In this document: positions 1 through 64,000 of the stretch, piece by piece | Layout of the letters: each line of letters begins with the position of its first letter | How positions within the stretch are numbered: position 1 is the stretch's first letter | Source: Lytechinus variegatus | Taxonomy: Eukaryota; Echinodermata; Echinoidea; Temnopleuroida; Toxopneustidae | NCBI RefSeq assembly: GCF_018143015.1 | Contig: NC_054758.1 | Location: forward strand, 9,780,501 to 9,844,500 | Length of the DNA: 64,000 nt | Direction: 5' to 3' | The notes under the pieces: model-generated | What the model was told of the DNA's origin: nothing | Database searches by the model: none | What the model saw: only the letters and a program-made list of their open reading frames with translations | Made by a program: the position numbers and the translations under genes

Positions 1-819
1 ATTCTATTCCGAGGCGCACAAAATTCGAATGACGAAATGATCGCATCACTCCACAGAGCAAAATTGCAACAATTGTCAACAACGAGGGTCATATATTGTA
101 TGGCATAAGAAGATGGATGGTTTTCAATATTCATATTTGTAGATCAATACAACCCTGGAAAAGATTATTAGACAAGGAAGTGTTAAGTTCATTGATAGAA
201 CTTTCAGACGATTTCTAATAGCTAACTCATGGTTAGAGGATGACTACTCTAAGAAAACAATTACCGTCTGCATTGCTCAGACAATTACACCAAGGGTAAT
301 TACCCCTAGGACAAATATCCCCAGGAAACCCCCCCCCCCCGAACGACAATTACACCCCAGAAGATAGATAATTTAGAATAAGTGACAAATCATAAATGTT
401 CTAAAAGGTAATTGACCCAGGGATATTTTCACATTAAATTTGCATAGTTATCCAATTGAAACAAATCAAGTTACTTTTAAGCATAAAAGTAAAAAACTTT
501 AAAATGCCAAGACCTACGCTTGAGTAGACCTTGGACTTGGTTCTTGCTCATTTCTATAGAGTGAGCCATTCTCAGCCTCAAGCTAAACAATAACTGGAAT
601 ACTGGAATTGGAAAAAAAAGCAGAAGTAAAGTAAAATCAAAACCTTTTTGAATTGTGGTTGTTGGAACTCATGTTTATGTAAATTAGATCTAAGTCTATG
701 CAATACACTTGAGGGATTCCAATTTCCAGCAAAAATATTTTGATAAATTTTCTGGAGCAATCTACATTGAAATTGGAAAAGCAATGAGTGGTAGGTAACT
801 TCATATCTACTCAAGATAC
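1..819. other. No gene recognised
   Basis: AT-rich sequence with a short poly-C run near 330-340. Only chance-length reading frames are present. It may be an intron or upstream flank of the SET gene, because the first SET exon seen at 2560 needs coding sequence before it. I found no exon that supplies it. Confidence 0.5.
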
Positions 820-823
820 ATTT

Positions 824-2431
824 GGGTCATTCCATCTGGATTCACCCAATGGGTTTTCCTTACCGTCTCAGAATTTGCTCAAATTTGGCATACATAAAAT
901 TTACATTTACTTAATCCCAAGAACCCCCCCAAAAATAATGTAAACGGTCCATTGGTTTTTGCACTATGGCCTGCCCTTTTTGTTTTGTTTTGGTAAAAAT
1001 GGGTGTGACCTTCAACATTCAACGGCACATTGCGCCTGAACCGGTCGACCAATTTTTATGAAACTAGTACCATTCAATAGGAAATTCAAATTTCAAAGAG
1101 GAATTCAAAAATGGTATCAAAACTTATTTGAGTAAAAGTGGTATGGCCTGAATCTGAATCTGTGAAGTTCCTGGTCCTGATCCTCAAGTGGATATTGATG
1201 ACCAATAAGAACGCTAGCGATCGAGAGAGCTCATTATTTTCAGTACATTTTGGAGTTGAGTTCCACCACTTTACAATTGGCTGGAGGGACTATAGTAATT
1301 ATTCCTCTCATGACAGTATCCCACAGTTTATTTGGGATACTGTCATGAAAGGAATAATTACTATAGTCCCTCCAGCCAATTGTAAAGTGGTGGAACTCAA
1401 CTCCAAAATGTACTGAAAATAATGAGCTCTCTCGATCGCTAGCGTTCTTATTGGTCATCAATATCCACTTGAGGATCAGGACCAGGAACTTCACAGATTC
1501 AGATTCAGGTCATAGCACTTTAAATTACCCCTTGACCTTTGCTTTGACCTTGATTTTGACCCCCGGCCGAATAATTTTTTAACTTGAATTTTATGTAAGT
1601 TAATCGTCAATATAATATCAACATAATATGTAAAGATCTAGGATGATATTTTATTTCTTCATCTAAAAAGCTCTTTTAAATCATATTTACAAATTTACTG
1701 TTGGCCCCACATATTGATATTGGTGTTAATGTGTGTACAAGTCTCCATTATACATGAATACTCCCAAACTAAAATTACATTGAAATCAAATAAAAAAGGG
1801 AAACTCAACCTATCAGGTATTACAGGAAACATTAAACAAAATGAATAATATATGTAGACTATATTTGCTTAGCCCTTTTGATTGGGGTGCAATTGGCCTA
1901 CATACAACTCACAAGAAAGCTGTAGTTTTGACGGAAATAACAATGAGTGTGCTTCCTAGTCAGCTCTACTGTCCCATACTAGATATACCCTACAGATCTT
2001 TGAAGTATCAACATGAGATATGTACAATTGCTGATGTGGTTTACGCTCTCTACGATGTAGTATTTTAATTGATTGTAATGTAACTTTAGTTTGAAAGTAT
2101 TCATGTATCATTGAGACTTGTACACACATTACCAACACCAATATCAATATGTAGGGCCAACAGTAAATTTGTAAATATCATTTAAAATAAAAATTGGTCA
2201 ACCGGTTCAGGCGCAATGTGCCGTTGAAAGTTGAAGGTCACTCCCCTTTTTGCCAAAACAAAACAAAAAGGGCGGGCCAGGGCTCAAAAACCGATGGGCC
2301 GTTTCAACTAATTTTTTTTTTGTTTCATGGAAAGCAAATGTTAAATTTTATGTGTGTCGAATTTGAACAAATTCTGAGAGGGTAAGGTCCAAAATGGCAC
2401 TTTTATTGGGTGAATTGGCATGGAATGACCC
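824..2431. mobile_element. Nested foldback (long-inverted-repeat) DNA transposon, non-autonomous
   Basis: The ends are inverted copies: GGGTCATTCCA at 824 and its complement ending at 2431. The outer arms match imperfectly over roughly 220-240 bases (824 to about 1060 against about 2190 to 2431). A second inverted pair lies inside (about 1689-1783 against 2077-2172), and a near-perfect palindrome occupies 1140-1513. ATTT flanks both ends (820-823 and 2432-2435) and is a possible 4-bp target duplication. No transposase frame is visible. It lies just upstream of the first SET exon, so it is probably intronic. The superfamily is unknown to me. Confidence 0.75.
1140..1513. repeat. Large near-perfect palindrome
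   Basis: Two arms of about 180 bases read as reverse complements around a short centre near 1320-1335. The open frames predicted on both strands here are mirror images of each other and encode the same peptide, so they reflect the palindrome and not genes. It sits inside the 824-2431 foldback element. The very low divergence between arms suggests recent formation or gene conversion. Confidence 0.85.
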
Positions 2432-2559
2432 ATTTCAGGAATCTTACCCGCGCCCATCCCCATTATCTTAATGCTTGCCTATAAATCGATCAAAAGGCAT
2501 CAAACTCTTATTAATAAAGTCATATTTAATCTTTTGGAATTAACATTTCTCATCATCAG

Positions 2560-2713
2560 GTCGTGGTGTAGTTGCTACAAGGGATATTACAAGAGGTGAA
2601 TTTATAGCTGAATATGAAGGGCATCTGATTACAGAAGAAGAACTTGAAAGAAGGGAAGAACAAATAGAAAGTGTCTTCAGATATGAATTCACCTGGAAAG
2701 GAAAGAAACTATG
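2560..2713 (+). CDS. SET-domain exon 1 (KMT5A/SETD8-like, N-terminal part)
   Basis: The exon follows a CAG acceptor at 2557-2559 and ends at a GTAGGT donor. Its frame opens with GRGVVATRDITRGEFIAEYEG, the typical start of a SET domain; the GRG motif belongs to the S-adenosylmethionine pocket in this family. The remainder (two Glu-rich helices, then FRYEFTWKGKKL) resembles the KMT5A/Pr-Set7 lysine methyltransferase more than the larger SET families. It enters with two bases of a split Gly codon and leaves in phase 2 (TG, completed as Cys by the next exon). The preceding coding exon was not found. Confidence 0.8.
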
Positions 2714-3367
2714 GTAGGTTTCATAGCAGACCCAATCTTACATATCTGGAAGTAATATACTATCCAACATGTTTTGCTCAGTTCTCACTATCACATTGTA
2801 GCTCACATGAGTTAAAAGCTTAAGGTACCAAGTATGGTATTAATTGCCAAAATGGAGGGGGTAGAAGCATGGCCCAAAACAATCACTTATGATGTTCAAA
2901 ACCCTAATAAACCATATATTTGTGGAACGCCGAGTTACTAAGCTATCCAAAAATTTGACGTTTTACAATCTTGGACCTTTTATATGCTAATTAGCTAATT
3001 TTTCCCCAAAAATTGTAAAAAATGAGGTTTTCAAAATGTGAATTATAAATTGTAACCTCCTACATCATTTATGCTATGTGAATTCTATCTTTTTTATTGG
3101 GTTATGGGCTGTGAAATCTTCGAATTTACGCGGAATTCCAATTTTTTCCCTCAAACACCAATCTACATTTTCCACGTTTTTTTTTTCCTTCCCGGATCGA
3201 GATCCGAAAGTCGGAAATGCGCGCTTCAGGAAAGCGGTAAACTTCAGTTCTCAGCTCAGGCATTATTGTCCCGATAGCTAGAAAAGCATATATACTTCGC
3301 ACTAAAGTTAGCGAGTATTCTTGCGTCAGAAAAACCACCAAAATTTACCCTTGCAAGCTACACAAAA

Positions 3368-3532
3368 AACAGCGCATTCGTAGGGAAGGCGGAAGGCCAT
3401 CAATAGTACATGCACGTTGATGTTAGTGCATACACACAGCGAAAGACGAAAACAGCGCATTCGCGTATAGGTGGGAGGCCATTCATAGTACACGCATGTT
3501 GATGTTAGTGCATACACAGCGCTATGGTGCAA
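3368..3532 (+). repeat. Two tandem copies of an ~83-bp unit
   Basis: The words ACAGCGCATTCG, AGGCCAT and GTTGATGTTAGTGCATACAC recur in the same order at 3368-3449 and 3450-3530. The copies have diverged slightly. It lies in the intron between SET exons 1 and 2. Confidence 0.7.
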
Positions 3533-3804
3533 GTGCACTTTTTTTGTCGCTAGCGAAATATGCAAATATACATTTTTGTTCAATAACGCTTATATATTTT
3601 TTGTAATACAAGGGGACATCAAAATGAAAAGAAATGTAAACAAAAATAAAACAGCATCTCATTCAAAATCAATATTAGGAATACTTTGAAGGGTTGCTTG
3701 TGCTTCCATCTGCACTCTATTTAATTTATATCCTGACTATAATCACATACAGTCACATAAACACCAAGGTATTTTGCTACATATAAAATAGATCTGTATA
3801 TTGT

Positions 3805-4930
3805 CTCGCATAGCAGAGCGAGACTATAGGCGCCGCTTTTCCGACGGCGGCAGCGACGGTGTCAACAATGAAATCTTAACCAAGGTTAAGGTTTTGAAAT
3901 GTCATCATAACTTAGGAAGTATATGGACCTAGTTCATGAAACTTGGACATAAGGGTAACCAACTATTACTGATCATCCTGCATTATTTTCATGTCACATT
4001 ATAAAGGTCAAAGGTCATCTAGGGTCAATGAACTTTGGCCATGTTTGGGAAATCAGCATTGAAATCTTAACCAAGGTTAAGTTTTTGAAATGTCATCATA
4101 ACTTCAGAAGTATGTAAACCTAGTTCATGAAACTTGGACATAAGGGTAACCAAGTATCACTGATCATCCTGCGTGAGTTTCCAGGTCACATGATCAAGGT
4201 CAAAGGTCATTTAGGGTCAACGAACTTAGAATATGCACAATTTTTTTTGAAATTTCATCATAACTTGGGAAGTATATGGACCTAGTTCATGAAACTTGGA
4301 CATAAGGGTAACCAAGTATCACTGATCATCCTGCGTGAGTTTCCAGGTCACATGATCAAGGTCAAAGGTCATTAAGGGTCAACGAACTTAGAATAATCCT
4401 TAGTTTATGTTTTAAATGTCCTCATAACTTGGGTAGTATGGACCTAGTTCATGAAACTTGGACATAAGGGTAACCAAGTATCACTGATCATCCTGCGTGA
4501 GTTTCCAGGTCACATGATCAAGGTCAAAGGTCATTAAGGGTCAACGAACTTAGAATAATCCTTAGTTTATTTTTTAAATGTCCTCATAACTTGGGTAGTA
4601 TGGACCTAGTTCATGAAACTTGGACAGAAGGGTAACCAAGTATCACTGATCATCTTGCATGAGTTTCCTGGTCACATGATCTAGGTCAAAGGTCATCTAG
4701 GGTCAATGAACCTGAACCATGGGTAAGCTTTTTTGGGGGGAAATATACTTTAAAAGTATAAGGGCCTATTTCATGAAACTTGGACAAAAGACTACGAAGT
4801 ATTGCTGTTAATTTTGTATGAGTGGCAGGCCACATGTTCAACGTGAAAGATCATTTAGTGTTAATGAACTTTGACCATCAAAGTCAGCACTGCTGCTATA
4901 TTGAATTGCGTAATGCAGGCGAGACTGCCA
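3805..4930 (+). repeat. Dispersed repeat element with 162-bp internal units carrying DR1 sites (copy 1)
   Basis: One end is a small hairpin, GTCTCGC...GCGAGAC at about 3803-3825, followed by a GC-rich GGCGCCGCTTTTCCGACGG stretch. The body holds tandem units containing CATGAAACTTGGACATAAGG and AGGTCAAAGGTCA. That 13-mer starts at 4005, 4197, 4359, 4521 and 4683, the last four at 162-base steps. The other end contains CCAGAGGCGTTCCACTTG near 4930-4950. Related copies lie inverted at 55437-57232 and 62920-63530. The family name is unknown to me. It lies in a SET-gene intron. Confidence 0.8.
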
Positions 4931-5053
4931 GAGGCGTTCCACTTGTTTGCACAAATTTATTTGTGCTCATAAGTTTTAGATATTATTTCAATTTATATCT
5001 GACTGAATGGTTCAAGTCATTAATTATTTTCCTTCTTATTCATTCAAATACAG

Positions 5054-5185
5054 CATCGATGCAAGTGAGGAGAATTCAAGGCTTGGGAGGCTTCTGAACC
5101 ATGCAGAAACAAATGCTGAGAGGAACTGCAGGGTGAAGGTCATAGCAATTCAAAATGTGCCTCATTTGTGCATATTTAGCATAAG
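5054..5185 (+). CDS. SET-domain exon 2 (RLGRLLNHA motif)
   Basis: Flanked by a TACAG acceptor and a GTTAGT donor. The frame reads C-IDASEENSRLGRLLNHAE and ends near PHLCIFSI. In KMT5A the matching strand reads CVDATKETNRLGRLINHS, so the Asn-His of the cofactor and catalytic site is retained, with Ala instead of Ser after it. It joins exon 1 by completing a Cys codon and leaves in phase 2. The 5-kb region upstream is an intron holding a repeat with nuclear-receptor sites. Confidence 0.82.
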
Positions 5186-5666
5186 GTTAGTAGTAGAAGA
5201 CCAGGAATGTATATAGATAATATGTATTTTACAGACCTCCCAACCATTAGGAATTTGGCATAAAGAATATTAATTTTAGGCCATTCTGAGAGAGTTTTGT
5301 GACCATTTTGAAAGAGATCTCCTATTCGATATTGTACCACACAGTTCTTTTTCAGTTTCATGAGTTGAGAGGTCTGTACGTAGTTCATCTTAACCTTCAT
5401 TTTTTCATTTGTATTTATTTCTTAAAACTTAATACGAAGTCTGGCAAATGAGACAGGACAGGTCAATGTGATCACAGAAAGGCTAAAGGAAACAACATGA
5501 AGAGCTAACCCCAGTCATTTGTTGTTAAGCATGCTACTGGAAAACCATTTACATTGGATTGAATGTTTACACATTGAAAGTGCTATTCTTTATACATCCT
5601 GAGATATTTTTTTAATGAATGTTGAAGTAGAACGTTATTTTGTCCTTAAATTTTAAAGCGGTTTAA

Positions 5667-6523
5667 CCCTTTGTGCGCTGATTTGATTTTCAGTGAATAA
5701 TGATGACGATTGTTGATTTGGTATTTACCTTAAATCTTGAATGCCTTTTCCCTTGGTTCAAACTAGCACTTATGTACTATATGTTCCTTAACCCGTACAC
5801 TGCTAAGGGCCAGAAAAGTGGCCCAATGACCAATTTTCATGTTTTTCTTTAATTGAGGATTAATTAGGGCAACTAAACTATGCTTAAATGATGAAACATA
5901 TTTAATTTGAAGATATAAACAATAAAAATATGAAATTGGATGATTATGTTAAATTTTATAACAAAAATAAGGCTAATAAAAATGGCAAAATTTTGCAAAA
6001 TACGGCAAAATTATGCACATGTGGGACTACGCGGAAATTCATGGCTTATGACGCAAATATTTTAAAAACTTAATGAAATAAAACAATAAAACTTTCAGTT
6101 TTAGGTTCCTATGATATCATTCTACAAGATTAGGTCATAAATTGAGATAACTAAATTTGTTTGAATATGGAAAATATTAATAATTCATATAATAATTTGA
6201 AAATATGACTTTTTCAATGATAAATTTTCATCTTGAAATGTCCTCAAAATTACGAAAAAACTCTTCAAAACTATTTGAAAATCAAAATTCAATATATTAC
6301 GAATTAATATGATTATTAATTCAATATATAAATATGAAAATCATATTTTTGCTGAATATTTCAAAATTATGGGCTCTAGAATTCCTAAAAAAACTAAAAA
6401 ACCCCTCAGCAGAAAAATTAATTGCCAGCTTCTCAAAAGAAATATGACAGAGTGAACTAATTATTACAATTGTTCAATCTAATTGTACGAATGTGCAAAA
6501 TTGACTCATCAGCGCTCAAAGGG
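5667..6523. mobile_element. piggyBac-like non-autonomous element
   Basis: TTAA at 5663-5666 and 6524-6527 flanks inverted ends CCCTTTGTGCGCTGA and its near-complement ending AAAGGG. TTAA targets with CCC-starting termini are characteristic of piggyBac elements. The interior is AT-rich with no transposase. A second TTAACCC word occurs internally near 5790, hinting at a nested or rearranged copy. It lies in the intron between SET exons 2 and 3. Confidence 0.7.
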
Positions 6524-7169
6524 TTAATGGATAAGACGGTAGTTTTGGAACAATTGTAGTACATTATTGTCTTATTTTACTGCATATAATTTATTGAAAA
6601 ATGTGTTATTTTTTTCTCAGATTCAACTGAAGAGCGAGAATCATCACAATTATAATCTCTTCAATTTACATTATTACCTTGCCCTTGAGTTTTACGGGTT
6701 AGAATGTTGAGTTCTATAGGGAAACATGAGAGTGTACATGATAAGAATTGTATGCTTTGAAATCAATTCCTATATCACCAAATTCTTTCTTCTTGAGTTT
6801 GTGTTAATATGAGAGGAAGGTAGTCTTAGTCTTCCATGGACTAGTCCTGTCTACTTTTATCAATCGTTGCCTTATAGCAGATTCACATGCTTGACAAAGC
6901 AAAATTTATTTCCAGAACCGTTTGTTGCTAAAATGTAAACATTTTTAAAAATAGATGATAATAAATCATGAATAAAATATAATATTTGACTAGTTACTTG
7001 ATGATTTATTGTTTAGGATATTATTACTGGAAATAATGAAAATAGACATAGAGTTTTTTCCCCCCTCCCCCCCCCCAAAAAAAAAAATTACTACCGGACT
7101 TTAGCAACCAATACCTGTATCTGAGTATATCGATCGAAAAAGTTGTGTCTTTAGATTTTTAGAAATTAT

Positions 7170-7540
7170 GACTATTTACCTGTATCTTGGCACAAGTCCT
7201 ATCTGATTTGATTCAGTGATCACAAAGAAATAACATTTTTTGCAGCAAATTTCCCAAGTCATCTTGGAAAAGATTATAAATGTGCTCATGATGCTATAAT
7301 ATTGAAACTGGCGACAACAGACAACAACATTTATGAAACAATAGCAGCAACTTTCATTATCACCATCTGCAGTCAAACACGAGAAGTTGAATTGATTATT
7401 ACATGTATGCTTAACAGGCCTCATTCTTTAAAAAAAAGGTGGACTAAAGAGAATTTGCACATTTGCTGCAAATACCTGCATTTATTTGTGATCACTGAAA
7501 CAAATAGAATGGGACTTTCTCAAAGATACAGGTAAAAAAT
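7170..7540. repeat. Imperfect inverted repeat (hairpin MITE-like)
   Basis: Arms of about 75 bases, 7176-7255 and 7464-7537, read as imperfect reverse complements. Both contain the palindromic core GTGATCAC and end at TTACCTGTATCTT or its complement. No target duplication was resolved. Both arms carry short frames encoding similar peptides, explained by the inversion. It lies in the intron before SET exon 3. Confidence 0.65.
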
Positions 7541-8248
7541 CATATTTTTATAAACTGAAACCAAATCTATATTCAATGAGAATTTGAAAAGTTATTGGTT
7601 TCCAAAGTGACAAGTCCTATGGTAATTTTTTTTTTTTTTTAATCAATTGACAAACTGCAATTTGGATGTCATGGTTACTCATTTAAATGAAAATCAATGG
7701 AATGATCGCTCTCCCAAAGTAAAGTGGGAGATAGTAATTAGGAGCTGAGTTTTCAATACTCTTGATATTTTTATGTAAAAAAATATTATTGTATGATTGC
7801 TATAATTTCTAATGTAAGTCAAGATAGATGGAATTTCCAATTAGTCAAGTAGAGTTTCAAAGCAAGCTCTTGATTTTCTTTGATATGTGAAACACTTTAT
7901 GCACAGATAGAAATGTTTGTAAGGTGCCAACTTTTTAAAACACTGCTGATAAATGGTTTAGTCTGAGCAATTCTAAACTTCAGCACCCGTAGAAGAAGCA
8001 AAGATTTGATATATTACCGGTACTGTAAAAGCTGAAATTTTTGCTGTGGTTTACTAAAATTTGCTTAAATTTTCCCTCATAAGAATAAGATTTGTGTACA
8101 AGGATCTTTCAAAACATGAAAGTTACTTTTTATTAGAGGGTATCAAAAAATCTTTATAGTAATTTTATGACAAATTATATTTTGTGTCACGGATGGACAA
8201 ATTGCAAACACTTAACTGATCACACTGGACTGTTTCCTTTTTCAACAG

Positions 8249-8318
8249 CCAAGTTCTATGTGGCACAGAGCTTTTGTATGATTATGGATTTAAAAAGGGG
8301 GAGGAACCATGGAAACAG
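8249..8318 (+). CDS. SET-domain exon 3 (ELLYDYG catalytic Tyr motif)
   Basis: Flanked by a pyrimidine-rich tract plus CAACAG, and a GTAAAT donor. The split codon gives Ser, then QVLCGTELLYDYGFKKGEE. ELLYDYG is the C-terminal SET motif that supplies the catalytic tyrosine, and the wording is close to KMT5A. No post-SET cysteine cluster follows, as in KMT5A. The exon ends in phase 0 after PWKQ, which fits the phase of the next large exon. Without that exon the protein would lack an obvious stop codon soon after SET. Confidence 0.82.
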
Positions 8319-9785
8319 GTAAATATGTACATGAAGCTACTTGTAAATTATGTGTATTTTTGTCTTGTCTAGTATTTTTTCTCTTAACCCTATGCCCTAG
8401 CAGCTCCTTTTATCTCCATTTCCCACCGTTTCCAACAACTGCCAGCTCCAAACAAACAAAAAATAAGTTGAAGACTGCTTATGGTAAAAATTTTGAGGTT
8501 CATTTTTGTTTTTAATTGCTAACCCAGCAGAAAAACAAAATTTAATTTTCATTTTCTCTGTAATGTGTTTTGTATTTGTATTTATTTTCCATATATATAC
8601 AATTAAATGACAATGTATGGCTGGATTGCCCTGCTCAGCTGCACCTACATGATGCAGCTTTTCTGCAGAGGGTTCCAGGAGCATAAAGTTATAAGATACA
8701 AAACAATATTATTCACAAAAGAACAATGAAATTGAGAAATGAAATTGTTTTAAGACAATTTACACATGTACATAAGAATGTGGAACCAAGCAGCAAAATT
8801 CTATAAAAAAGTAAACCCAACCTTAAAGGTCAAGAAAAGTTTTGGTAAAAGTGAATATTTTCTTCTCCAAAATTTGTCTTCAAATCTAAATGAAATAATG
8901 ATAATAGCATGCATATAGTGCACAAAAAATGGTGTGAAAAATAAATGAGTTTTGGTCAAGCTATTACCTACATGTAAAATGTGTTTAAGATATACAGTTT
9001 TGGGGGACCCGAGTTTTAACCGAAATATTCTTTCTTGATAAAGAACACCTTCTCATGCTCAAAAGTGGATGAAAATTTCAGAATTCAATTTTTGTGTATA
9101 CCTTTTTATCATTCTGTGGTCAAATCTCGAAAACAATCTAGCATACGCCCAATAATAAACATCATATTACTGTTATCGAGAGAGGGCGCTAAATACAATT
9201 TAACGGTCAAATTCAAATTTTCAAAAGGAGTCAATACATAAAAATTATGCTATGGTCTCCAAATGCTTGTATTATGTCATGATAAACATCCCGTATAATT
9301 CTCATTTTGAAATCTTTACCAAAATTATATTTGGGCTTTAAACGTAAAGATTAGTTTCGGGAGAGATGGCGCTTCAGATATTTAATTACTTTGTGAGCTG
9401 CAGCAAAACTATCCACATGCATCATACAGTTTTTCCACAATAGATATATGTTCATAGTTTGTTTAAATAAAAATTGACCTAGAAATGGCTGAATTATTGC
9501 AAAACAAAAAACAAAACAAAAAAACGGAGCAGGTCGTTTTTTTCGAACAGTGCACTGTCCACACACAAAATCAATGTGAATTCAAATCACCTGTACATAC
9601 AACCAGGAACTCTCTGTGCACGCCCCGCTGATTCGCGGGGCAGAATATTGTAAGCGCAAACAGCACAACACAGCAGTCAAATATTTCCAGATTTTTTATT
9701 TTTAATTCATGTGTAAGTGATATTTGTCTACATAATAACAACCATAATATCGTTGTTTTTATACTCCATTTATACCTACCAACCA
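8319..9785 (+). other. Intron between SET exon 3 and the repeat-bearing exon
   Basis: AT-rich sequence with no convincing coding exon. It runs from the GTAAAT donor at 8319 into the minisatellite. The sequence just before the array (ATACTCCATTTATACC) is only weakly pyrimidine-rich. An AG at 9788-9789 would give a phase-0 acceptor to the out-of-frame part of the array. Confidence 0.5.
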
Positions 9786-11262
9786 AAAGCTGGCATCAAG
9801 TACTCGAGAGTCTCCCACCATCCAAGTGCTGGCATCAAGTACTCGAGAGTCTCCCACCAACAAAGAGCTGGCATCAAGTACTAGAGAGTCTCCCACCAAC
9901 AAAGAGCTGGCATCAAGTACTAGAGAATCTCCCACCAACAAAGAGCTGGCATCAAGTACTCGAGAGTCTCCCACCAACAAAGAGCTGGCATTAACTACTC
10001 GAGAGTCTCCCACCGACCAAGCGCTGGCATCAAGTATTCGAGAGTCTCCCAAAAACAAAGAGCTGGCATCAAGTACTCGAGAGTCTCCCACCAACAAAGA
10101 GCTGGCATCAAGGACTAGAGTCTCCCCCCAACAAAGAGCTGGCATCAAGTACTCGAGAGTCTCCCACCAACAAAGAGCTGGCATCAAGTACTCGAGAGTC
10201 TCCCACCAACAAAGAGCTGGCATCAAGTACTCGAGAGTCTCCCACCAACAAAGAGCTGGCATCAAGTACTAGAGAGTCTCCCACCAACAAAGAGCTGGCA
10301 TCAAGTACTCGAGAGTCTCCCACCAACAAAGAGCTGGCATTAACTACTCGAGAGTCTCCCACCGACCAAGCGCTGGCATCAAGTATTCGAGAGTCTCCCA
10401 CCAACAAAGAGCTGGCATCAAGTACTCAAGAGTCTCCCACCAACAAAGAGCTGGCATCAAGGACTAGAGAGTCTCCCACCAACAAAGAGCTGGCATCAAG
10501 TACTCGAGAGTCTCCCCCCAACCAAGCGCTGGCATCAAGTACTCGAGAGTCTCCCACCAACAAACAGCTGGCATCAAGTACTCGAGAGTCTCCCACCAAC
10601 AAAGAGCTGGCATCAAGTACTCGAGAGTCTCCCCCCAACCAAGCGCTGGCATCAAGTACTCGAGAGTCTCCCACCAACAAAGAGCTGGCATCAAGAACTA
10701 GAGAGTCTCCCACCTACCAAGCGCTGGCATCAAGTATTCGAGAGTCTCCCACCAACAAAGGGCTGGCATCAAGTACTCGAGAGTCTCCCACCAACAAAGG
10801 GCTGGCATCAAGTACTCGAGAGTCTCCCACCAACAAAGAGCTGGCATCAAGTACTCGAGAGTCTCCCACCGACCAAGCGCTGGCATCAAGTACTCGAGAG
10901 TCTCCCACCAACAAAGAGCTGGCATCAAGGACTAGAGAGTCTCCCACCAACAAAGAGCTGGCATCAAGGACTAGAGAGTCTCCCACCGACCAAGCGCTGG
11001 CATCAAGTGTTCGAGAGTCTCCCACCAACAAAGGGCTGGCATCAAGTACTCGAGAGTCTCCCATCAACAAAGGGCTGGCATCAAGTACTCGAGAGTCTCC
11101 CACCAACAAAAAGCTGGCATCAAGTACTCAAGAGTCTCCCACCGACCAAGCGCTGGCATCAAGTATTCGAGAGTCTCCCACCAACAAAGAGCTGGCATCA
11201 AGTACTCGAGAGTCTCCCACTAACAAAGAGCTGGCATCAAGTAAAAAACAGTCGCCTACTGA
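9786..11262 (+). repeat. 39-bp coding minisatellite, about 37 units (13-aa LASSTRESPTNKE)
   Basis: Tandem units of exactly 39 bases, so the array keeps frame. The consensus peptide is LASSTRESPTNKE, with variants TDQA, PNQA, KNKE, RTRES and SIRES. The rare word containing TTAACT recurs at 9987 and 10336, close to nine units apart, showing a higher-order block. One unit near 10111-10120 has lost two bases, so units before it are out of frame with those after. All later units are in frame with the downstream recombinase exon. The reverse strand is also open throughout, simply because the unit has no stop in several frames. Confidence 0.92.
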
Positions 11263-13322
11263 CCAAAAGGTGGCATCAAGTACATTGCAGTCACCTATCC
11301 AATGTAGCTCAGTATCCGACTCATCAAGCAGTTCTGAGTCTGCTTCTGATTCAGGTGATGAGTGGGCTCCTTTAGATAGAATCCCTGAAACAGATGAATC
11401 AGATTATGATAGTGATGATGAACCCATTCCTTGTAAGAGAAAATTCAGAGATTACAACAACAACAACAAAAAAAAAGTTTTGCAGATATCGCAAGCCGAA
11501 AACAAGTTATTTGATTTGAAACCCATCAAAACAGAAGACCGTCACCATACTCTTTTCCCGAGTAATCAGATCAGAACATCAGATCATGGAAATCAGCCAT
11601 CAGAGAAGAAAGATGAGCACAAAGTGACTAATCATGCAAGAACAAATAAGCAAACAAGATACAGGAAACCACATAGGTATTGTATCTTTTGTGGGCAGAT
11701 GTTTTCTAAACTATCTGATCACATACAAAAGAAGCATGGAGATCACGAGCGAGTGAAAATTGCAATGCAACTACCCAAGAAGCATAGAGTTGCGGAGATA
11801 AGAAAGATGAGGAAAGAAGGAATCCTACTTCAAAATAAACTCGAGGCCAAGAAGGAATCTCCTGCCTACAAGAGGGAGCGCTTGTCAAAAAAAGGTTCAG
11901 AGCCTGTAATGTGTGCGATATGCACTGGATTTTTTGCAAGAACGTACATTACCAGACACATGCGAAAGTGTGCAAAGGAAAGTGAGTCCGCAATTCATGG
12001 AGCTGGCTTGCCTGTCAGCATGCTTAGGCATGAGGAAATCTTAGCTCAAGATACTGATTTTGTTACAAACATAGTATCAAGATTTCGAAAGGGCAACCGA
12101 TCCAGCCAACTTTGCACAACGGATCCTGTCTTGTTGAAAATTGGTAGAAGGCTGTGGATGAAAGAGAAGAGAAAACAAAGTAAACACGCAGAAGTAAGAA
12201 AATCTGTAATGTCGGATATGAGACGACTGGCAAATTTGTATTTGCACATGAAAGAGAGTGAGCAAACCCTTGGGAAATTACCTACAGATGATGGGAATAT
12301 TGCAGATTTATTTAAACGAAATAATTTCGGCCATCTTGAGGAAGCCATTAACACATGCACAACAGTTGAAGATTCAGACTCACTTAAAGATGGAAGATCA
12401 CTGAAAGCTGGCCTCAAGCTGGGATTGTACTATCTATTGAAGGCATCTAGCAAGATCTTGAAAGGCTTGTATCTGATCGAAGATGATGACGAGGGTGATA
12501 TGAAAGCACGAGAGATTGATAAGTTTGTTTCCGTATTAGAGCTCAATTACAACATGATCTTTGGAGATGCCATGTATGCCCTCCAGCAAGGCAGACAGGA
12601 AAAACTTAGGAGACCAGAGTCAGCTCCAAATGACGATGATATTCGTAGAGTTCGAGACTACACTGCTGCTCAAATCAAACAGCTTGTCAGTGAAAGATAT
12701 GCCTTCCCAGATTTACATCTTTATACGAGCCTACGTAACAATGTAACTTGCAGACTCACTTTATTCAACGCTAGAAGGGGTGGGGAGCCCAGCCGGTTGT
12801 TACTGAAAGAGTGGGAAGATGCTGACAAAGGTGCTTGGCTAGACAAGTGCCAGATTGGTGGTTTGGATGAAATAGACAAGGCACTGGCCAGCAAGCTGAA
12901 GATTGCCTACCAAAGTGGAAAGGGAGTGAAGCATTTGGTATCAGTCCTCTTTCCTGAAGACACTCATGAAGCGATGCATATCCTTGCTGATGAAGAGATT
13001 AGGCGGGAGGTTGGAATATCTCCCACAAACCGTTTCATGTTTCCAAGTACAGGGGCTTCTAATGACCACGTATCTGGCTGGCATGCCGTCAATAGCGTTT
13101 GTCAACAACTCAAACTGACAGAACCAGAAAACATGACGGCAACCAAAAATCGACACAGAGTGAGCACAATTTTCTCACTGATGGATGTCCCTGAAATGGA
13201 TAGGGGTTACATATACAAGCATCTTGGTCATTCAGAGGAAACGAATAAGAATATCTACCAAGCCCCATTGGCAGTAAAAGCTCTGACTGTTGTTGGACGG
13301 CGCCTGATGGACATTGATGAAG
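10121..13322 (+). CDS. Large exon: 13-aa repeats, zinc-finger-like modules and tyrosine-recombinase core
   Basis: The frame is open from the minisatellite to 13345, and a GTGAGT donor at 13323 ends the exon in phase 1. The acceptor is uncertain: any repeat unit offers an AG before a Leu codon in phase 0, and the one at 10567 (CAACAAACAG) is a fair choice. Numbering from the codon at 11270: an acidic Ser-rich stretch at 14-60; C138-x2-C141-x9-H151-x4-H156; C215-x2-C218-x11-H230-x3-C234; then a helical region. The C-terminal part has the tyrosine-recombinase boxes: Arg I in NARRGGEPS (502/503), Arg II in NRHRVST (628), His in HLGHS (654) and Tyr 663 nine residues later. That H-to-Y spacing matches phage integrases and Cryptons. 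A Thr replaces the usual first His of the HxxR box. No ATG occurs before residue 144, so this is not a first exon. Confidence 0.78.
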
Positions 13323-13906
13323 GTGAGTTGCAGATGTTTTTTTCATAATTGTCTATTTTTCATTTTAATTGATGAAATGAATTAAAAATGTACTTTTTGT
13401 GACTCTTATGTCACCGACAATATCCATAAAAAAACAAGATAAATAATAAAGTCGAAAAAACAAAAAAAATACATAAGAAATTGAAAAAAACAATAAAATA
13501 CATAAGAAATTAATTTTGATAGCAATTTTTTGTCATGATTATTTGTCTGCAACATTACAAGGAGTATCTAGACCAAAAACCAGCACATTTGGAGCTTCAG
13601 TAAGTGATTTATTTCTGTTTATTAGAATTCATGCATAATTATGCATAATTAATGCTTATTTAGCCTAATGAATAGATTTTTGAAAAATTTACACAATCTA
13701 AGAGTTAACATCACAGGCTATGTGCATGCCAAATTTCGGCGCGCTTGCGCGATCAACGATGGACTGAAGTGATTGAAATATCCCAATAGGATTAGGGTTA
13801 ATATTCTGCCATCCTCATCCTATTACTAGAAAAATCCTAGAAAAATCTGTCTATATGATTGTTATGTCTCATTTGTAGCTCTGTATTTCTGTATTGGTCA
13901 TTTCAG

Positions 13907-14020
13907 CCGGATCATCTGTTGGTGTACCAACCCTTGGACCTCTTTCTCCTCCTAGAGTCCCACAGAGTCCCACTAAGGAACGCCTTGATCCTCAAAATTC
14001 ATCACGATGTAATGATGGAG
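13907..14020 (+). CDS. Ser/Pro/Gly linker exon, copy 1
   Basis: Flanked by TTTCAG and a GTACTA donor, 114 bases, phase 1 in and out. Joined to the previous exon it reads AGSSVGVPTLGPLSPPRVPQ and then a Pro/Ser/Lys-rich stretch. It is clearly related to the exon at 14562, implying tandem exon duplication. A second frame (PDHLLVYQPLDLF) is also open in both copies. I prefer the Ser/Pro/Gly frame because it matches the phases of the neighbours. Function is unknown; it is probably a flexible linker. Confidence 0.55.
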
Positions 14021-14084
14021 GTACTATATGTTTTTTTTTCACTTCAATTAGACATGTGCTAGAACCCTAAAGAAATTTCCAAGC

Positions 14085-14290
14085 TTGCGGGAAGCGTGCG
14101 ACTAGCTTGCGCAAGCTTGCGGCATGCTAGTAACTAGCATGCGGCTAGCTTAATAAGCGTGTGATATGCGTGCAGAGTAATAGTTAAGCGATCTTTTAGC
14201 GAGCAGGGACTGTTCGCTAGCATGCACTCGCTTATTAAGCGAGCGCCCTGCTAGTCGCATGCTGGTTACTAGCAAGCGGCACGCTTAAAT
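14085..14290. repeat. Hairpin-rich GC block
   Basis: Words such as GCTAGTAAC, AGCATGCG and CTTGCGCAAGC appear in both orientations, so the left half pairs imperfectly with the right half. It stands out from the AT-rich intron around it and lies between the two linker exons. It is probably a short MITE; the ends are not resolved. Confidence 0.5.
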
Positions 14291-14561
14291 TTCGGTAGGG
14301 GTAATCATCTTAAAATATTCACTTTTTAGAACCTCCTGCACATTCAGTAAATTTCATTTTGGTATGAGAAGTATAAAGGTATTAGCAATTGATGTTCTTA
14401 CATCGTCATCATAATATACCTAAGTTTGTTTTTTACATTTTCTTGGAATAAATGTGTTTTTATGATTTATAAGTCTCAGTCAGAATCTGTTATAAATGGC
14501 ATTAAGTGAATTACCTGCAATGTGAAAATATAACTTTCTGTTTCTGTATTGTTTATTTCAG

Positions 14562-14657
14562 CTGGATCATCTGGTGGTGTATCAGCCCCTGGACCTCTTT
14601 GTCCTAGGAAAAATCCTACCCTGGTACCCCTCAATCGTCAGGAAGATTCATCAAGAG
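14562..14657 (+). CDS. Ser/Pro/Gly linker exon, copy 2
   Basis: Flanked by TATTTCAG and a GTACTG donor, 96 bases, phase 1 in and out. It reads AGSSGGVSAPGPLCPRKNPT and ends QEDSSRG. The first 40 bases are close to the exon at 13907. Because both are symmetrical phase-1 exons, either could be skipped without breaking the frame, so alternative splicing is possible. Confidence 0.55.
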
Positions 14658-14831
14658 GTACTGCATATTAAAACAATCCCTGTATATCAATAGTGTAACT
14701 AATTGTTTACTAGTTTATTCCTCCTTGTGCTAAAGAAAAAATATGTTTTAGAGACATTGATCTTTAATACAGTTTAATTTGCAATGAATAAACATGGATG
14801 TATGAATTTCTGTATGTTTTGTTTATTACAG

Positions 14832-14909
14832 GTCTCCCTGCAGTGTCCAGTCCTTCTAATCAGGATTCTCTCTGTCCTTTTATGAAATTGTTGATTATAT
14901 ATTTATTTG
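14832..14909 (+). CDS. Possible small linker exon
   Basis: A TTATTACAG acceptor is followed by a phase-1 frame reading GLPAVSSPSNQDSLCP, similar in composition to the two preceding linker exons. The only phase-compatible donor I see nearby is GTACAA after 14909, which would add an odd hydrophobic stretch (MKLLIIYLF). It is a candidate exon or an alternative 3' end; skipping it keeps the frame. Confidence 0.3.
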
Positions 14910-15505
14910 GTACAACTTGCTGTAACAGTTTTCTTTGTCCCTGCTATACTGACATCAAAGAAATGTCAGGGAAATTTATAATTGGCCCAAAATATCAAAA
15001 ATATCAAAATAACATCTATAGGATAAAATGCTATGACCCTTTGATAGTGTAATCTCTTTGACTGCAGTACAAGTCTTTTGTACTGCAAATAGTTAACTTC
15101 AACATATAGAAAACATTTATAGCTGGAAATGAGGTTGAAATAACTATTATTGAATTTTTAAGACTTCATCACAGATCGTCTTTTTGAAATGCTGGGAGCC
15201 CTAACTGGCAATTATTCACATGCAGATTTTATTTCTTGTCATTGAATTGATGTGATGTGAATTAACTTACCAGGAATGTAGCACCTTAAACACACCAATT
15301 CTTGAGTGAGGTTATCGAGCCTCTGATTGTGTGAAAGACCATTAATAATTCCCCATTCGCCAAAATAGAGTTTGTGTGTATATACATTCTCCTGAAACAT
15401 GACTACTAATCCCATGCTTTCTATTTTGAAGTTATCTTGATATTCCAAAAAACAATAGTCTATGAATATTCTTCATTGTCTATAATTATTCTCTCAACAT
15501 TTTAG

Positions 15506-15598
15506 AACGGAGGTACACGAGATGGGAGTCTGGGGAAACGGCTCAACTAAAAGAGTTCTTCAAAGAATACTTCACATCAACTCAAACAAAACTTCCAT
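15506..15598 (+). CDS. C-terminal domain exon (RRYTRW...)
   Basis: The acceptor is CTCTCAACATTTTAG and the donor GTAAGT; phase 1 in and out. With the carried G it reads ERRYTRWESGETAQLKEFFK and ends QTKLP. The Arg-rich start, conserved Trp and amphipathic helix recall the C-terminal tail of recombinase-like zinc-finger proteins that I recall from fish, and loosely a SANT-like helix. That comparison is from memory of the family and unverified. The exon lies directly before a TA-flanked transposon in the next intron. Confidence 0.65.
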
Positions 15599-15629
15599 GT
15601 AAGTTTGACTATCTGCTATATTTTAAATA

Positions 15630-16180
15630 TGTGACCCTGCATCTCAAAACAACCATCATACCCATCAAAATAATGAAAAGAAAGTACCCATTCTAAAAAA
15701 AGTATTTACTTAGAAAAGGGGCTTTGAAGTTTGGGGTCTATTCAAATGCAAAATCTCAACCAGGGGCGCTCCGTGCGGTGCATGGGACAAAAAGCAGAAT
15801 ACAAATCTCCACAGCAATCACTGTGAAGGTATTATTAAATTAAGCTGAAATTTGACACACTCATTACAAACAGTCTAGTTATGCTTATTCTCAACTTTCG
15901 ATGCAATAGCATCATCCTTTTAAAAGTTATCAAGAGTTTGAAAGTGAAGAGGATATAAAAGAATTTCAAGAATGAAAAGGGAACTCTACCCCCTAAAGAC
16001 AAAGTGTGCTAGAAAAACTGCAGTAAAGACATATTTCCTGTTTGTTTTATGATCCAAGAAGAATTGCTCTTTCAGAAAATATGTAGAAAAATAAATTGAC
16101 ATATTTTGGTCCTATATTTTTGGTCCTTGTGTAAAATCGGTTTGTGCAACTTTTTGTTGGTTTTGAGATACGCGGTCACA
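15630..16180. mobile_element. TA-flanked non-autonomous DNA transposon (Tc1/mariner-like)
   Basis: The inverted ends start TGTGACC and continue with a TCTCAAAAC block shared by the two termini. TA dinucleotides at 15628-15629 and 16181-16182 fit the TA target duplication of the Tc1/mariner group. No transposase frame was seen. It lies in the intron between the two C-terminal exons of the SET/recombinase gene. Confidence 0.65.
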
Positions 16181-17119
16181 TATGATCTACACAAACATTG
16201 ACAAACTACTAGGTGTTTGAAAACACTGATCATGTAATTTTCAGGTTTGAAATATAATTACTAGACAAATGCAGTTTGAATGTGACCCTTGTCTTTTTTT
16301 TTTGCCTCTGCCACACTGTTATGTTTTTGGGCCATCTGTCATACTGACCATTTAGGATAATAATACATTAAAAATATTGAGTTTCCCCTGACCTTGTCTG
16401 TTTTGGCTTTTTTTTCTGTAAATATTCTCATTACAACTTATAGGTCATTTTGTAGTTTGAAGCGGTATTTGTTTTTTCACCGAGTACTCCGGTATTTAAA
16501 AAGGGGAATACCAGATACACCGATTTTCGGAAATTACCCCCCCCCCCCATATCAATCATATTCTCACAGCCAATCTTCAAAATCTCCTTGATATTATCAG
16601 GGAGATCAATTGAGTTTTCACTTGATTCTATCAAGCCCAGTCTTTAGATGCAGTTACCAGTTATTTTGTCTTCTTAATCTGGATAAATGAGACTGAATTA
16701 TGAATGCCTCATGTAGTACAGATGCTTCCTTTTGTTATGTGACTTTTTACACATAAAAAGGATCAGCAAAAGTGGAAAAGCGGAAAAAGGGGCAAAAAGT
16801 ATTCCCTGAGGATTTGTCATACTGCTAGTAGTCTATTTTGCTAAGTCGTATGCATCATTCAGAGAAGAGGTTTCCACGGGTGTTCGTATCATTCTTTTTC
16901 TCATGTGAATACCATGCATACTTTTATAACGTGTTGGTACATCTAACAACTTGAGAGAATCAAGTTAGACCTCACTGAATCTCCCTGATATTATCGGGGA
17001 GTTTTTTAGATCAGGTGCTTCTCACCTGTTAACTTATTTTAAATTTATGGCAATCTATGCTATATCTATCTTTATTGATAGTAATTGCAATAACTTCAAT
17101 GTCACTTTGATTTCAACAG

Positions 17120-17262
17120 CAAGAGCAGAAATTAGAAAATTCAAAATGAGATTTCCAGCCTTCAGACATGATGTAAGGACCATAGCAACCAAGGTCATGA
17201 ACGAGGTGCGGAAGACCGAACGACTGACAGAGGAAAGAGTCAAACGACTTGGGATAAGTTAA
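17120..17262 (+). CDS. Terminal exon with stop codon
   Basis: The acceptor is GATTTCAACAG. The split codon gives Ser, then RAEIRKFKMRFPAFRHDVRT and so on to KRLGIS and a TAA stop. The peptide is basic and predicted helical, ending the SET/recombinase-like protein. Phase matches the donor at 15599. A polyadenylation signal follows about 86 bases after the stop. Confidence 0.68.
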
Positions 17263-17347
17263 TGAGGTGATGGGCTAACAGGTTAATCGGGACATTTCTG
17301 GTAACATTAACATGCATCTTTTAGGATAGATTCAGGATTGTGCTTAG

Positions 17348-17353
17348 AATAAA
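17348..17353 (+). terminator. Polyadenylation signal AATAAA
   Basis: AATAAA lies about 86 bases past the TAA of the last exon, within AATAAAATAAAC, and is followed by TTTTGAGTGTTTT. It is a plausible 3' end for the SET/recombinase gene. The assignment rests on position only. Confidence 0.5.
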
Positions 17354-17423
17354 ATAAACTTACAGTCTTCATAAATCCCTTTTGAGTGTTTTCAACAATC
17401 CAATTAGTGAAGTCTTTCTATAT

Positions 17424-17945
17424 GAGCTCACCTGAGCCGAAGGCTTATAACTGCACAGATGCTCGTCCCTGCAAAAACTGTCGGCTCATGGGCAACAGAG
17501 CATGCGGATAGTGATTAATCACCTAAATATTAGCTGTGGGGTCATGCTTGTTATCAATTATTTTATGGTACTTTGATGAATTGTGTTAGGGTCCCTTACA
17601 ATCAAGTGGGTGGAGCATTGGAGGAGTACCCTCTCATGATCGAGCTATGAGGATTTTAAATAAAATAATGCATGCAAACATATTTTTGAAATGTGATTCA
17701 GGCAATTGCAGGGGCAGAGGTAGTTGATGTCAGATTTGCTGGCAGGATTAAGAGTACATAGGGCCCACAGGGCAACAGTTTGTTCAGGGGTGACCATTTG
17801 GTAGGCAAGTCAGAGGATCTCTCAATCAAATTTATTGATAAAATACTACTAGAGGCATAGGATTGAAAGTTGCTCAATTGAAGCATGTGGTAATTACTAA
17901 TTTGCAATTACATATGACAATTGCATGACATCAGGTGAGCACCAG
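17424..17945. mobile_element. Possible MITE with CTCACCTGA ends
   Basis: GAGCTCACCTGAG near 17424 and CATCAGGTGAGCACC near 17930 are inverted. No other arm similarity is visible and no target duplication was resolved, so this is tentative. It lies just after the 3' end of the SET/recombinase gene. Confidence 0.3.
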
Positions 17946-20900
17946 GCCCCTGGGGCTCTTATCATTTATCCCTAACTGCCCTCCTCCATAGTTTTGGCGA
18001 TTGCATCGCGACCGCTACCAATTTCAGATTCTCGCTTTATGACTTTTTCCCTTGCAGTCTTGTCTTGCACACATTTTGCAGGGACTGATTTTTAAAATTT
18101 ACAGGGGAGCTATAAATAGCTCTCCTAGAGGCTCTCAAGGAGAATTTTTAGGGGAGCTAAATTTGTTCTTCACGTAGAAAGATTGGGGTTACAAGGGGCT
18201 CTGTAAATCACTCCCCAAAAAGCATTTAAGGGGAGCTGGGAGAGCAATCGCTCTCACTCCCCTTAAATCTTACTCCCTGATTTTGATACCACATTTGTCC
18301 TTATCAGACCTACCTAAGGGGTATTATGGGCCAATTAGCAGACATGCCAACAAAAAAACGTATTCCGTACTTTTCTATCCTCTTTCGCTTCTTTAGGGGG
18401 TACTAAGATCTATAGATGTCTATGAATGCATAGCACCATCATGCCATACTGCATTGCACCTGTCTTCATAGAAAACATTTAATTGTCCAATGAATTGTCT
18501 ATGTCCCTCATTTACCAGAACGAATGCTTTTGGTGCAGGAATGAAACACTTGTGAAAATGTATGTATGTATGTTTGCTATTGAAAATAATTGAATAATAA
18601 AAGGTTTTCAGGTCGACAGGTGGAATGAGATTGATATTTTTATGATCTGAATAATTATTGACATCTAATGAGTTTGGTACCCCTTATCCAAATGTAAAAG
18701 ACAAGAATGCGCTTTTAGGTCGGCAGTACTGAATTAGTATGCGCATGTCATTAAAAAGGCTATAGCTGCATATATTTGTGTACATTTACATACATTAATA
18801 CTTTATGCAAATCTGCTGTACTCATAAAAATAGATAAGAATTGATTTATTTCACATTTGGGAAACATTAATCTTCATTATTACACAGTTTTCATGTAATT
18901 TTGTACTTGTTTAGGCTGAAATTATGAAAATATCCCCCAAATGCATAAAATACGCATTATGAATAATTCATTTCCTAATTATGCACAAAAAAATGCACAA
19001 TTAATTTTAAAAATTACACTACCAGATTCAGCATCCAGCATTCAGATTAAATTTAGCTTCTCAGCCTCACTCCAACTAGAGCATTTTACCCACTGTACAA
19101 TATATAAATACAAATATATGTTGTGCTAGTAATGTCATGCCTAGCTGATTCTAGTTCAAACTCGGAGATGTAATCATTAGTCTAGTAAGACAGATGATTG
19201 TTTGTTTGTGAAGGCAGCTTTAATTGCAAATAATTGGAATTAAGTATTTCATTGTTGATTCACCTAACTCTCAGCAGCCTTATTAAAAAGGCTGTATAAA
19301 ATTAAATCTGACTTATTGCCTACCTGAGCAAATGCCTTCTAAAGCCTCCCCTAATGTTTTGGGGGTTTACTTCTTTTTTTAATGTTGGTGCTGGGGACAA
19401 AGCAGGTATACTTGGCAGACAATCAGTGTATATATGCATAAAAATATACATGATAGCACAGGTACGTCATTTTTGTAAGTGTAAGCATGGCTGGAGTATG
19501 TTTTTTTTTATTCAATTCAGTTGACTTCTGCTCAGGAGATCAAGTGTAATGTGAAATGTACTGGAATGGATATCATTTATTTGATAAGTGCTTGTCTTAT
19601 GTTTCACTTGCTCTAGATGTGTAACAGCTACATTGTAGTTCATGTATTTGTGGAATTGGACACGAGAAGAAGAAATTCATGACATATCCTTCCCTTGTCA
19701 GCACCACCCCCTTCTCTTTCTCTCGCTGTACTAGTTTATCGAAAAATTCACCTAAAAAACTGAGAAACAAAGTTTACCTGCATAATATCGATTGCTGTGT
19801 TTATTTTTTATACAAAACAGGACAGATATCAAAATTCATGACGAACGTTGAAGAATTTTGCTGGATGTTATTACATGCATTGCTCCTTTTCATAGTATTG
19901 TATACCCATTGTATAATATACGTTTGTGTGTTTATTGTTCAAGTATGAAGTAGGAAACTTATTAATTAACAATTCATAACAAAGGTTCAACAAGTTTTTC
20001 CATTGCCATAATATGCAATGTGTTACATAAATTAACCGTTTGTCTTGGTTTAAAATATACATTTGGTATAAATATAACAATTATTAATTAATTATTAATT
20101 ATTATTTTATTATTAATTATTAATACAAAAAAATTTGCTCATAATTATAGATAAATGAAGCGCTCCGTATCGTTCATAGCATCAATACAATGCTTCCCCT
20201 TATGTCACATATGGCACTGCATGTCTAGAAATTATGAGAAATTGAAAGGAAATTTTTCAAGAACTGAGATTTGTAGTATCTGTAGTAATCTGTATGTATT
20301 TAGTACTGTGAGTTGGACATGTACAAGAGGTCGTAGTTCATGAAATGTGACATTTCAATTGTTCCTTTGCATGTTTGGTGTTTATAAGTACTTTGTGGAT
20401 AACCCAGGTTTGGTGCAGTTCATGCTTCAACTTCATTGTGAAGTTTTTACATTGTGTATGAATGGATGTTTTCACATTGTGATAGATTACTTGTTTCATT
20501 AAAATTCACTTAATCAGATGCACTTCTGTCCTCGTATGACATTTGTTGGTGTAAGTTTTTGTCTTTAATCTTGGACGCAGTCTTTTTCTTCATTTGTCTG
20601 CAGGGGGGGGGGTAATAATCATGCAGACTTCTCAATAACACTGCCTGCAGTTACTGTAAGAGAGGAGTAAGACTTAGAGTTTTAGAAACGCACGACATTG
20701 TGTTTCAGGGTGAAATGATTCTTCCATATGAAGACAAAGTTACTCTTCCAGGTATCCCCCCCTCTTGGGGGCACAATAAACGTGGCTGCCGTGCGTACAC
20801 CTTTATTATTTTTTTATTTCATTTTCTTGCGGGGACAGGGGAGGGGGCTCTCACCACAAATTTTGTAAGCTTCAAGCTTATTATCTAAATCCCACTGTCA

Positions 20901-22330
20901 AAACAGACTTTACTATTATTCATGTACAGGTATTGGTGTATGTTTGTTTTTAATATGTGTGTGTGTGGCGTGTGGGGATACATATATTAGTCTGTAAATA
21001 TATTGAAAAAGTGTTTGTGTATGTATGTTATACGTGTTTATGTAAGTGTTCTTTTTGTTTGGGGGGTGTTTATACATGCGTATAGGGGTGTGTAAGGTGG
21101 TTGGCCTATTGCTTGGTTTGGTGTAACTATGGGCATGCGTTTGAGGGAATGAGGGAAATGAGATGAATTGAATTTTTATTTATCAAACGCCTAGTGGGCA
21201 ATGACCACAATCTCATAATGTGTTTATTTGAGTGTGTGTTTGGGGGGGGGTGCACAACAACAACGTGAAATGAGCTGAGAAGAGTGTGGGTGGATTAGTT
21301 TATATGCCTATAAATGTGTTATGCCTTAAATTGGTATACCTACTTCAAGAATATAGGCGCATAATGAGTTTGTAATCAACATCCCATTGCCGTAATTAGT
21401 CTTAAAATGAATGGGCATCCACTACCCTATTGATTGTAAATTAAAAAAAAAAAAAAAAATTAAATACAGCCCCAAAACTTCAATTTTTTAAAATAATCAT
21501 GATCCATAAGTCGTGAAGACTTTTTGTGGGGGGCGGTCTTTAACCCTTTTCAGAACTTAAACTCACTTTCCCCTGACTGAACACCATCCCAAACTGGGGG
21601 GGGGGGCGGGGGTACGCCCATGCCACCCCATGATCATCCCCCAGCTTGCGCTGTAGGCTACATTACGTTGCTCAGTATTTAACCTCCTTACCGCCATGCT
21701 ATGAATCACGGTAATCCACTGATGCCCAAACCATCTATGAAAAATAATACATGCAGGTTAAAATCTTGCATTCTCACCGGTCACCCCTCCCCCCCCCCCC
21801 AAATCATGATCACTCTTGACACCGTTTTTTGCAACACATATTTTAAAAAGAAGAGTCTACCCAAAAATATTTTTTCAACAGGATCAGAAATATTAGATGA
21901 TCAGAACAAAAAAAAAGTTGAGAAAAATCGGACAACTAATAACAAATTTATGAGTGTTTAAATCATGGAGCTAAAGCTCCATGATGATAGATAGGTAGAT
22001 CCCCTATATGCATGTTTACATCAATACAAACTTTGTAGCTTACGTACTGTAGAAATGATGCATTTTGCACTATAAATATAAACAAAATTATGGTAATTAG
22101 TGCACCCACGACGTCATCAAATTGGCAACATGTCTAAAAGTTTTCACTGATTTGCCCATTTTTTTTCAAATCATTAAAAAGTCATAACTTTTTTTATTAC
22201 CTGTCCGATTTTCCCCAAACTTTTTTTCTGTATCTCTCACTTTAAGGGCTATTTTTTTTTTCTATTGCCAAAATAAACAAAGGAGCCGGTAATGGATATC
22301 CTTGTCTAACGAGTAACGCCTCTTGATGGG
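17946..22330. other. Intergenic, no gene recognised
   Basis: AT-rich DNA with GGGGAGCT/AGCTCCCC words around 18100-18270, an ATTAATT-rich tract near 20080-20125 and poly-G or poly-C runs near 20605, 21240, 21595 and 21790. Reading frames are short and have no family signature. One weak orphan-exon candidate lies at 20709-20750. Confidence 0.5.
20709..20750 (+). other. Weak orphan exon candidate
   Basis: A TTGTGTTTCAG acceptor precedes GEMILPYEDKVTLP and a possible GTATCC donor. The stretch has amino-acid-like composition, but there is no recognised family and no linked exon nearby. It may be chance. Confidence 0.15.
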
Positions 22331-22339
22331 AATACATCG

Positions 22340-22495
22340 TCGGCGGAGGACCAGAAGGGCGCTATTGCAGATCAAAGATGTTCCGTTGGGAACCAGAAGG
22401 GCGCTATTGCTATTGACTTTGTACAGCAATAGCGCCCTTCTGGCTCCGAACGGAACACCTTTAAAATGTAATAACGCCCATATGGCTCTCAACAG
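22340..22495. repeat. Hairpin repeat with arms of ~65-70 bases
   Basis: The word CAGAAGGGCGCTATTGC occurs twice on the left and once inverted on the right, around a loop near 22412-22424. The arms extend to include GTTCCG. It abuts the LINE fragment and may have inserted into it. Confidence 0.7.
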
Positions 22496-23090
22496 ACGAT
22501 AATATGTTAGCCATCCATTCAAAATGACGTTGTTGAATATATATAATATAGCTATCGATTTCCTAAATCCAGTTTTAAAACCATAAGCTCTTAAACAATA
22601 TCAAATAAAATTCCACTCTAGCGTGTCAAACGCTTTGTGAAAATCAACAAAAATAGACACCTTTCGGCAGGTTGCGTATAACACGACTAAATATATTTCC
22701 GAAAAATTTGTTCAGCTTTTGAAATCGGGACCGGCTTGCGATTGTGATGTCCGCACAGTTCAATACATGACGTACGTATCTATTGTCCCATGACACACGG
22801 CTTAATTCTACGAAAGTAGCTTTAATTATGTTGTATTTGAAAATATCAATTACATCCTGAATGAGCCTTGCTACATCAAAACCACGTCTAATATCCCTCC
22901 TGATCTTCGTCAATCAATTTATGCAGGACTTTCTGTAATCCATTAGCGAGTACTGTTGTAATCAACTTATAATCGATATTGAGCAACGTTATTGACCGCA
23001 AATTTTATAGGTTTTCTCTTTCACCATTTTTTAATATGGGAGAAATAATCCCTTTCCTCTGTGAATATCATAGTATTCCTTTCGGAAAGC
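22485..23090 (-). mobile_element. Decayed LINE reverse-transcriptase fragment
   Basis: Read on the minus strand, LINE reverse-transcriptase blocks appear in order: ISPILKNGERENL; LRSITLLNIDYKLITTVLA; LQKVLHKLIDEDQEGY; DVARLIQDVIDIF; then VDFHKAFDTLEWNFI. These match the fingers and palm regions of L1/Tx1-like non-LTR elements. In-frame stops and a shift occur. An extra stretch of roughly 150 bases sits between the DVARLIQDV and VDFHKAF blocks, where related LINEs have only a short loop. The catalytic YADD region is absent. It is a dead fragment. Confidence 0.75.
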
Positions 23091-23101
23091 TCTTATTAAT
23101 G

Positions 23102-23258
23102 CCATGGTCACATTTGTTCTACGGCGGCCGTACGGCGAGTCGAAAACAGCCGTTTTAACATTTTTTGTCCAACTACATATAGGTGGTTTGAATCAAAATT
23201 GATAAAACGGCTGTTTTCGACTCGCCGTACGGCCGCCGTAGAAGAAATGTGACCATGG
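23102..23258. mobile_element. Palindromic MITE, 157 bp
   Basis: Inverted arms of about 55 bases start CCATGGTCACATTTGTTCTA and include CGGCGGCCGTACGGCGAGTC. They are almost perfect complements around a 40-base loop. No clear target duplication was found. It sits between the LINE fragment and a minisatellite. Confidence 0.8.
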
Positions 23259-23282
23259 TATAATACTCTTAAAATAATCCCC

Positions 23283-23978
23283 TATATAGTGGTGTTATGT
23301 TTGACAAAAACGGGTATTGCGTGTACTTCCAAAGGGGAATATAGTGGTGCTACATGTGACAAAAAGAGGTATTGCATGTACACAAAGGGGAATATAATTA
23401 TATAGTGGTGCTGTATATGACGAGAAAGGGGAATTGCATATATACAAAGGGGAATATAGTGCTGGTATATGTGACGAAAAGGGGAATTGCATGTACTTAC
23501 TAAGGGAAATATAGTGCTGCTATATGTGACGAAAAGGGGAATTGCATATATACAAAGGGAATATAGTGCTGCTATATGTGACGAAAAGGGGAATTGCATG
23601 TACTTACTAAGGGAAATATAGTGCTGCTATATGTGACGAAAAGGGGAATTGCATGTACTTACAAAGGGAATATAGTGCTGCTATATGTGACGAAAAGGGG
23701 AATTGCATGAACTTACAAAGGGAATATAGTGCTGCTATATGTGACGAAAAGGGGAATTGCATGAACTTACAAAGGGAATATAGTGCTGCTGTATGTGACG
23801 AAAAGGGGAATTGCATGAACTTACAAAGGGAATATAGTGCTGCTATATGTGACGAAAAGGGGAATTGCATGAACTTACAAAGGGAAATATAGTGCTGCTA
23901 TATGTGACGAAAAGGGGAATTGCATGATCTTACAAAGGGGAATATAGTGCTGCTATATGTGACGAAAAGGGGAATTGC
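23283..23978. repeat. 54-bp minisatellite, about 13 units
   Basis: The word GAATTGCAT recurs at about 54-base spacing, with each unit containing TGTGACGAAAAGGGG and ATAGTGCTGCTAT. The first units are more diverged, and those at 23640-23900 are nearly identical. The unit is 18 codons long, so open frames on both strands arise automatically. I see no sign that it is translated. Confidence 0.9.
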
Positions 23979-24405
23979 ATGCATTTACAAATTTATATTA
24001 TTAATATCATGTGGTGCAACATATTTTCTAGAAAAACATTAATTTTTGTTTTGTCTGATCGTAAAATAAACAAATTTATTTTATTTTCTCATTTTAAAAA
24101 AAATAAATACTGCCCAGTTAATAAGGCGAAGGAGCCGACTTTACAAATACTGAAAGGAGAAGGTCCCTTTCGTTCATTGTGGGGTAAAAATACCTTAGGG
24201 AGAATTTTTGGGAGAACCAAAAATTGTATATTCCAAATTAAACGCAGGGACACAGGGAAAAGGTCCTCACTTTTTTAGATTACCTCCCGTTATTCACAAA
24301 TATTTATCAAAATCAAAATTTAATCACGCATAGCCTCATTAACGTGATATAGGTTGAATTCCCCTTTGCGTACAATTTTCGAGCATTCGCCCTTTGGTTG
24401 AATCT

Positions 24406-24521
<116 letters not shown>

Positions 24522-26097
24522 CGTGATGAAACGAGTATTCCATATAAACGTCAAAACTAGATTTTCTCGTGTTTGTAAATTTATAAATATACCGAAACTA
24601 TTTTGTACATACATTCTTGATGTGCATGAATTTCGTTCAGAATTATATTATTTTAAAAAAAATATAGTTTTGTATATTGCCAATAAAAGGCTTGCTTACA
24701 AATAAAGTTTATTCTAAATCTATCTCTAAGTGATCATAAGAAATGAGCGCGTTCTAATCTCAAAATATTTTTCGATTTCATTTATTTGTTTTTTCGTCAT
24801 ACTCAGATGTGTACCTAATAATTAGTGCGAATCTTTGATTTTGAAGAAAATTGATACTAGTGTTTGTCTTAGATGAAATGAAAGTGTAAACATTCGCAAG
24901 ACCTGCGAAAACTTTGTTATACAGAAACCTAGCTGTATATACATTTTCGATTCAAGATTCCGCTGAAAATTAATTTAATTTCATCATGTATATCAAGTAC
25001 ATCAAATAGATGTGTAATGCACGGATTGTACGAAAATTAAATTTATTTGAGAATTGCTTACTTTTTTGTTTTGTTTTCTGATAGAGAAATATATCTTTTC
25101 AATTATTAATATGTTTGCTTGAATACTTAAGTCAAAATTATCTTTCGATAATTTTTAATCATAACCAATGATCAGGTTCCAGTTTGTATTTACTCATTTT
25201 CATTAATTTCCATTCATTGATTTTTTTTTTCAGATTGTACATAGTGTGGAGCTTTCATTCTTTGTTTAGAAGCATTTCATTTGTTCATTGTTTAAGAGGA
25301 AATAATGGTGTTAACATTTCCAAAATTACTTAACACCTATTGTAGGGTGTTTATAGTAGATGAATACTGTTATCCTTTATTTACGGACAAGAATCTAGTA
25401 CTGTTATTAAGTTACATACATAACTCATTGTTAACATCAATTTATGATTAGTGATGTTTTACTCATTAAACAGTTATGTCTGCGCAGGGACATGAACGAT
25501 TCCCTGGTTTGTGTGAAAAAAAGATTTAAACCTCCTCTGTAGGGAGTGGTCTGTCAATGTGAGAGGAATATTGTATGGTACTTACATTATTTTTTCTGCT
25601 ATTTTCACGTAAAATTTTCCATAATTTTAGTTGAAGCTGTTATAAAAAGGTATATTCCAACTATGATATTATTCTTACGGAACCCATGGTTGCATTGCAA
25701 ATGTTTCTTATATCAGTTTTATGCCATGATAATTATTATTGTATATATTGGGGAAAACGAGATTTATCGTTCCTATCATTGATTTAGTGTCGCGTACTAT
25801 TATTTACTTACATAAGATCGTCAATATTAAAGTAATTTTTTGTTCTCTCTCGCACTTGCTCTTGTAAGTGGTCCATGGGGCGTATTATTACTAAAAATTT
25901 CCCCCAATTTTCTTGTTGAATGTACATTGTATAATCGCTAATTTCACTTGCAAAATATTTTACTTGGCCATTTGTCGGTATATTTAAAAAGAGAGGTGAA
26001 TCCATATATCTACTGATAATAGTATACAAATAAAGTGAGGTGATGGTGTAAATTTACTTGAGTGGCGCATAATATGTTCTTTGAATGAGAGAATGAA

Positions 26098-26148
<51 letters not shown>

Positions 26149-26150
26149 CA
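26098..26150. repeat. (TA)n microsatellite
   Basis: About 50 bases of TA repeats with one CA interruption. Confidence 0.95.
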
Positions 26151-27375
26151 TGTTAAAACTTCACACATTAATTCTCCCAATTAATTTGATACCATATTCA
26201 TGTGGTACTTCTTCACGCTTCGATAATCAGTACGTATTCTTTTGCAGTGATTTAAATTCTTATTTGCGCCAAAGTAAGGCATGGCCGCAAACAGTGAACC
26301 CCAGATGCCAATGATGTCATAATCCTACATGAGCTAGTATAATTGCACATACATTTTCAATAAAATTTAACTTAAGAATAATTGATACTAAAAAGTGTTC
26401 ATTAAACAACTCTAATGTAAATTACTGAAAAAGGTGATTTGAAATGGATTTTAATGCAACCCTTGTAGGATTATGACATCATTGACATCTGGAATTCGAA
26501 ACTCCCTTGAAAAGCATTTCAAAAATTTCATATTGCAGTGTTTATAAATGTAACAAAAAATAAAATAATACACAACCATGTGAATATGATTTCACATTTT
26601 GCAAAAGAAATCTATGGGTCTCCTTTTTTCAATTCTTAAATTTTCATTTTATTGATCTAATCCCTTTTTAGAATTAAGATATTGAGACTCATGGAAATGT
26701 GATCTCCATTGTAATAATTTCCATTTTTTAATGTCGGAACTCGATGTCTAATTGTCAGAAGTGATTCCATACAAGCAAAAAGAAACGCACACGCTCACCC
26801 TTATACACATGCACATAATCACACACCCTCACATGCACGCAAGCAAAGAAGGGGTTAGATCCACTTTATTTTCCGTTGGTGGTTTATCTGTATTGGGACA
26901 GGGCAAAATTTGAGACGTCCTAATATAATAGAGAGGATTAAGTTGATGTGAGTGTTTAGTTGGATAGAATGATAATTGTGGCTATTTTTTTTTTTTTTGG
27001 GGGGGGCCTGGTAGTGGTTTGTTTGTGCTTTTTTGTAGTCTGCAAGCACAGACTCATATTTGACACTTTAACCAATCATCCCATTCCAGATAGAAGACTA
27101 GACGCCAAACTCGATGTCTGTGTCAAATAGCGACAGTAAATAGTGAATGTGAGCCTAGTCCCACAACTTGAGACTCTGTGTTATGAACCTGTTAACGAAT
27201 TGCGAAAACCAGGGGTCTGTGAATGCAAACTACGTTTTTTAGTTGAAGTCTGTGTCTTTTTAGCAACTTTGTTACCGTTGTTAGACTAGGTGCTTGTGGT
27301 GTTGTGGTGTAATTTTTTTTTCTGTGTACCACTGGATCCCGCAGTTCTCCAGGACTGGAGGAAATCAAGAGAATA

Positions 27376-27490
27376 GTGATGATAATAATAATGGTAATAA
27401 TAATAGTAATAATAACAATAATAACAACAATAATAATAATTATAATAATGATAATAATAATAACAACAATAATAATAATGATAATACGAA
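27376..27490. repeat. (AAT)n-type trinucleotide repeat
   Basis: Imperfect AAT/AAC/GAT triplets over about 110 bases, followed by a short GAA run. It gives poly-Asn and poly-Tyr frames that should not be read as proteins. Confidence 0.95.
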
Positions 27491-30187
27491 GAAGAAGAAG
27501 ATGTTTGTGTGTAGGTGTCTCGACAGGGTTCGCTTGTCTTTTTGTGTGTGGTGTGCTTATACATTTACGTCTCCCACGCTCCTGTGTGGTGCGGATGTTG
27601 TCATGATATATATTTTTTTGGTGTGATTTTCGATCAAAGTTCTAGTTTCAGTGATTCAATTTTTGGTTCAAGTGACTATTTTTTGTTGATCAATACTTAT
27701 GGTGATGTTTCGTAGTTGGCGATCGAGGTGCCTCTAGTAGTGTGCGATGCTATTGCCCAGTGTTAGGGCCAAGAGAACATTTCTTTTGTGCAATGAGAGT
27801 CCTTTATAGGTACATTATTCGTTTTATATTCTTTTGGGGTACTAGTACTTCTTATGGGGCTGATATATTTTCATGATAGTCTTTTAAATTCTAGATAGCC
27901 TGTGAGTCGAAGTTGGAGGTGATGACATCGTCTGAAGAGGGCGTTGTTGAGAGGCTCGTCATGTTCGTATACAGTCTGTTTCGATGGCAGGTATTAACTT
28001 GGTGAGCGGGCTAGATATGGCTTATCAACAGACTTATGGAAAAAGTAGCGAGCGAGGGAAGAAAGCGAGCAATTTTTTCTTCATAAAAAAATCAAATTTT
28101 GGGATAGATTTTTACACAATATTAAAAAAAACAATCACCCCCTCTCTCTTTCCTTCTTTTTTTTCGTTTCTCTTTTTTTTCTTGGTCGTGTATTAAAATC
28201 ATTATTATTATTATTGCTGTTGTTATTATTATTATTAATATTGTGAGAATTGTACCGTGTGATACGTCGAAACTAAATAAACTCAAGAATCAGACATACA
28301 TTGTAGCCGATGTGTGCATAATGAGACTGGTTCAATCTTCAATTAATAACAGAATAAACAATACTTGTATAAACTGAATCGACAAGTACAATGATTAATG
28401 CACCCTAAATTCACCTTATTGTAAAACAGTTTTCATAATAAAGGAAATCAACTACGACTTTAAGTGCATTTCTGTAAACATACTTCTGTATGTTTACATG
28501 TTTACATGGCTTATGACAATGCCAATGCATCACGTGCCCGAAGGCGCCAAATTCAAGTTGCTCACCTTTCATACAAAAGTACCGCCACGTACGCTGTCTA
28601 TTTAATACGTAATGCATGCATGTATATGTATACGGTGTTAACAATTGAACAAATTCACTCGGCCAACATAATTTTGACACATTAGTTTCATTACTTCAGA
28701 GCGATATTCCAGCATGCCATTCGGCTTATCTGATAATATAATTAATAAACTTCAAAATAAACAAAATAATACTTACGTCATTGGGCTCGCATCACGAAAC
28801 TAGAGAAATTTAAGAACTATGTAGACGGACGAGCGACACGCTTCCCATGACCTGGCAAAAGAGCGATACGCCCTCAATCGGTAAATTCAAATCTAAATGA
28901 AATCGATTTACAAGATGAAAGAAAATCAGTATCAAGAAAAATGAGAAATTACTATACTTCATCCTGTACACGGCAAAGATGATTATTAATATTATCGTTA
29001 TCATTATTATCATTATTATTGTTATGAGTGAACGACGCAAAATAAGCAAAATATCACCAAGTTCCTTATTCATTTATTTATTTATTTTTTATGTATTTAT
29101 TTATTCATTCAACATATTCATACAGGAATAAAAATAAATACTCGGTTCAGCAAGACTGAATGTCATTATTATAATCATCAATATAGTATCAATATTTCTT
29201 TATCATTATTAGAATAATGAGGAAACTAAAGATATCACATCATTATGATCATCGGCAAAGTCAGGGATATCAGTTATCAGTAAAATGTAAAATGTATAAT
29301 CAATTTCAAAATAGTGATTTATCTTATACCAAGTAGTATTAGTACATGTAAACATAAATTTTAAACTTAAAGATTGATATAATTTCAATTATTGTTATGC
29401 TTCACGCCTCACACACTCCTTGTAAATATTTGTAAATAGTTGTGGCACATAATAATTTTTTTTTCCTTCCCATCGTTGTGTAATCATTAGTTTTTGACTT
29501 TTTAGTATTGTTTTTATATTTATGTATGTATTTCATATATCCAAAGGTCTGACAACAGCTCAAGCATCTGCTTATTGTGTCATACCACTGTATGTCTGCA
29601 ACCTTGTTATAATCAGTTATGTAAATTATCATAATTATACATTATTATTATGTAAATATTTAATCTATTCAATTTTTTGTTGATAACACTATGTACATTC
29701 CCATGACATGTATAAACGAATAAATAAATAATAAATAAAAAAATCTTATGTAAAACATGATCGGCATTTAAGGAATTGTGCACGCAGGATCCACGTGAGA
29801 GGATAAGTAACTCACAGACTATCATGGATGAGAGCGCGTAACTGAGCGTTCAGTTATAACTTATATTGAGTACTGTTTGTAATCCTGAACAGGATGCCTA
29901 TCTCGCTAAGAAGAATTTTGGTCTATTATTGTAAAAAAAAAACGGGATAGTGTCAGCCGCATTTTGGGAAGAACATGTATTCTATTAAAATCATGCAATT
30001 TGAAAAAGATGGCAGAGTTTGAACACTTTTAAGATGTTCATGTTCTGGTGGGGTTCACGAGCACCACTCTCTCTCCCTCTCTCTGTCGCTCTCTCTATAT
30101 CCTTAGATATGTAGATGCCATTGATTGCGCAAAGTGCTCAATGCTATAGCAGATCATAGAATACTATTTGTTTAGCATTTCTGATAA

Positions 30188-30217
30188 GTATATATATATA
30201 TATATATATATATATGC
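30188..30217. repeat. (TA)n microsatellite
   Basis: About 28 bases of TA, followed by a TG/CG-rich stretch. Confidence 0.9.
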
Positions 30218-30892
30218 ATATGTTTGTGTGTGTGCGCGTATGTATATATGCATACATATGACAACGAAACAAATTCGAAAGTTAATGCTGTTTTCGCCCA
30301 TCAATGTTTATTCAAAGAAGAACATATGCGTCACTCAAAATATCAAAGTGAAATTGCAAGGTCATCTCGCTTTATTTTTATAAACACTTCTTTTATATAC
30401 ATTTACATGACCAACTAAAATATCATGCAATTGAAATCAGCGGTTATATATTCAATACGATATTGTAAAAGGTATATACCACCAATTACAAGAGAGAGAA
30501 GGGAAGAGAGAGAGAAAAAAAAGAATCATTTTCCATAAGTGATCTCAAAGAGGAAGATCACCCTGAAGAAAAGTCTTCTGTAAAAATATCAGAAAAACAT
30601 CTTTGAAAATACTGGTGAAGGCTTGAGGAAAAGCCTTTAAAGATTTAGAAAGTAATTGTATTTTTTTTTGAGTTGTGACTTCAGAGAGGAGCAGCTGCCC
30701 CACATGTTATGTAATTATGATATGCATAAATTCCCCACATAAACATAGTCAAATAAACTATAAATCCAGCTTTTTTGTACATACAATTTCTCCAATATAT
30801 GCAATGGTAATTGTGATGACATAAACTAATAAACAAAGTCAGTTGCAAGGCGAATTCCCTTAATCATATGCACGTTTATAATTGTAATTTTA

Positions 30893-31714
30893 CAATGCGT
30901 CCCACAAAAAACGAAACCGAGATTTATCATAACGTAATCACAAATACAATAGACAAATGACCTACCATTTTAAAGCTTAGAATCTCCTCTTTCATCCGGA
31001 ATTACTTATTTCTTACTAAATTATTTCTCATTCACGCATGAGTGAGCAAAAACAATTTGAAAAGGGGATTCCAAAAAGTCACTTGGCGGGCCGTATCTGG
31101 TTTTTAAAAGGAAAACCACATTTATAAAAAGTTCAATATCTGCTCTTCAATTTGATACCTCAATTACAGAAAATGGTCAAGGAATAACAAAGTTCTGGTT
31201 ATTTAAAATAAGGCTTGAATTTCAATAATTTCATAAAATGAAGAGGTTTTACAGGCTAGCGTTAAAACTCACTCGACGCTCCGTTTTGTTGACGATCAGC
31301 CATGCATTAACTCTTTTGTTACCGTGCGATACATGTAGCTTCTGTGGGAAACTGGTGAAAACACATTTTTTTGATGAAATTATGGATATACAAGCATTGA
31401 TTCGAGGGATCACAACTTTTTTACTTCTTGACCATTTTTTGTGATTAAGGTATCAAATAAAAGAGCAGATATTGAACTTTTTAATCGTGTGACCTTTTTT
31501 TTTAATTTAGATTTATTTCATAATTGAGTTTTTGGCATTCTTTTTTTTAAATTGCTTTTGCTCACTCATGCGTGGATGAGGAATAATATAAGTAGTATCA
31601 AATGAAAGAGGAGATTCTAAGCTTTCCGTTGGTGGTCATTTGTCTATTTCATTAATGATTAAGTTATGATAAATCATCACTTAATCTCGGTTTTGTTTTT
31701 TCTGGGACGCACTG
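30893..31714. mobile_element. TA-flanked long-inverted-repeat element (Tc1/mariner-like MITE)
   Basis: The ends CAATGCGTCCC and GGGACGCACTG are inverted, with TA at 30891-30892 and 31715-31716. Matching continues inward through CGAAACCGAG, CTTAGAATCTCCTCTTTCA, CATGAGTGAGC and AAAAAGTTCAATATCTGCTC. The arms therefore cover nearly the whole 822 bases. No transposase frame is visible. It can fold into one long hairpin. Confidence 0.8.
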
Positions 31715-32739
31715 TATATGCAACCACTGCTTCTGGTAAAATGATCTCGTAGTTGTGATATCACCTTATCATAATAGTTTCCACTAAAATTATGGAATAT
31801 TGTACGTGAAAATGACAGAAAATGTAAAGTATATACATAAACCATATATATATATACGATTCGGCTTACATTGACAGTCCTTACAAGGGAAACGTAAATT
31901 ATGAAATATGAAATATTCTTAATTTCTCCTCATTTTCCTGGTCGAAATCAAAATTGTATGATTGTTTTTAAGATTTTTGTGGTTCAGTCACGTTGGTCCT
32001 TATTATAAAATCTGTAGATATTCCAATATTGCATCAATCTACACATAAAAAACAAAAGAAAAAGTGAGTGAGGGACATCATTGACTCTCATATTTGCATG
32101 TCCCTCGCTTGTTCATAACTGTTTTGTAGAAAATAAGTAAAATTTAAAATGTCATAACTTCCCTATTTTACATCCGATATTGATGAAATTGTCACATTAT
32201 GCTTGCTAGAGTTGTCTTTTCTCATTCAAATCAACATATTTCTAGGGTAGACCTGACCTTTGATAAGCGAATTGTTACTGAGTATTGAATCATGTAAATA
32301 ATGAGTCTACAGTCTGTAACTGACAGGGGAAATACATTTTGTTGCCTGATCATTCTTATGATCATTTCTTATCGAATGATGATAAAAATGATAATTACCA
32401 AAAGCAAATTTCTCGATTTAGGAGAAGACTAATATTATAAGTGTAATGTTAGTTTTTCATAACATTTTCCACCGAAATTATGAACTTTTGTTAGTGAAAG
32501 TAGTTGACAACATAACGTACAATTAAGTTTATAAACCATTAGTATGCAGCTCATTATGTTGACAGGCCACTCCCTACCGATGAATCTTAAATCGTGTTTT
32601 TAATCAAACCTGGGAATTAAGTGTCATTGTACAAAAAATGTTAATGAGTGATCGATTCATGTACATAATGGGTTATGTAGATGAACTGAACAGTATGTTG
32701 TTCATATTGGATAAATGTATTCGCAATGTTTGGTCCGTT
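31715..32739. other. No gene recognised
   Basis: AT-rich DNA. At 32130-32190 it contains a dispersed block with GTCATAACTT and TTACATCCGAT. A related block recurs near 51380-51420 and, more weakly, near 22180. It is probably a fragment of an interspersed repeat. Confidence 0.5.
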
Positions 32740-33259
32740 AAGGCGGTTTTCCACTAGGGCGCGGACAAGACCAGGAAGGGTTGCGGAAGCTACTTTTGTC
32801 ATTTCGGCATGCTGTCCGCAACCAAATTCCGTAAAAGATTATGCAAATGATCTTGTCCTAGGACACAACCAGGACTGTCTGCGTATTGTCGTAGGTCACT
32901 CCTGGGACTGTCCAAGGACAAGATTATCAAAATAAATTTGTGGGCGTTCGGTGCGGACAGCATGCAGATCGTATTAGGACAGAACCGGAGACATTTAGGA
33001 CAACGTCACGAGTGGTAAATTCAAGGACTAGGACAATCAGACAACTTGGGAATATTCCATGAAAATTATCATCCATATATTTTTTTAATGAATTTAGGGG
33101 TGTTATTTTGGTTTTCTTCGACTACAAAGACTATATAGGATTTTCTTTTATTTCAAATCAAATTGCATACATTGGTGGACATCCCAGGGGGACAGGGGCG
33201 ACGCGTCCCCTCACTTTTGGAAGGGGGGCATTTGATATCAAATGCCCCCCTCCCCAATA

Positions 33260-36200
33260 TTTGGAACGAGAAAAAAAAAATTAAAAAAGGAAAAAGACGG
33301 AAAAGAACCAGAAGGGAAAAGAGAAGAGAAAACGAAGAGGAAAAACAAGAGGAGAAAGACGAGTGAATTATATAAGATGGGGGGGGGGGGGGGGGATTTC
33401 ATGTCACTATGTTAAATTTTCGCTCACGCTTTGTGCCCGCATTGCCTAATCTATGAGATGTATAACTTGCTCAATAGACTTATATTGAGCTTAAAAGATC
33501 AAGTTTTGAAGTAAATATAAAAAACATTTCTCGGAAATTAAGTTTTCAATTTGTTTGATTTACAAATAGATTTTATAGTTTTCTATAAGATGACTATATT
33601 TTATGGTCTAAATATGAACATTTTCCGCTCGCGCTGCGCGCTAGCATTATTTGATTTGTCAGAAAACTATTCTCTTCGTGTATTCCATATTTTTTTTTTA
33701 AATATCCCTTTTTAGGATGGTCTGATTGTGAATAGTATCAGCTAAAGCTGCTCGATTGCATTTTGATTGGGGAGTTATGTATACCTGTATCAATTGTAAC
33801 AAATTATTTTAAATTCCTCTTTTATGACAGTTTATTAAAATTTTCGGCTCACAGTTTGCGCTCACATTATTTTTGTTAAAAATATATCAACCCATGTATC
33901 TTATTCATGATTACAAAATGTCCAGTTATCTGACCTTAATATCAATTTCGAGCCCTCATTTGATTAATAAGTCATGTTACAATATTTTCATGATTTCCTA
34001 ATAATCATTGTCCGTTTTTTTCAGAATGGAATATCGACAAGTTTCATATCTCGCTTAGGAAGATAGTCATCATAGTCATAAACAAAATAGACAAAAAATG
34101 ACCTTAAAATGTCCCGGTTGCTACTCAAAATATATGTAATGATAAAAATATAAACTTGAGCTTTGCACTCGCATCATTTATTAAGCGAGATCAATATCCA
34201 ATTCGTAACTGCGCTTAAAATTCTTATTTTTAGATCTGAAAATCAAATATATTTAGCTCGATCATCGCGCTCTTATTATTGATATTATAATAAAGAATGT
34301 ATTTGGAAGTTCCTGATTCTAGGTCCGGATCTAAACACACGCACGCATGTTTATTTAGATACGAATCTTGTGCCAGTTTCAGATCAAATTACCAAATATT
34401 ATTATTAATGTAGGAATATTATCCATCTATCCAATTATCCATCCTTTTTCTGATTTAAAAAACGTGATATGTCGAATTTCGTTTCGGCTCGCGCTTCGCG
34501 CTCACATCAAGTGTATAGTCATACTCCTTTCCTGTTCATGCTTTTAAAAGGTGCTTAGAATGCCCAGTATTTAGGTAGGAATGTAAAAAATGTTCAGCTC
34601 GCGCTTTGCACTCGCATTATTTGATTGAAATGTGGAGGATAAAGGAAAGTGTGTTAGCGGTGTAATGTAGTATTCACTTTTTGAAAGCAGATTTTGTGCA
34701 TTTTTATACTTAACAAATTATCTCGGATCTTGATTTTTTCAACTAAGGTAACTTTAAAAAAACTGCATATGTTCATAGCAAAGTCTTTATAACATTACTT
34801 TCTTATATTTTTTTTTACAATTTAATACATAATCATATATTACAACAGAGGAAGAAAACAGGAAGTTACGATGCAAATTGCATTCGACAGGCACATGCGG
34901 ATCAAGGGGTGAGGTGGTCTTGCTCCTCCTTTAAAAAATACAAACAAAAGAAAAATAAGTGAAATGGAAATGGAAACTTTAAAAAAAATGATATGGTGGA
35001 AAAGAAAAAGGGGGTGCGGTGCTGATGCGGCCCTCCTCTCCCCGCTGCTGGCTTACCCCTCCCAGTATTAAATAGATATGCAAACAGCATAAAAGAAATA
35101 GGAATAAATGAAGGAGATGAATGAAATGAGGTGAAATAGAATCGAGGAAAAAAAATCGCCATAATGAACAGAAAATAATTGGTCGAGATTATGACAGTGT
35201 AAGATTAGAAATATCAGTTTTAATTTTTAGACGAAAATGTGAATCCAATGTCTAATCGCCTTTGCCTCCTCTTATATAAATTGAAATAGACTAAGTAAGA
35301 AAATGTAAATGGGCAATTCCAGGAGGCCGAATATGAACGCTACGCCCTATTGACTGCGTAAAAATAGGAAAAATGGAGTAACCAAAGAAGAGGGGGAAAA
35401 AGGGAAGAAGAGTGAAGAAATTGACAGACCTGCAGACGGGGAGAATATCTGCGTTTCAGCTAGTTCAATTTGTAGAAATTAATAGTGCATTTCACGCTTC
35501 ATACTTTCAATAGTTTAATCATAAGAAGATTGTGCACGCTGTTCATTTTTTACGAAAAATATTTAGGTCTTTTCTTTTTCGTCCTTGATGTTTGAAAGAA
35601 GTGAGTTCGCGCTTCGCGCTCATATTTTATGTTTATGAGAAACATGCTCTGTGCACGACTTTTTTCAGGAAGGCCTATTTTTTGTAATGAGTCGTGGTGT
35701 AGTGGTTCTGACTCCCGCCTTGTAAACGAAGAGTCGTGTGTTCGATTCTCTTCGCGGTCTAAACCGTCCTTTGGCAAGACGTATTGCATACCTTACCACT
35801 CTCCACCCAGGTGCTAAATGGGTACCCGGTTGGAAACGAAAGTTATTGTATGCTTGAATTTGCCAGCGCAATTTTTAGACCGGGATAAATGAAGGAATGC
35901 TTCCCAGGGTGTGGAAATTGTGCACTTTTCATGCGGGATTGAAATGAATCCTGGGGTAAATCGTTTTGCCCCTGCTGTAAATCGTTTGAGCCGTTCTGAT
36001 AAAAGCGATATTTATAAACTTGCTACCATTTATTATTATTTCTTATTAATGACACCTCATTCATGATCAAACAAAGTGTTTAAAATGTAATAGGAATATA
36101 CACTTGAATTTCAGTTTGGAATCTACACCTGTATTATTAATTTTGTTATGATATTTGTCCTATTTGTAAAGTCAAGCGCTGCCTATAAGGTCCTTTTTTC

Positions 36201-36430
36201 AGTCGAATACATTAAAATGATCTAGTTCATAATCAAACGTTGCATGAAACATCTTTTTATGTTCAGTACAGAATAAAATAATCTGCTCACATCATTGTCA
36301 GTTTAACTATTGCAAGAAATATTTTAAAAGTCCACTTTTCAGATCAGTAGAAAATGCTTGAAATATTCCTTCTTCAAGTGTGTAACCCCCCCCCCAAAAA
36401 AAAAAAAAAATCAACTCGTGCTTTGCGCTC
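33260..36430. repeat. GCTCGCGC-type dispersed repeat block 1
   Basis: The word GCTCGCGCTTTGCGCTCGCA and variants recur, for example near 33420, 33630, 33850, 34160, 34490, 34600, 35610 and 36415. They are separated by AT-rich spacers that often include ATTATTTGATTG and CTTAGAATG. Purine-rich runs lie at 33265-33365 and 35370-35420. It looks like an old degenerate array of roughly 150-250-base units. Blocks 2 and 3 lie at 52.6-57.6 kb and 63.8-64 kb. Confidence 0.7.
35689..36045 (+). mobile_element. tRNA-derived SINE
   Basis: The head has a tRNA-like A box (TGGTGTAGTGGTTCTGACTC) and a B box (GTTCGATTC at 35740-35748). A body containing GGTGCTAAATGGGTACCCGG and TTTGCCAGCGCAA follows, and the 3' end is an ATT-rich tail near 36030-36045. 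The architecture and body are typical of tRNA SINEs of marine invertebrates. It lies inside the GCTCGCGC block. Confidence 0.75.
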
Positions 36431-37100
36431 GCGTAATTATGTTTAAAACACTGCTTGAAATACTAGGTTCTCAGGTTTGTTTAGTGTAATTAGGCCCCTT
36501 GACCCCGTATTTCTTTACTTTTTGTAATTTTCTTGTCTTGTATTATCCCGTTGCCCCATCTAGTGCTTTTGCAAATGGTTTTTGCTACTTGTGTACTCGT
36601 TCCATCCATAGGATTAGCATTGGATCCACACATTCCTGAATCTCTCCGCTTGCCTTCCTATTCCAGTCCGAACGTTCCTGAAACAGTCCGCTTGCCTTCT
36701 TATTCCTGTCCGCACGTTCCTGAAACTGTCCGCTTTCCTTCCTATTCCAATCCGCATGTTCCTGATAAAATCCGCATTGTTTCTTCTTTCCTTCTTGAAG
36801 CTGACCTGATTGCGGATGGTTTCCGGAAGACGCGGATGGGTTTAGGAAGGGCAGGACATCATCAGGACATCGTCAGGACAGGGTCCCGAAGGTGTCAGGA
36901 ATTCATTATCCGCGTCCAAATTTTGGTCTCGACCAAAATTTGGATGCGGACAAATTTTGATTTCCCGAACATCAGGAAGGGTTTAGGACAGCGTGCGGAC
37001 ACTCCTGGGAATGTCCGGACAGGTTGCGGAAGGGTCGCGGATTGTAATTATTACATTCCGCGCCTTGTCCTGACGCTGTCCTGGCCCTAGTGGAAAAGGG

Positions 37101-38314
37101 GTTTTATACACAAGTGCATGTTAAGTATTAACAGCAACAGAACATCATAGAATCCATATCAGAATATTTACAACACTTCTTTTTAAACATTGAATACAAA
37201 TTGAATACAAACATTGAACAAAGAATGAAAACCTCGCATTATGTACACATCTGAGTATGAAAAAATTAAGTTAATGGAAATGAGAAAATACAATCTGATC
37301 AGCTGTTTATGACTTTACTTTTGAGATACAATTTTAAATCTCATTATTCAGCAAACCTTTTATTAATGATTGACCGAAATATATTTCTTTATTCAGGAAA
37401 GAAAAAAACAGAAGGCAAGCAGTTCTCAATTTTTTTTTGTGGAATCCTAAAAATGTATTTACAGTTAGCTTATTATAATTGTTTCGCGGGCCTTGCAAAA
37501 TTCCACACGTTCATTTTATCCAGAAGAGACTCTGGTAATAATATTTTCTTTAAAGCAAAGAATGAAAGATTCGCATTATGTATACATTTGAGTAAAACAA
37601 AGAAACATAAGTAAATGGAAGTGAGAAATATCTTGATTAGTTTTTATGATCATTCGAAGAAAACGTTGAGTAGAAAATTAAAAAACTCCTGTGGCTATTG
37701 ACAAATATATATTTTGCAAATAGGTAAAGAAAACACAAAAATAAGCAATTGTCAAAAAAAATATTCTGCAAGAAATTTGTGCATGCTACATCTTAAATTT
37801 ATCTACATTTCATTTTTGGATAAAACTGAATTTTTACAGGTCTTGCAAATGCTCACACTTTGATTTTTATCTAAAACAATTCCTAGTATGAAATTCTTCA
37901 AAACAGAATAAAAGCTTCGCAGTATATGTTCACATCTGAGTATGGCGAAAAGAAAAGACACAAACAAATAAATGGAAGTGAGAAATGTCGATTGTAACGT
38001 GATCAGTTTTTATGATCATTTGAAGATATTTTCGACTAGAAATTCATTCGAAATCTACAAATTATATTTTTCAATTTAGTAATGAATCACGATAAAATGT
38101 AATTCTCAAACTATAATGTTCTGTATGAAATTTAAAAGTATATATATATATATATATATTTCCGAGTATAGAACAAAAATGTCGTATTTACCCTTTTTAT
38201 TAGTTACCGTTCTCATGGACACCCATAATTCTTATGCTATGCATGATTTATCAAAAATATATTAAAAACATATTAAATTGGCAAAGGATGTACTAAATGG
38301 CAAAGGATGTACTA
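37101..38314. other. No gene recognised
   Basis: AT-rich DNA. Two or three loosely repeated stretches share CGCA(T/G)TATGT and GAAGTGAGAAAT (37230-37290, 37570-37630 and 37915-37990), suggesting an old duplication of about 350 bases. There is a short (TA)n at 38142-38159. Confidence 0.45.
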
Positions 38315-38690
38315 AAGTTATACAAAATAATAGTAAATATGAAAATCATGATTATGTTGCATCCCCGGAATCAACCAGTCTAGATCTCTCCATACCTGTT
38401 GACCGTGATGTGCTGGTTAAATATTCTTTGGACTTATAGGTCACTGACACTGGGCTTACTTGATTTTGGTTGTAAATATGACAAGATATATTCGCCGCAT
38501 CCCGCATTTATACACACAACTTATGCGAAGATCGCTCCCGAAGAACGGTTTTGTCCTCACTTATGCTTATACATGTACTAGTTTAACTAGGCAAAGCTAT
38601 TTTGAAAAATACATCGTAAGTCGGTTTCCGACCGTTTTGGAAGGTCGCTATTCTAAACCCGCTTCAAATGCTCATAATTATTACACAATA
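38315..38690 (+). repeat. Segmental duplication, copy 1 (uninterrupted)
   Basis: The segment matches 39555-39737 and then 40533-40727 at high identity. Shared blocks include GTTGCATCCCCG, CTGACACTGGGCTTACTTG and GGTTTCCGACCGTTTTGGAA. Here the two halves are contiguous, apart from GC at the joint near 38497. Confidence 0.85.
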
Positions 38691-39187
38691 AAACATATTA
38701 AACATTACATTGTTGAACCTTGAATAACCAACTTCACATTCCTCTGTATATTACACACTGTCACAACGTCAAAATGCATTAAATTGTTTCAGATCGTGAC
38801 GTAACTAGCGATCGGGTGTAGCGACCACAAACAGAATTCAATAAAGATATAAAGACATATATTTACAATATATAATGCGATACGTGTCAGTTATTCTGGT
38901 AGAAAATAATTTCTCAGTAATCATGCATTAGTAAATAAAATATAGCATTCTCTTAGTATTACGAACTACAACGCGTACGCATACACTTATCGACATTTGC
39001 TTATACATGCTGGCAGTTTCCAGTGTAAAAGCCTATTTGATTCGAACAAGCATTCATGACTTCAAAATGAATAGTTGTCTAAAACTAAGCTAAAAAAAAC
39101 TTCTTTGAAGGGTATATACAATTATTGATACAATTAAGTGTTTGTATGTCTATGGCAAAGGATGTACTACACCATTGTACACTGTTA

Positions 39188-39535
39188 GAAAAAATAAAAG
39201 AAGTTCCTGCAGCAGAGTCTCGAGAACACCTGTAATCTTACCGAATTGCGTAATCTTACAGGAAATTGGTATTTGATGTATGGAATCTTACAAATTTCCT
39301 TGAATAAAACACCCTTTTCCCCTTTTTAAACAGACCTGTTCTGTTAAATTGCAGAAAAATTATTGTTTTATGAATTTACAGAATGATTCTGTTATTGCTT
39401 TCTACAAAATCTTCTGTTTATTTTCTGTAAAATCACGGTTTTTTTACCAATTTCCTGTAAGATTACGCAATTCGGTAAGATTACAGGTGTTCTCGAGACT
39501 CTGCTGCAGGAACTTCTTTTATTTTTTCTGACAAT
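39188..39535. mobile_element. MITE with ~85-bp inverted ends
   Basis: The left arm (TGTTAGAAAAAATAAAAG onward through CTGCAGCAGAGTCTCGAGA) is repeated as its complement on the right, ending near 39535. The arms carry CCGAATTGCGTAATCTTACA. No sure target duplication was found. It lies between the two copies of the segmental duplication. Confidence 0.8.
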
Positions 39536-39554
39536 AAGCAGAATTGTACTATAC

Positions 39555-40727
39555 AAAGTTATACAAAATAATAGTAAATATGAAAATCGTGATTATGTTG
39601 CATCCCCGTAATCAACCAGTCTAGATCTCTCCATACCTGTTGACCGTGATGTGCTGGTTAAATATTCTTTGGACTTATAGGTCACTGACACTGGGCTTAC
39701 TTGATTTTGGTTGTAAATATGACAAGATATATTCGCCAGGTTTGTGACATATAGTACAATGCAAACTCAAATAACATTAATGAAGTAAATAGATGTATAG
39801 GCAGGCGCACATGATATCCATTAAATATACTACAATATCGCATAATATGCAGGTGCAAATTAAAAACTCCATCGAAAATTTAACTTTTGATTTGAATAAT
39901 ACGTACCATGTGCACATCTATCTAGTGATGTTACTCACGAACTGTACAATTTTAGACAATTTAAGTTGCTTAATTGGTGATTAGTAAAACAAGTTCAAAC
40001 TAAATAAAACATGCATACACAATCTGATTCTCTAAACAAACTGAAAGCAAAGAGATAGTACATCATCTAACCAGAGTAAGATATGCCTACGATATAAGAC
40101 CCTTACACTCCCATTTTGGGGGAACAATACAAATGGGCTTATGTGATCGCGTAATATTTAAGCAAGTGCCAATCACCACAAAATCTGTTCAAGATTTTAA
40201 ACATGTTAAATTGATATCAACAAAATACATGTGAAGGCATCAATTATAGGGGGCGTCGTGCCTTATTTCCGGCCCGTTAAGTGTGAATGGTCGATTGTTG
40301 CTTATTGTTTAATATTTATTTTTTTCTTCTTTGTGAACCAGGTTTAACCAACGTTGTGCAATCATTGGCCTCTTCCTGAATGCATTTATAGTGGAAGTCC
40401 TGCAGTGACAGGAGGTTTCAAGACCCTGCTCTCATCTGCTTTTCTTAAACTAAAAGTTTCCCTTAAACTGGTTCAGAAAACCACTTTGGAATATCTTGTT
40501 AGAGGAACGATCTCAGTTTCGCATGAAATTTGATCCCGCATTTATACACGCAACTTATGCGAAGATCGCTCCCGAAGAACGGTTTTGTCCTCACTTATAT
40601 ATGCTTATACATGTACTAGTTTAACTAGGCAAAGCTATTTTGAAAAATACATCGTAAGTCGGTTTCCGACCGTTTTGGAAGGTCGCTATTCTAAACCCGC
40701 TCATGCTCATAATTATTACACAATAAA
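39555..40727 (+). repeat. Segmental duplication, copy 2, split by a ~0.8-kb segment
   Basis: 39555-39737 and 40533-40727 match copy 1. The 795 bases between them (39738-40532) have no counterpart there. No target duplication or inverted ends are visible at the joints, so either an insertion here or a deletion in copy 1 is possible. No gene was recognised in the extra segment. Confidence 0.8.
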
Positions 40728-40768
40728 CTATACTTTCAACTAAACAAGTCATGATAAGGGGGACATGA

Positions 40769-41710
40769 CTAACACATGATCACAAAGGCAAGAAGATACA
40801 TGAGCAGGTACAGAAAGTGCCAATGTGATGAATCCATGTATGATCTGCGAGCTCCAGACCATACATCCGAATCTGCGTAGTTTGGAGGTGTCGGGTCAGC
40901 AGACCTATTGGATTGTTCACTAACAGTCTTGCTCCTACTGGTTGCTTTCTCTGTACTGGGAATACCAGAATAACCAGGGGGCCACTCAAAGTCGTTGCAC
41001 GTTGCAGCAGCTACGGTGGATGTTATGTCATGTGTACAGCAGGAGAAACGGGTCGTATCGGGTAGGAAGAATATAGCTCTGGTGGTGGGCCCATTATGTG
41101 TTATGTTATGCAGTTTGACTAGATCCCGGTCGTTCTGGTAGCATGTCAGTGTGGTTGGCATACTTCCAGTCTTGGCCCAACAATGTACTTCATACGGATA
41201 CTCACTATCACTCAAAGTGACGAAGCACTCTGCCGGACCGGGGGGACTCTGTACAACAACATCCTTCCTCTGAGTATCATGTACAACATTCTCCAAACTT
41301 TGCCACACAGCCGTGAGTATGTACTGATCTCCGTCTATGGTATCAACCTCATCAATAGTCATATCGACACCGGGAAATGTATCTCTGTCTGTGATAGTAG
41401 TAGTGTATCTTGATATTTGAGACGGATCTTTGAAGCCAGCAACATCATTTTGTCCATTGATGCAGAAAGGACGACCTTTTGATCCGAACTGAATCGTATA
41501 AAAGAAAGAAAACTGGACTGAACTGGAAGGCCGCTCGAGATAGAATGTGACTGCCCCACGCGTACCCACATCCAACGTAACCGGTTCCACCCACCTTATG
41601 TTGCCTGCTACGAGTATTGGAAAACATACAGAATAGAAGACCAAAGCGAGAATCGCCCGATAGAGGAGGCTCAGGGTCGAGAAGCAATTTGCAATGTTCC
41701 GACGTTCGCT
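40769..41710 (-). CDS. Ig-like ectodomain exon with leading hydrophobic segment
   Basis: On the minus strand an acceptor CTTCTTGCAG precedes AGC GAA CGT at 41710, and the frame ends in TAG at 40769-40771. A hydrophobic stretch, ILALVFYSVCFPILVAG, is followed by NIRWVEPVTLDV and about 200 residues of beta-rich, Cys-containing sequence in two blocks. The second block has clustered Cys (PAECF, VHCWAK, LTCYQ, FSCCTH, ATCND) like an Ig C2 fold. Possible N-glycosylation sites are HNIT and SNRS. A Ser/Thr/Pro stalk and a hydrophobic tail (FLYLLMYLLAFVIMC) suggest a GPI anchor or a membrane end. It is probably a cell-surface protein. The exon has no early ATG of its own; an ATG frame extends upstream to 41800 if unspliced. 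It may be the 3' end of the ankyrin gene. Confidence 0.55.
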   Translation of the reverse strand, partial: SERRNIANCFSTLSLLYRAILALVFYSVCFPILVAGNIRWVEPVTLDVGTRGAVTFYLERPSSSVQFSFFYTIQFGSKGRPFCINGQNDVAGFKDPSQISRYTTTITDRDTFPGVDMTIDEVDTIDGDQYILTAVWQSLENVVHDTQRKDVVVQSPPGPAECFVTLSDSEYPYEVHCWAKTGSMPTTLTCYQNDRDLVKLHNITHNGPTTRAIFFLPDTTRFSCCTHDITSTVAAATCNDFEWPPGYSGIPSTEKATSRSKTVSEQSNRSADPTPPNYADSDVWSGARRSYMDSSHWHFLYLLMYLLAFVIMC

Positions 41711-41774
41711 CTGCAAGAAGAGTATACAGTAGTAAAAAGGAGCAAAAGAATCAATCATGTGGGGATTTCGGAGC

Positions 41775-44216
41775 TTTACTGACAATTGGTCTAATATCAC
41801 TTGGTCTAATCTTTAGATGGGCTAACATTCGGACTAAACCCACGTAGTCCAATTGTAATTGGTCTAATCACCACTTGGTCTAATAGGCCAATCAGTCTAA
41901 TGACTTTCATTTGCCATCTAATTGCCATTGCGTCTAATGTATTTTATTGGTCATGGCCATAGCATTCACGGACACAACTATGCCGGCTAAAATGATTAAT
42001 ATCATGGGTCCAAACCATCCGAACGCCGTGTTATAAACGTCACTAGGTCTTATTGCATTTGGTCTAATACTAGTTCGTCTAATTGTCGGTTAGTCTTATA
42101 CTAGTTGGTCTAATACCAAATCTTCTTATCCCAACTTGGTCTATTATTCATTTGGTCTAATTTCCATTTTGGCTAATTACCACTTGGTCTAATTTCAACT
42201 TCGGTTAATTGCCACTTCATGTAATTTTCAAATAGTGTAAAATTCATTTCGTGTACATGCCACTTTGTCTAATTTCCAATTTGTCTAATTTCAATTTGAG
42301 ATAATGGTTTGTTGGGCCATTTCCATTATGCCATCATACATACAGTTTATTCGTATTATTTGTGTATAAATCTTTTTCATTTTTGAACCTGAACACTGCA
42401 GAAATTTAATATTGCATTGCATGTTGTCCACTATAGGCCTTCTTAGGCCTATCCATTTTCTTATATGTAAATGAGAAATGATAGGGATTTGGGAAGGAAT
42501 AAAAAATCAGAACAAGCGAAAAATGAATGAAGAGGATCAAGGGGTGGAGGGGCCTTGCCCCCCCCAAAAAAAAACAAGGGAGAGAGAAAGAGGGGGAAGG
42601 AAAATGGAAAGCAGAAAGGGAGAAGGTAAAGAGAAAATAAGGGGAAGGGAGAGGGGAGAGAAAAGGGAAGAAAAGGGAGAGGGGAAAGCAAAAGAAGGGG
42701 AGAGAGAAAGGGAATAGAAAGAAAAGAAGGGAGAAATAGAGAGATAAAGAAGAAATTGAAGGGAGAGGTGAGAGAAGGGAAGAGAATAGAAGAAGGAAAA
42801 AAGGAGAGGAACGGGAAAAGAGAGAAAGAAACTTAAGGGAAATGGAGAGAGAAAAAGAATGAAAAAAGATGAGGGAGGGGGAATGAGAGAGAAAGCGAAA
42901 GAGAGAGGGAGCGGGGAAAGGAAGAGAAAAAGAAAGGAGAGGGGAGAGAAAAGGAAGGGAAAAGAGAAGGAAAAACAGTAAAGGAGGAGAAAGAAAACGG
43001 AAAATAGAGGGAAAGGAAACGGACAGATAGAAAAGAAACATACGATGTCGACATAAATCTTGCTACCACATACAAAACTGCAATTTCATATTTTGTTGGG
43101 GATAGCATTCATAATCTTAGGGATCACGCGCCCTTTGCCCTTCCCCAATACATTTTAAGGAGGAGGCGAAGAAGTAGAACAAAAAATAAATAAAAGATTT
43201 GAAAACTACTAACAAAATATTCAAAACCAAATCACATGATTTAATGGCTTTGTAACATTTGGAATCCCCAAACTGCATAACTATTTGCTTATATTGTGTT
43301 AAGTCAAGTCCAGCTATCGTCCGTAACAATGATTATATAGGCCTAAATGTTTACATGATAATGTTATTCTGATGAAACCCCCGCCACTCGACCATTATTC
43401 ATAAGCTACAAGGTCCCAAATTTACTGTTCACCCAATACTTAGAATCTGTTAATGTGTATGCGGTGATGTACTGGTTATGAGTTTGATGTAATTTTCAGC
43501 ATCATAGACATGATCGATATAGGCCTTATTATATGAATTATATTTGCTGAGCGACTATCTCGTCATCGGTATTCTTTCACGGATAGGCTTTGCGCCCGTC
43601 ACCAGCCCTACCCCGGCTCTACCCCTCCGGATCCTGGCGACATGAATTAACTTATGCATGGTGTATTTATTTATCCATGGCCATATTTGTTAATTTTAGA
43701 TCAAACAAATCAATATGAGTGATTTTATATTAGACAAAATGGACATTAGACCAAGTGTGAATTAGGCCAAACGATACAATTAGACGAAATTAAAATTGAC
43801 GATTAGCCCAACTGGTTAATAGACCATTTGGTTTTTAGACCAAGTGGTCATTAGACCAATCGGATATTTGACCAAGTGTAAATTAGACCGAAAGGTCAAT
43901 AGACCATATAACAATTAGACGAAATGAAAATTAGATTACGTGGAAATTAGACTAAGTAGTGTTAGACCAACTGGATATTAAACCAAATGGTTTTAGCCCG
44001 ACTGTCAATTAGACAAATTGGATATTAGACCAAGTGGGAATTAGACGAATTTGATATTATACCTAGTGAGAATCAGCCCAAGTGGTCATTAGACCAAATG
44101 GGAATTAGACGAATTGGATATTTGACGAACTGGTTGTAGAAAAAAGAGGGTTTAGACTTTGTGAAGTTGGACGAACTGATAAGTAGACCAATTGGTATTA
44201 GACCACCCAATAATTC
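41775..44216. mobile_element. TU-like foldback element with inverted arrays of ~14-bp words
   Basis: From about 41778 to 42300 the sequence is a degenerate array of TTGGTCTAAT words. From about 43725 to 44216 the same word is in reverse orientation (ATTAGACCAA). The 1.4-kb centre holds a polypurine tract and no gene. Long inverted repeats made of short tandem units are the described structure of sea-urchin TU foldback transposons. The exact ends and target duplication were not resolved. It lies between the Ig exon and the last ankyrin-gene module exon. Confidence 0.65.
42530..43030. repeat. 500-base polypurine tract
   Basis: The plus strand is almost entirely A and G (GAGAGAAAGAGGGGG and similar). 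The minus strand is polypyrimidine and gives a false Ser/Phe/Leu/Pro frame of 211 residues. Such tracts can form triplex DNA. It begins next to a GATCAAGGGGTGGAGG stretch, and similar stretches occur near 34896 and 33190. Confidence 0.9.
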
Positions 44217-44470
44217 ACATTTCGGTGGGTCATTAAAGTATAGATTTTTGTATACACATGTCGTCTTTTTACATAATGATCGGTTACTGTGTAGATCAAA
44301 CGAGATCCAAAAAAGTATTTAAAAAAATGAAATAAAATAAAGAAATTAATAAATAAAAATGATAATGAAAGTCATTGTCTTGATTTCATAATTGCATTGG
44401 ATCACAGCGATTTATGGAACACAGATATCTGTGTGGATGCCCTATTCCCGGCAATCCTATGAAAAGTTAC

Positions 44471-44594
44471 CTTTATTCCCAGTTTAAGATCGACTGCGTC
44501 TTTTTCATTGGTCCTGTGGGTGATAGGCAAATCATCAGTAGCTGGTACCTCACCTCCGTAAAGTTGTGTTTTTGGTTTGGCGACACATGACCCA
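44471..44594 (-). CDS. Module exon B, copy 3
   Basis: 124 bases, phase 2 in and 0 out. It reads GSCVAKPKTQLYGGEVPATD, then DLPITHRTNEK and KLGIK before GTAACT. It is the last module exon seen, and the frame is still open at its donor. Confidence 0.66.
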
Positions 44595-45254
44595 CTGAAA
44601 TATAATACGAAATAGAGTAGGTTATATGCAAAATTATGGTGATTTTCATTCTCTGAGGTGAATGTCTTAAAAACACGTTAGACGAAGACATTCGTAAATG
44701 CACTCTAATTAAATTAGTTGTCGGTATATTGAATATACTCCTTAGATACCTCTGGCGGATTATTATCATTGGACTAGTATTTTTTTAATTTGTTGCGTTG
44801 CATGTTTGATTTTATTTCCATCTGGCCCTGATTCTTGCGTAATTTTCATATATCTACGTTTATTGATGTATATCCAGTGCCGTAGTCTTATTTTAAGGGG
44901 TGTCCTTTTTCAACCCTTTGTGCCTATGACTGTCCCCTTCCATGAAATGACTGTTATTTATTGCTATTTTTCCGTGAAATATTGCCGATTAATTTTATGT
45001 TGTATGGTCAATCGCTGCATGGAAATAAAATAATAAATCAATGTATGTACATCCATTCATTTGGAAGAGTTAACGTTATTATGCATAGGGTAACACACGC
45101 GATTGGCAGCTTTTGCCATTTTGTGGTCCCCTTTTAACAGAGATGTAATGTTCTTTCTTTTACATCAATAACATTGTCTATATATAATGCAAGATAAGGT
45201 ATGGTGAGATATTTATGTCTTATACACAAAAAGTCTCAAAGCACAGGCTCTTAC

Positions 45255-45328
45255 CGCGTACATGGTGTTGGACGAATAGTTGTCTTGATATGTCGGGAAG
45301 AGCTATCAGGGTCCGTTCGCCGGGGATT
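45255..45328 (-). CDS. Module exon A, copy 3
   Basis: 74 bases, phase 0 in and 2 out. It reads NPRRTDPDSSSRHIKTTIRP and ends TPCTR. It is nine bases longer than the other copies at its 3' end, so frame is kept. Confidence 0.62.
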
Positions 45329-45646
45329 CTGTGGGTGAAACATAAACAAGTCATGTTCAAGTATGGTATTGTGTAGTTGTTTTTTAACACTAGGAATAAT
45401 GGATTATTCAGTTATCTAATGATGTTGTAATTATACATGTATTAACCAAAAATACATTAGATTAAATGAAAAGAGGAATAATAATCCTTAGCAGAGGAAC
45501 CAATAGTGACATCATTGCCTTTGCCTAGTGATACTAAATGTTTTAGGACATGCCCTTGATTTCTTAATTGCATTGAATCACAACGATTTATGGAACACAG
45601 ACATCTGTGTGGCTGGCAAATTCCCGGCAATCATATGAAAGGTTAC

Positions 45647-45770
45647 CTTTTTTCCCAGTTTAGGGTCCACTGCGTCGTTTTCATTGGTGATGCTGGTGAC
45701 AGTCAAATCATCAGTATCTGGTACCTCACCTCCATGAAGTTGTGTTTTTGGTTTGGAGACACAAGAAACA
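45647..45770 (-). CDS. Module exon B, copy 2
   Basis: 124 bases, phase 2 in and 0 out. It reads VSCVSKPKTQLHGGEVPDTD, then DLTVTSITNEN and KLGKK before GTAACC. It is closely related to B copies 1 and 3. Confidence 0.68.
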
Positions 45771-45959
45771 CTGAAACATAATATGAAAGAGAATAGGTTG
45801 TATACAAAGTATTTGACTTTCCTTTTCTGCGGTGAAAATTTGTACTTATTTGGAGGAGTTATACCGTATTATTTCTGTTTCTGTTTGTGGTAACTCCCGT
45901 AGGAACTCGGCAGGACAGCATTTTGCTGGTAAACGCCAAGCTGGTATAAAACCAATTAC

Positions 45960-46140
45960 CTATGAAACATTTTACGTCTAGGATAATCAGTCATAGTGGC
46001 TGACGTTATAGACGACAGATACATGTATCACTCTCGGGCCTTTTTATCAAAGTGGAGACAATGGCAGAGTTGGGATTCGAACTCACAACCTTACGGTTAT
46101 GAGTCCAATGCTCTAACCACTGGACCACACGACCCGTGTA
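45960..46140 (-). mobile_element. tRNA-derived SINE with tRNA-Met-like head
   Basis: On the minus strand a tRNA-like head starts near 46135 with TGGTCCAGTGGTTAGAGC (A box). It has a CTCATAA anticodon loop (CAT, plus-strand 46099-46101) and a B box, GAGTTCGAATC. The T-stem pairs poorly and a non-tRNA body follows toward 45960, so a SINE or tRNA pseudogene is more likely than a working tRNA. It lies in an intron of the ankyrin gene. Confidence 0.6.
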
Positions 46141-46354
46141 CAGGTACAGGGTGTATGTACAGGATGTGCGCCCAATTAGCAGCAATCGTTTTTTATAGTC
46201 CTTTTTTTTTTCCAAAGACAGTATTTTCTTCCTCTTACATCAATAATATATATTTATGTTAATAAAGTATTACCTCCACTTCCACATGCCAGATAAGGTA
46301 AGGTGGTATACTTATGTCTTAGACACAAAAAAGCCACAAACCACAGATTCTTAC

Positions 46355-46419
46355 CGTATAGAACGACTAGTTTTCTTGATATGTACGATAAGGGTAACAA
46401 AGTTAACCCGCCAGGGATT
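46355..46419 (-). CDS. Module exon A, copy 2 (diverged)
   Basis: 65 bases, phase 0 in and 2 out, between CAG and GTAAGA. It reads NPWRVNFVTLIVHIKKTSRS and ends IR. It is more diverged than the other two A copies but has the same length and splice sites. Confidence 0.6.
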
Positions 46420-46734
46420 CTGTGAGTGAAACATAAACATGTCATGTTCGAGTATGGTATTGTGTAGTTGTTTTTAACACTAGGAATAATGGATTATTCA
46501 GTTATATAATGATGTTGTAATTATACATGTATTAACCAAAATACATTGGATTTCATGAAGAGATGAAAAATAATTCCTAGCAGAGGAACCAATAGTGACA
46601 TTATTGCCTTTGCCTAGTGATACTAAATGTTTTAGGACATGCCCTTGATTTCTTAATTGCATTGAATCACAACGTTTATGGAACACAGAGATATGTGGGG
46701 CTGCCGTATTCCCGGTAATCATATGAAAGGTTAC

Positions 46735-46858
46735 CTTTATTTCCAGTTTAGGATCCACTGGGTCGTTTTCATTGGTCATGCTGGTGACACGCAAATCATC
46801 GGTTGCTGGTACCTCACCTCCATGAAGTTGTGTCTTTGGTTCGGAAACACACGACTCA
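46735..46858 (-). CDS. Module exon B, copy 1
   Basis: 124 bases, phase 2 in and 0 out. It reads ESCVSEPKTQLHGGEVPATD, then DLRVTSMTNEN and KLEIK before a GTAACC donor. It is hydrophilic and acidic, with no recognised domain. Confidence 0.7.
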
Positions 46859-47251
46859 CTGAAACATAATATGAAAGAGAAAATGTTATATACAAAGTGG
46901 GATGACTTTCCTTTTCTGCGGTGAAAATCTTTAAAAATCACGTTAGACCAAGACATTTGTAAAGCTACTTTAGTTGCATTAGTTGTTGCTTTATTGAATC
47001 TAATCCTTAGAAAATAAACGTAAGTATGTAGGACCTATCGACTTATTTCGAAGAGTTATACCTTATTATGTACAGGGTATACGCCCCGCAACCGCACGCC
47101 CAATTTGCAGCAATTGCTATTTTGTGGTCCCTTTTTAACCAAAGACAGTATTTTCTTGCTTTTACATCAATAATAATTATTTCTCTTAATAAAGTTTTAA
47201 CCTCTACTTCTACGTCAACATGTCAGATAAGGTAAAGTGGTATATTCTTAC

Positions 47252-47316
47252 CGTGTAGGGCGAATAGTTGTCTTGATATGTCGGGAAAGTCTATCAGGGT
47301 CCGTTCGCCAGCGATT
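47252..47316 (-). CDS. Module exon A, copy 1
   Basis: 65 bases, phase 0 in and 2 out. It reads NRWRTDPDRLSRHIKTTIRP and ends TR. The donor is GTAAGA. It is near-identical in its shared parts to exon A copy 3, and the copies align over the RRTDPD and HIKTTIRP words. Confidence 0.65.
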
Positions 47317-47690
47317 CTTTGGGTGAAAAATACAAATGACATGTTCAAGTATGGTATTAGTTGTCCTGCAAAGCTATATAGGCCCAAAGGATTATGTAAT
47401 TATCTAATGTAGTTGCAATTAAGTACATAAGATTATATGCAAACATGAATAATACACCCAGACAGTGACTTGAGACCATTGTTCCTATCTGTACTTATTG
47501 TTTTAATACACTGTCTTCATAATGAAAACATGTATTAAGTTTTATCAAAAAAGAGAATGAACTTGTAATCAATAATTTAAGTTGAAAGTGATTTCACGTA
47601 CAGTGAATCAAATGGTCGCTAATTCTTTCACTTTCATTATTTTTCTGCATTCTAGTAAGGTGGAAATAGAGTAGCGTGTACTATACTTAC

Positions 47691-50600
47691 TTCCGTAGAG
47701 AAAGAAGCCTTCGTGACATTTAAGGTCAACTCGTCACAAGAGGAGACTTCGTACATCCAATAACATCTGAACACCTCTGGGCAGCTTCTGTCAGATCGAA
47801 GGCTCTTCTCTGTACCATCATGCTGTTCATTGTCTTTTTCTGCTCTGAAACGAATGATAAACTGTTGACCATCTTGTCCTGCATCTACTGCTGCTTGGAG
47901 TGGTGTCATCCCATCTGTCTTATCTGTATCTTTATGCCGTTCATCTTGTACTCCTACTCTGAACCGACTGAGAAATTGTTTTACATCTTCATGGCCTGCA
48001 TCTTCTGCTGCTTGAAGTGGTGTCATTCCGTCTGTATCTTTGGCATTTGTGTCTGCTCCATTTTCTACCAGGTAAGTAACTACAGGCAAGTGTCCTTCTT
48101 GTGCCGCTGCGTGGAGTGGTGTCCATTTGTTTCTGTCAGCCTGATTAATACAGGCACTCTCAATAACCAGCATTTCCACAGAATCCATGTCGCCATTATA
48201 ACAAGCAGCCAAAAGAGGAGTTTTGCCGCTAGTCGTCTCCTCATTTACATCACATCCTGTGGTAACAAAGTAGGTCATTAAGTCTGTATGACCATGCTGA
48301 GCAGCAATGTAGAGAGCAGTCATTCCTTCGAACCTCGTTTTCGTAGCTCCATGGGAAATCAGATATTGTGCATTATCCGACCTGCCACTGTGGACTGCCT
48401 CGTGTAATGGAGTCCAACCACTGTCGGCCATCTTGTTCACGTTTGCTCCATGATTGATGAGCTTTTGGACGATCTCAGGTGAACCATTGGCTGCAGCAGC
48501 ATGAAGAGGAATACGCCCTGAGCGATTTTCCTCATTTACATCAGCGCCATAAGAAAGGAAGAGATCAACTATTTCCAAGTGACCTTCGAGTGATGCGATA
48601 TAGAGTGGTGTCATTCCTTCGTACTTGGTTAACTTGGCATCTTTCTCTATCAAATACTGCACAATAAACAAGTTGCCGTTTTGAAGTGCAATATGCATCG
48701 GGGTGCATCCATTGATATCACCCTTGTTCACATCTGATCCTTGTTCAACTAGATAGTGGACGAGTTCGATATCACCTTTCATTACTGCACCATGGAGAGG
48801 AATCCGACCCAAATTGTCTTCATCATTCACATTAGCCGTTCCGTGATTAAGGTGTTTGACGATATCTAGGTGACCACTTTGAGCTGCAATGAAGAGAGAA
48901 GTCATGCCTCTATATTCGATGTCTATCGCTCCTTTCCACATGAGATACCTAACGACTTCCAGATGGCCATTTTGGACTGCAGCGTGAAGTGGCGTCCATC
49001 CGTCAATGTCAGTCTTGTTCAAATCCGATCCGTTCTGAACGAGAGTTTTAACGACTTCAATTCTTCCGGTGGCAGCAGCAGCGTGGAGGGGAATCTGTCC
49101 TCTGAGAGTCTCTGCATTTACTGAAATCCGTCTTGAAATCATAACGTTTACTGCATCCAAGTGGCCAAGTCTAGATGCCATGTAGAGTGGACTTTTTTCC
49201 TTACATTGGTCCCCTTCTGCTCCTTTCTTAAGAAGATAGTCTATGACCTCACAATTGTTATTCTGAATTGCGTACTCCAATGGTGTCCAGCCTTTCTCAT
49301 CGCAGCTATTGATATCAAACCCTTGTTGCACGAGATACTGCACGTTGTCTAAGTCATCATCGGAAGCTGCCAGATGAAGTGAAATGCGATTCATGAAGAA
49401 CCTGACGATATCCAAATGACCAGATAATGCTGCTCCATAGAGTGAGGCCGTTTCATCAACTCCCCTATCCGCAAGATACTTGACGGTATCCAAATGTCCA
49501 TGTATAGCTGCCAAAGCTAATGGTGTAAAACTTGTGTTATCGAATTCTTTCTTGTAGCAGTTTTGGTCTGTAAGGTATTTGACGAGATCAAGTCGACCTT
49601 TTGCAGCTGCAATGTGGAGAGGTGAGTAACCACGATGATCTTGTTTGTCTATTTTCGATCCTTGTTCAATGAGATATTTCACGACGTCTAAGTGGCCCCT
49701 ACCTGCTGCCAAATGGAGAGGAGTTTGTCCACTGTCATCTAGCTCACTGACATCAGCTCCCATCTTCATGAAGTATTGGAGTATGTCCAGGTGACCATGG
49801 ATAGCTGCCAACTGCAGAACGCTCTTTCCATCGTACTTGGTGATCTCTGCTCCCTGTGTTATGAGATAATCAAGTACATCCAAATGACCGTTTAACACTG
49901 CCCCGTGGATTGGTGTGAAATCCTCGTGATCCCCGTTATTCATGTCACATCCTTCTTGAACGAGACATTTGGTAATGTCAAGGTATCCCTTCGAAGCTGC
50001 TACGTGGAGAGGATTTTGTCCGATGCTGTTTTCCTCGTTCACATCGCCGCCTCTGGAAATAAAAAGCTTGACCAAATCTAAGTTGCCAAACGATGCTGAC
50101 GCAAAGAGGAGACTATCTCCTCCATAAGGAGTCTCCTTAGCCCCTTTCTCGAGGAGATAGTTGACAATATTGGAATTGCCATTTCTCACTGCATGGTGAA
50201 GAACTGTTAGACCCATGTCATCTTCTACATTTAAGTCACATGTTTCATCAACTAGGATTTGACAGATCTGAATGTTCCCATCTGCCGCTGCCATGTGTAA
50301 AGGAGTTCTTCCATGATTATCCCGTTTGTAAATATCTGCTCCGTTGAAAATAAGAAACAATGCAGAGAGATTTTTATTGTTGTGTACAGCAGTATGAAGA
50401 GCTGTCTGACCCAGATCACATTCGGCATCCACATCTGCTCCCTGCTTCACGAGGAGTTTTACGATAGCTGTATGTCCGTCTTCAGCTGCTCCATGGAGAG
50501 CCCTGCGCCCATCTTTATTTGCTTGATTTGGGTTTGCGCCGTTTGCAACGAGAAATTTAACCCTCATCAAATGACCGTTTGAAGCCGCTTTGTAGAGCGA

Positions 50601-50979
50601 AGTGCATCCGTCCTCATCTGTCTGGTCTATATCAGGGTTGAATGATCGTTCTGGTGAGATCGAGAGAAGACATTCGTTCAGGTCTGCCTCCAACACAATT
50701 CTTCTCAGTTTCTTCCTTACAATGGATACAAGTGCTTCAACACAGTCGAAGTTCACAATTTTGGCCTTTGTTAACATTGGAACGCTACCGCTGCCCTGTG
50801 ACATATCGTCTACATCTCCATCAGGTTGTTGCGATGTAAGGAAGTTACACGAACGAGTATCTCCTCCATTGATGGCATACGCATTACTGCCACTTTGCCC
50901 AGAATTCACAACTCCTAATGTTGGTTGTATATCTGTGCTGAGATAGGGTTTGATGAAAGGCATGTTGATTCCTTTTGAT
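47691..50979 (-). CDS. Ankyrin-repeat exon (~29 repeats)
   Basis: The acceptor CTTTACAG lies just above 50979, and ATG at 50963 starts MPFIKPYLSTDIQPTLG. The exon ends at 47691 before GTAAGT, in phase 0. About 115 residues without a recognised fold come first, then about 29 ankyrin repeats of 31-35 residues up to roughly residue 1030, with G-x-TPLHxAA and GHLDIVKYL signatures. From about repeat 5 the repeats fall into a three-repeat cycle: GWTPLH type, GMTxLYIAA type, GRIPLHAAA type. The product is a protein-binding scaffold by family analogy; no partner can be named. Long ankyrin genes of this style are abundant in sea urchins. The last two repeats are a recent local duplication (DGMTPLQAA). 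Minus-strand reading is certain; predicted frames on the plus strand here are shadows. Confidence 0.9.
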
Positions 50980-52430
50980 CTGTAAAGGAAAGATTATTAA
51001 AAATTAAAACAATATTTTGATAATCAGTACTTTAATCACATTTTAAATAGTGGTATTTATTTGACTAGAATTACCAACTGATGATTTTTAAAGGGCTAGA
51101 CTATTAGAAAAGTTTTGTACTATTTTCTATTCTTACAGATTTGACAATAATGACCAACTTGACTGAACCATAAAATGTTTATACAATAATGATTCCGGAA
51201 GTTCATTGAGGAATATATACTTTGTTAAACAGGAAAAAAGGGAAAAACAGAATGTTTCAAATTTCATGTAATAAAATACACAAAACAGCGAATGAGTGCC
51301 GTCATAAGTCCCCTCATTTGCATACCGTCGAGGATGTGCATATAACTGTTTCGTTAAGTAAAAGGAAAACTAATAAATATCATAACTTTTTTTTCTATCT
51401 TACATCCGATTTTGATGACATTTTCAGTGTTTTGCTTGATGGATTTTTCTCTTTTTATTCAAATAATCGCTATAGACAGGAACTTAGCTAAAGGAATCGG
51501 TATACTATACAAAATGAAATATATTTTTACCAGAGACATCTCTTGTAATGATGTATAATATACACATCGATTCTACCATAATTTATTAACTATCATTACT
51601 ATTGTGACCTCATTTGGGGAATAGCCGCAAGACTAGACTTGTATACTTTTATTGCAAAAGAAAACGGTTAGAATTTGTTCCAAATCTTCATATCTTTCTT
51701 ATACAGACCCTCTTTTTTATCGTCTGAAAATGTTCAAGATAAATGATATTAATACTCTACAATTAACACTTTTCATGCGTTAATATGATTATTACATGAT
51801 TCCCCCAGTATCCACAGATTCATTTTCATGTAATAGCAATTTACATTCAAATTCAACGACATGCAATGATATTCACTTAAAAAACATCCCAGGAAATTAT
51901 TTGCACATAAAACATTAAGATATCATGGACCTCATATTTGGAACGCAATGCCAGATTCACTCAAGCCGACAAGATAATTTTATTCTTTTAAACGAGCCAT
52001 AAAAGAATCGCAGTTAAACCAATACAAAGCCAATACGCAAATTGAATGTTAGTATCATTATCACCATTATTATTCAATGACGAATTGACTTTTGTATCGA
52101 AGATATACCCTTTTAAAAGGAAAACAGAAACAAAACTTATCATTTTCTAAATTTTTATTCTAAGAAAGGACCAAGCATCTCCCTTGCCCCCCACCCCACC
52201 CGCTCCCAGTCCCTTCATGCACTTGCACGTTGTATGACAGTACATGTTTTATTTTGGATTTTTCCCCGGGTTGTCACGCTTTCAAGCTTTGCTTTTGTGA
52301 CGACCCTTGCAACCATTTTTTCTCATTGTGTAACAGAAAATACCACTTAGATTGTTTATATATGATACATTTGATGATTTACATATAAAATTAATTTGTC
52401 ATTATCTTTATGTCGAATTCAAGATATGCA
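50980..52430. other. Upstream of the ankyrin exon, no further exon recognised
   Basis: AT-rich DNA. At 51280-51430 it has a dispersed block (CCCCTCATTTGCATACC and ATCATAACTT...TTACATCCGAT) related to 32045-32190. The promoter and 5' exon of the ankyrin gene could lie here or beyond, but nothing distinctive identifies them. Confidence 0.45.
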
Positions 52431-54200
52431 TAGGCGGTTCCAGGGTGCCGAGCACCCCCCCCCCCATTGGCGGGCCTCCATTGGCGGAGCAAAGGAAAAG
52501 GAGGGAACAAAGGGGAAAAAGGAAAAGTAAGGGAAAAAAGAGGAGAAAAAAGGAGAAACATCAGAGGAGGAAGACGAGTGAATAAAGTAAGATGAGGAGA
52601 AGACTTGAGAAAAAAATATTTCGTGTCACTCACGCTCGCATTGCCTTTTAGGTAATAAACATAATCTTCTCAATATGGAACCTGAAACATATAGTTTTTA
52701 TGTCAATATACAAAAAATGCAGCTCGAAAATCGAACTTTCATTACTTTTTTAATTTAAAAACTTGATTTTTTTAAAGGTGCCCTGTAAAAATTCTGTTTC
52801 ACGGTCTGAACATCAATGTTTTCTGCACGCTTGCAAAATTTGAGCTGTCAAGTAGGCCTATCTATTTCTGTATTCCATAAAGTTTTCAAAATATCCCTGG
52901 TCAGGTCATATTGTCAAATTTTGATTGGTGATTGATGAATATGTCCATATTAATTCTATAACAAACTACTAAAATCTCCATTTCATAATAGTTCAAAAAT
53001 TTCGGCTCGCGATTTCTGCTCGATTGTGCTCGATTGTTGAAAATATATTAACCAAGGACTGGGGGCTGTGATGCCCCCCTCGACGCTTCGCGCAATATTC
53101 CCTAAACACAAAAAGATAGCGCCACACAATTTAATTTTTAGTCTCGCGCAACTTTTGAGATCAAACATGCGACATATAGCATATACATTTATAAAGCATA
53201 GCGGTATAGCATCGCGACGTCACGTGACTTTTTAAGAGACAATGTCATGCCGAAAATGGCTCATTTTTATATTTTTTGTACAAAGTCTATGGGAGATGAA
53301 ATTCATAAGAGCGTTATTATTTTTGTTCTACTAGGTCTGCTTTATTAGTTTTTGAATGGTTTGTAATAATGTCCATAAAAAAACAATGAAACATAAAAGA
53401 TGAAAAAAAACACCAAAGAAATACATAAGAAATTCTAAAACCACGAAAAAATACATAAAGATAAAATTGACTTTCGCAATTTTTCTTTGAGGAAACCTTT
53501 GAAATAGATTACAAAATGACATCTGCAAAAAAGAAAATTTGATAATAAACTGATTTATATAGCGCAGAAACTATGTGCATGTATTCTACTGCGCTGCAAT
53601 TAAGAGCTTGTGAAATGCTTGAGAACAAATCTAGAAAAAAGGGGGGAAAGGAAATCTACATGTATGGGACTAAAACAGATAGGTTTTAGTCTAAGTTTGA
53701 ACGTTAACAAATAAAATAATTTTCGATTAATCTAAATTTGCCCTGCTCAAGCAAACCAATTAAACAAGTCTAAAAACATTTTTTAAATATTATTATTGTT
53801 CATTTCATACTAGCTGCTCAGGGTTATCCCTACCAGAAAAAATGTAACCGTGAAAAAACACACCACCTCCACGCATATTTGATTCATAATAAATAAAAGA
53901 TAATTATTTTCAGATTCTTTAAAAACTAGCAAGTAGCATGTGCGTGCCAAATGTTGGTGCGATCGAGAGAACGGCCGCCGAGATCAGTCCTCCATCTCAA
54001 ATAGCCCAGTCCTTTTAGGGTTAACTCATGCATCTTATTCATAATTACAAAAGCGCTTTAAAATTCCATTGTCAGGCCACAATATTAACAGATTTCGCGC
54101 TCTCATTAGGTATATTAGGGTCCTAAAATAAGATATTGATTTAATAACTAGATCGTCATTTCTTCAAAATGGAAAATTGACAAGTTTTATCTCGCGCATA
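52431..54200. repeat. GCTCGCGC-type dispersed repeat block 2, first part
   Basis: It starts with GGCGGTTCCAGGGTGCCGAG, a poly-C run and a purine-rich stretch (52497-52610), like block 1. Degenerate CTCGCG(C/A) words follow near 52625, 53003 and 53150. The DNA between is AT-rich with no gene. A segment at 53540-53875 is duplicated at 57838-58172. Confidence 0.55.
53540..53875 (+). repeat. ~335-bp duplicated segment, copy A
   Basis: It starts near TAATAAACTGATTTATATAG and includes CTGCGCTGCAATTAAGAGCT and AGGGTTATCCCTACCAG. It is nearly identical to 57838-58172 in the same orientation. The few differences suggest a recent duplication or a young interspersed repeat. Confidence 0.88.
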
Positions 54201-54204
54201 GGAA

Positions 54205-54840
54205 CAGAATAAAGCCAGGCTGACACTTGCACGACTTTTGGCCACGAATTTGTCGTGGCAAGTCGTGCCATTTTGGGGCACGAACTGGGAGGCTCTCGCA
54301 CTGTTTACGACTTGTTCACGCATAGTTCACGACAATTTCACGACGACATCACGAATAGTTCACGAATGCGTGCCCGTCAGTGTCCACATTGACACGAACT
54401 TGCACGATGAGTTCACGCATAGTTTACGCACTTCCCGCATTGGCACGACGAGCTTGACGAGCTTGCGCAACTAGGACGGTGTCGTGCTGAACTATTCGTG
54501 AACACGACGTGAGCTGTTCGTGAATTATTCGTGACAGTCGTGGCATGGCGCGCACTGCCACGCACTGGCATGCATCCTCCCGCATCTTCCCGACGAGTTC
54601 ACGACGAATTCACGAACAGTTGGCGCATAGTTCACGACCCGGTCGCTAAATTTTGTCGTGACCAAACTTCTGAACATTTCAAAATTCTCGTCCCGACATG
54701 GCACGCAGTCACGACATGTCACGACGTGTTTACGCACACTTCACCTCAGTTCACGACTAGTTTGCGCACTGGCACGACTTGAGTCGTGCCAATGCGTGAC
54801 ACAAAATCGTGCAAGTGTCAGGCTGGCATCAGGCTGGCTT
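54205..54840. mobile_element. Foldback-like element of GTTCACGA words
   Basis: The ends are inverted: GCCAGGCTGACACTTGCACG at about 54215, and its complement ending AAGTGTCAGGCTGGC near 54826. The interior is dense with GTTCACGA, CACGACTTG and GTCGTG words in both orientations, so it can fold extensively. Short frames here are translations of these words. No target duplication was resolved. Confidence 0.65.
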
Positions 54841-54899
54841 TAGGAAGATGGTCATCATTTTCATTATGATGACATAATGTGCTTAGGATGTTCCGGTCC

Positions 54900-55012
54900 C
54901 AGTGGCGGACCGTGACCCGGAGGAAACAATTGATTGGAGAGGTACTTTATTGTTTGTGAACAATGCTGTGCCCCTCCAATGCTTTGTCTCCTCCGGTCAC
55001 GGTCCGCCACTG
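54900..55012. mobile_element. hAT-like MITE, 113 bp
   Basis: The inverted ends CAGTGGCGGACCGTGACC and complement are flanked by 8-base near-duplications (TCCGGTCC at 54892-54899 and CCCGGTCC at 55013-55020). CAGTGG termini and 8-base targets fit the hAT superfamily. Confidence 0.8.
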
Positions 55013-55139
55013 CCCGGTCCTATGTCAAAACTCAAAGTAATAATCATAAAACTTTTAAGCTCTTTTTTTTTAACTGTGATCCATATTCACCTCACAATTC
55101 CCCACAAAGTGCTTGAAATACAGAGCGTAAATTGACCCC

Positions 55140-55345
55140 TTTTCAGATCGGAATATCAAAAATCTTAAGCTCGCGCTTGATTAATTATAATAAAAATGGT
55201 ATTTAGAATGCTCAGATTCTAGTTCGAAATCTGAAACATGCGCACGCTCGTTTATTCAGATACGCAGCTTGTTCTCTATTTAATTCATTATCCAGTTTCA
55301 GATCACAATATAAAAAAATTACTGCTCGCGCTTTGCGCTTGCAAT
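55140..55345. repeat. GCTCGCGC-type repeat fragment
   Basis: GCTCGCGCTT words occur near 55170 and 55325 with the usual AT-rich spacers. It sits directly before the DR1-bearing element. Confidence 0.55.
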
Positions 55346-55436
55346 ATCAATGCAGGAAGATTTCCAATTACTCGTCTTTTTCATGATTTACAAAACATGG
55401 ATAGAGTGTCCCATCTTCAGGTGTAAATCCCGAATT

Positions 55437-57232
55437 TTTGTTAAACAAGTGGAATGCCTCTGGCCGTCTGACCTGCATCACGCGATTCAACATAGCAGCA
55501 GTGCTGAATTTGAAAACTACTATAACTCGCACATGATGTTCAGTGATACTTGGTTACTCTTATTTCCACGTTTTATGAACTAGACCAATACACTTACAGA
55601 GATAGGATGGTAATTCAACAAATACCCCCAATGTGGCCGAAATTCATTGACCTCACAGGACTTTTGACCTTGATCATGTGACCTGGAACTTGCACAGGAT
55701 ATTCAGTGTTACTTGATTACTCTTCTGTCTAAGTTTTATGAACTAGACCAACATACTTTCAAAGTTATAATGGTAATTCAACAAATACCCCCAATTCGGC
55801 CAAAGTTCATTGACCTTAAATGACCTTTGACCTTGAACATGTGACCTGAAACTTGCACAGGATGTTCAGTGATACTTGATGACTATTATGTCCAAGTTTC
55901 ATGAATCAGATCAAAAAACTTTTAAAGTTTTGATTGTAATTCAATAGATACCCCCAAATCGGCCAAAGTTCATTGACCCTAAATGACCTTTGACCTTGGT
56001 CATGTGACATGAAACTCATGCAGGATGTTTGATGATACTTCATTAAACTTATGTCCAAGTTTAATGAACTAGGTCCATATACATTCTAAGTTATGATGTC
56101 ATTTCAAAATCTTAACCTTAGGTTAAGATTTGATGTTTACGCCGCCGCACAGTGGGCCAGGAGAGAGCAAAAGTGCGCCAAAACTGGTTTTTGGTCATGA
56201 AACAAATTTTCCTTTTTTCATGTTCCAACCAAAGATAAGAACCTGTAGGATGTCTCCATACAATATTTCTCCATGAAATTGATTATTAGTTGCCCATTTT
56301 ATTCAATATTACCGGAAAATTACCCTTTACGGCTACCGCATGTGAAAATGACACGTTTTAGATATTTTACAGTTTTAACAAAACGGATTGCTTAATTTAT
56401 TTCTAATTCACGGTACTCTTTGATGAATGATTGTTTTAAGTGATCAATAATTTTCAAGATAAAATGATAATTCCTTCAGAGGTAATTTTGGACGAATGAA
56501 TGTTCAGAGTATGCTAAAAGATCCTCTCACCAAAGACATAATCATGATAATGGTTGGTGAGATAGCAGAGAGAGACTCTGTTTCGGAATAACTTTGCATA
56601 CGCCGTTCTTGGTGAAATAGGACGGCCATGTAGGGCCTTGTACCGATTAACCTGCAGAGGACCCGGCCTGTATTATTTATCATTGGAATAATTATTTCAA
56701 CGATTTCACTGTCCACTTCTGGTATGTATCCATTTTAATTCATGTAGGTGTGGTTAATCATTGTACCCAGGGAATGAAGATACTCCTTTGCATTTTTTTA
56801 CAATTTCACATTGAAATTTACAATTCCGGATTCAAGGTAGGGCGCCCTCTTTAAGCAAAACTCAAGTCACAAATTGAATTGTTTGTACCCAGAGCACAGA
56901 CCTTTTTTGTTTGCCTGTTTGTTTTTGCTGTTTTCTAATATGCTTCCTTATTGCTGAAATTTCTCTAAAACTAGTTTCTGAAAATTTGAAACTTATTGTA
57001 AAATTAAAAACATGTAATTTCTTCTCAAATGTTAACAGCCAATCAGAAAACAGTATTTTAACGACGTTATCAATATTTGAAAATACTTTTATTGAATTAT
57101 ACGGGTGAAATTACCCATATCTACCAAATTTAATCGTACAAATATGTGAATATAGGGTTTTGGCGCACTTTGGGTTCATTATGGCCCACTGTGCGCCGCC
57201 GCCATCGGAAAAGCGGCGCCTAATTATATACT
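55437..57232 (-). repeat. DR1-bearing dispersed repeat (copy 2), split by a transposon
   Basis: It is the reverse complement of the family at 3805-4930. It begins with GTGGAATGCCTCTGGCCGTC and carries units with TGACCTTTGACCT (55821-55833 and 55984-55996, 163 apart) and a decayed one near 55670. It ends in the GC-rich GCCGCC...CGGAAAAGCGGCGCC stretch. The terminal hairpin seen in the other copies is missing. A separate element occupies 56148-57193. Confidence 0.8.
56148..57193. mobile_element. Non-autonomous DNA transposon inserted in the DR1 repeat
   Basis: Inverted ends start CACAGTGGGCC and share AAGTGCGCCAAAAC about 20 bases in. CGCCGCCG flanks both sides (56140-56147 and 57194-57201), an 8-base duplication, although the target is a simple GCC repeat. 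An 8-base target suggests hAT or a P-like group. No transposase frame was seen in the 1046 bases. Confidence 0.78.
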
Positions 57233-57740
57233 AATCCTTTTCACGATTACAAAAAGTGCTTAGGATTTCCATTCTTGAGGTAGAAATATCAGAATTTTCA
57301 GCTCGCGCTCGCATTATTTGATTGTTGAAAATGTAACGCCATCATCGCTAATTGCAAGCAGCCGTTAACAGATCCTTTTTTATAAGACCAAAACGTATAT
57401 TAAAAGTTTTTGCTCGCGCTTCGTGCTCGCATTAATTATTTGATTGGATACACATCTTGTTAAGGATCAGAAACATTGCATATATATATAATGTTTAAAG
57501 TTTAGGACAAATACATGAAATAAACCAAAAATGGCTCGCGCTTCGCGCTTGTACTATTTATATAAGGCTTATTAGATTATTATTCAATTTTTTGATTTAT
57601 AGAAATAAAGCTTAGAAGTTACTATTAGGACTACCACTTCAAATAAACAAACAAAAATCAACTTCGAGCGGTCGATCGGGGAAAATATGGCTGACAAAAA
57701 TCCACCCCCCCCCCCCTATTGGCGAAGGCTGGATCCGCCC
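57233..57740. repeat. GCTCGCGC-type dispersed repeat block 2, last part
   Basis: GCTCGCGCTCGCATTATTTG and variants occur near 57301, 57412 and 57535. It ends in a poly-C run and CGAAGGCTGGATCCGCCC near 57710-57740, a terminus-like motif also seen in other repeats of this window. Confidence 0.6.
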
Positions 57741-57837
57741 GTGGATATGTCATTTCTTTTGGAGACTTTATAATGAAAAACATTGCAAAGCCAATAAATG
57801 AAATGAAGCAAATTGGGGTAGACTTGTCCTTTAATAA

Positions 57838-58172
57838 TAATGATAATAAACTGATTTATATAGCGCAGAAACTATGTGCATGTATTCTACTGCGCTGCAA
57901 TTAAGAGCTTGTGAAATTCTTGAGAACAAATCTAGAAAAAGGGGGAAAAGGAAATCTACATGTATGGGAATTATTTTAACAGATAGGTTTTAGTCTAAGT
58001 TTGAACGTTAACAAATGAAATAATTTTCGATTAATCTAAATTTGCCCTGCTCAAGCAAACCAATTAAACAAGTCTAAAAACATTTGTTAATATTATTATT
58101 GTTCATTTCATACTAGCTGCTCAGGGTTATCCCTACCAGAAAAATGTAATCCTGAAAAAAAACACCACCTCC
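57838..58172 (+). repeat. ~335-bp duplicated segment, copy B
   Basis: Near-identical partner of 53540-53875 in the same orientation. The intervening 4 kb contains the foldback, hAT-like and DR1 elements. Confidence 0.88.
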
Positions 58173-58684
58173 ACAAATTATGATGATATTATTGTACTGT
58201 ATAGTGGAAGGTGCGTTATATAAATACTATGCATGATTGTGGTTTATTTCGCCCAAGAATCACGCATTTAATAGTCTCGCCACGAAATGTAGAATTTTTG
58301 TATTAGCTTCTTTTTGTTGAGGTAATGAAACGCATTTCCTTATTGAAATTACATTTCAAAGGTTTCTCACGTGACTCATTCAACATGTTCAATCAGTCAC
58401 TCTCAAAATGCTTAAAAAAATAACGACAAATAAAGAGAACTCTATAACCAGCGACAACGATAACATAACATGGGTAACTCTTCATGTACAGTTCCTTATA
58501 CAAAGTGCTATCTGATAAAAAAAAAGTTTTCAGTAAAATTTCGGTATAAATTGTGTACTATACGTCTAAACAGAAATATTATACAATACATTAGAAGTAC
58601 ACGACACCTGCTTTTAATTCCATGCTAATTTTTTTTATGCTAACCTATATTAGAACTTCATACTTCATGTAAAGGCCTAAAAAA
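58173..58684. other. No gene recognised
   Basis: AT-rich DNA with no distinctive repeat or coding signal. Confidence 0.5.
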
Positions 58685-58805
58685 AATCATCACCGCTCGA
58701 TACCGTTTACCATTTTCGATTTCGATTTTTTTTTTCGATTTTTCCCCATTTTCTTTTTCCCCCCATCGAAATCGAAAATGGTAAACGTTAGCAGCGGTTA
58801 TGATT
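58685..58805. repeat. Short hairpin MITE
   Basis: Inverted arms share ACCATTTTCGATTTCGAT and an imperfect ATCA-CCGCT end, around a T-rich loop. The arms are about 45 bases. Confidence 0.7.
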
Positions 58806-58849
58806 TTTTCTCTCCGCTCCACGAACGCTCCAACAACGCATGAGCGGTG

Positions 58850-59030
58850 TGACCTGGGGGCGTTTCATGAAAGGACTTGTCGGACGTTTTATCCGACAAG
58901 TCCCATTTTATCCGACAGTTACCATAGTAACAGTACCTCTCAGCCAATCAACATCAGAGAAAGATGTCAGATCTGACAACTTGTCAGATGAAAATGTTGA
59001 TAAAACACTCCCCAGGCCTTTAGAGCTAAC
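58850..59030. mobile_element. Possible MITE with GACTTGTCGGA palindromes
   Basis: GGACTTGTCGGAC and GTCCGACAAGTCC-like words face each other at 58873-58905, and further TCAGAT/TGTCAGA words follow. The outer ends (CTGGGGGCGTTTCATG and a diverged complement near 59015) are only weakly inverted. Confidence 0.4.
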
Positions 59031-61318
59031 AAAAAGATCCGCACCCAATAGCAAAAACTGTTTTCAGTATTGCTCATTTTCTAAAGAACTTTCTGGTTTA
59101 TCAGTTACTCATACACAAAAAGGATTTTTCTTCCATCACCCACGAACGCTATGACAAAACGGTCTATAAAAAGAAAGAGATTTGCGTATGTTGACTCACT
59201 TCAGGCGCGTAACCAGGGGGAGGTGCTCCCCCAACGCCCCCCAAAAAAAAAAAAGGAAGGAGAAAAAGCAAAAGAAAGAAATGGAAGACAAAGAATAGCT
59301 TTGTTGTTTTTTTTCCTTCTTTTTGGGGGTAAAATGATAAAAACCTAAACGAGACATTCTTCTATATTCATCCAAAATTTTGCTTCCGCGCTCCGCGCGG
59401 AAAAATATAAAAATTGCCATTCCCTTTTGTTTCCCACACACTTTTTTCAATTCCATTTTTGCCCTTCCCAGCTGTTAGAATCGTATATTCTTTCCATAAG
59501 TTATAAAGTATACATGGGTGTAAACAGTATGGAAAGTATTTTTTTTCATATTGCATTAACACAAAATTTTGGCTCCTCTGTTCGGAGCAGGTAAACATTA
59601 CCATCACTCCCCGAATCCCCAAATGCTATTTTCTTCCGCTTTTCAGCAAGTAATTTTTGGCAAAGCATCTGCTCAAATGGGGAGGCATTAAATTCGTGCC
59701 GTGCTGAAGCAAAATTATGTACGATCCTAAACTTTATTCTACATCGCTGCACATCCATCTCTTGTCTTGTTTTGCGCCAGTGACTTGACATTTTGATTAT
59801 CACTGAAGTTTCTCAAACAAAAGGAAGCGCTTAATATAAGCGAAATTACACAATTTTTTTCTTCCAAAATAAATCACAGAGGTTTCTGTACTTGGCGAGC
59901 ATTGGAAAGGAAAAGTCCCTCTTTTAGCTTGCACCATCCTTTTCAAATTTCAAGTTCGTTTTTCTTCTTAGTCAAGTTATATATGATCTAAGAAATATCA
60001 AAATAAGAACAGGATAACGTTTCCGAAAAATTTCTAAAATTCAGAGCTTCAATTCCATTCGCGGGAAGAAATAGGGCCTATTTCCATCCATTATATAATT
60101 CTACTCTGTTTAGCGATTAGAGTTAACGAAATTTAATGTGGATAAACTTTTTGCAATCAAATATGATGTGACAAAGGTAGGCACAATTGTAGGCCTATGA
60201 TTTCTGTTCTTTAATTTCATAAAACGTTTTAAGCATCAATGAGGATGAGGAATTATTTAGAGTTTTTCAATCTTTTACCATTTTTGGGGCGATCATAATT
60301 TCTTTCGAAAAGTATTTTTCTTAAACACAGCAAGTCAATATTCGAGTTGATTGGCGTACTAGGGACCCATGAGACGCCTTCTTTTTATTTGAATTTGATG
60401 AGATATCAAAAACTTCGCGCTCTGTAAGTGTTGGCACGCTTTGCGTGCACTTACCGCCCCTCCAAAATTAAAGGTATTGTTTAACTTTGTGAGTAGCCGA
60501 TTTAAAAAAATCTCAAACCAAGATGAAACATGTGTACAAGTGCATGTATTAGAACTAATAAACCCTGAAAACAACCATTATTGAGCTTATAAAGCTAAAA
60601 CTACTAGTACTAAATAGTACACATAAGTGTATGGGATGAAATGTTTGCGGTCACTTTATATTTCAATTTTTTAAGCACTAAATAATTATTTTCGAACGCA
60701 ATTTTTTCTGGGCTTCATTTTTGTAACATATCACAGACACATGTGACAAGTGTGACCTTCTAGCTCAGAATTTTAAAAAGTCAAACTAATGTTAACCAAT
60801 CACTTTAAATCCTGCCTACGCGGTTGACTCACAGTGGCTCGTTTCATAAGAAGTCACAACATGGTAACGTGATTCAGCCAATGAGAATCAAGGATTTCGT
60901 GTCAGTTACAATAATGAACAAAGGCGCAGTCTGGGGTGTGACATGGTCCCTCCCGCTGAGGCAGAAGAGTTCCGACACTGCCAAGCAAACGAAATGTGTA
61001 CCCCTTCTTCTGCTTTCAAAAGCTGCTTTTCCAAATTTTAATTCCCACCTCCCCAAACACTTTAGTTTCACCATGGACCTACAAGCATGGTTTCACCTCC
61101 ACAGGATGTGCACATCCCCATGCTCAAACCATCCTACGCCCTTCATAAAACGGACTATTTATCTTCTGGCTAGAAATAATTCGCAATGTTATTTTAGGAA
61201 ATGTAAGGGGTAGTTCATTTCACTAGAGAAGGTAACAAACCTGTATTAATTCAGCGCCATGAGGATATAAAGATGACTTGAAAATAGTTCCTAATATGAC
61301 CCAAACTACCCTTGGACC
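59031..61318. other. No gene recognised
   Basis: AT-rich DNA with a purine-rich patch near 59240-59300 and GC words (CGCGCTCCGCGCGG near 59388). Two adjacent weak frames around 60824-61213 show no family signature. Confidence 0.45.
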
Positions 61319-61573
61319 CAGTGGCGGATCCAGGGGGAGGGGGCACAGCCAGTCGGCCCGTGCTCCGCCTTTTGAGAGCCATAATCAAATTTTGTAATCT
61401 GTTTTTATTCAATTATACCCCCTCCATTTCGAAAATCAGAACCTTTGTTTTGCTATTCAAATTTTCCGCCGACGAAATAACCTTCATTATAAGTGAAAAC
61501 CTATTTATTTGGCTTGTCAAATTTTAATCGGGAAAATGTGTCTAACTTTTGGAAAATCCTGGATTCGCCCCTG
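61319..61573. mobile_element. hAT-like MITE, 255 bp
   Basis: The inverted ends CAGTGGCGGATCCAGG and CCTGGATTCGCCCCTG are flanked by CTTGGACC (61311-61318) and CCTGGACC (61574-61581), an 8-base target duplication with one change. No coding potential. Confidence 0.82.
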
Positions 61574-62919
61574 CCTGGACCTCACCGCAAGAAACTATAT
61601 CTATCAAAACTTTGCCAGCGAGTGAAGCGATCTTTACTTTTATATTGTACAGTTTATTATTGAACGTTACTATATTCTAATTAATTATTTGTAAGCCATA
61701 TTCACAGGACAATGGCGTGTGTGATTATTATTTCTTTTTTTTTGCGCCAACAAAAAGGGACCCCCTGGATTGGCCCTAGCATATGCGCTTTTTAATACTT
61801 CTTTTCTTTAAACTGTCAATCCATTAATTTCTGTCTGATTGATATTACTTTGCATTATGTTTGAACTGTAGATGAAAAATGAAGAATGAATTGAATTGGG
61901 AAAATGTGAAGTTCTTCCGCTAATATACTTTGACTCATGCACATAATGATCTTATCGCACTTTGTATAGTTACAATAAAAACATGCGATGCGGAGGGTAT
62001 CTGTCGAAATCGATACTGATATCTAATTTTATCATTTTATAAAGGTAAAGTTTATAAAGCGTTCCATACAAAATGTTTAATGAGACGTCGTCATAGAGAT
62101 CTCTATGAACGTCGTACATCACCTAAACGATAACAAAGAAATAGTTATCACTATTATACTTAGGGGATAACCCTTAAGCATAATAAGGGGAATGATGAGT
62201 CATTAAAAAAAAAAGATACATACAAATGAAATAAATATCAGCAAAATTTGTAATTTTTTATGACGTCAGCTTGCTCTTAATATTTACTCCCTCGACCCTA
62301 TGGAGACATGAATATAGTTTACTTACCTCATTAACTATATCCACGATATCTTGCCCCTGTGATTCTCATGCTCTAGGTGTATTTGCTATATAGTCAGGTT
62401 TCTGTTGGGAGTGAAGTAATAAAGCAATAGATAACGCAATTATACACAGGGGCCAGTGCACGGTTAAAAGAAGGGGGGGGAGGGGGGGGGGGTGAACTGA
62501 CCATGCAAAATGACAACCGGATTGACATTATACCATTTTTTTACACGTTAATTAGAACAATTTAGTTTGTGAGTAGAAAGTCTTTATTGTTGTTTTATGA
62601 TATGAAGAAGATAAGGATCAATAATGAATTAATTCATGGTTTTGTCATCAGTAAAACCACAAGGCGACTTCCTAGTAAGAATCTTTACTGGGCAGTTCCT
62701 GTAAAAAAAAATGTCCGTTATATATCAGACATCATGGACATAGTCCATATCTACTACTACTGCTGCTGCTGCTACTTCGACTACTGTTTCAATGCGCGTA
62801 TTCGGAAGGGGGCTAGGGGCCCAGGCCCCCGGGCGGGCGAAAAGAAGGGCGCCAAAAAGAGGAAGAAATAGAGGAAAAGAAAAGGGGAGAAACAAAGAGG
62901 GAAAAAAAGAAGAGAAAAA
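61574..62919. other. No gene recognised
   Basis: AT-rich DNA with a poly-G run near 62475-62492, a short TAC/TGC triplet run near 62750-62775, a GGGGGCTAGGGGCCCAGG patch and a purine-rich run at 62840-62930. Confidence 0.45.
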
Positions 62920-63530
62920 GAAACAAACACCTCTGGCCGTCTCACCTGCATCGTGAGATTCAATATAGCAGCAGTGCTGACTTTTAAACTACTATAAAAT
63001 AATTATTCACAAAAAATACCATTCATATAACGGTACAATACTACCATGACTACGTTCATTGGCACAAATTGACATTTGGCCTTGATCATGCGATAATTAA
63101 GACTTGTTAGTAATACTTATTTACCCCTATATCCACATTTTATAAACTATATAAAATGTGAAAGTTATGATAGCAATCTAATAATAAACTCCAAAATGGC
63201 AAAAGTTCAATGACCTTAATTATAACCTTGACTTTGGTCATGTGACCTGAAACTCGCATGAGATGTTCAGTTATACTTGATTACTCATGTTCAAGTTTTA
63301 TGAACTAGATCCAAACACGTTCAGAGTTATGATTTTTTTTCAACAAATACCCCAACATGGCCAAAGTCCATTGACCTTGGTCATGTGACCTGAAACTCGC
63401 ACAGAATGTCATTTCAAAAACTTAATCTTCGCTTAAGATTTAGTGTTGACGCCGCCGCTGCCGTCGCCGCTGCCGTCGGAAAAGCGGCGCTAATAGTCTC
63501 ACTCTGCTTCGCAGGTGAGACATAAAGGGG
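62920..63530 (-). repeat. DR1-family dispersed repeat (copy 3)
   Basis: It begins with CCTCTGGCCGTCTCACCTGC and runs through units with CATGTGACCTGAAACTCGCA and TTATGAACTAGATCC. It ends in GTCGGAAAAGCGGCGC and the hairpin GTCTCACTCTGCTTCGCAGG. The hairpin end matches copy 1 inverted. The DR1 words here are decayed. Confidence 0.75.
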
Positions 63531-63562
63531 GAAAGAAAGAGGGAAGGAACAAAACGGGAAGG

Positions 63563-63800
63563 GGCACCGTTTCGATGTTCGATCTAGGGGAGGGGGGGGG
63601 GAGGCGACAAATTTATGTTTTTCTTAAGTGCGCCGATTGATGTTCAACCTAGGGGGGGGGGAATTGATGTTCGACATAGGGGTGCCGAATTGATTTTCAA
63701 CCTAGGGGGTGCCTAGTTGACGTCCGACCTGAGGGCGCCAATTTGATGTTTGGCCGGAGGGCGCCAGATTCATGTTTCACATGGGGGGGGGGGCAAAACT
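63563..63800. repeat. ~30-35-bp tandem repeat, about 7 units
   Basis: Units contain ATTGATGTTCAACCTAGGGG followed by G-runs and a GCGCC word. They are strongly diverged. It lies between the DR1 repeat and the last GCTCGCGC fragment. Confidence 0.75.
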
Positions 63801-64000
63801 TAGTTTTGGTGCTCACATCCAATACTTACATGATTATCTTGTTCCTGATTACCAAAAGTGTTTAGAAAGTCAAAATCTTAGGTCAGAATTTCAAAACTTT
63901 TCATCTCGCGCTTCTCGCTCGCATCAATTATTTAGATTTATACCCATCCTGTTCATGGTCAGAAAAAGTCTTTAAAATGTCCAAATTCTAGGTCAGAATA
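63801..64000. repeat. GCTCGCGC-type dispersed repeat block 3 (cut by window end)
   Basis: CTCGCGCTTCTCGCTCGCAT at about 63905 is followed by ATTATTTAGA, and two CTAGGTCAGAAT words lie about 115 bases apart. This is the same family as blocks 1 and 2. Confidence 0.6.

Follow-up and report, generated by a model that had tools for sequence, protein, structure and literature searches.

A predicted SET-recombinase gene in Lytechinus variegatus

The window analysed here is a 64,000-nucleotide stretch of the Lytechinus variegatus genome (G000:C19:9780501-9844500), and it holds all but the first exon of a gene model in which SET exons, a large exon for zinc-finger-like motifs and a tyrosine recombinase, and short C-terminal exons ending in a stop codon form one gene (Table 1). 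The sequence-only reading had picked out these three sets of exons and the compatibility of their phases, and both are borne out by the model, in which all borders are GT-AG and all phases agree. Because the SET core begins in mid-codon, one exon was missing, and it is found about 3 kb upstream. The large open reading frame extends over 9995-13348, with the model splicing at 13322; the exon most likely starts further upstream, at 9790 in phase 0, which would make the 39-bp array a coding linker. Another exon candidate at 14832 was dropped because exon 7 continues into exon 8 in phase without it.

Table 1. Exons, repeats and element borders, in window coordinates (negative positions lie upstream of the window)
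Feature	Position	Strand	Basis or remarks
Exon 1, MKRRKPEEVAKHYISCGQDPDWIQQKWVNKEKG	-503 to -407		Outside the window, about 3 kb upstream; ends in the phase needed by exon 2
Exon 2, first SET exon, GRGVVATRD...KKL	2560..2713	+	Pfam SET, E 1.6e-7 for the exon alone; phase fits exon 1
Exon 3, SET, IDASEENSRLGRLLNHAE...	5054..5185	+	
Exon 4, SET end, TELLYDYGFKKGEEPWKQ	8249..8318	+	Ends in phase 0
Exon 5, repeat linker, two zinc-finger-like motifs, tyrosine recombinase	9790..13322	+	Acceptor at 9790 inferred from phase; predicted fold
39-bp tandem repeat, 37.6 copies	9778..11243	+	Modelled as coding linker from 9790 onward; reading frame broken in the window copy
Zinc-finger-like pair and recombinase	11639..13322	+	Catalytic R, K, R, H, Y present
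Exon 6	13907..14020	+	GT-AG, phase
Exon 7, begins like exon 6	14562..14657	+	GT-AG, phase
Exon 8, start of Myb-like C-terminal domain	15506..15598	+	GT-AG, phase; region also aligns in relatives
Exon 9, end of Myb-like domain, stop at 17262	17120..17262	+	Phase
Element part inside window	1..24408	+	Left end upstream at about -3081 (G000:C19:9777419); right end ...GGTTGAATCTAGG beside (TA)n
54-55-bp subterminal repeat array, rich in AAGGGGAAT	23284..23991	+	
Right terminal region, inverted similarity to left terminal region	24300..24410	+	Local alignment
(TA)n microsatellite, right border	24409..24520	.	

In the window copy, on contig C19, the reading frame breaks within the 39-bp array and the predicted protein stops at codon 312; the array may be misassembled here, or a later repeat unit may serve as the acceptor. 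A second copy, on C5, is unbroken, its nine GT-AG exons encoding 1491 amino acids through to the normal stop in the predicted order SET, repeat, zinc finger, tyrosine recombinase and Myb-like domain. The nine-exon model would presumably be transcribed and spliced as drawn.

What kinds of enzyme does this gene encode? Exons 2-4, when joined, give a SET core (Pfam E 1.4e-20) whose nearest solved relative by sequence is the H4K20 monomethyltransferase KMT5A/SETD8 (PDB, E 2e-23), with which it shares the GRG, NH and ELLYDYG motifs. The predicted fold of the recombinase aligns to tyrosine recombinases with one structure aligner, the second that was used; Foldseek against the PDB gave no match for the model at E≤0.001. 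Five of the six usual catalytic positions are kept. Across 31 aligned rows, and counting only rows with a residue at the position, the first arginine is present in 30 of 31, the lysine in 28 of 28, and the second arginine, histidine and tyrosine each in 29 of 29. Pfam scans gave no name to the window's recombinase or to the C-terminal domain, for which the name Myb-like was given by eye, and they returned no DUF3504 match; a scan of the window with Rfam at the gathering threshold found nothing.

Ends, copies and derivatives

The gene is the single recognisable gene of an element of about 27.5 kb, extending from about -3081 to 24,408. A slightly longer stretch, -3113 to 24441, recurs on C5 at 98-99% identity in four large pieces, and on C1 as a gapped copy, mostly at 95-98% with one repeat-rich piece at 90%, which is damaged and is without the exon 2 stretch and part of the recombinase. 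The left end is common to C19, C5 and C1 and the right end to C5 and C19, and the flanks outside them are unlike. A 248-base query from the left end found 21 places spread over 10 contigs, with 95-100% identity, every match starting at query base 1 or 3, and the same right border was found in five copies. Among the matches listed, the left end is followed by a recombinase match at three of the 21 places and by none at 18; a first-SET-exon match follows within 17 kb at 17 of the 21 (4 partial). Two shorter copies without a recombinase, L030 and L031, carry the same internal deletion, in which 4329 is joined to 13725 and SET exons 3-4 are removed together with the recombinase. With repeat arrays and gaps left out, the C19 and C5 copies differ at 77 of 20586 noncoding positions (0.37%) and 8 of 2978 coding positions (0.27%), so that their separation was recent. 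The two rates are not different (Fisher p 0.51) and give no sign of selection between the copies.

TA runs adjoin all 12 ends read in this first family, with lengths of 31-65 at seven of seven left ends and 23-45 at five of five right ends. The run length is 33 in each of C19, C5 and C1, and this equality suggests that the element takes part of the TA tract along when it moves. The motif AAGGGGAAT stands at both element ends, its complement in the right end; of 18 direct occurrences in 84 kb, 17 fall inside the element, 15 of them at 23332-23967.

Might the unit be moved instead by another, DDE-type transposase that recognises inverted ends, the SET-recombinase gene being a passenger? The left and right terminal regions do show inverted similarity, equalled by only 5 of 2000 dinucleotide shuffles, the borders are TA, as occurs in many DDE transposons, and both derivative copies read are without the recombinase. 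Derivatives of that sort are expected under either reading, however, and window positions 1-24000 contain no open reading frame longer than 120 amino acids besides the recombinase, its antisense and repeat-array frames. The recombinase has also kept its catalytic residues, and in a family with 69% identity in the SET exon the left end is still recognisably related. We therefore regard a DDE-driven passenger as unlikely.

That second family occupies five places, its first SET exon being 65-69% identical to that of the window, and the related left end, which also lies in (TA)n, was found in the one copy read. All five loci have SET exons and are without a recombinase match among the matches listed, as would be seen if a KMT5A-like gene and a recombinase gene were separate, shared one element and were never spliced together. 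Against such a pair of genes, which we think quite improbable, stand the exact phases across nine exons and the sequence of another L. variegatus family at about 17.681 Mb on C10, where a single open reading frame runs without interruption from the SET end into the repetitive linker; zinc fingers and a recombinase follow about 1 to 3 kb further on, the recombinase match containing three stop codons. Fused predicted proteins in 16 named species, described below, point the same way, with SET always before the recombinase.

Elsewhere in the genome the association is incomplete. A copy at C10:8.19 Mb keeps the first exon, has stops in the recombinase and showed no SET exon; among four tandem copies on C2, a SET match was missing both from L029, which contains two of them, and from the 40 kb upstream of each one; and L037 gave no right-end match. 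Of 26 recombinase loci among the matches listed, eight have a SET match on the same strand within 40 kb upstream, with a chance probability of about 0.02 by our own arithmetic from the counts, although three of these eight are copies of the window's element, and the loci at C9 and C1:49.74 Mb possibly belong to a single family. Of the recombinase rows 32 of 39 entered the count, and of the SET rows 38 of 50; the remainder were additional fragments of places already represented, among them fragments on the opposite strand at C3:22.1 Mb.

Related proteins in other animals

Three protein searches, one giving the best 120 of 126 matches and two scoring part of the candidates, returned at least 151 different related proteins, of which 24 among those listed carry a full SET domain and a recombinase; 23 come from one profile count that leaves out two proteins with short SET stretches, and the other is P0149. 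The 24 belong, P0059 apart, to 16 named species: Strongylocentrotus purpuratus, Anneissia, Apostichopus, Mytilus, Argopecten and eleven fishes. The sequence-only reading had proposed the SET-recombinase fusion and a search for the same order of domains in other proteins; SET precedes the recombinase in 24 of 24, and the fusion is supported by these predicted proteins together with the exon phases and the C10 reading frame. A Myb-like profile is also matched by 19 of 25 rows (the 23 and the two with short SET stretches), and several relatives have a linker of tandem repeats, the sequence of which differs between species. In 31 of 53 recombinase rows there is no full SET domain. Since many of these rows are fragments, and the coral record P0037 starts inside a SET tail, loss of SET and missing exons cannot be told apart in them.

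A SET tree, built with 30 rows and then with 23, sets eight rows of stand-alone KMT5A, among them the human protein, apart from the 15 others (support 100/98), a point of difference between the element's domain and KMT5A; branching among the 15 is weak, and two of these, P0125 and P0126, are from SET records in which no recombinase was matched. The split fits a single old capture of the SET domain. In the recombinase tree there are two deep clades, with SET-bearing members in both.

Long, intron-rich genes whose relatives are predicted genes in many animals might also be expected if a transposon had been domesticated into a host gene, and the sequence-only reading had taken the locus for one. 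At this locus the claim is not supported. Rather than an immobile host locus without element ends, we find ends and multiple copies: 21 left ends, a near-identical recent copy and a derivative form with fixed ends. The catalytic residues are kept, whereas Kojima and Jurka, in the sections of PMC3212892 compared, describe domesticated DUF3504 genes that lost the catalytic site. Domestication here is accordingly very improbable, although copies in other species could be domesticated. Least probable of all is the copying of a host gene region by ordinary segmental duplication with breakage at TA microsatellites, for although TA arrays are breakage-prone and stand at the borders, and only three copies have a recombinase match among the matches listed, one left border recurs at 21 places on 10 contigs, one right border recurs in five copies and a deletion form is shared.

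A proposed mode of movement and known systems

In the light of these copies and their ends, the locus is probably a DNA transposon of about 27.5 kb, recently active, whose one recognisable gene would encode a single SET-linker-zinc finger-recombinase-Myb-like protein, the recombinase moving the element. It is most likely that the recombinase would excise and insert the element, probably as a circle, through strand exchange within the (TA)n tracts at its ends, and that the zinc fingers and the Myb-like domain would bind end motifs, AAGGGGAAT and its neighbours. The most likely role of the SET domain would be methylation of a lysine, H4K20 or a different one, in the vicinity of the element or of its target; it may mark the nucleosomes of donor or target sites, or act on some other protein. 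Once joined by recombination, the ends would have the sequence GAATCTAGG-(TA)n-TGTATCTAAATCC, in which, judged by eye, imperfect inverted arms surround a TA core. This layout matches the general form of tyrosine recombinase sites as given in the excerpted text of PMC3212892, and the element's TA tracts exceed the 6-8 bp stated there. More tentatively, and with rather more doubt than confidence, we suggest that the family has carried a recombinase-fused histone methyltransferase since before echinoderms, molluscs and fishes parted, that its SET domain writes a donor or target mark in transposition, and that (TA)n supplies the crossover cores.

Transposons are usually the targets of histone methylation. 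If our interpretation is true, the element would be unusual among mobile elements in writing chromatin marks itself, with the enzyme joined to its own recombinase, and with relatives in several animal phyla, represented by sea cucumbers, sea lilies, bivalves and fishes. With its recent copies, one of them unbroken, and its numerous derivatives, L. variegatus could serve as an animal in which to study large transposons that depend on a recombinase.

Transposons with a tyrosine recombinase have been described before, as Cryptons and Starships, and so has one fusion of SET with a transposase, SETMAR. No SET-tyrosine recombinase fusion, and no mobile element in which a KMT5A-type SET is joined to the recombinase, was found in the literature searched, of which PMC3212892, PMC2200798, PMC6431247 and PMC9004415 were compared in part; Repbase, bioRxiv and most subscription journals lay outside its scope, so this proves little. 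The earlier statement that no protein of this layout had been described stands for that literature, and needs amending in that predicted, unnamed proteins of the same kind exist in databases.

The element had also been called Crypton-like, which is fair by mechanism, in that the predicted fold and catalytic residues indicate a tyrosine recombinase, the mobility gene of Cryptons and probably of this element; as a member of the Crypton / DUF3504 recombinases by sequence it would be a candidate, and Pfam gave no DUF3504 match. Unlike a Crypton, the element has a SET domain, a repeat linker, a Myb-like C-terminal domain, introns within about 27.5 kb, subterminal repeats and (TA)n borders; for animal Cryptons, the compared portions of PMC3212892 report no C-terminal domain and no terminal repeats found. 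A family of non-autonomous derivatives is known for Cryptons from the same text, a feature in common with this element. Short terminal direct repeats without inverted ones would be expected of a Crypton; the (TA)n tracts at the two ends could be such direct repeats, but the ends here are also inversely similar. The Starship giant transposons of fungi are likewise large elements with a tyrosine recombinase, and differ in host, size range and cargo, a comparison made by description only, from partial accounts. The closest parallel to the fusion itself is SETMAR of anthropoid primates, in which, according to the part of PMC8704517 compared, a SET methyltransferase is joined to the recombination enzyme of a mobile element. 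That enzyme is a mariner transposase, inactive in a domesticated gene, whereas the L. variegatus element combines a KMT5A-type SET domain with a predicted tyrosine recombinase that has kept most of its catalytic residues, in a multicopy, mobile setting.

Second-family loci and tandem recombinase copies

Among the matches listed, a second L. variegatus family occupies five places in the genome of the type seen at L032, and all three SET exons are present at three of these. No recombinase match was found within the L032 interval (C2:60364001-60374000) when one was looked for. The tandem recombinase matches on contig C2 omit the middle-to-late portion of the recombinase (query about 460-650).

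Repeat arrays and recombinase or SET loci in L. variegatus
Feature	Position	Remarks
162-163-bp tandem repeat	window 3860-4900	in intron of element
162-163-bp tandem repeat	window 55524-56098	inverted relative to intronic array; 50 kb from element's array
Second-family locus (L032)	C2:60364001-60374000	three SET exons, last ending EPWKQ; related left end
Tandem recombinase copies (n = 4)	L029 (C2:74048001-74058000) and neighbours	spacing about 5.68 kb

Repeats and an additional reading frame

The two arrays in the window belong to a single repeat family, which is present too at several further loci among those read. The element's first intron, which separates exon 1 from exon 2, contains an inverted repeat (window 1135-1528), and this fold-back varies from one element copy to another. 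By eye, a good acceptor followed by an open frame can be discerned at window 14832-15052; the frame would yield an alternative C-terminus ending at 15052.

SET motif and linker in related predicted proteins

The SET NH motif is replaced by ND in P0018, P0025, and P0032 from fishes and in P0021 from S. purpuratus, and because of this replacement their methyltransferase may be altered or inactive. The linker between the SET domain and the zinc fingers differs between species, each with its own unrelated repeats: across P0005 (Mytilus), P0036 (S. purpuratus), and P0149 (Apostichopus), these comprise collagen-like repeats, a 16-residue unit of the SSSPLDTSHQ type, and a unit of ~46 residues.
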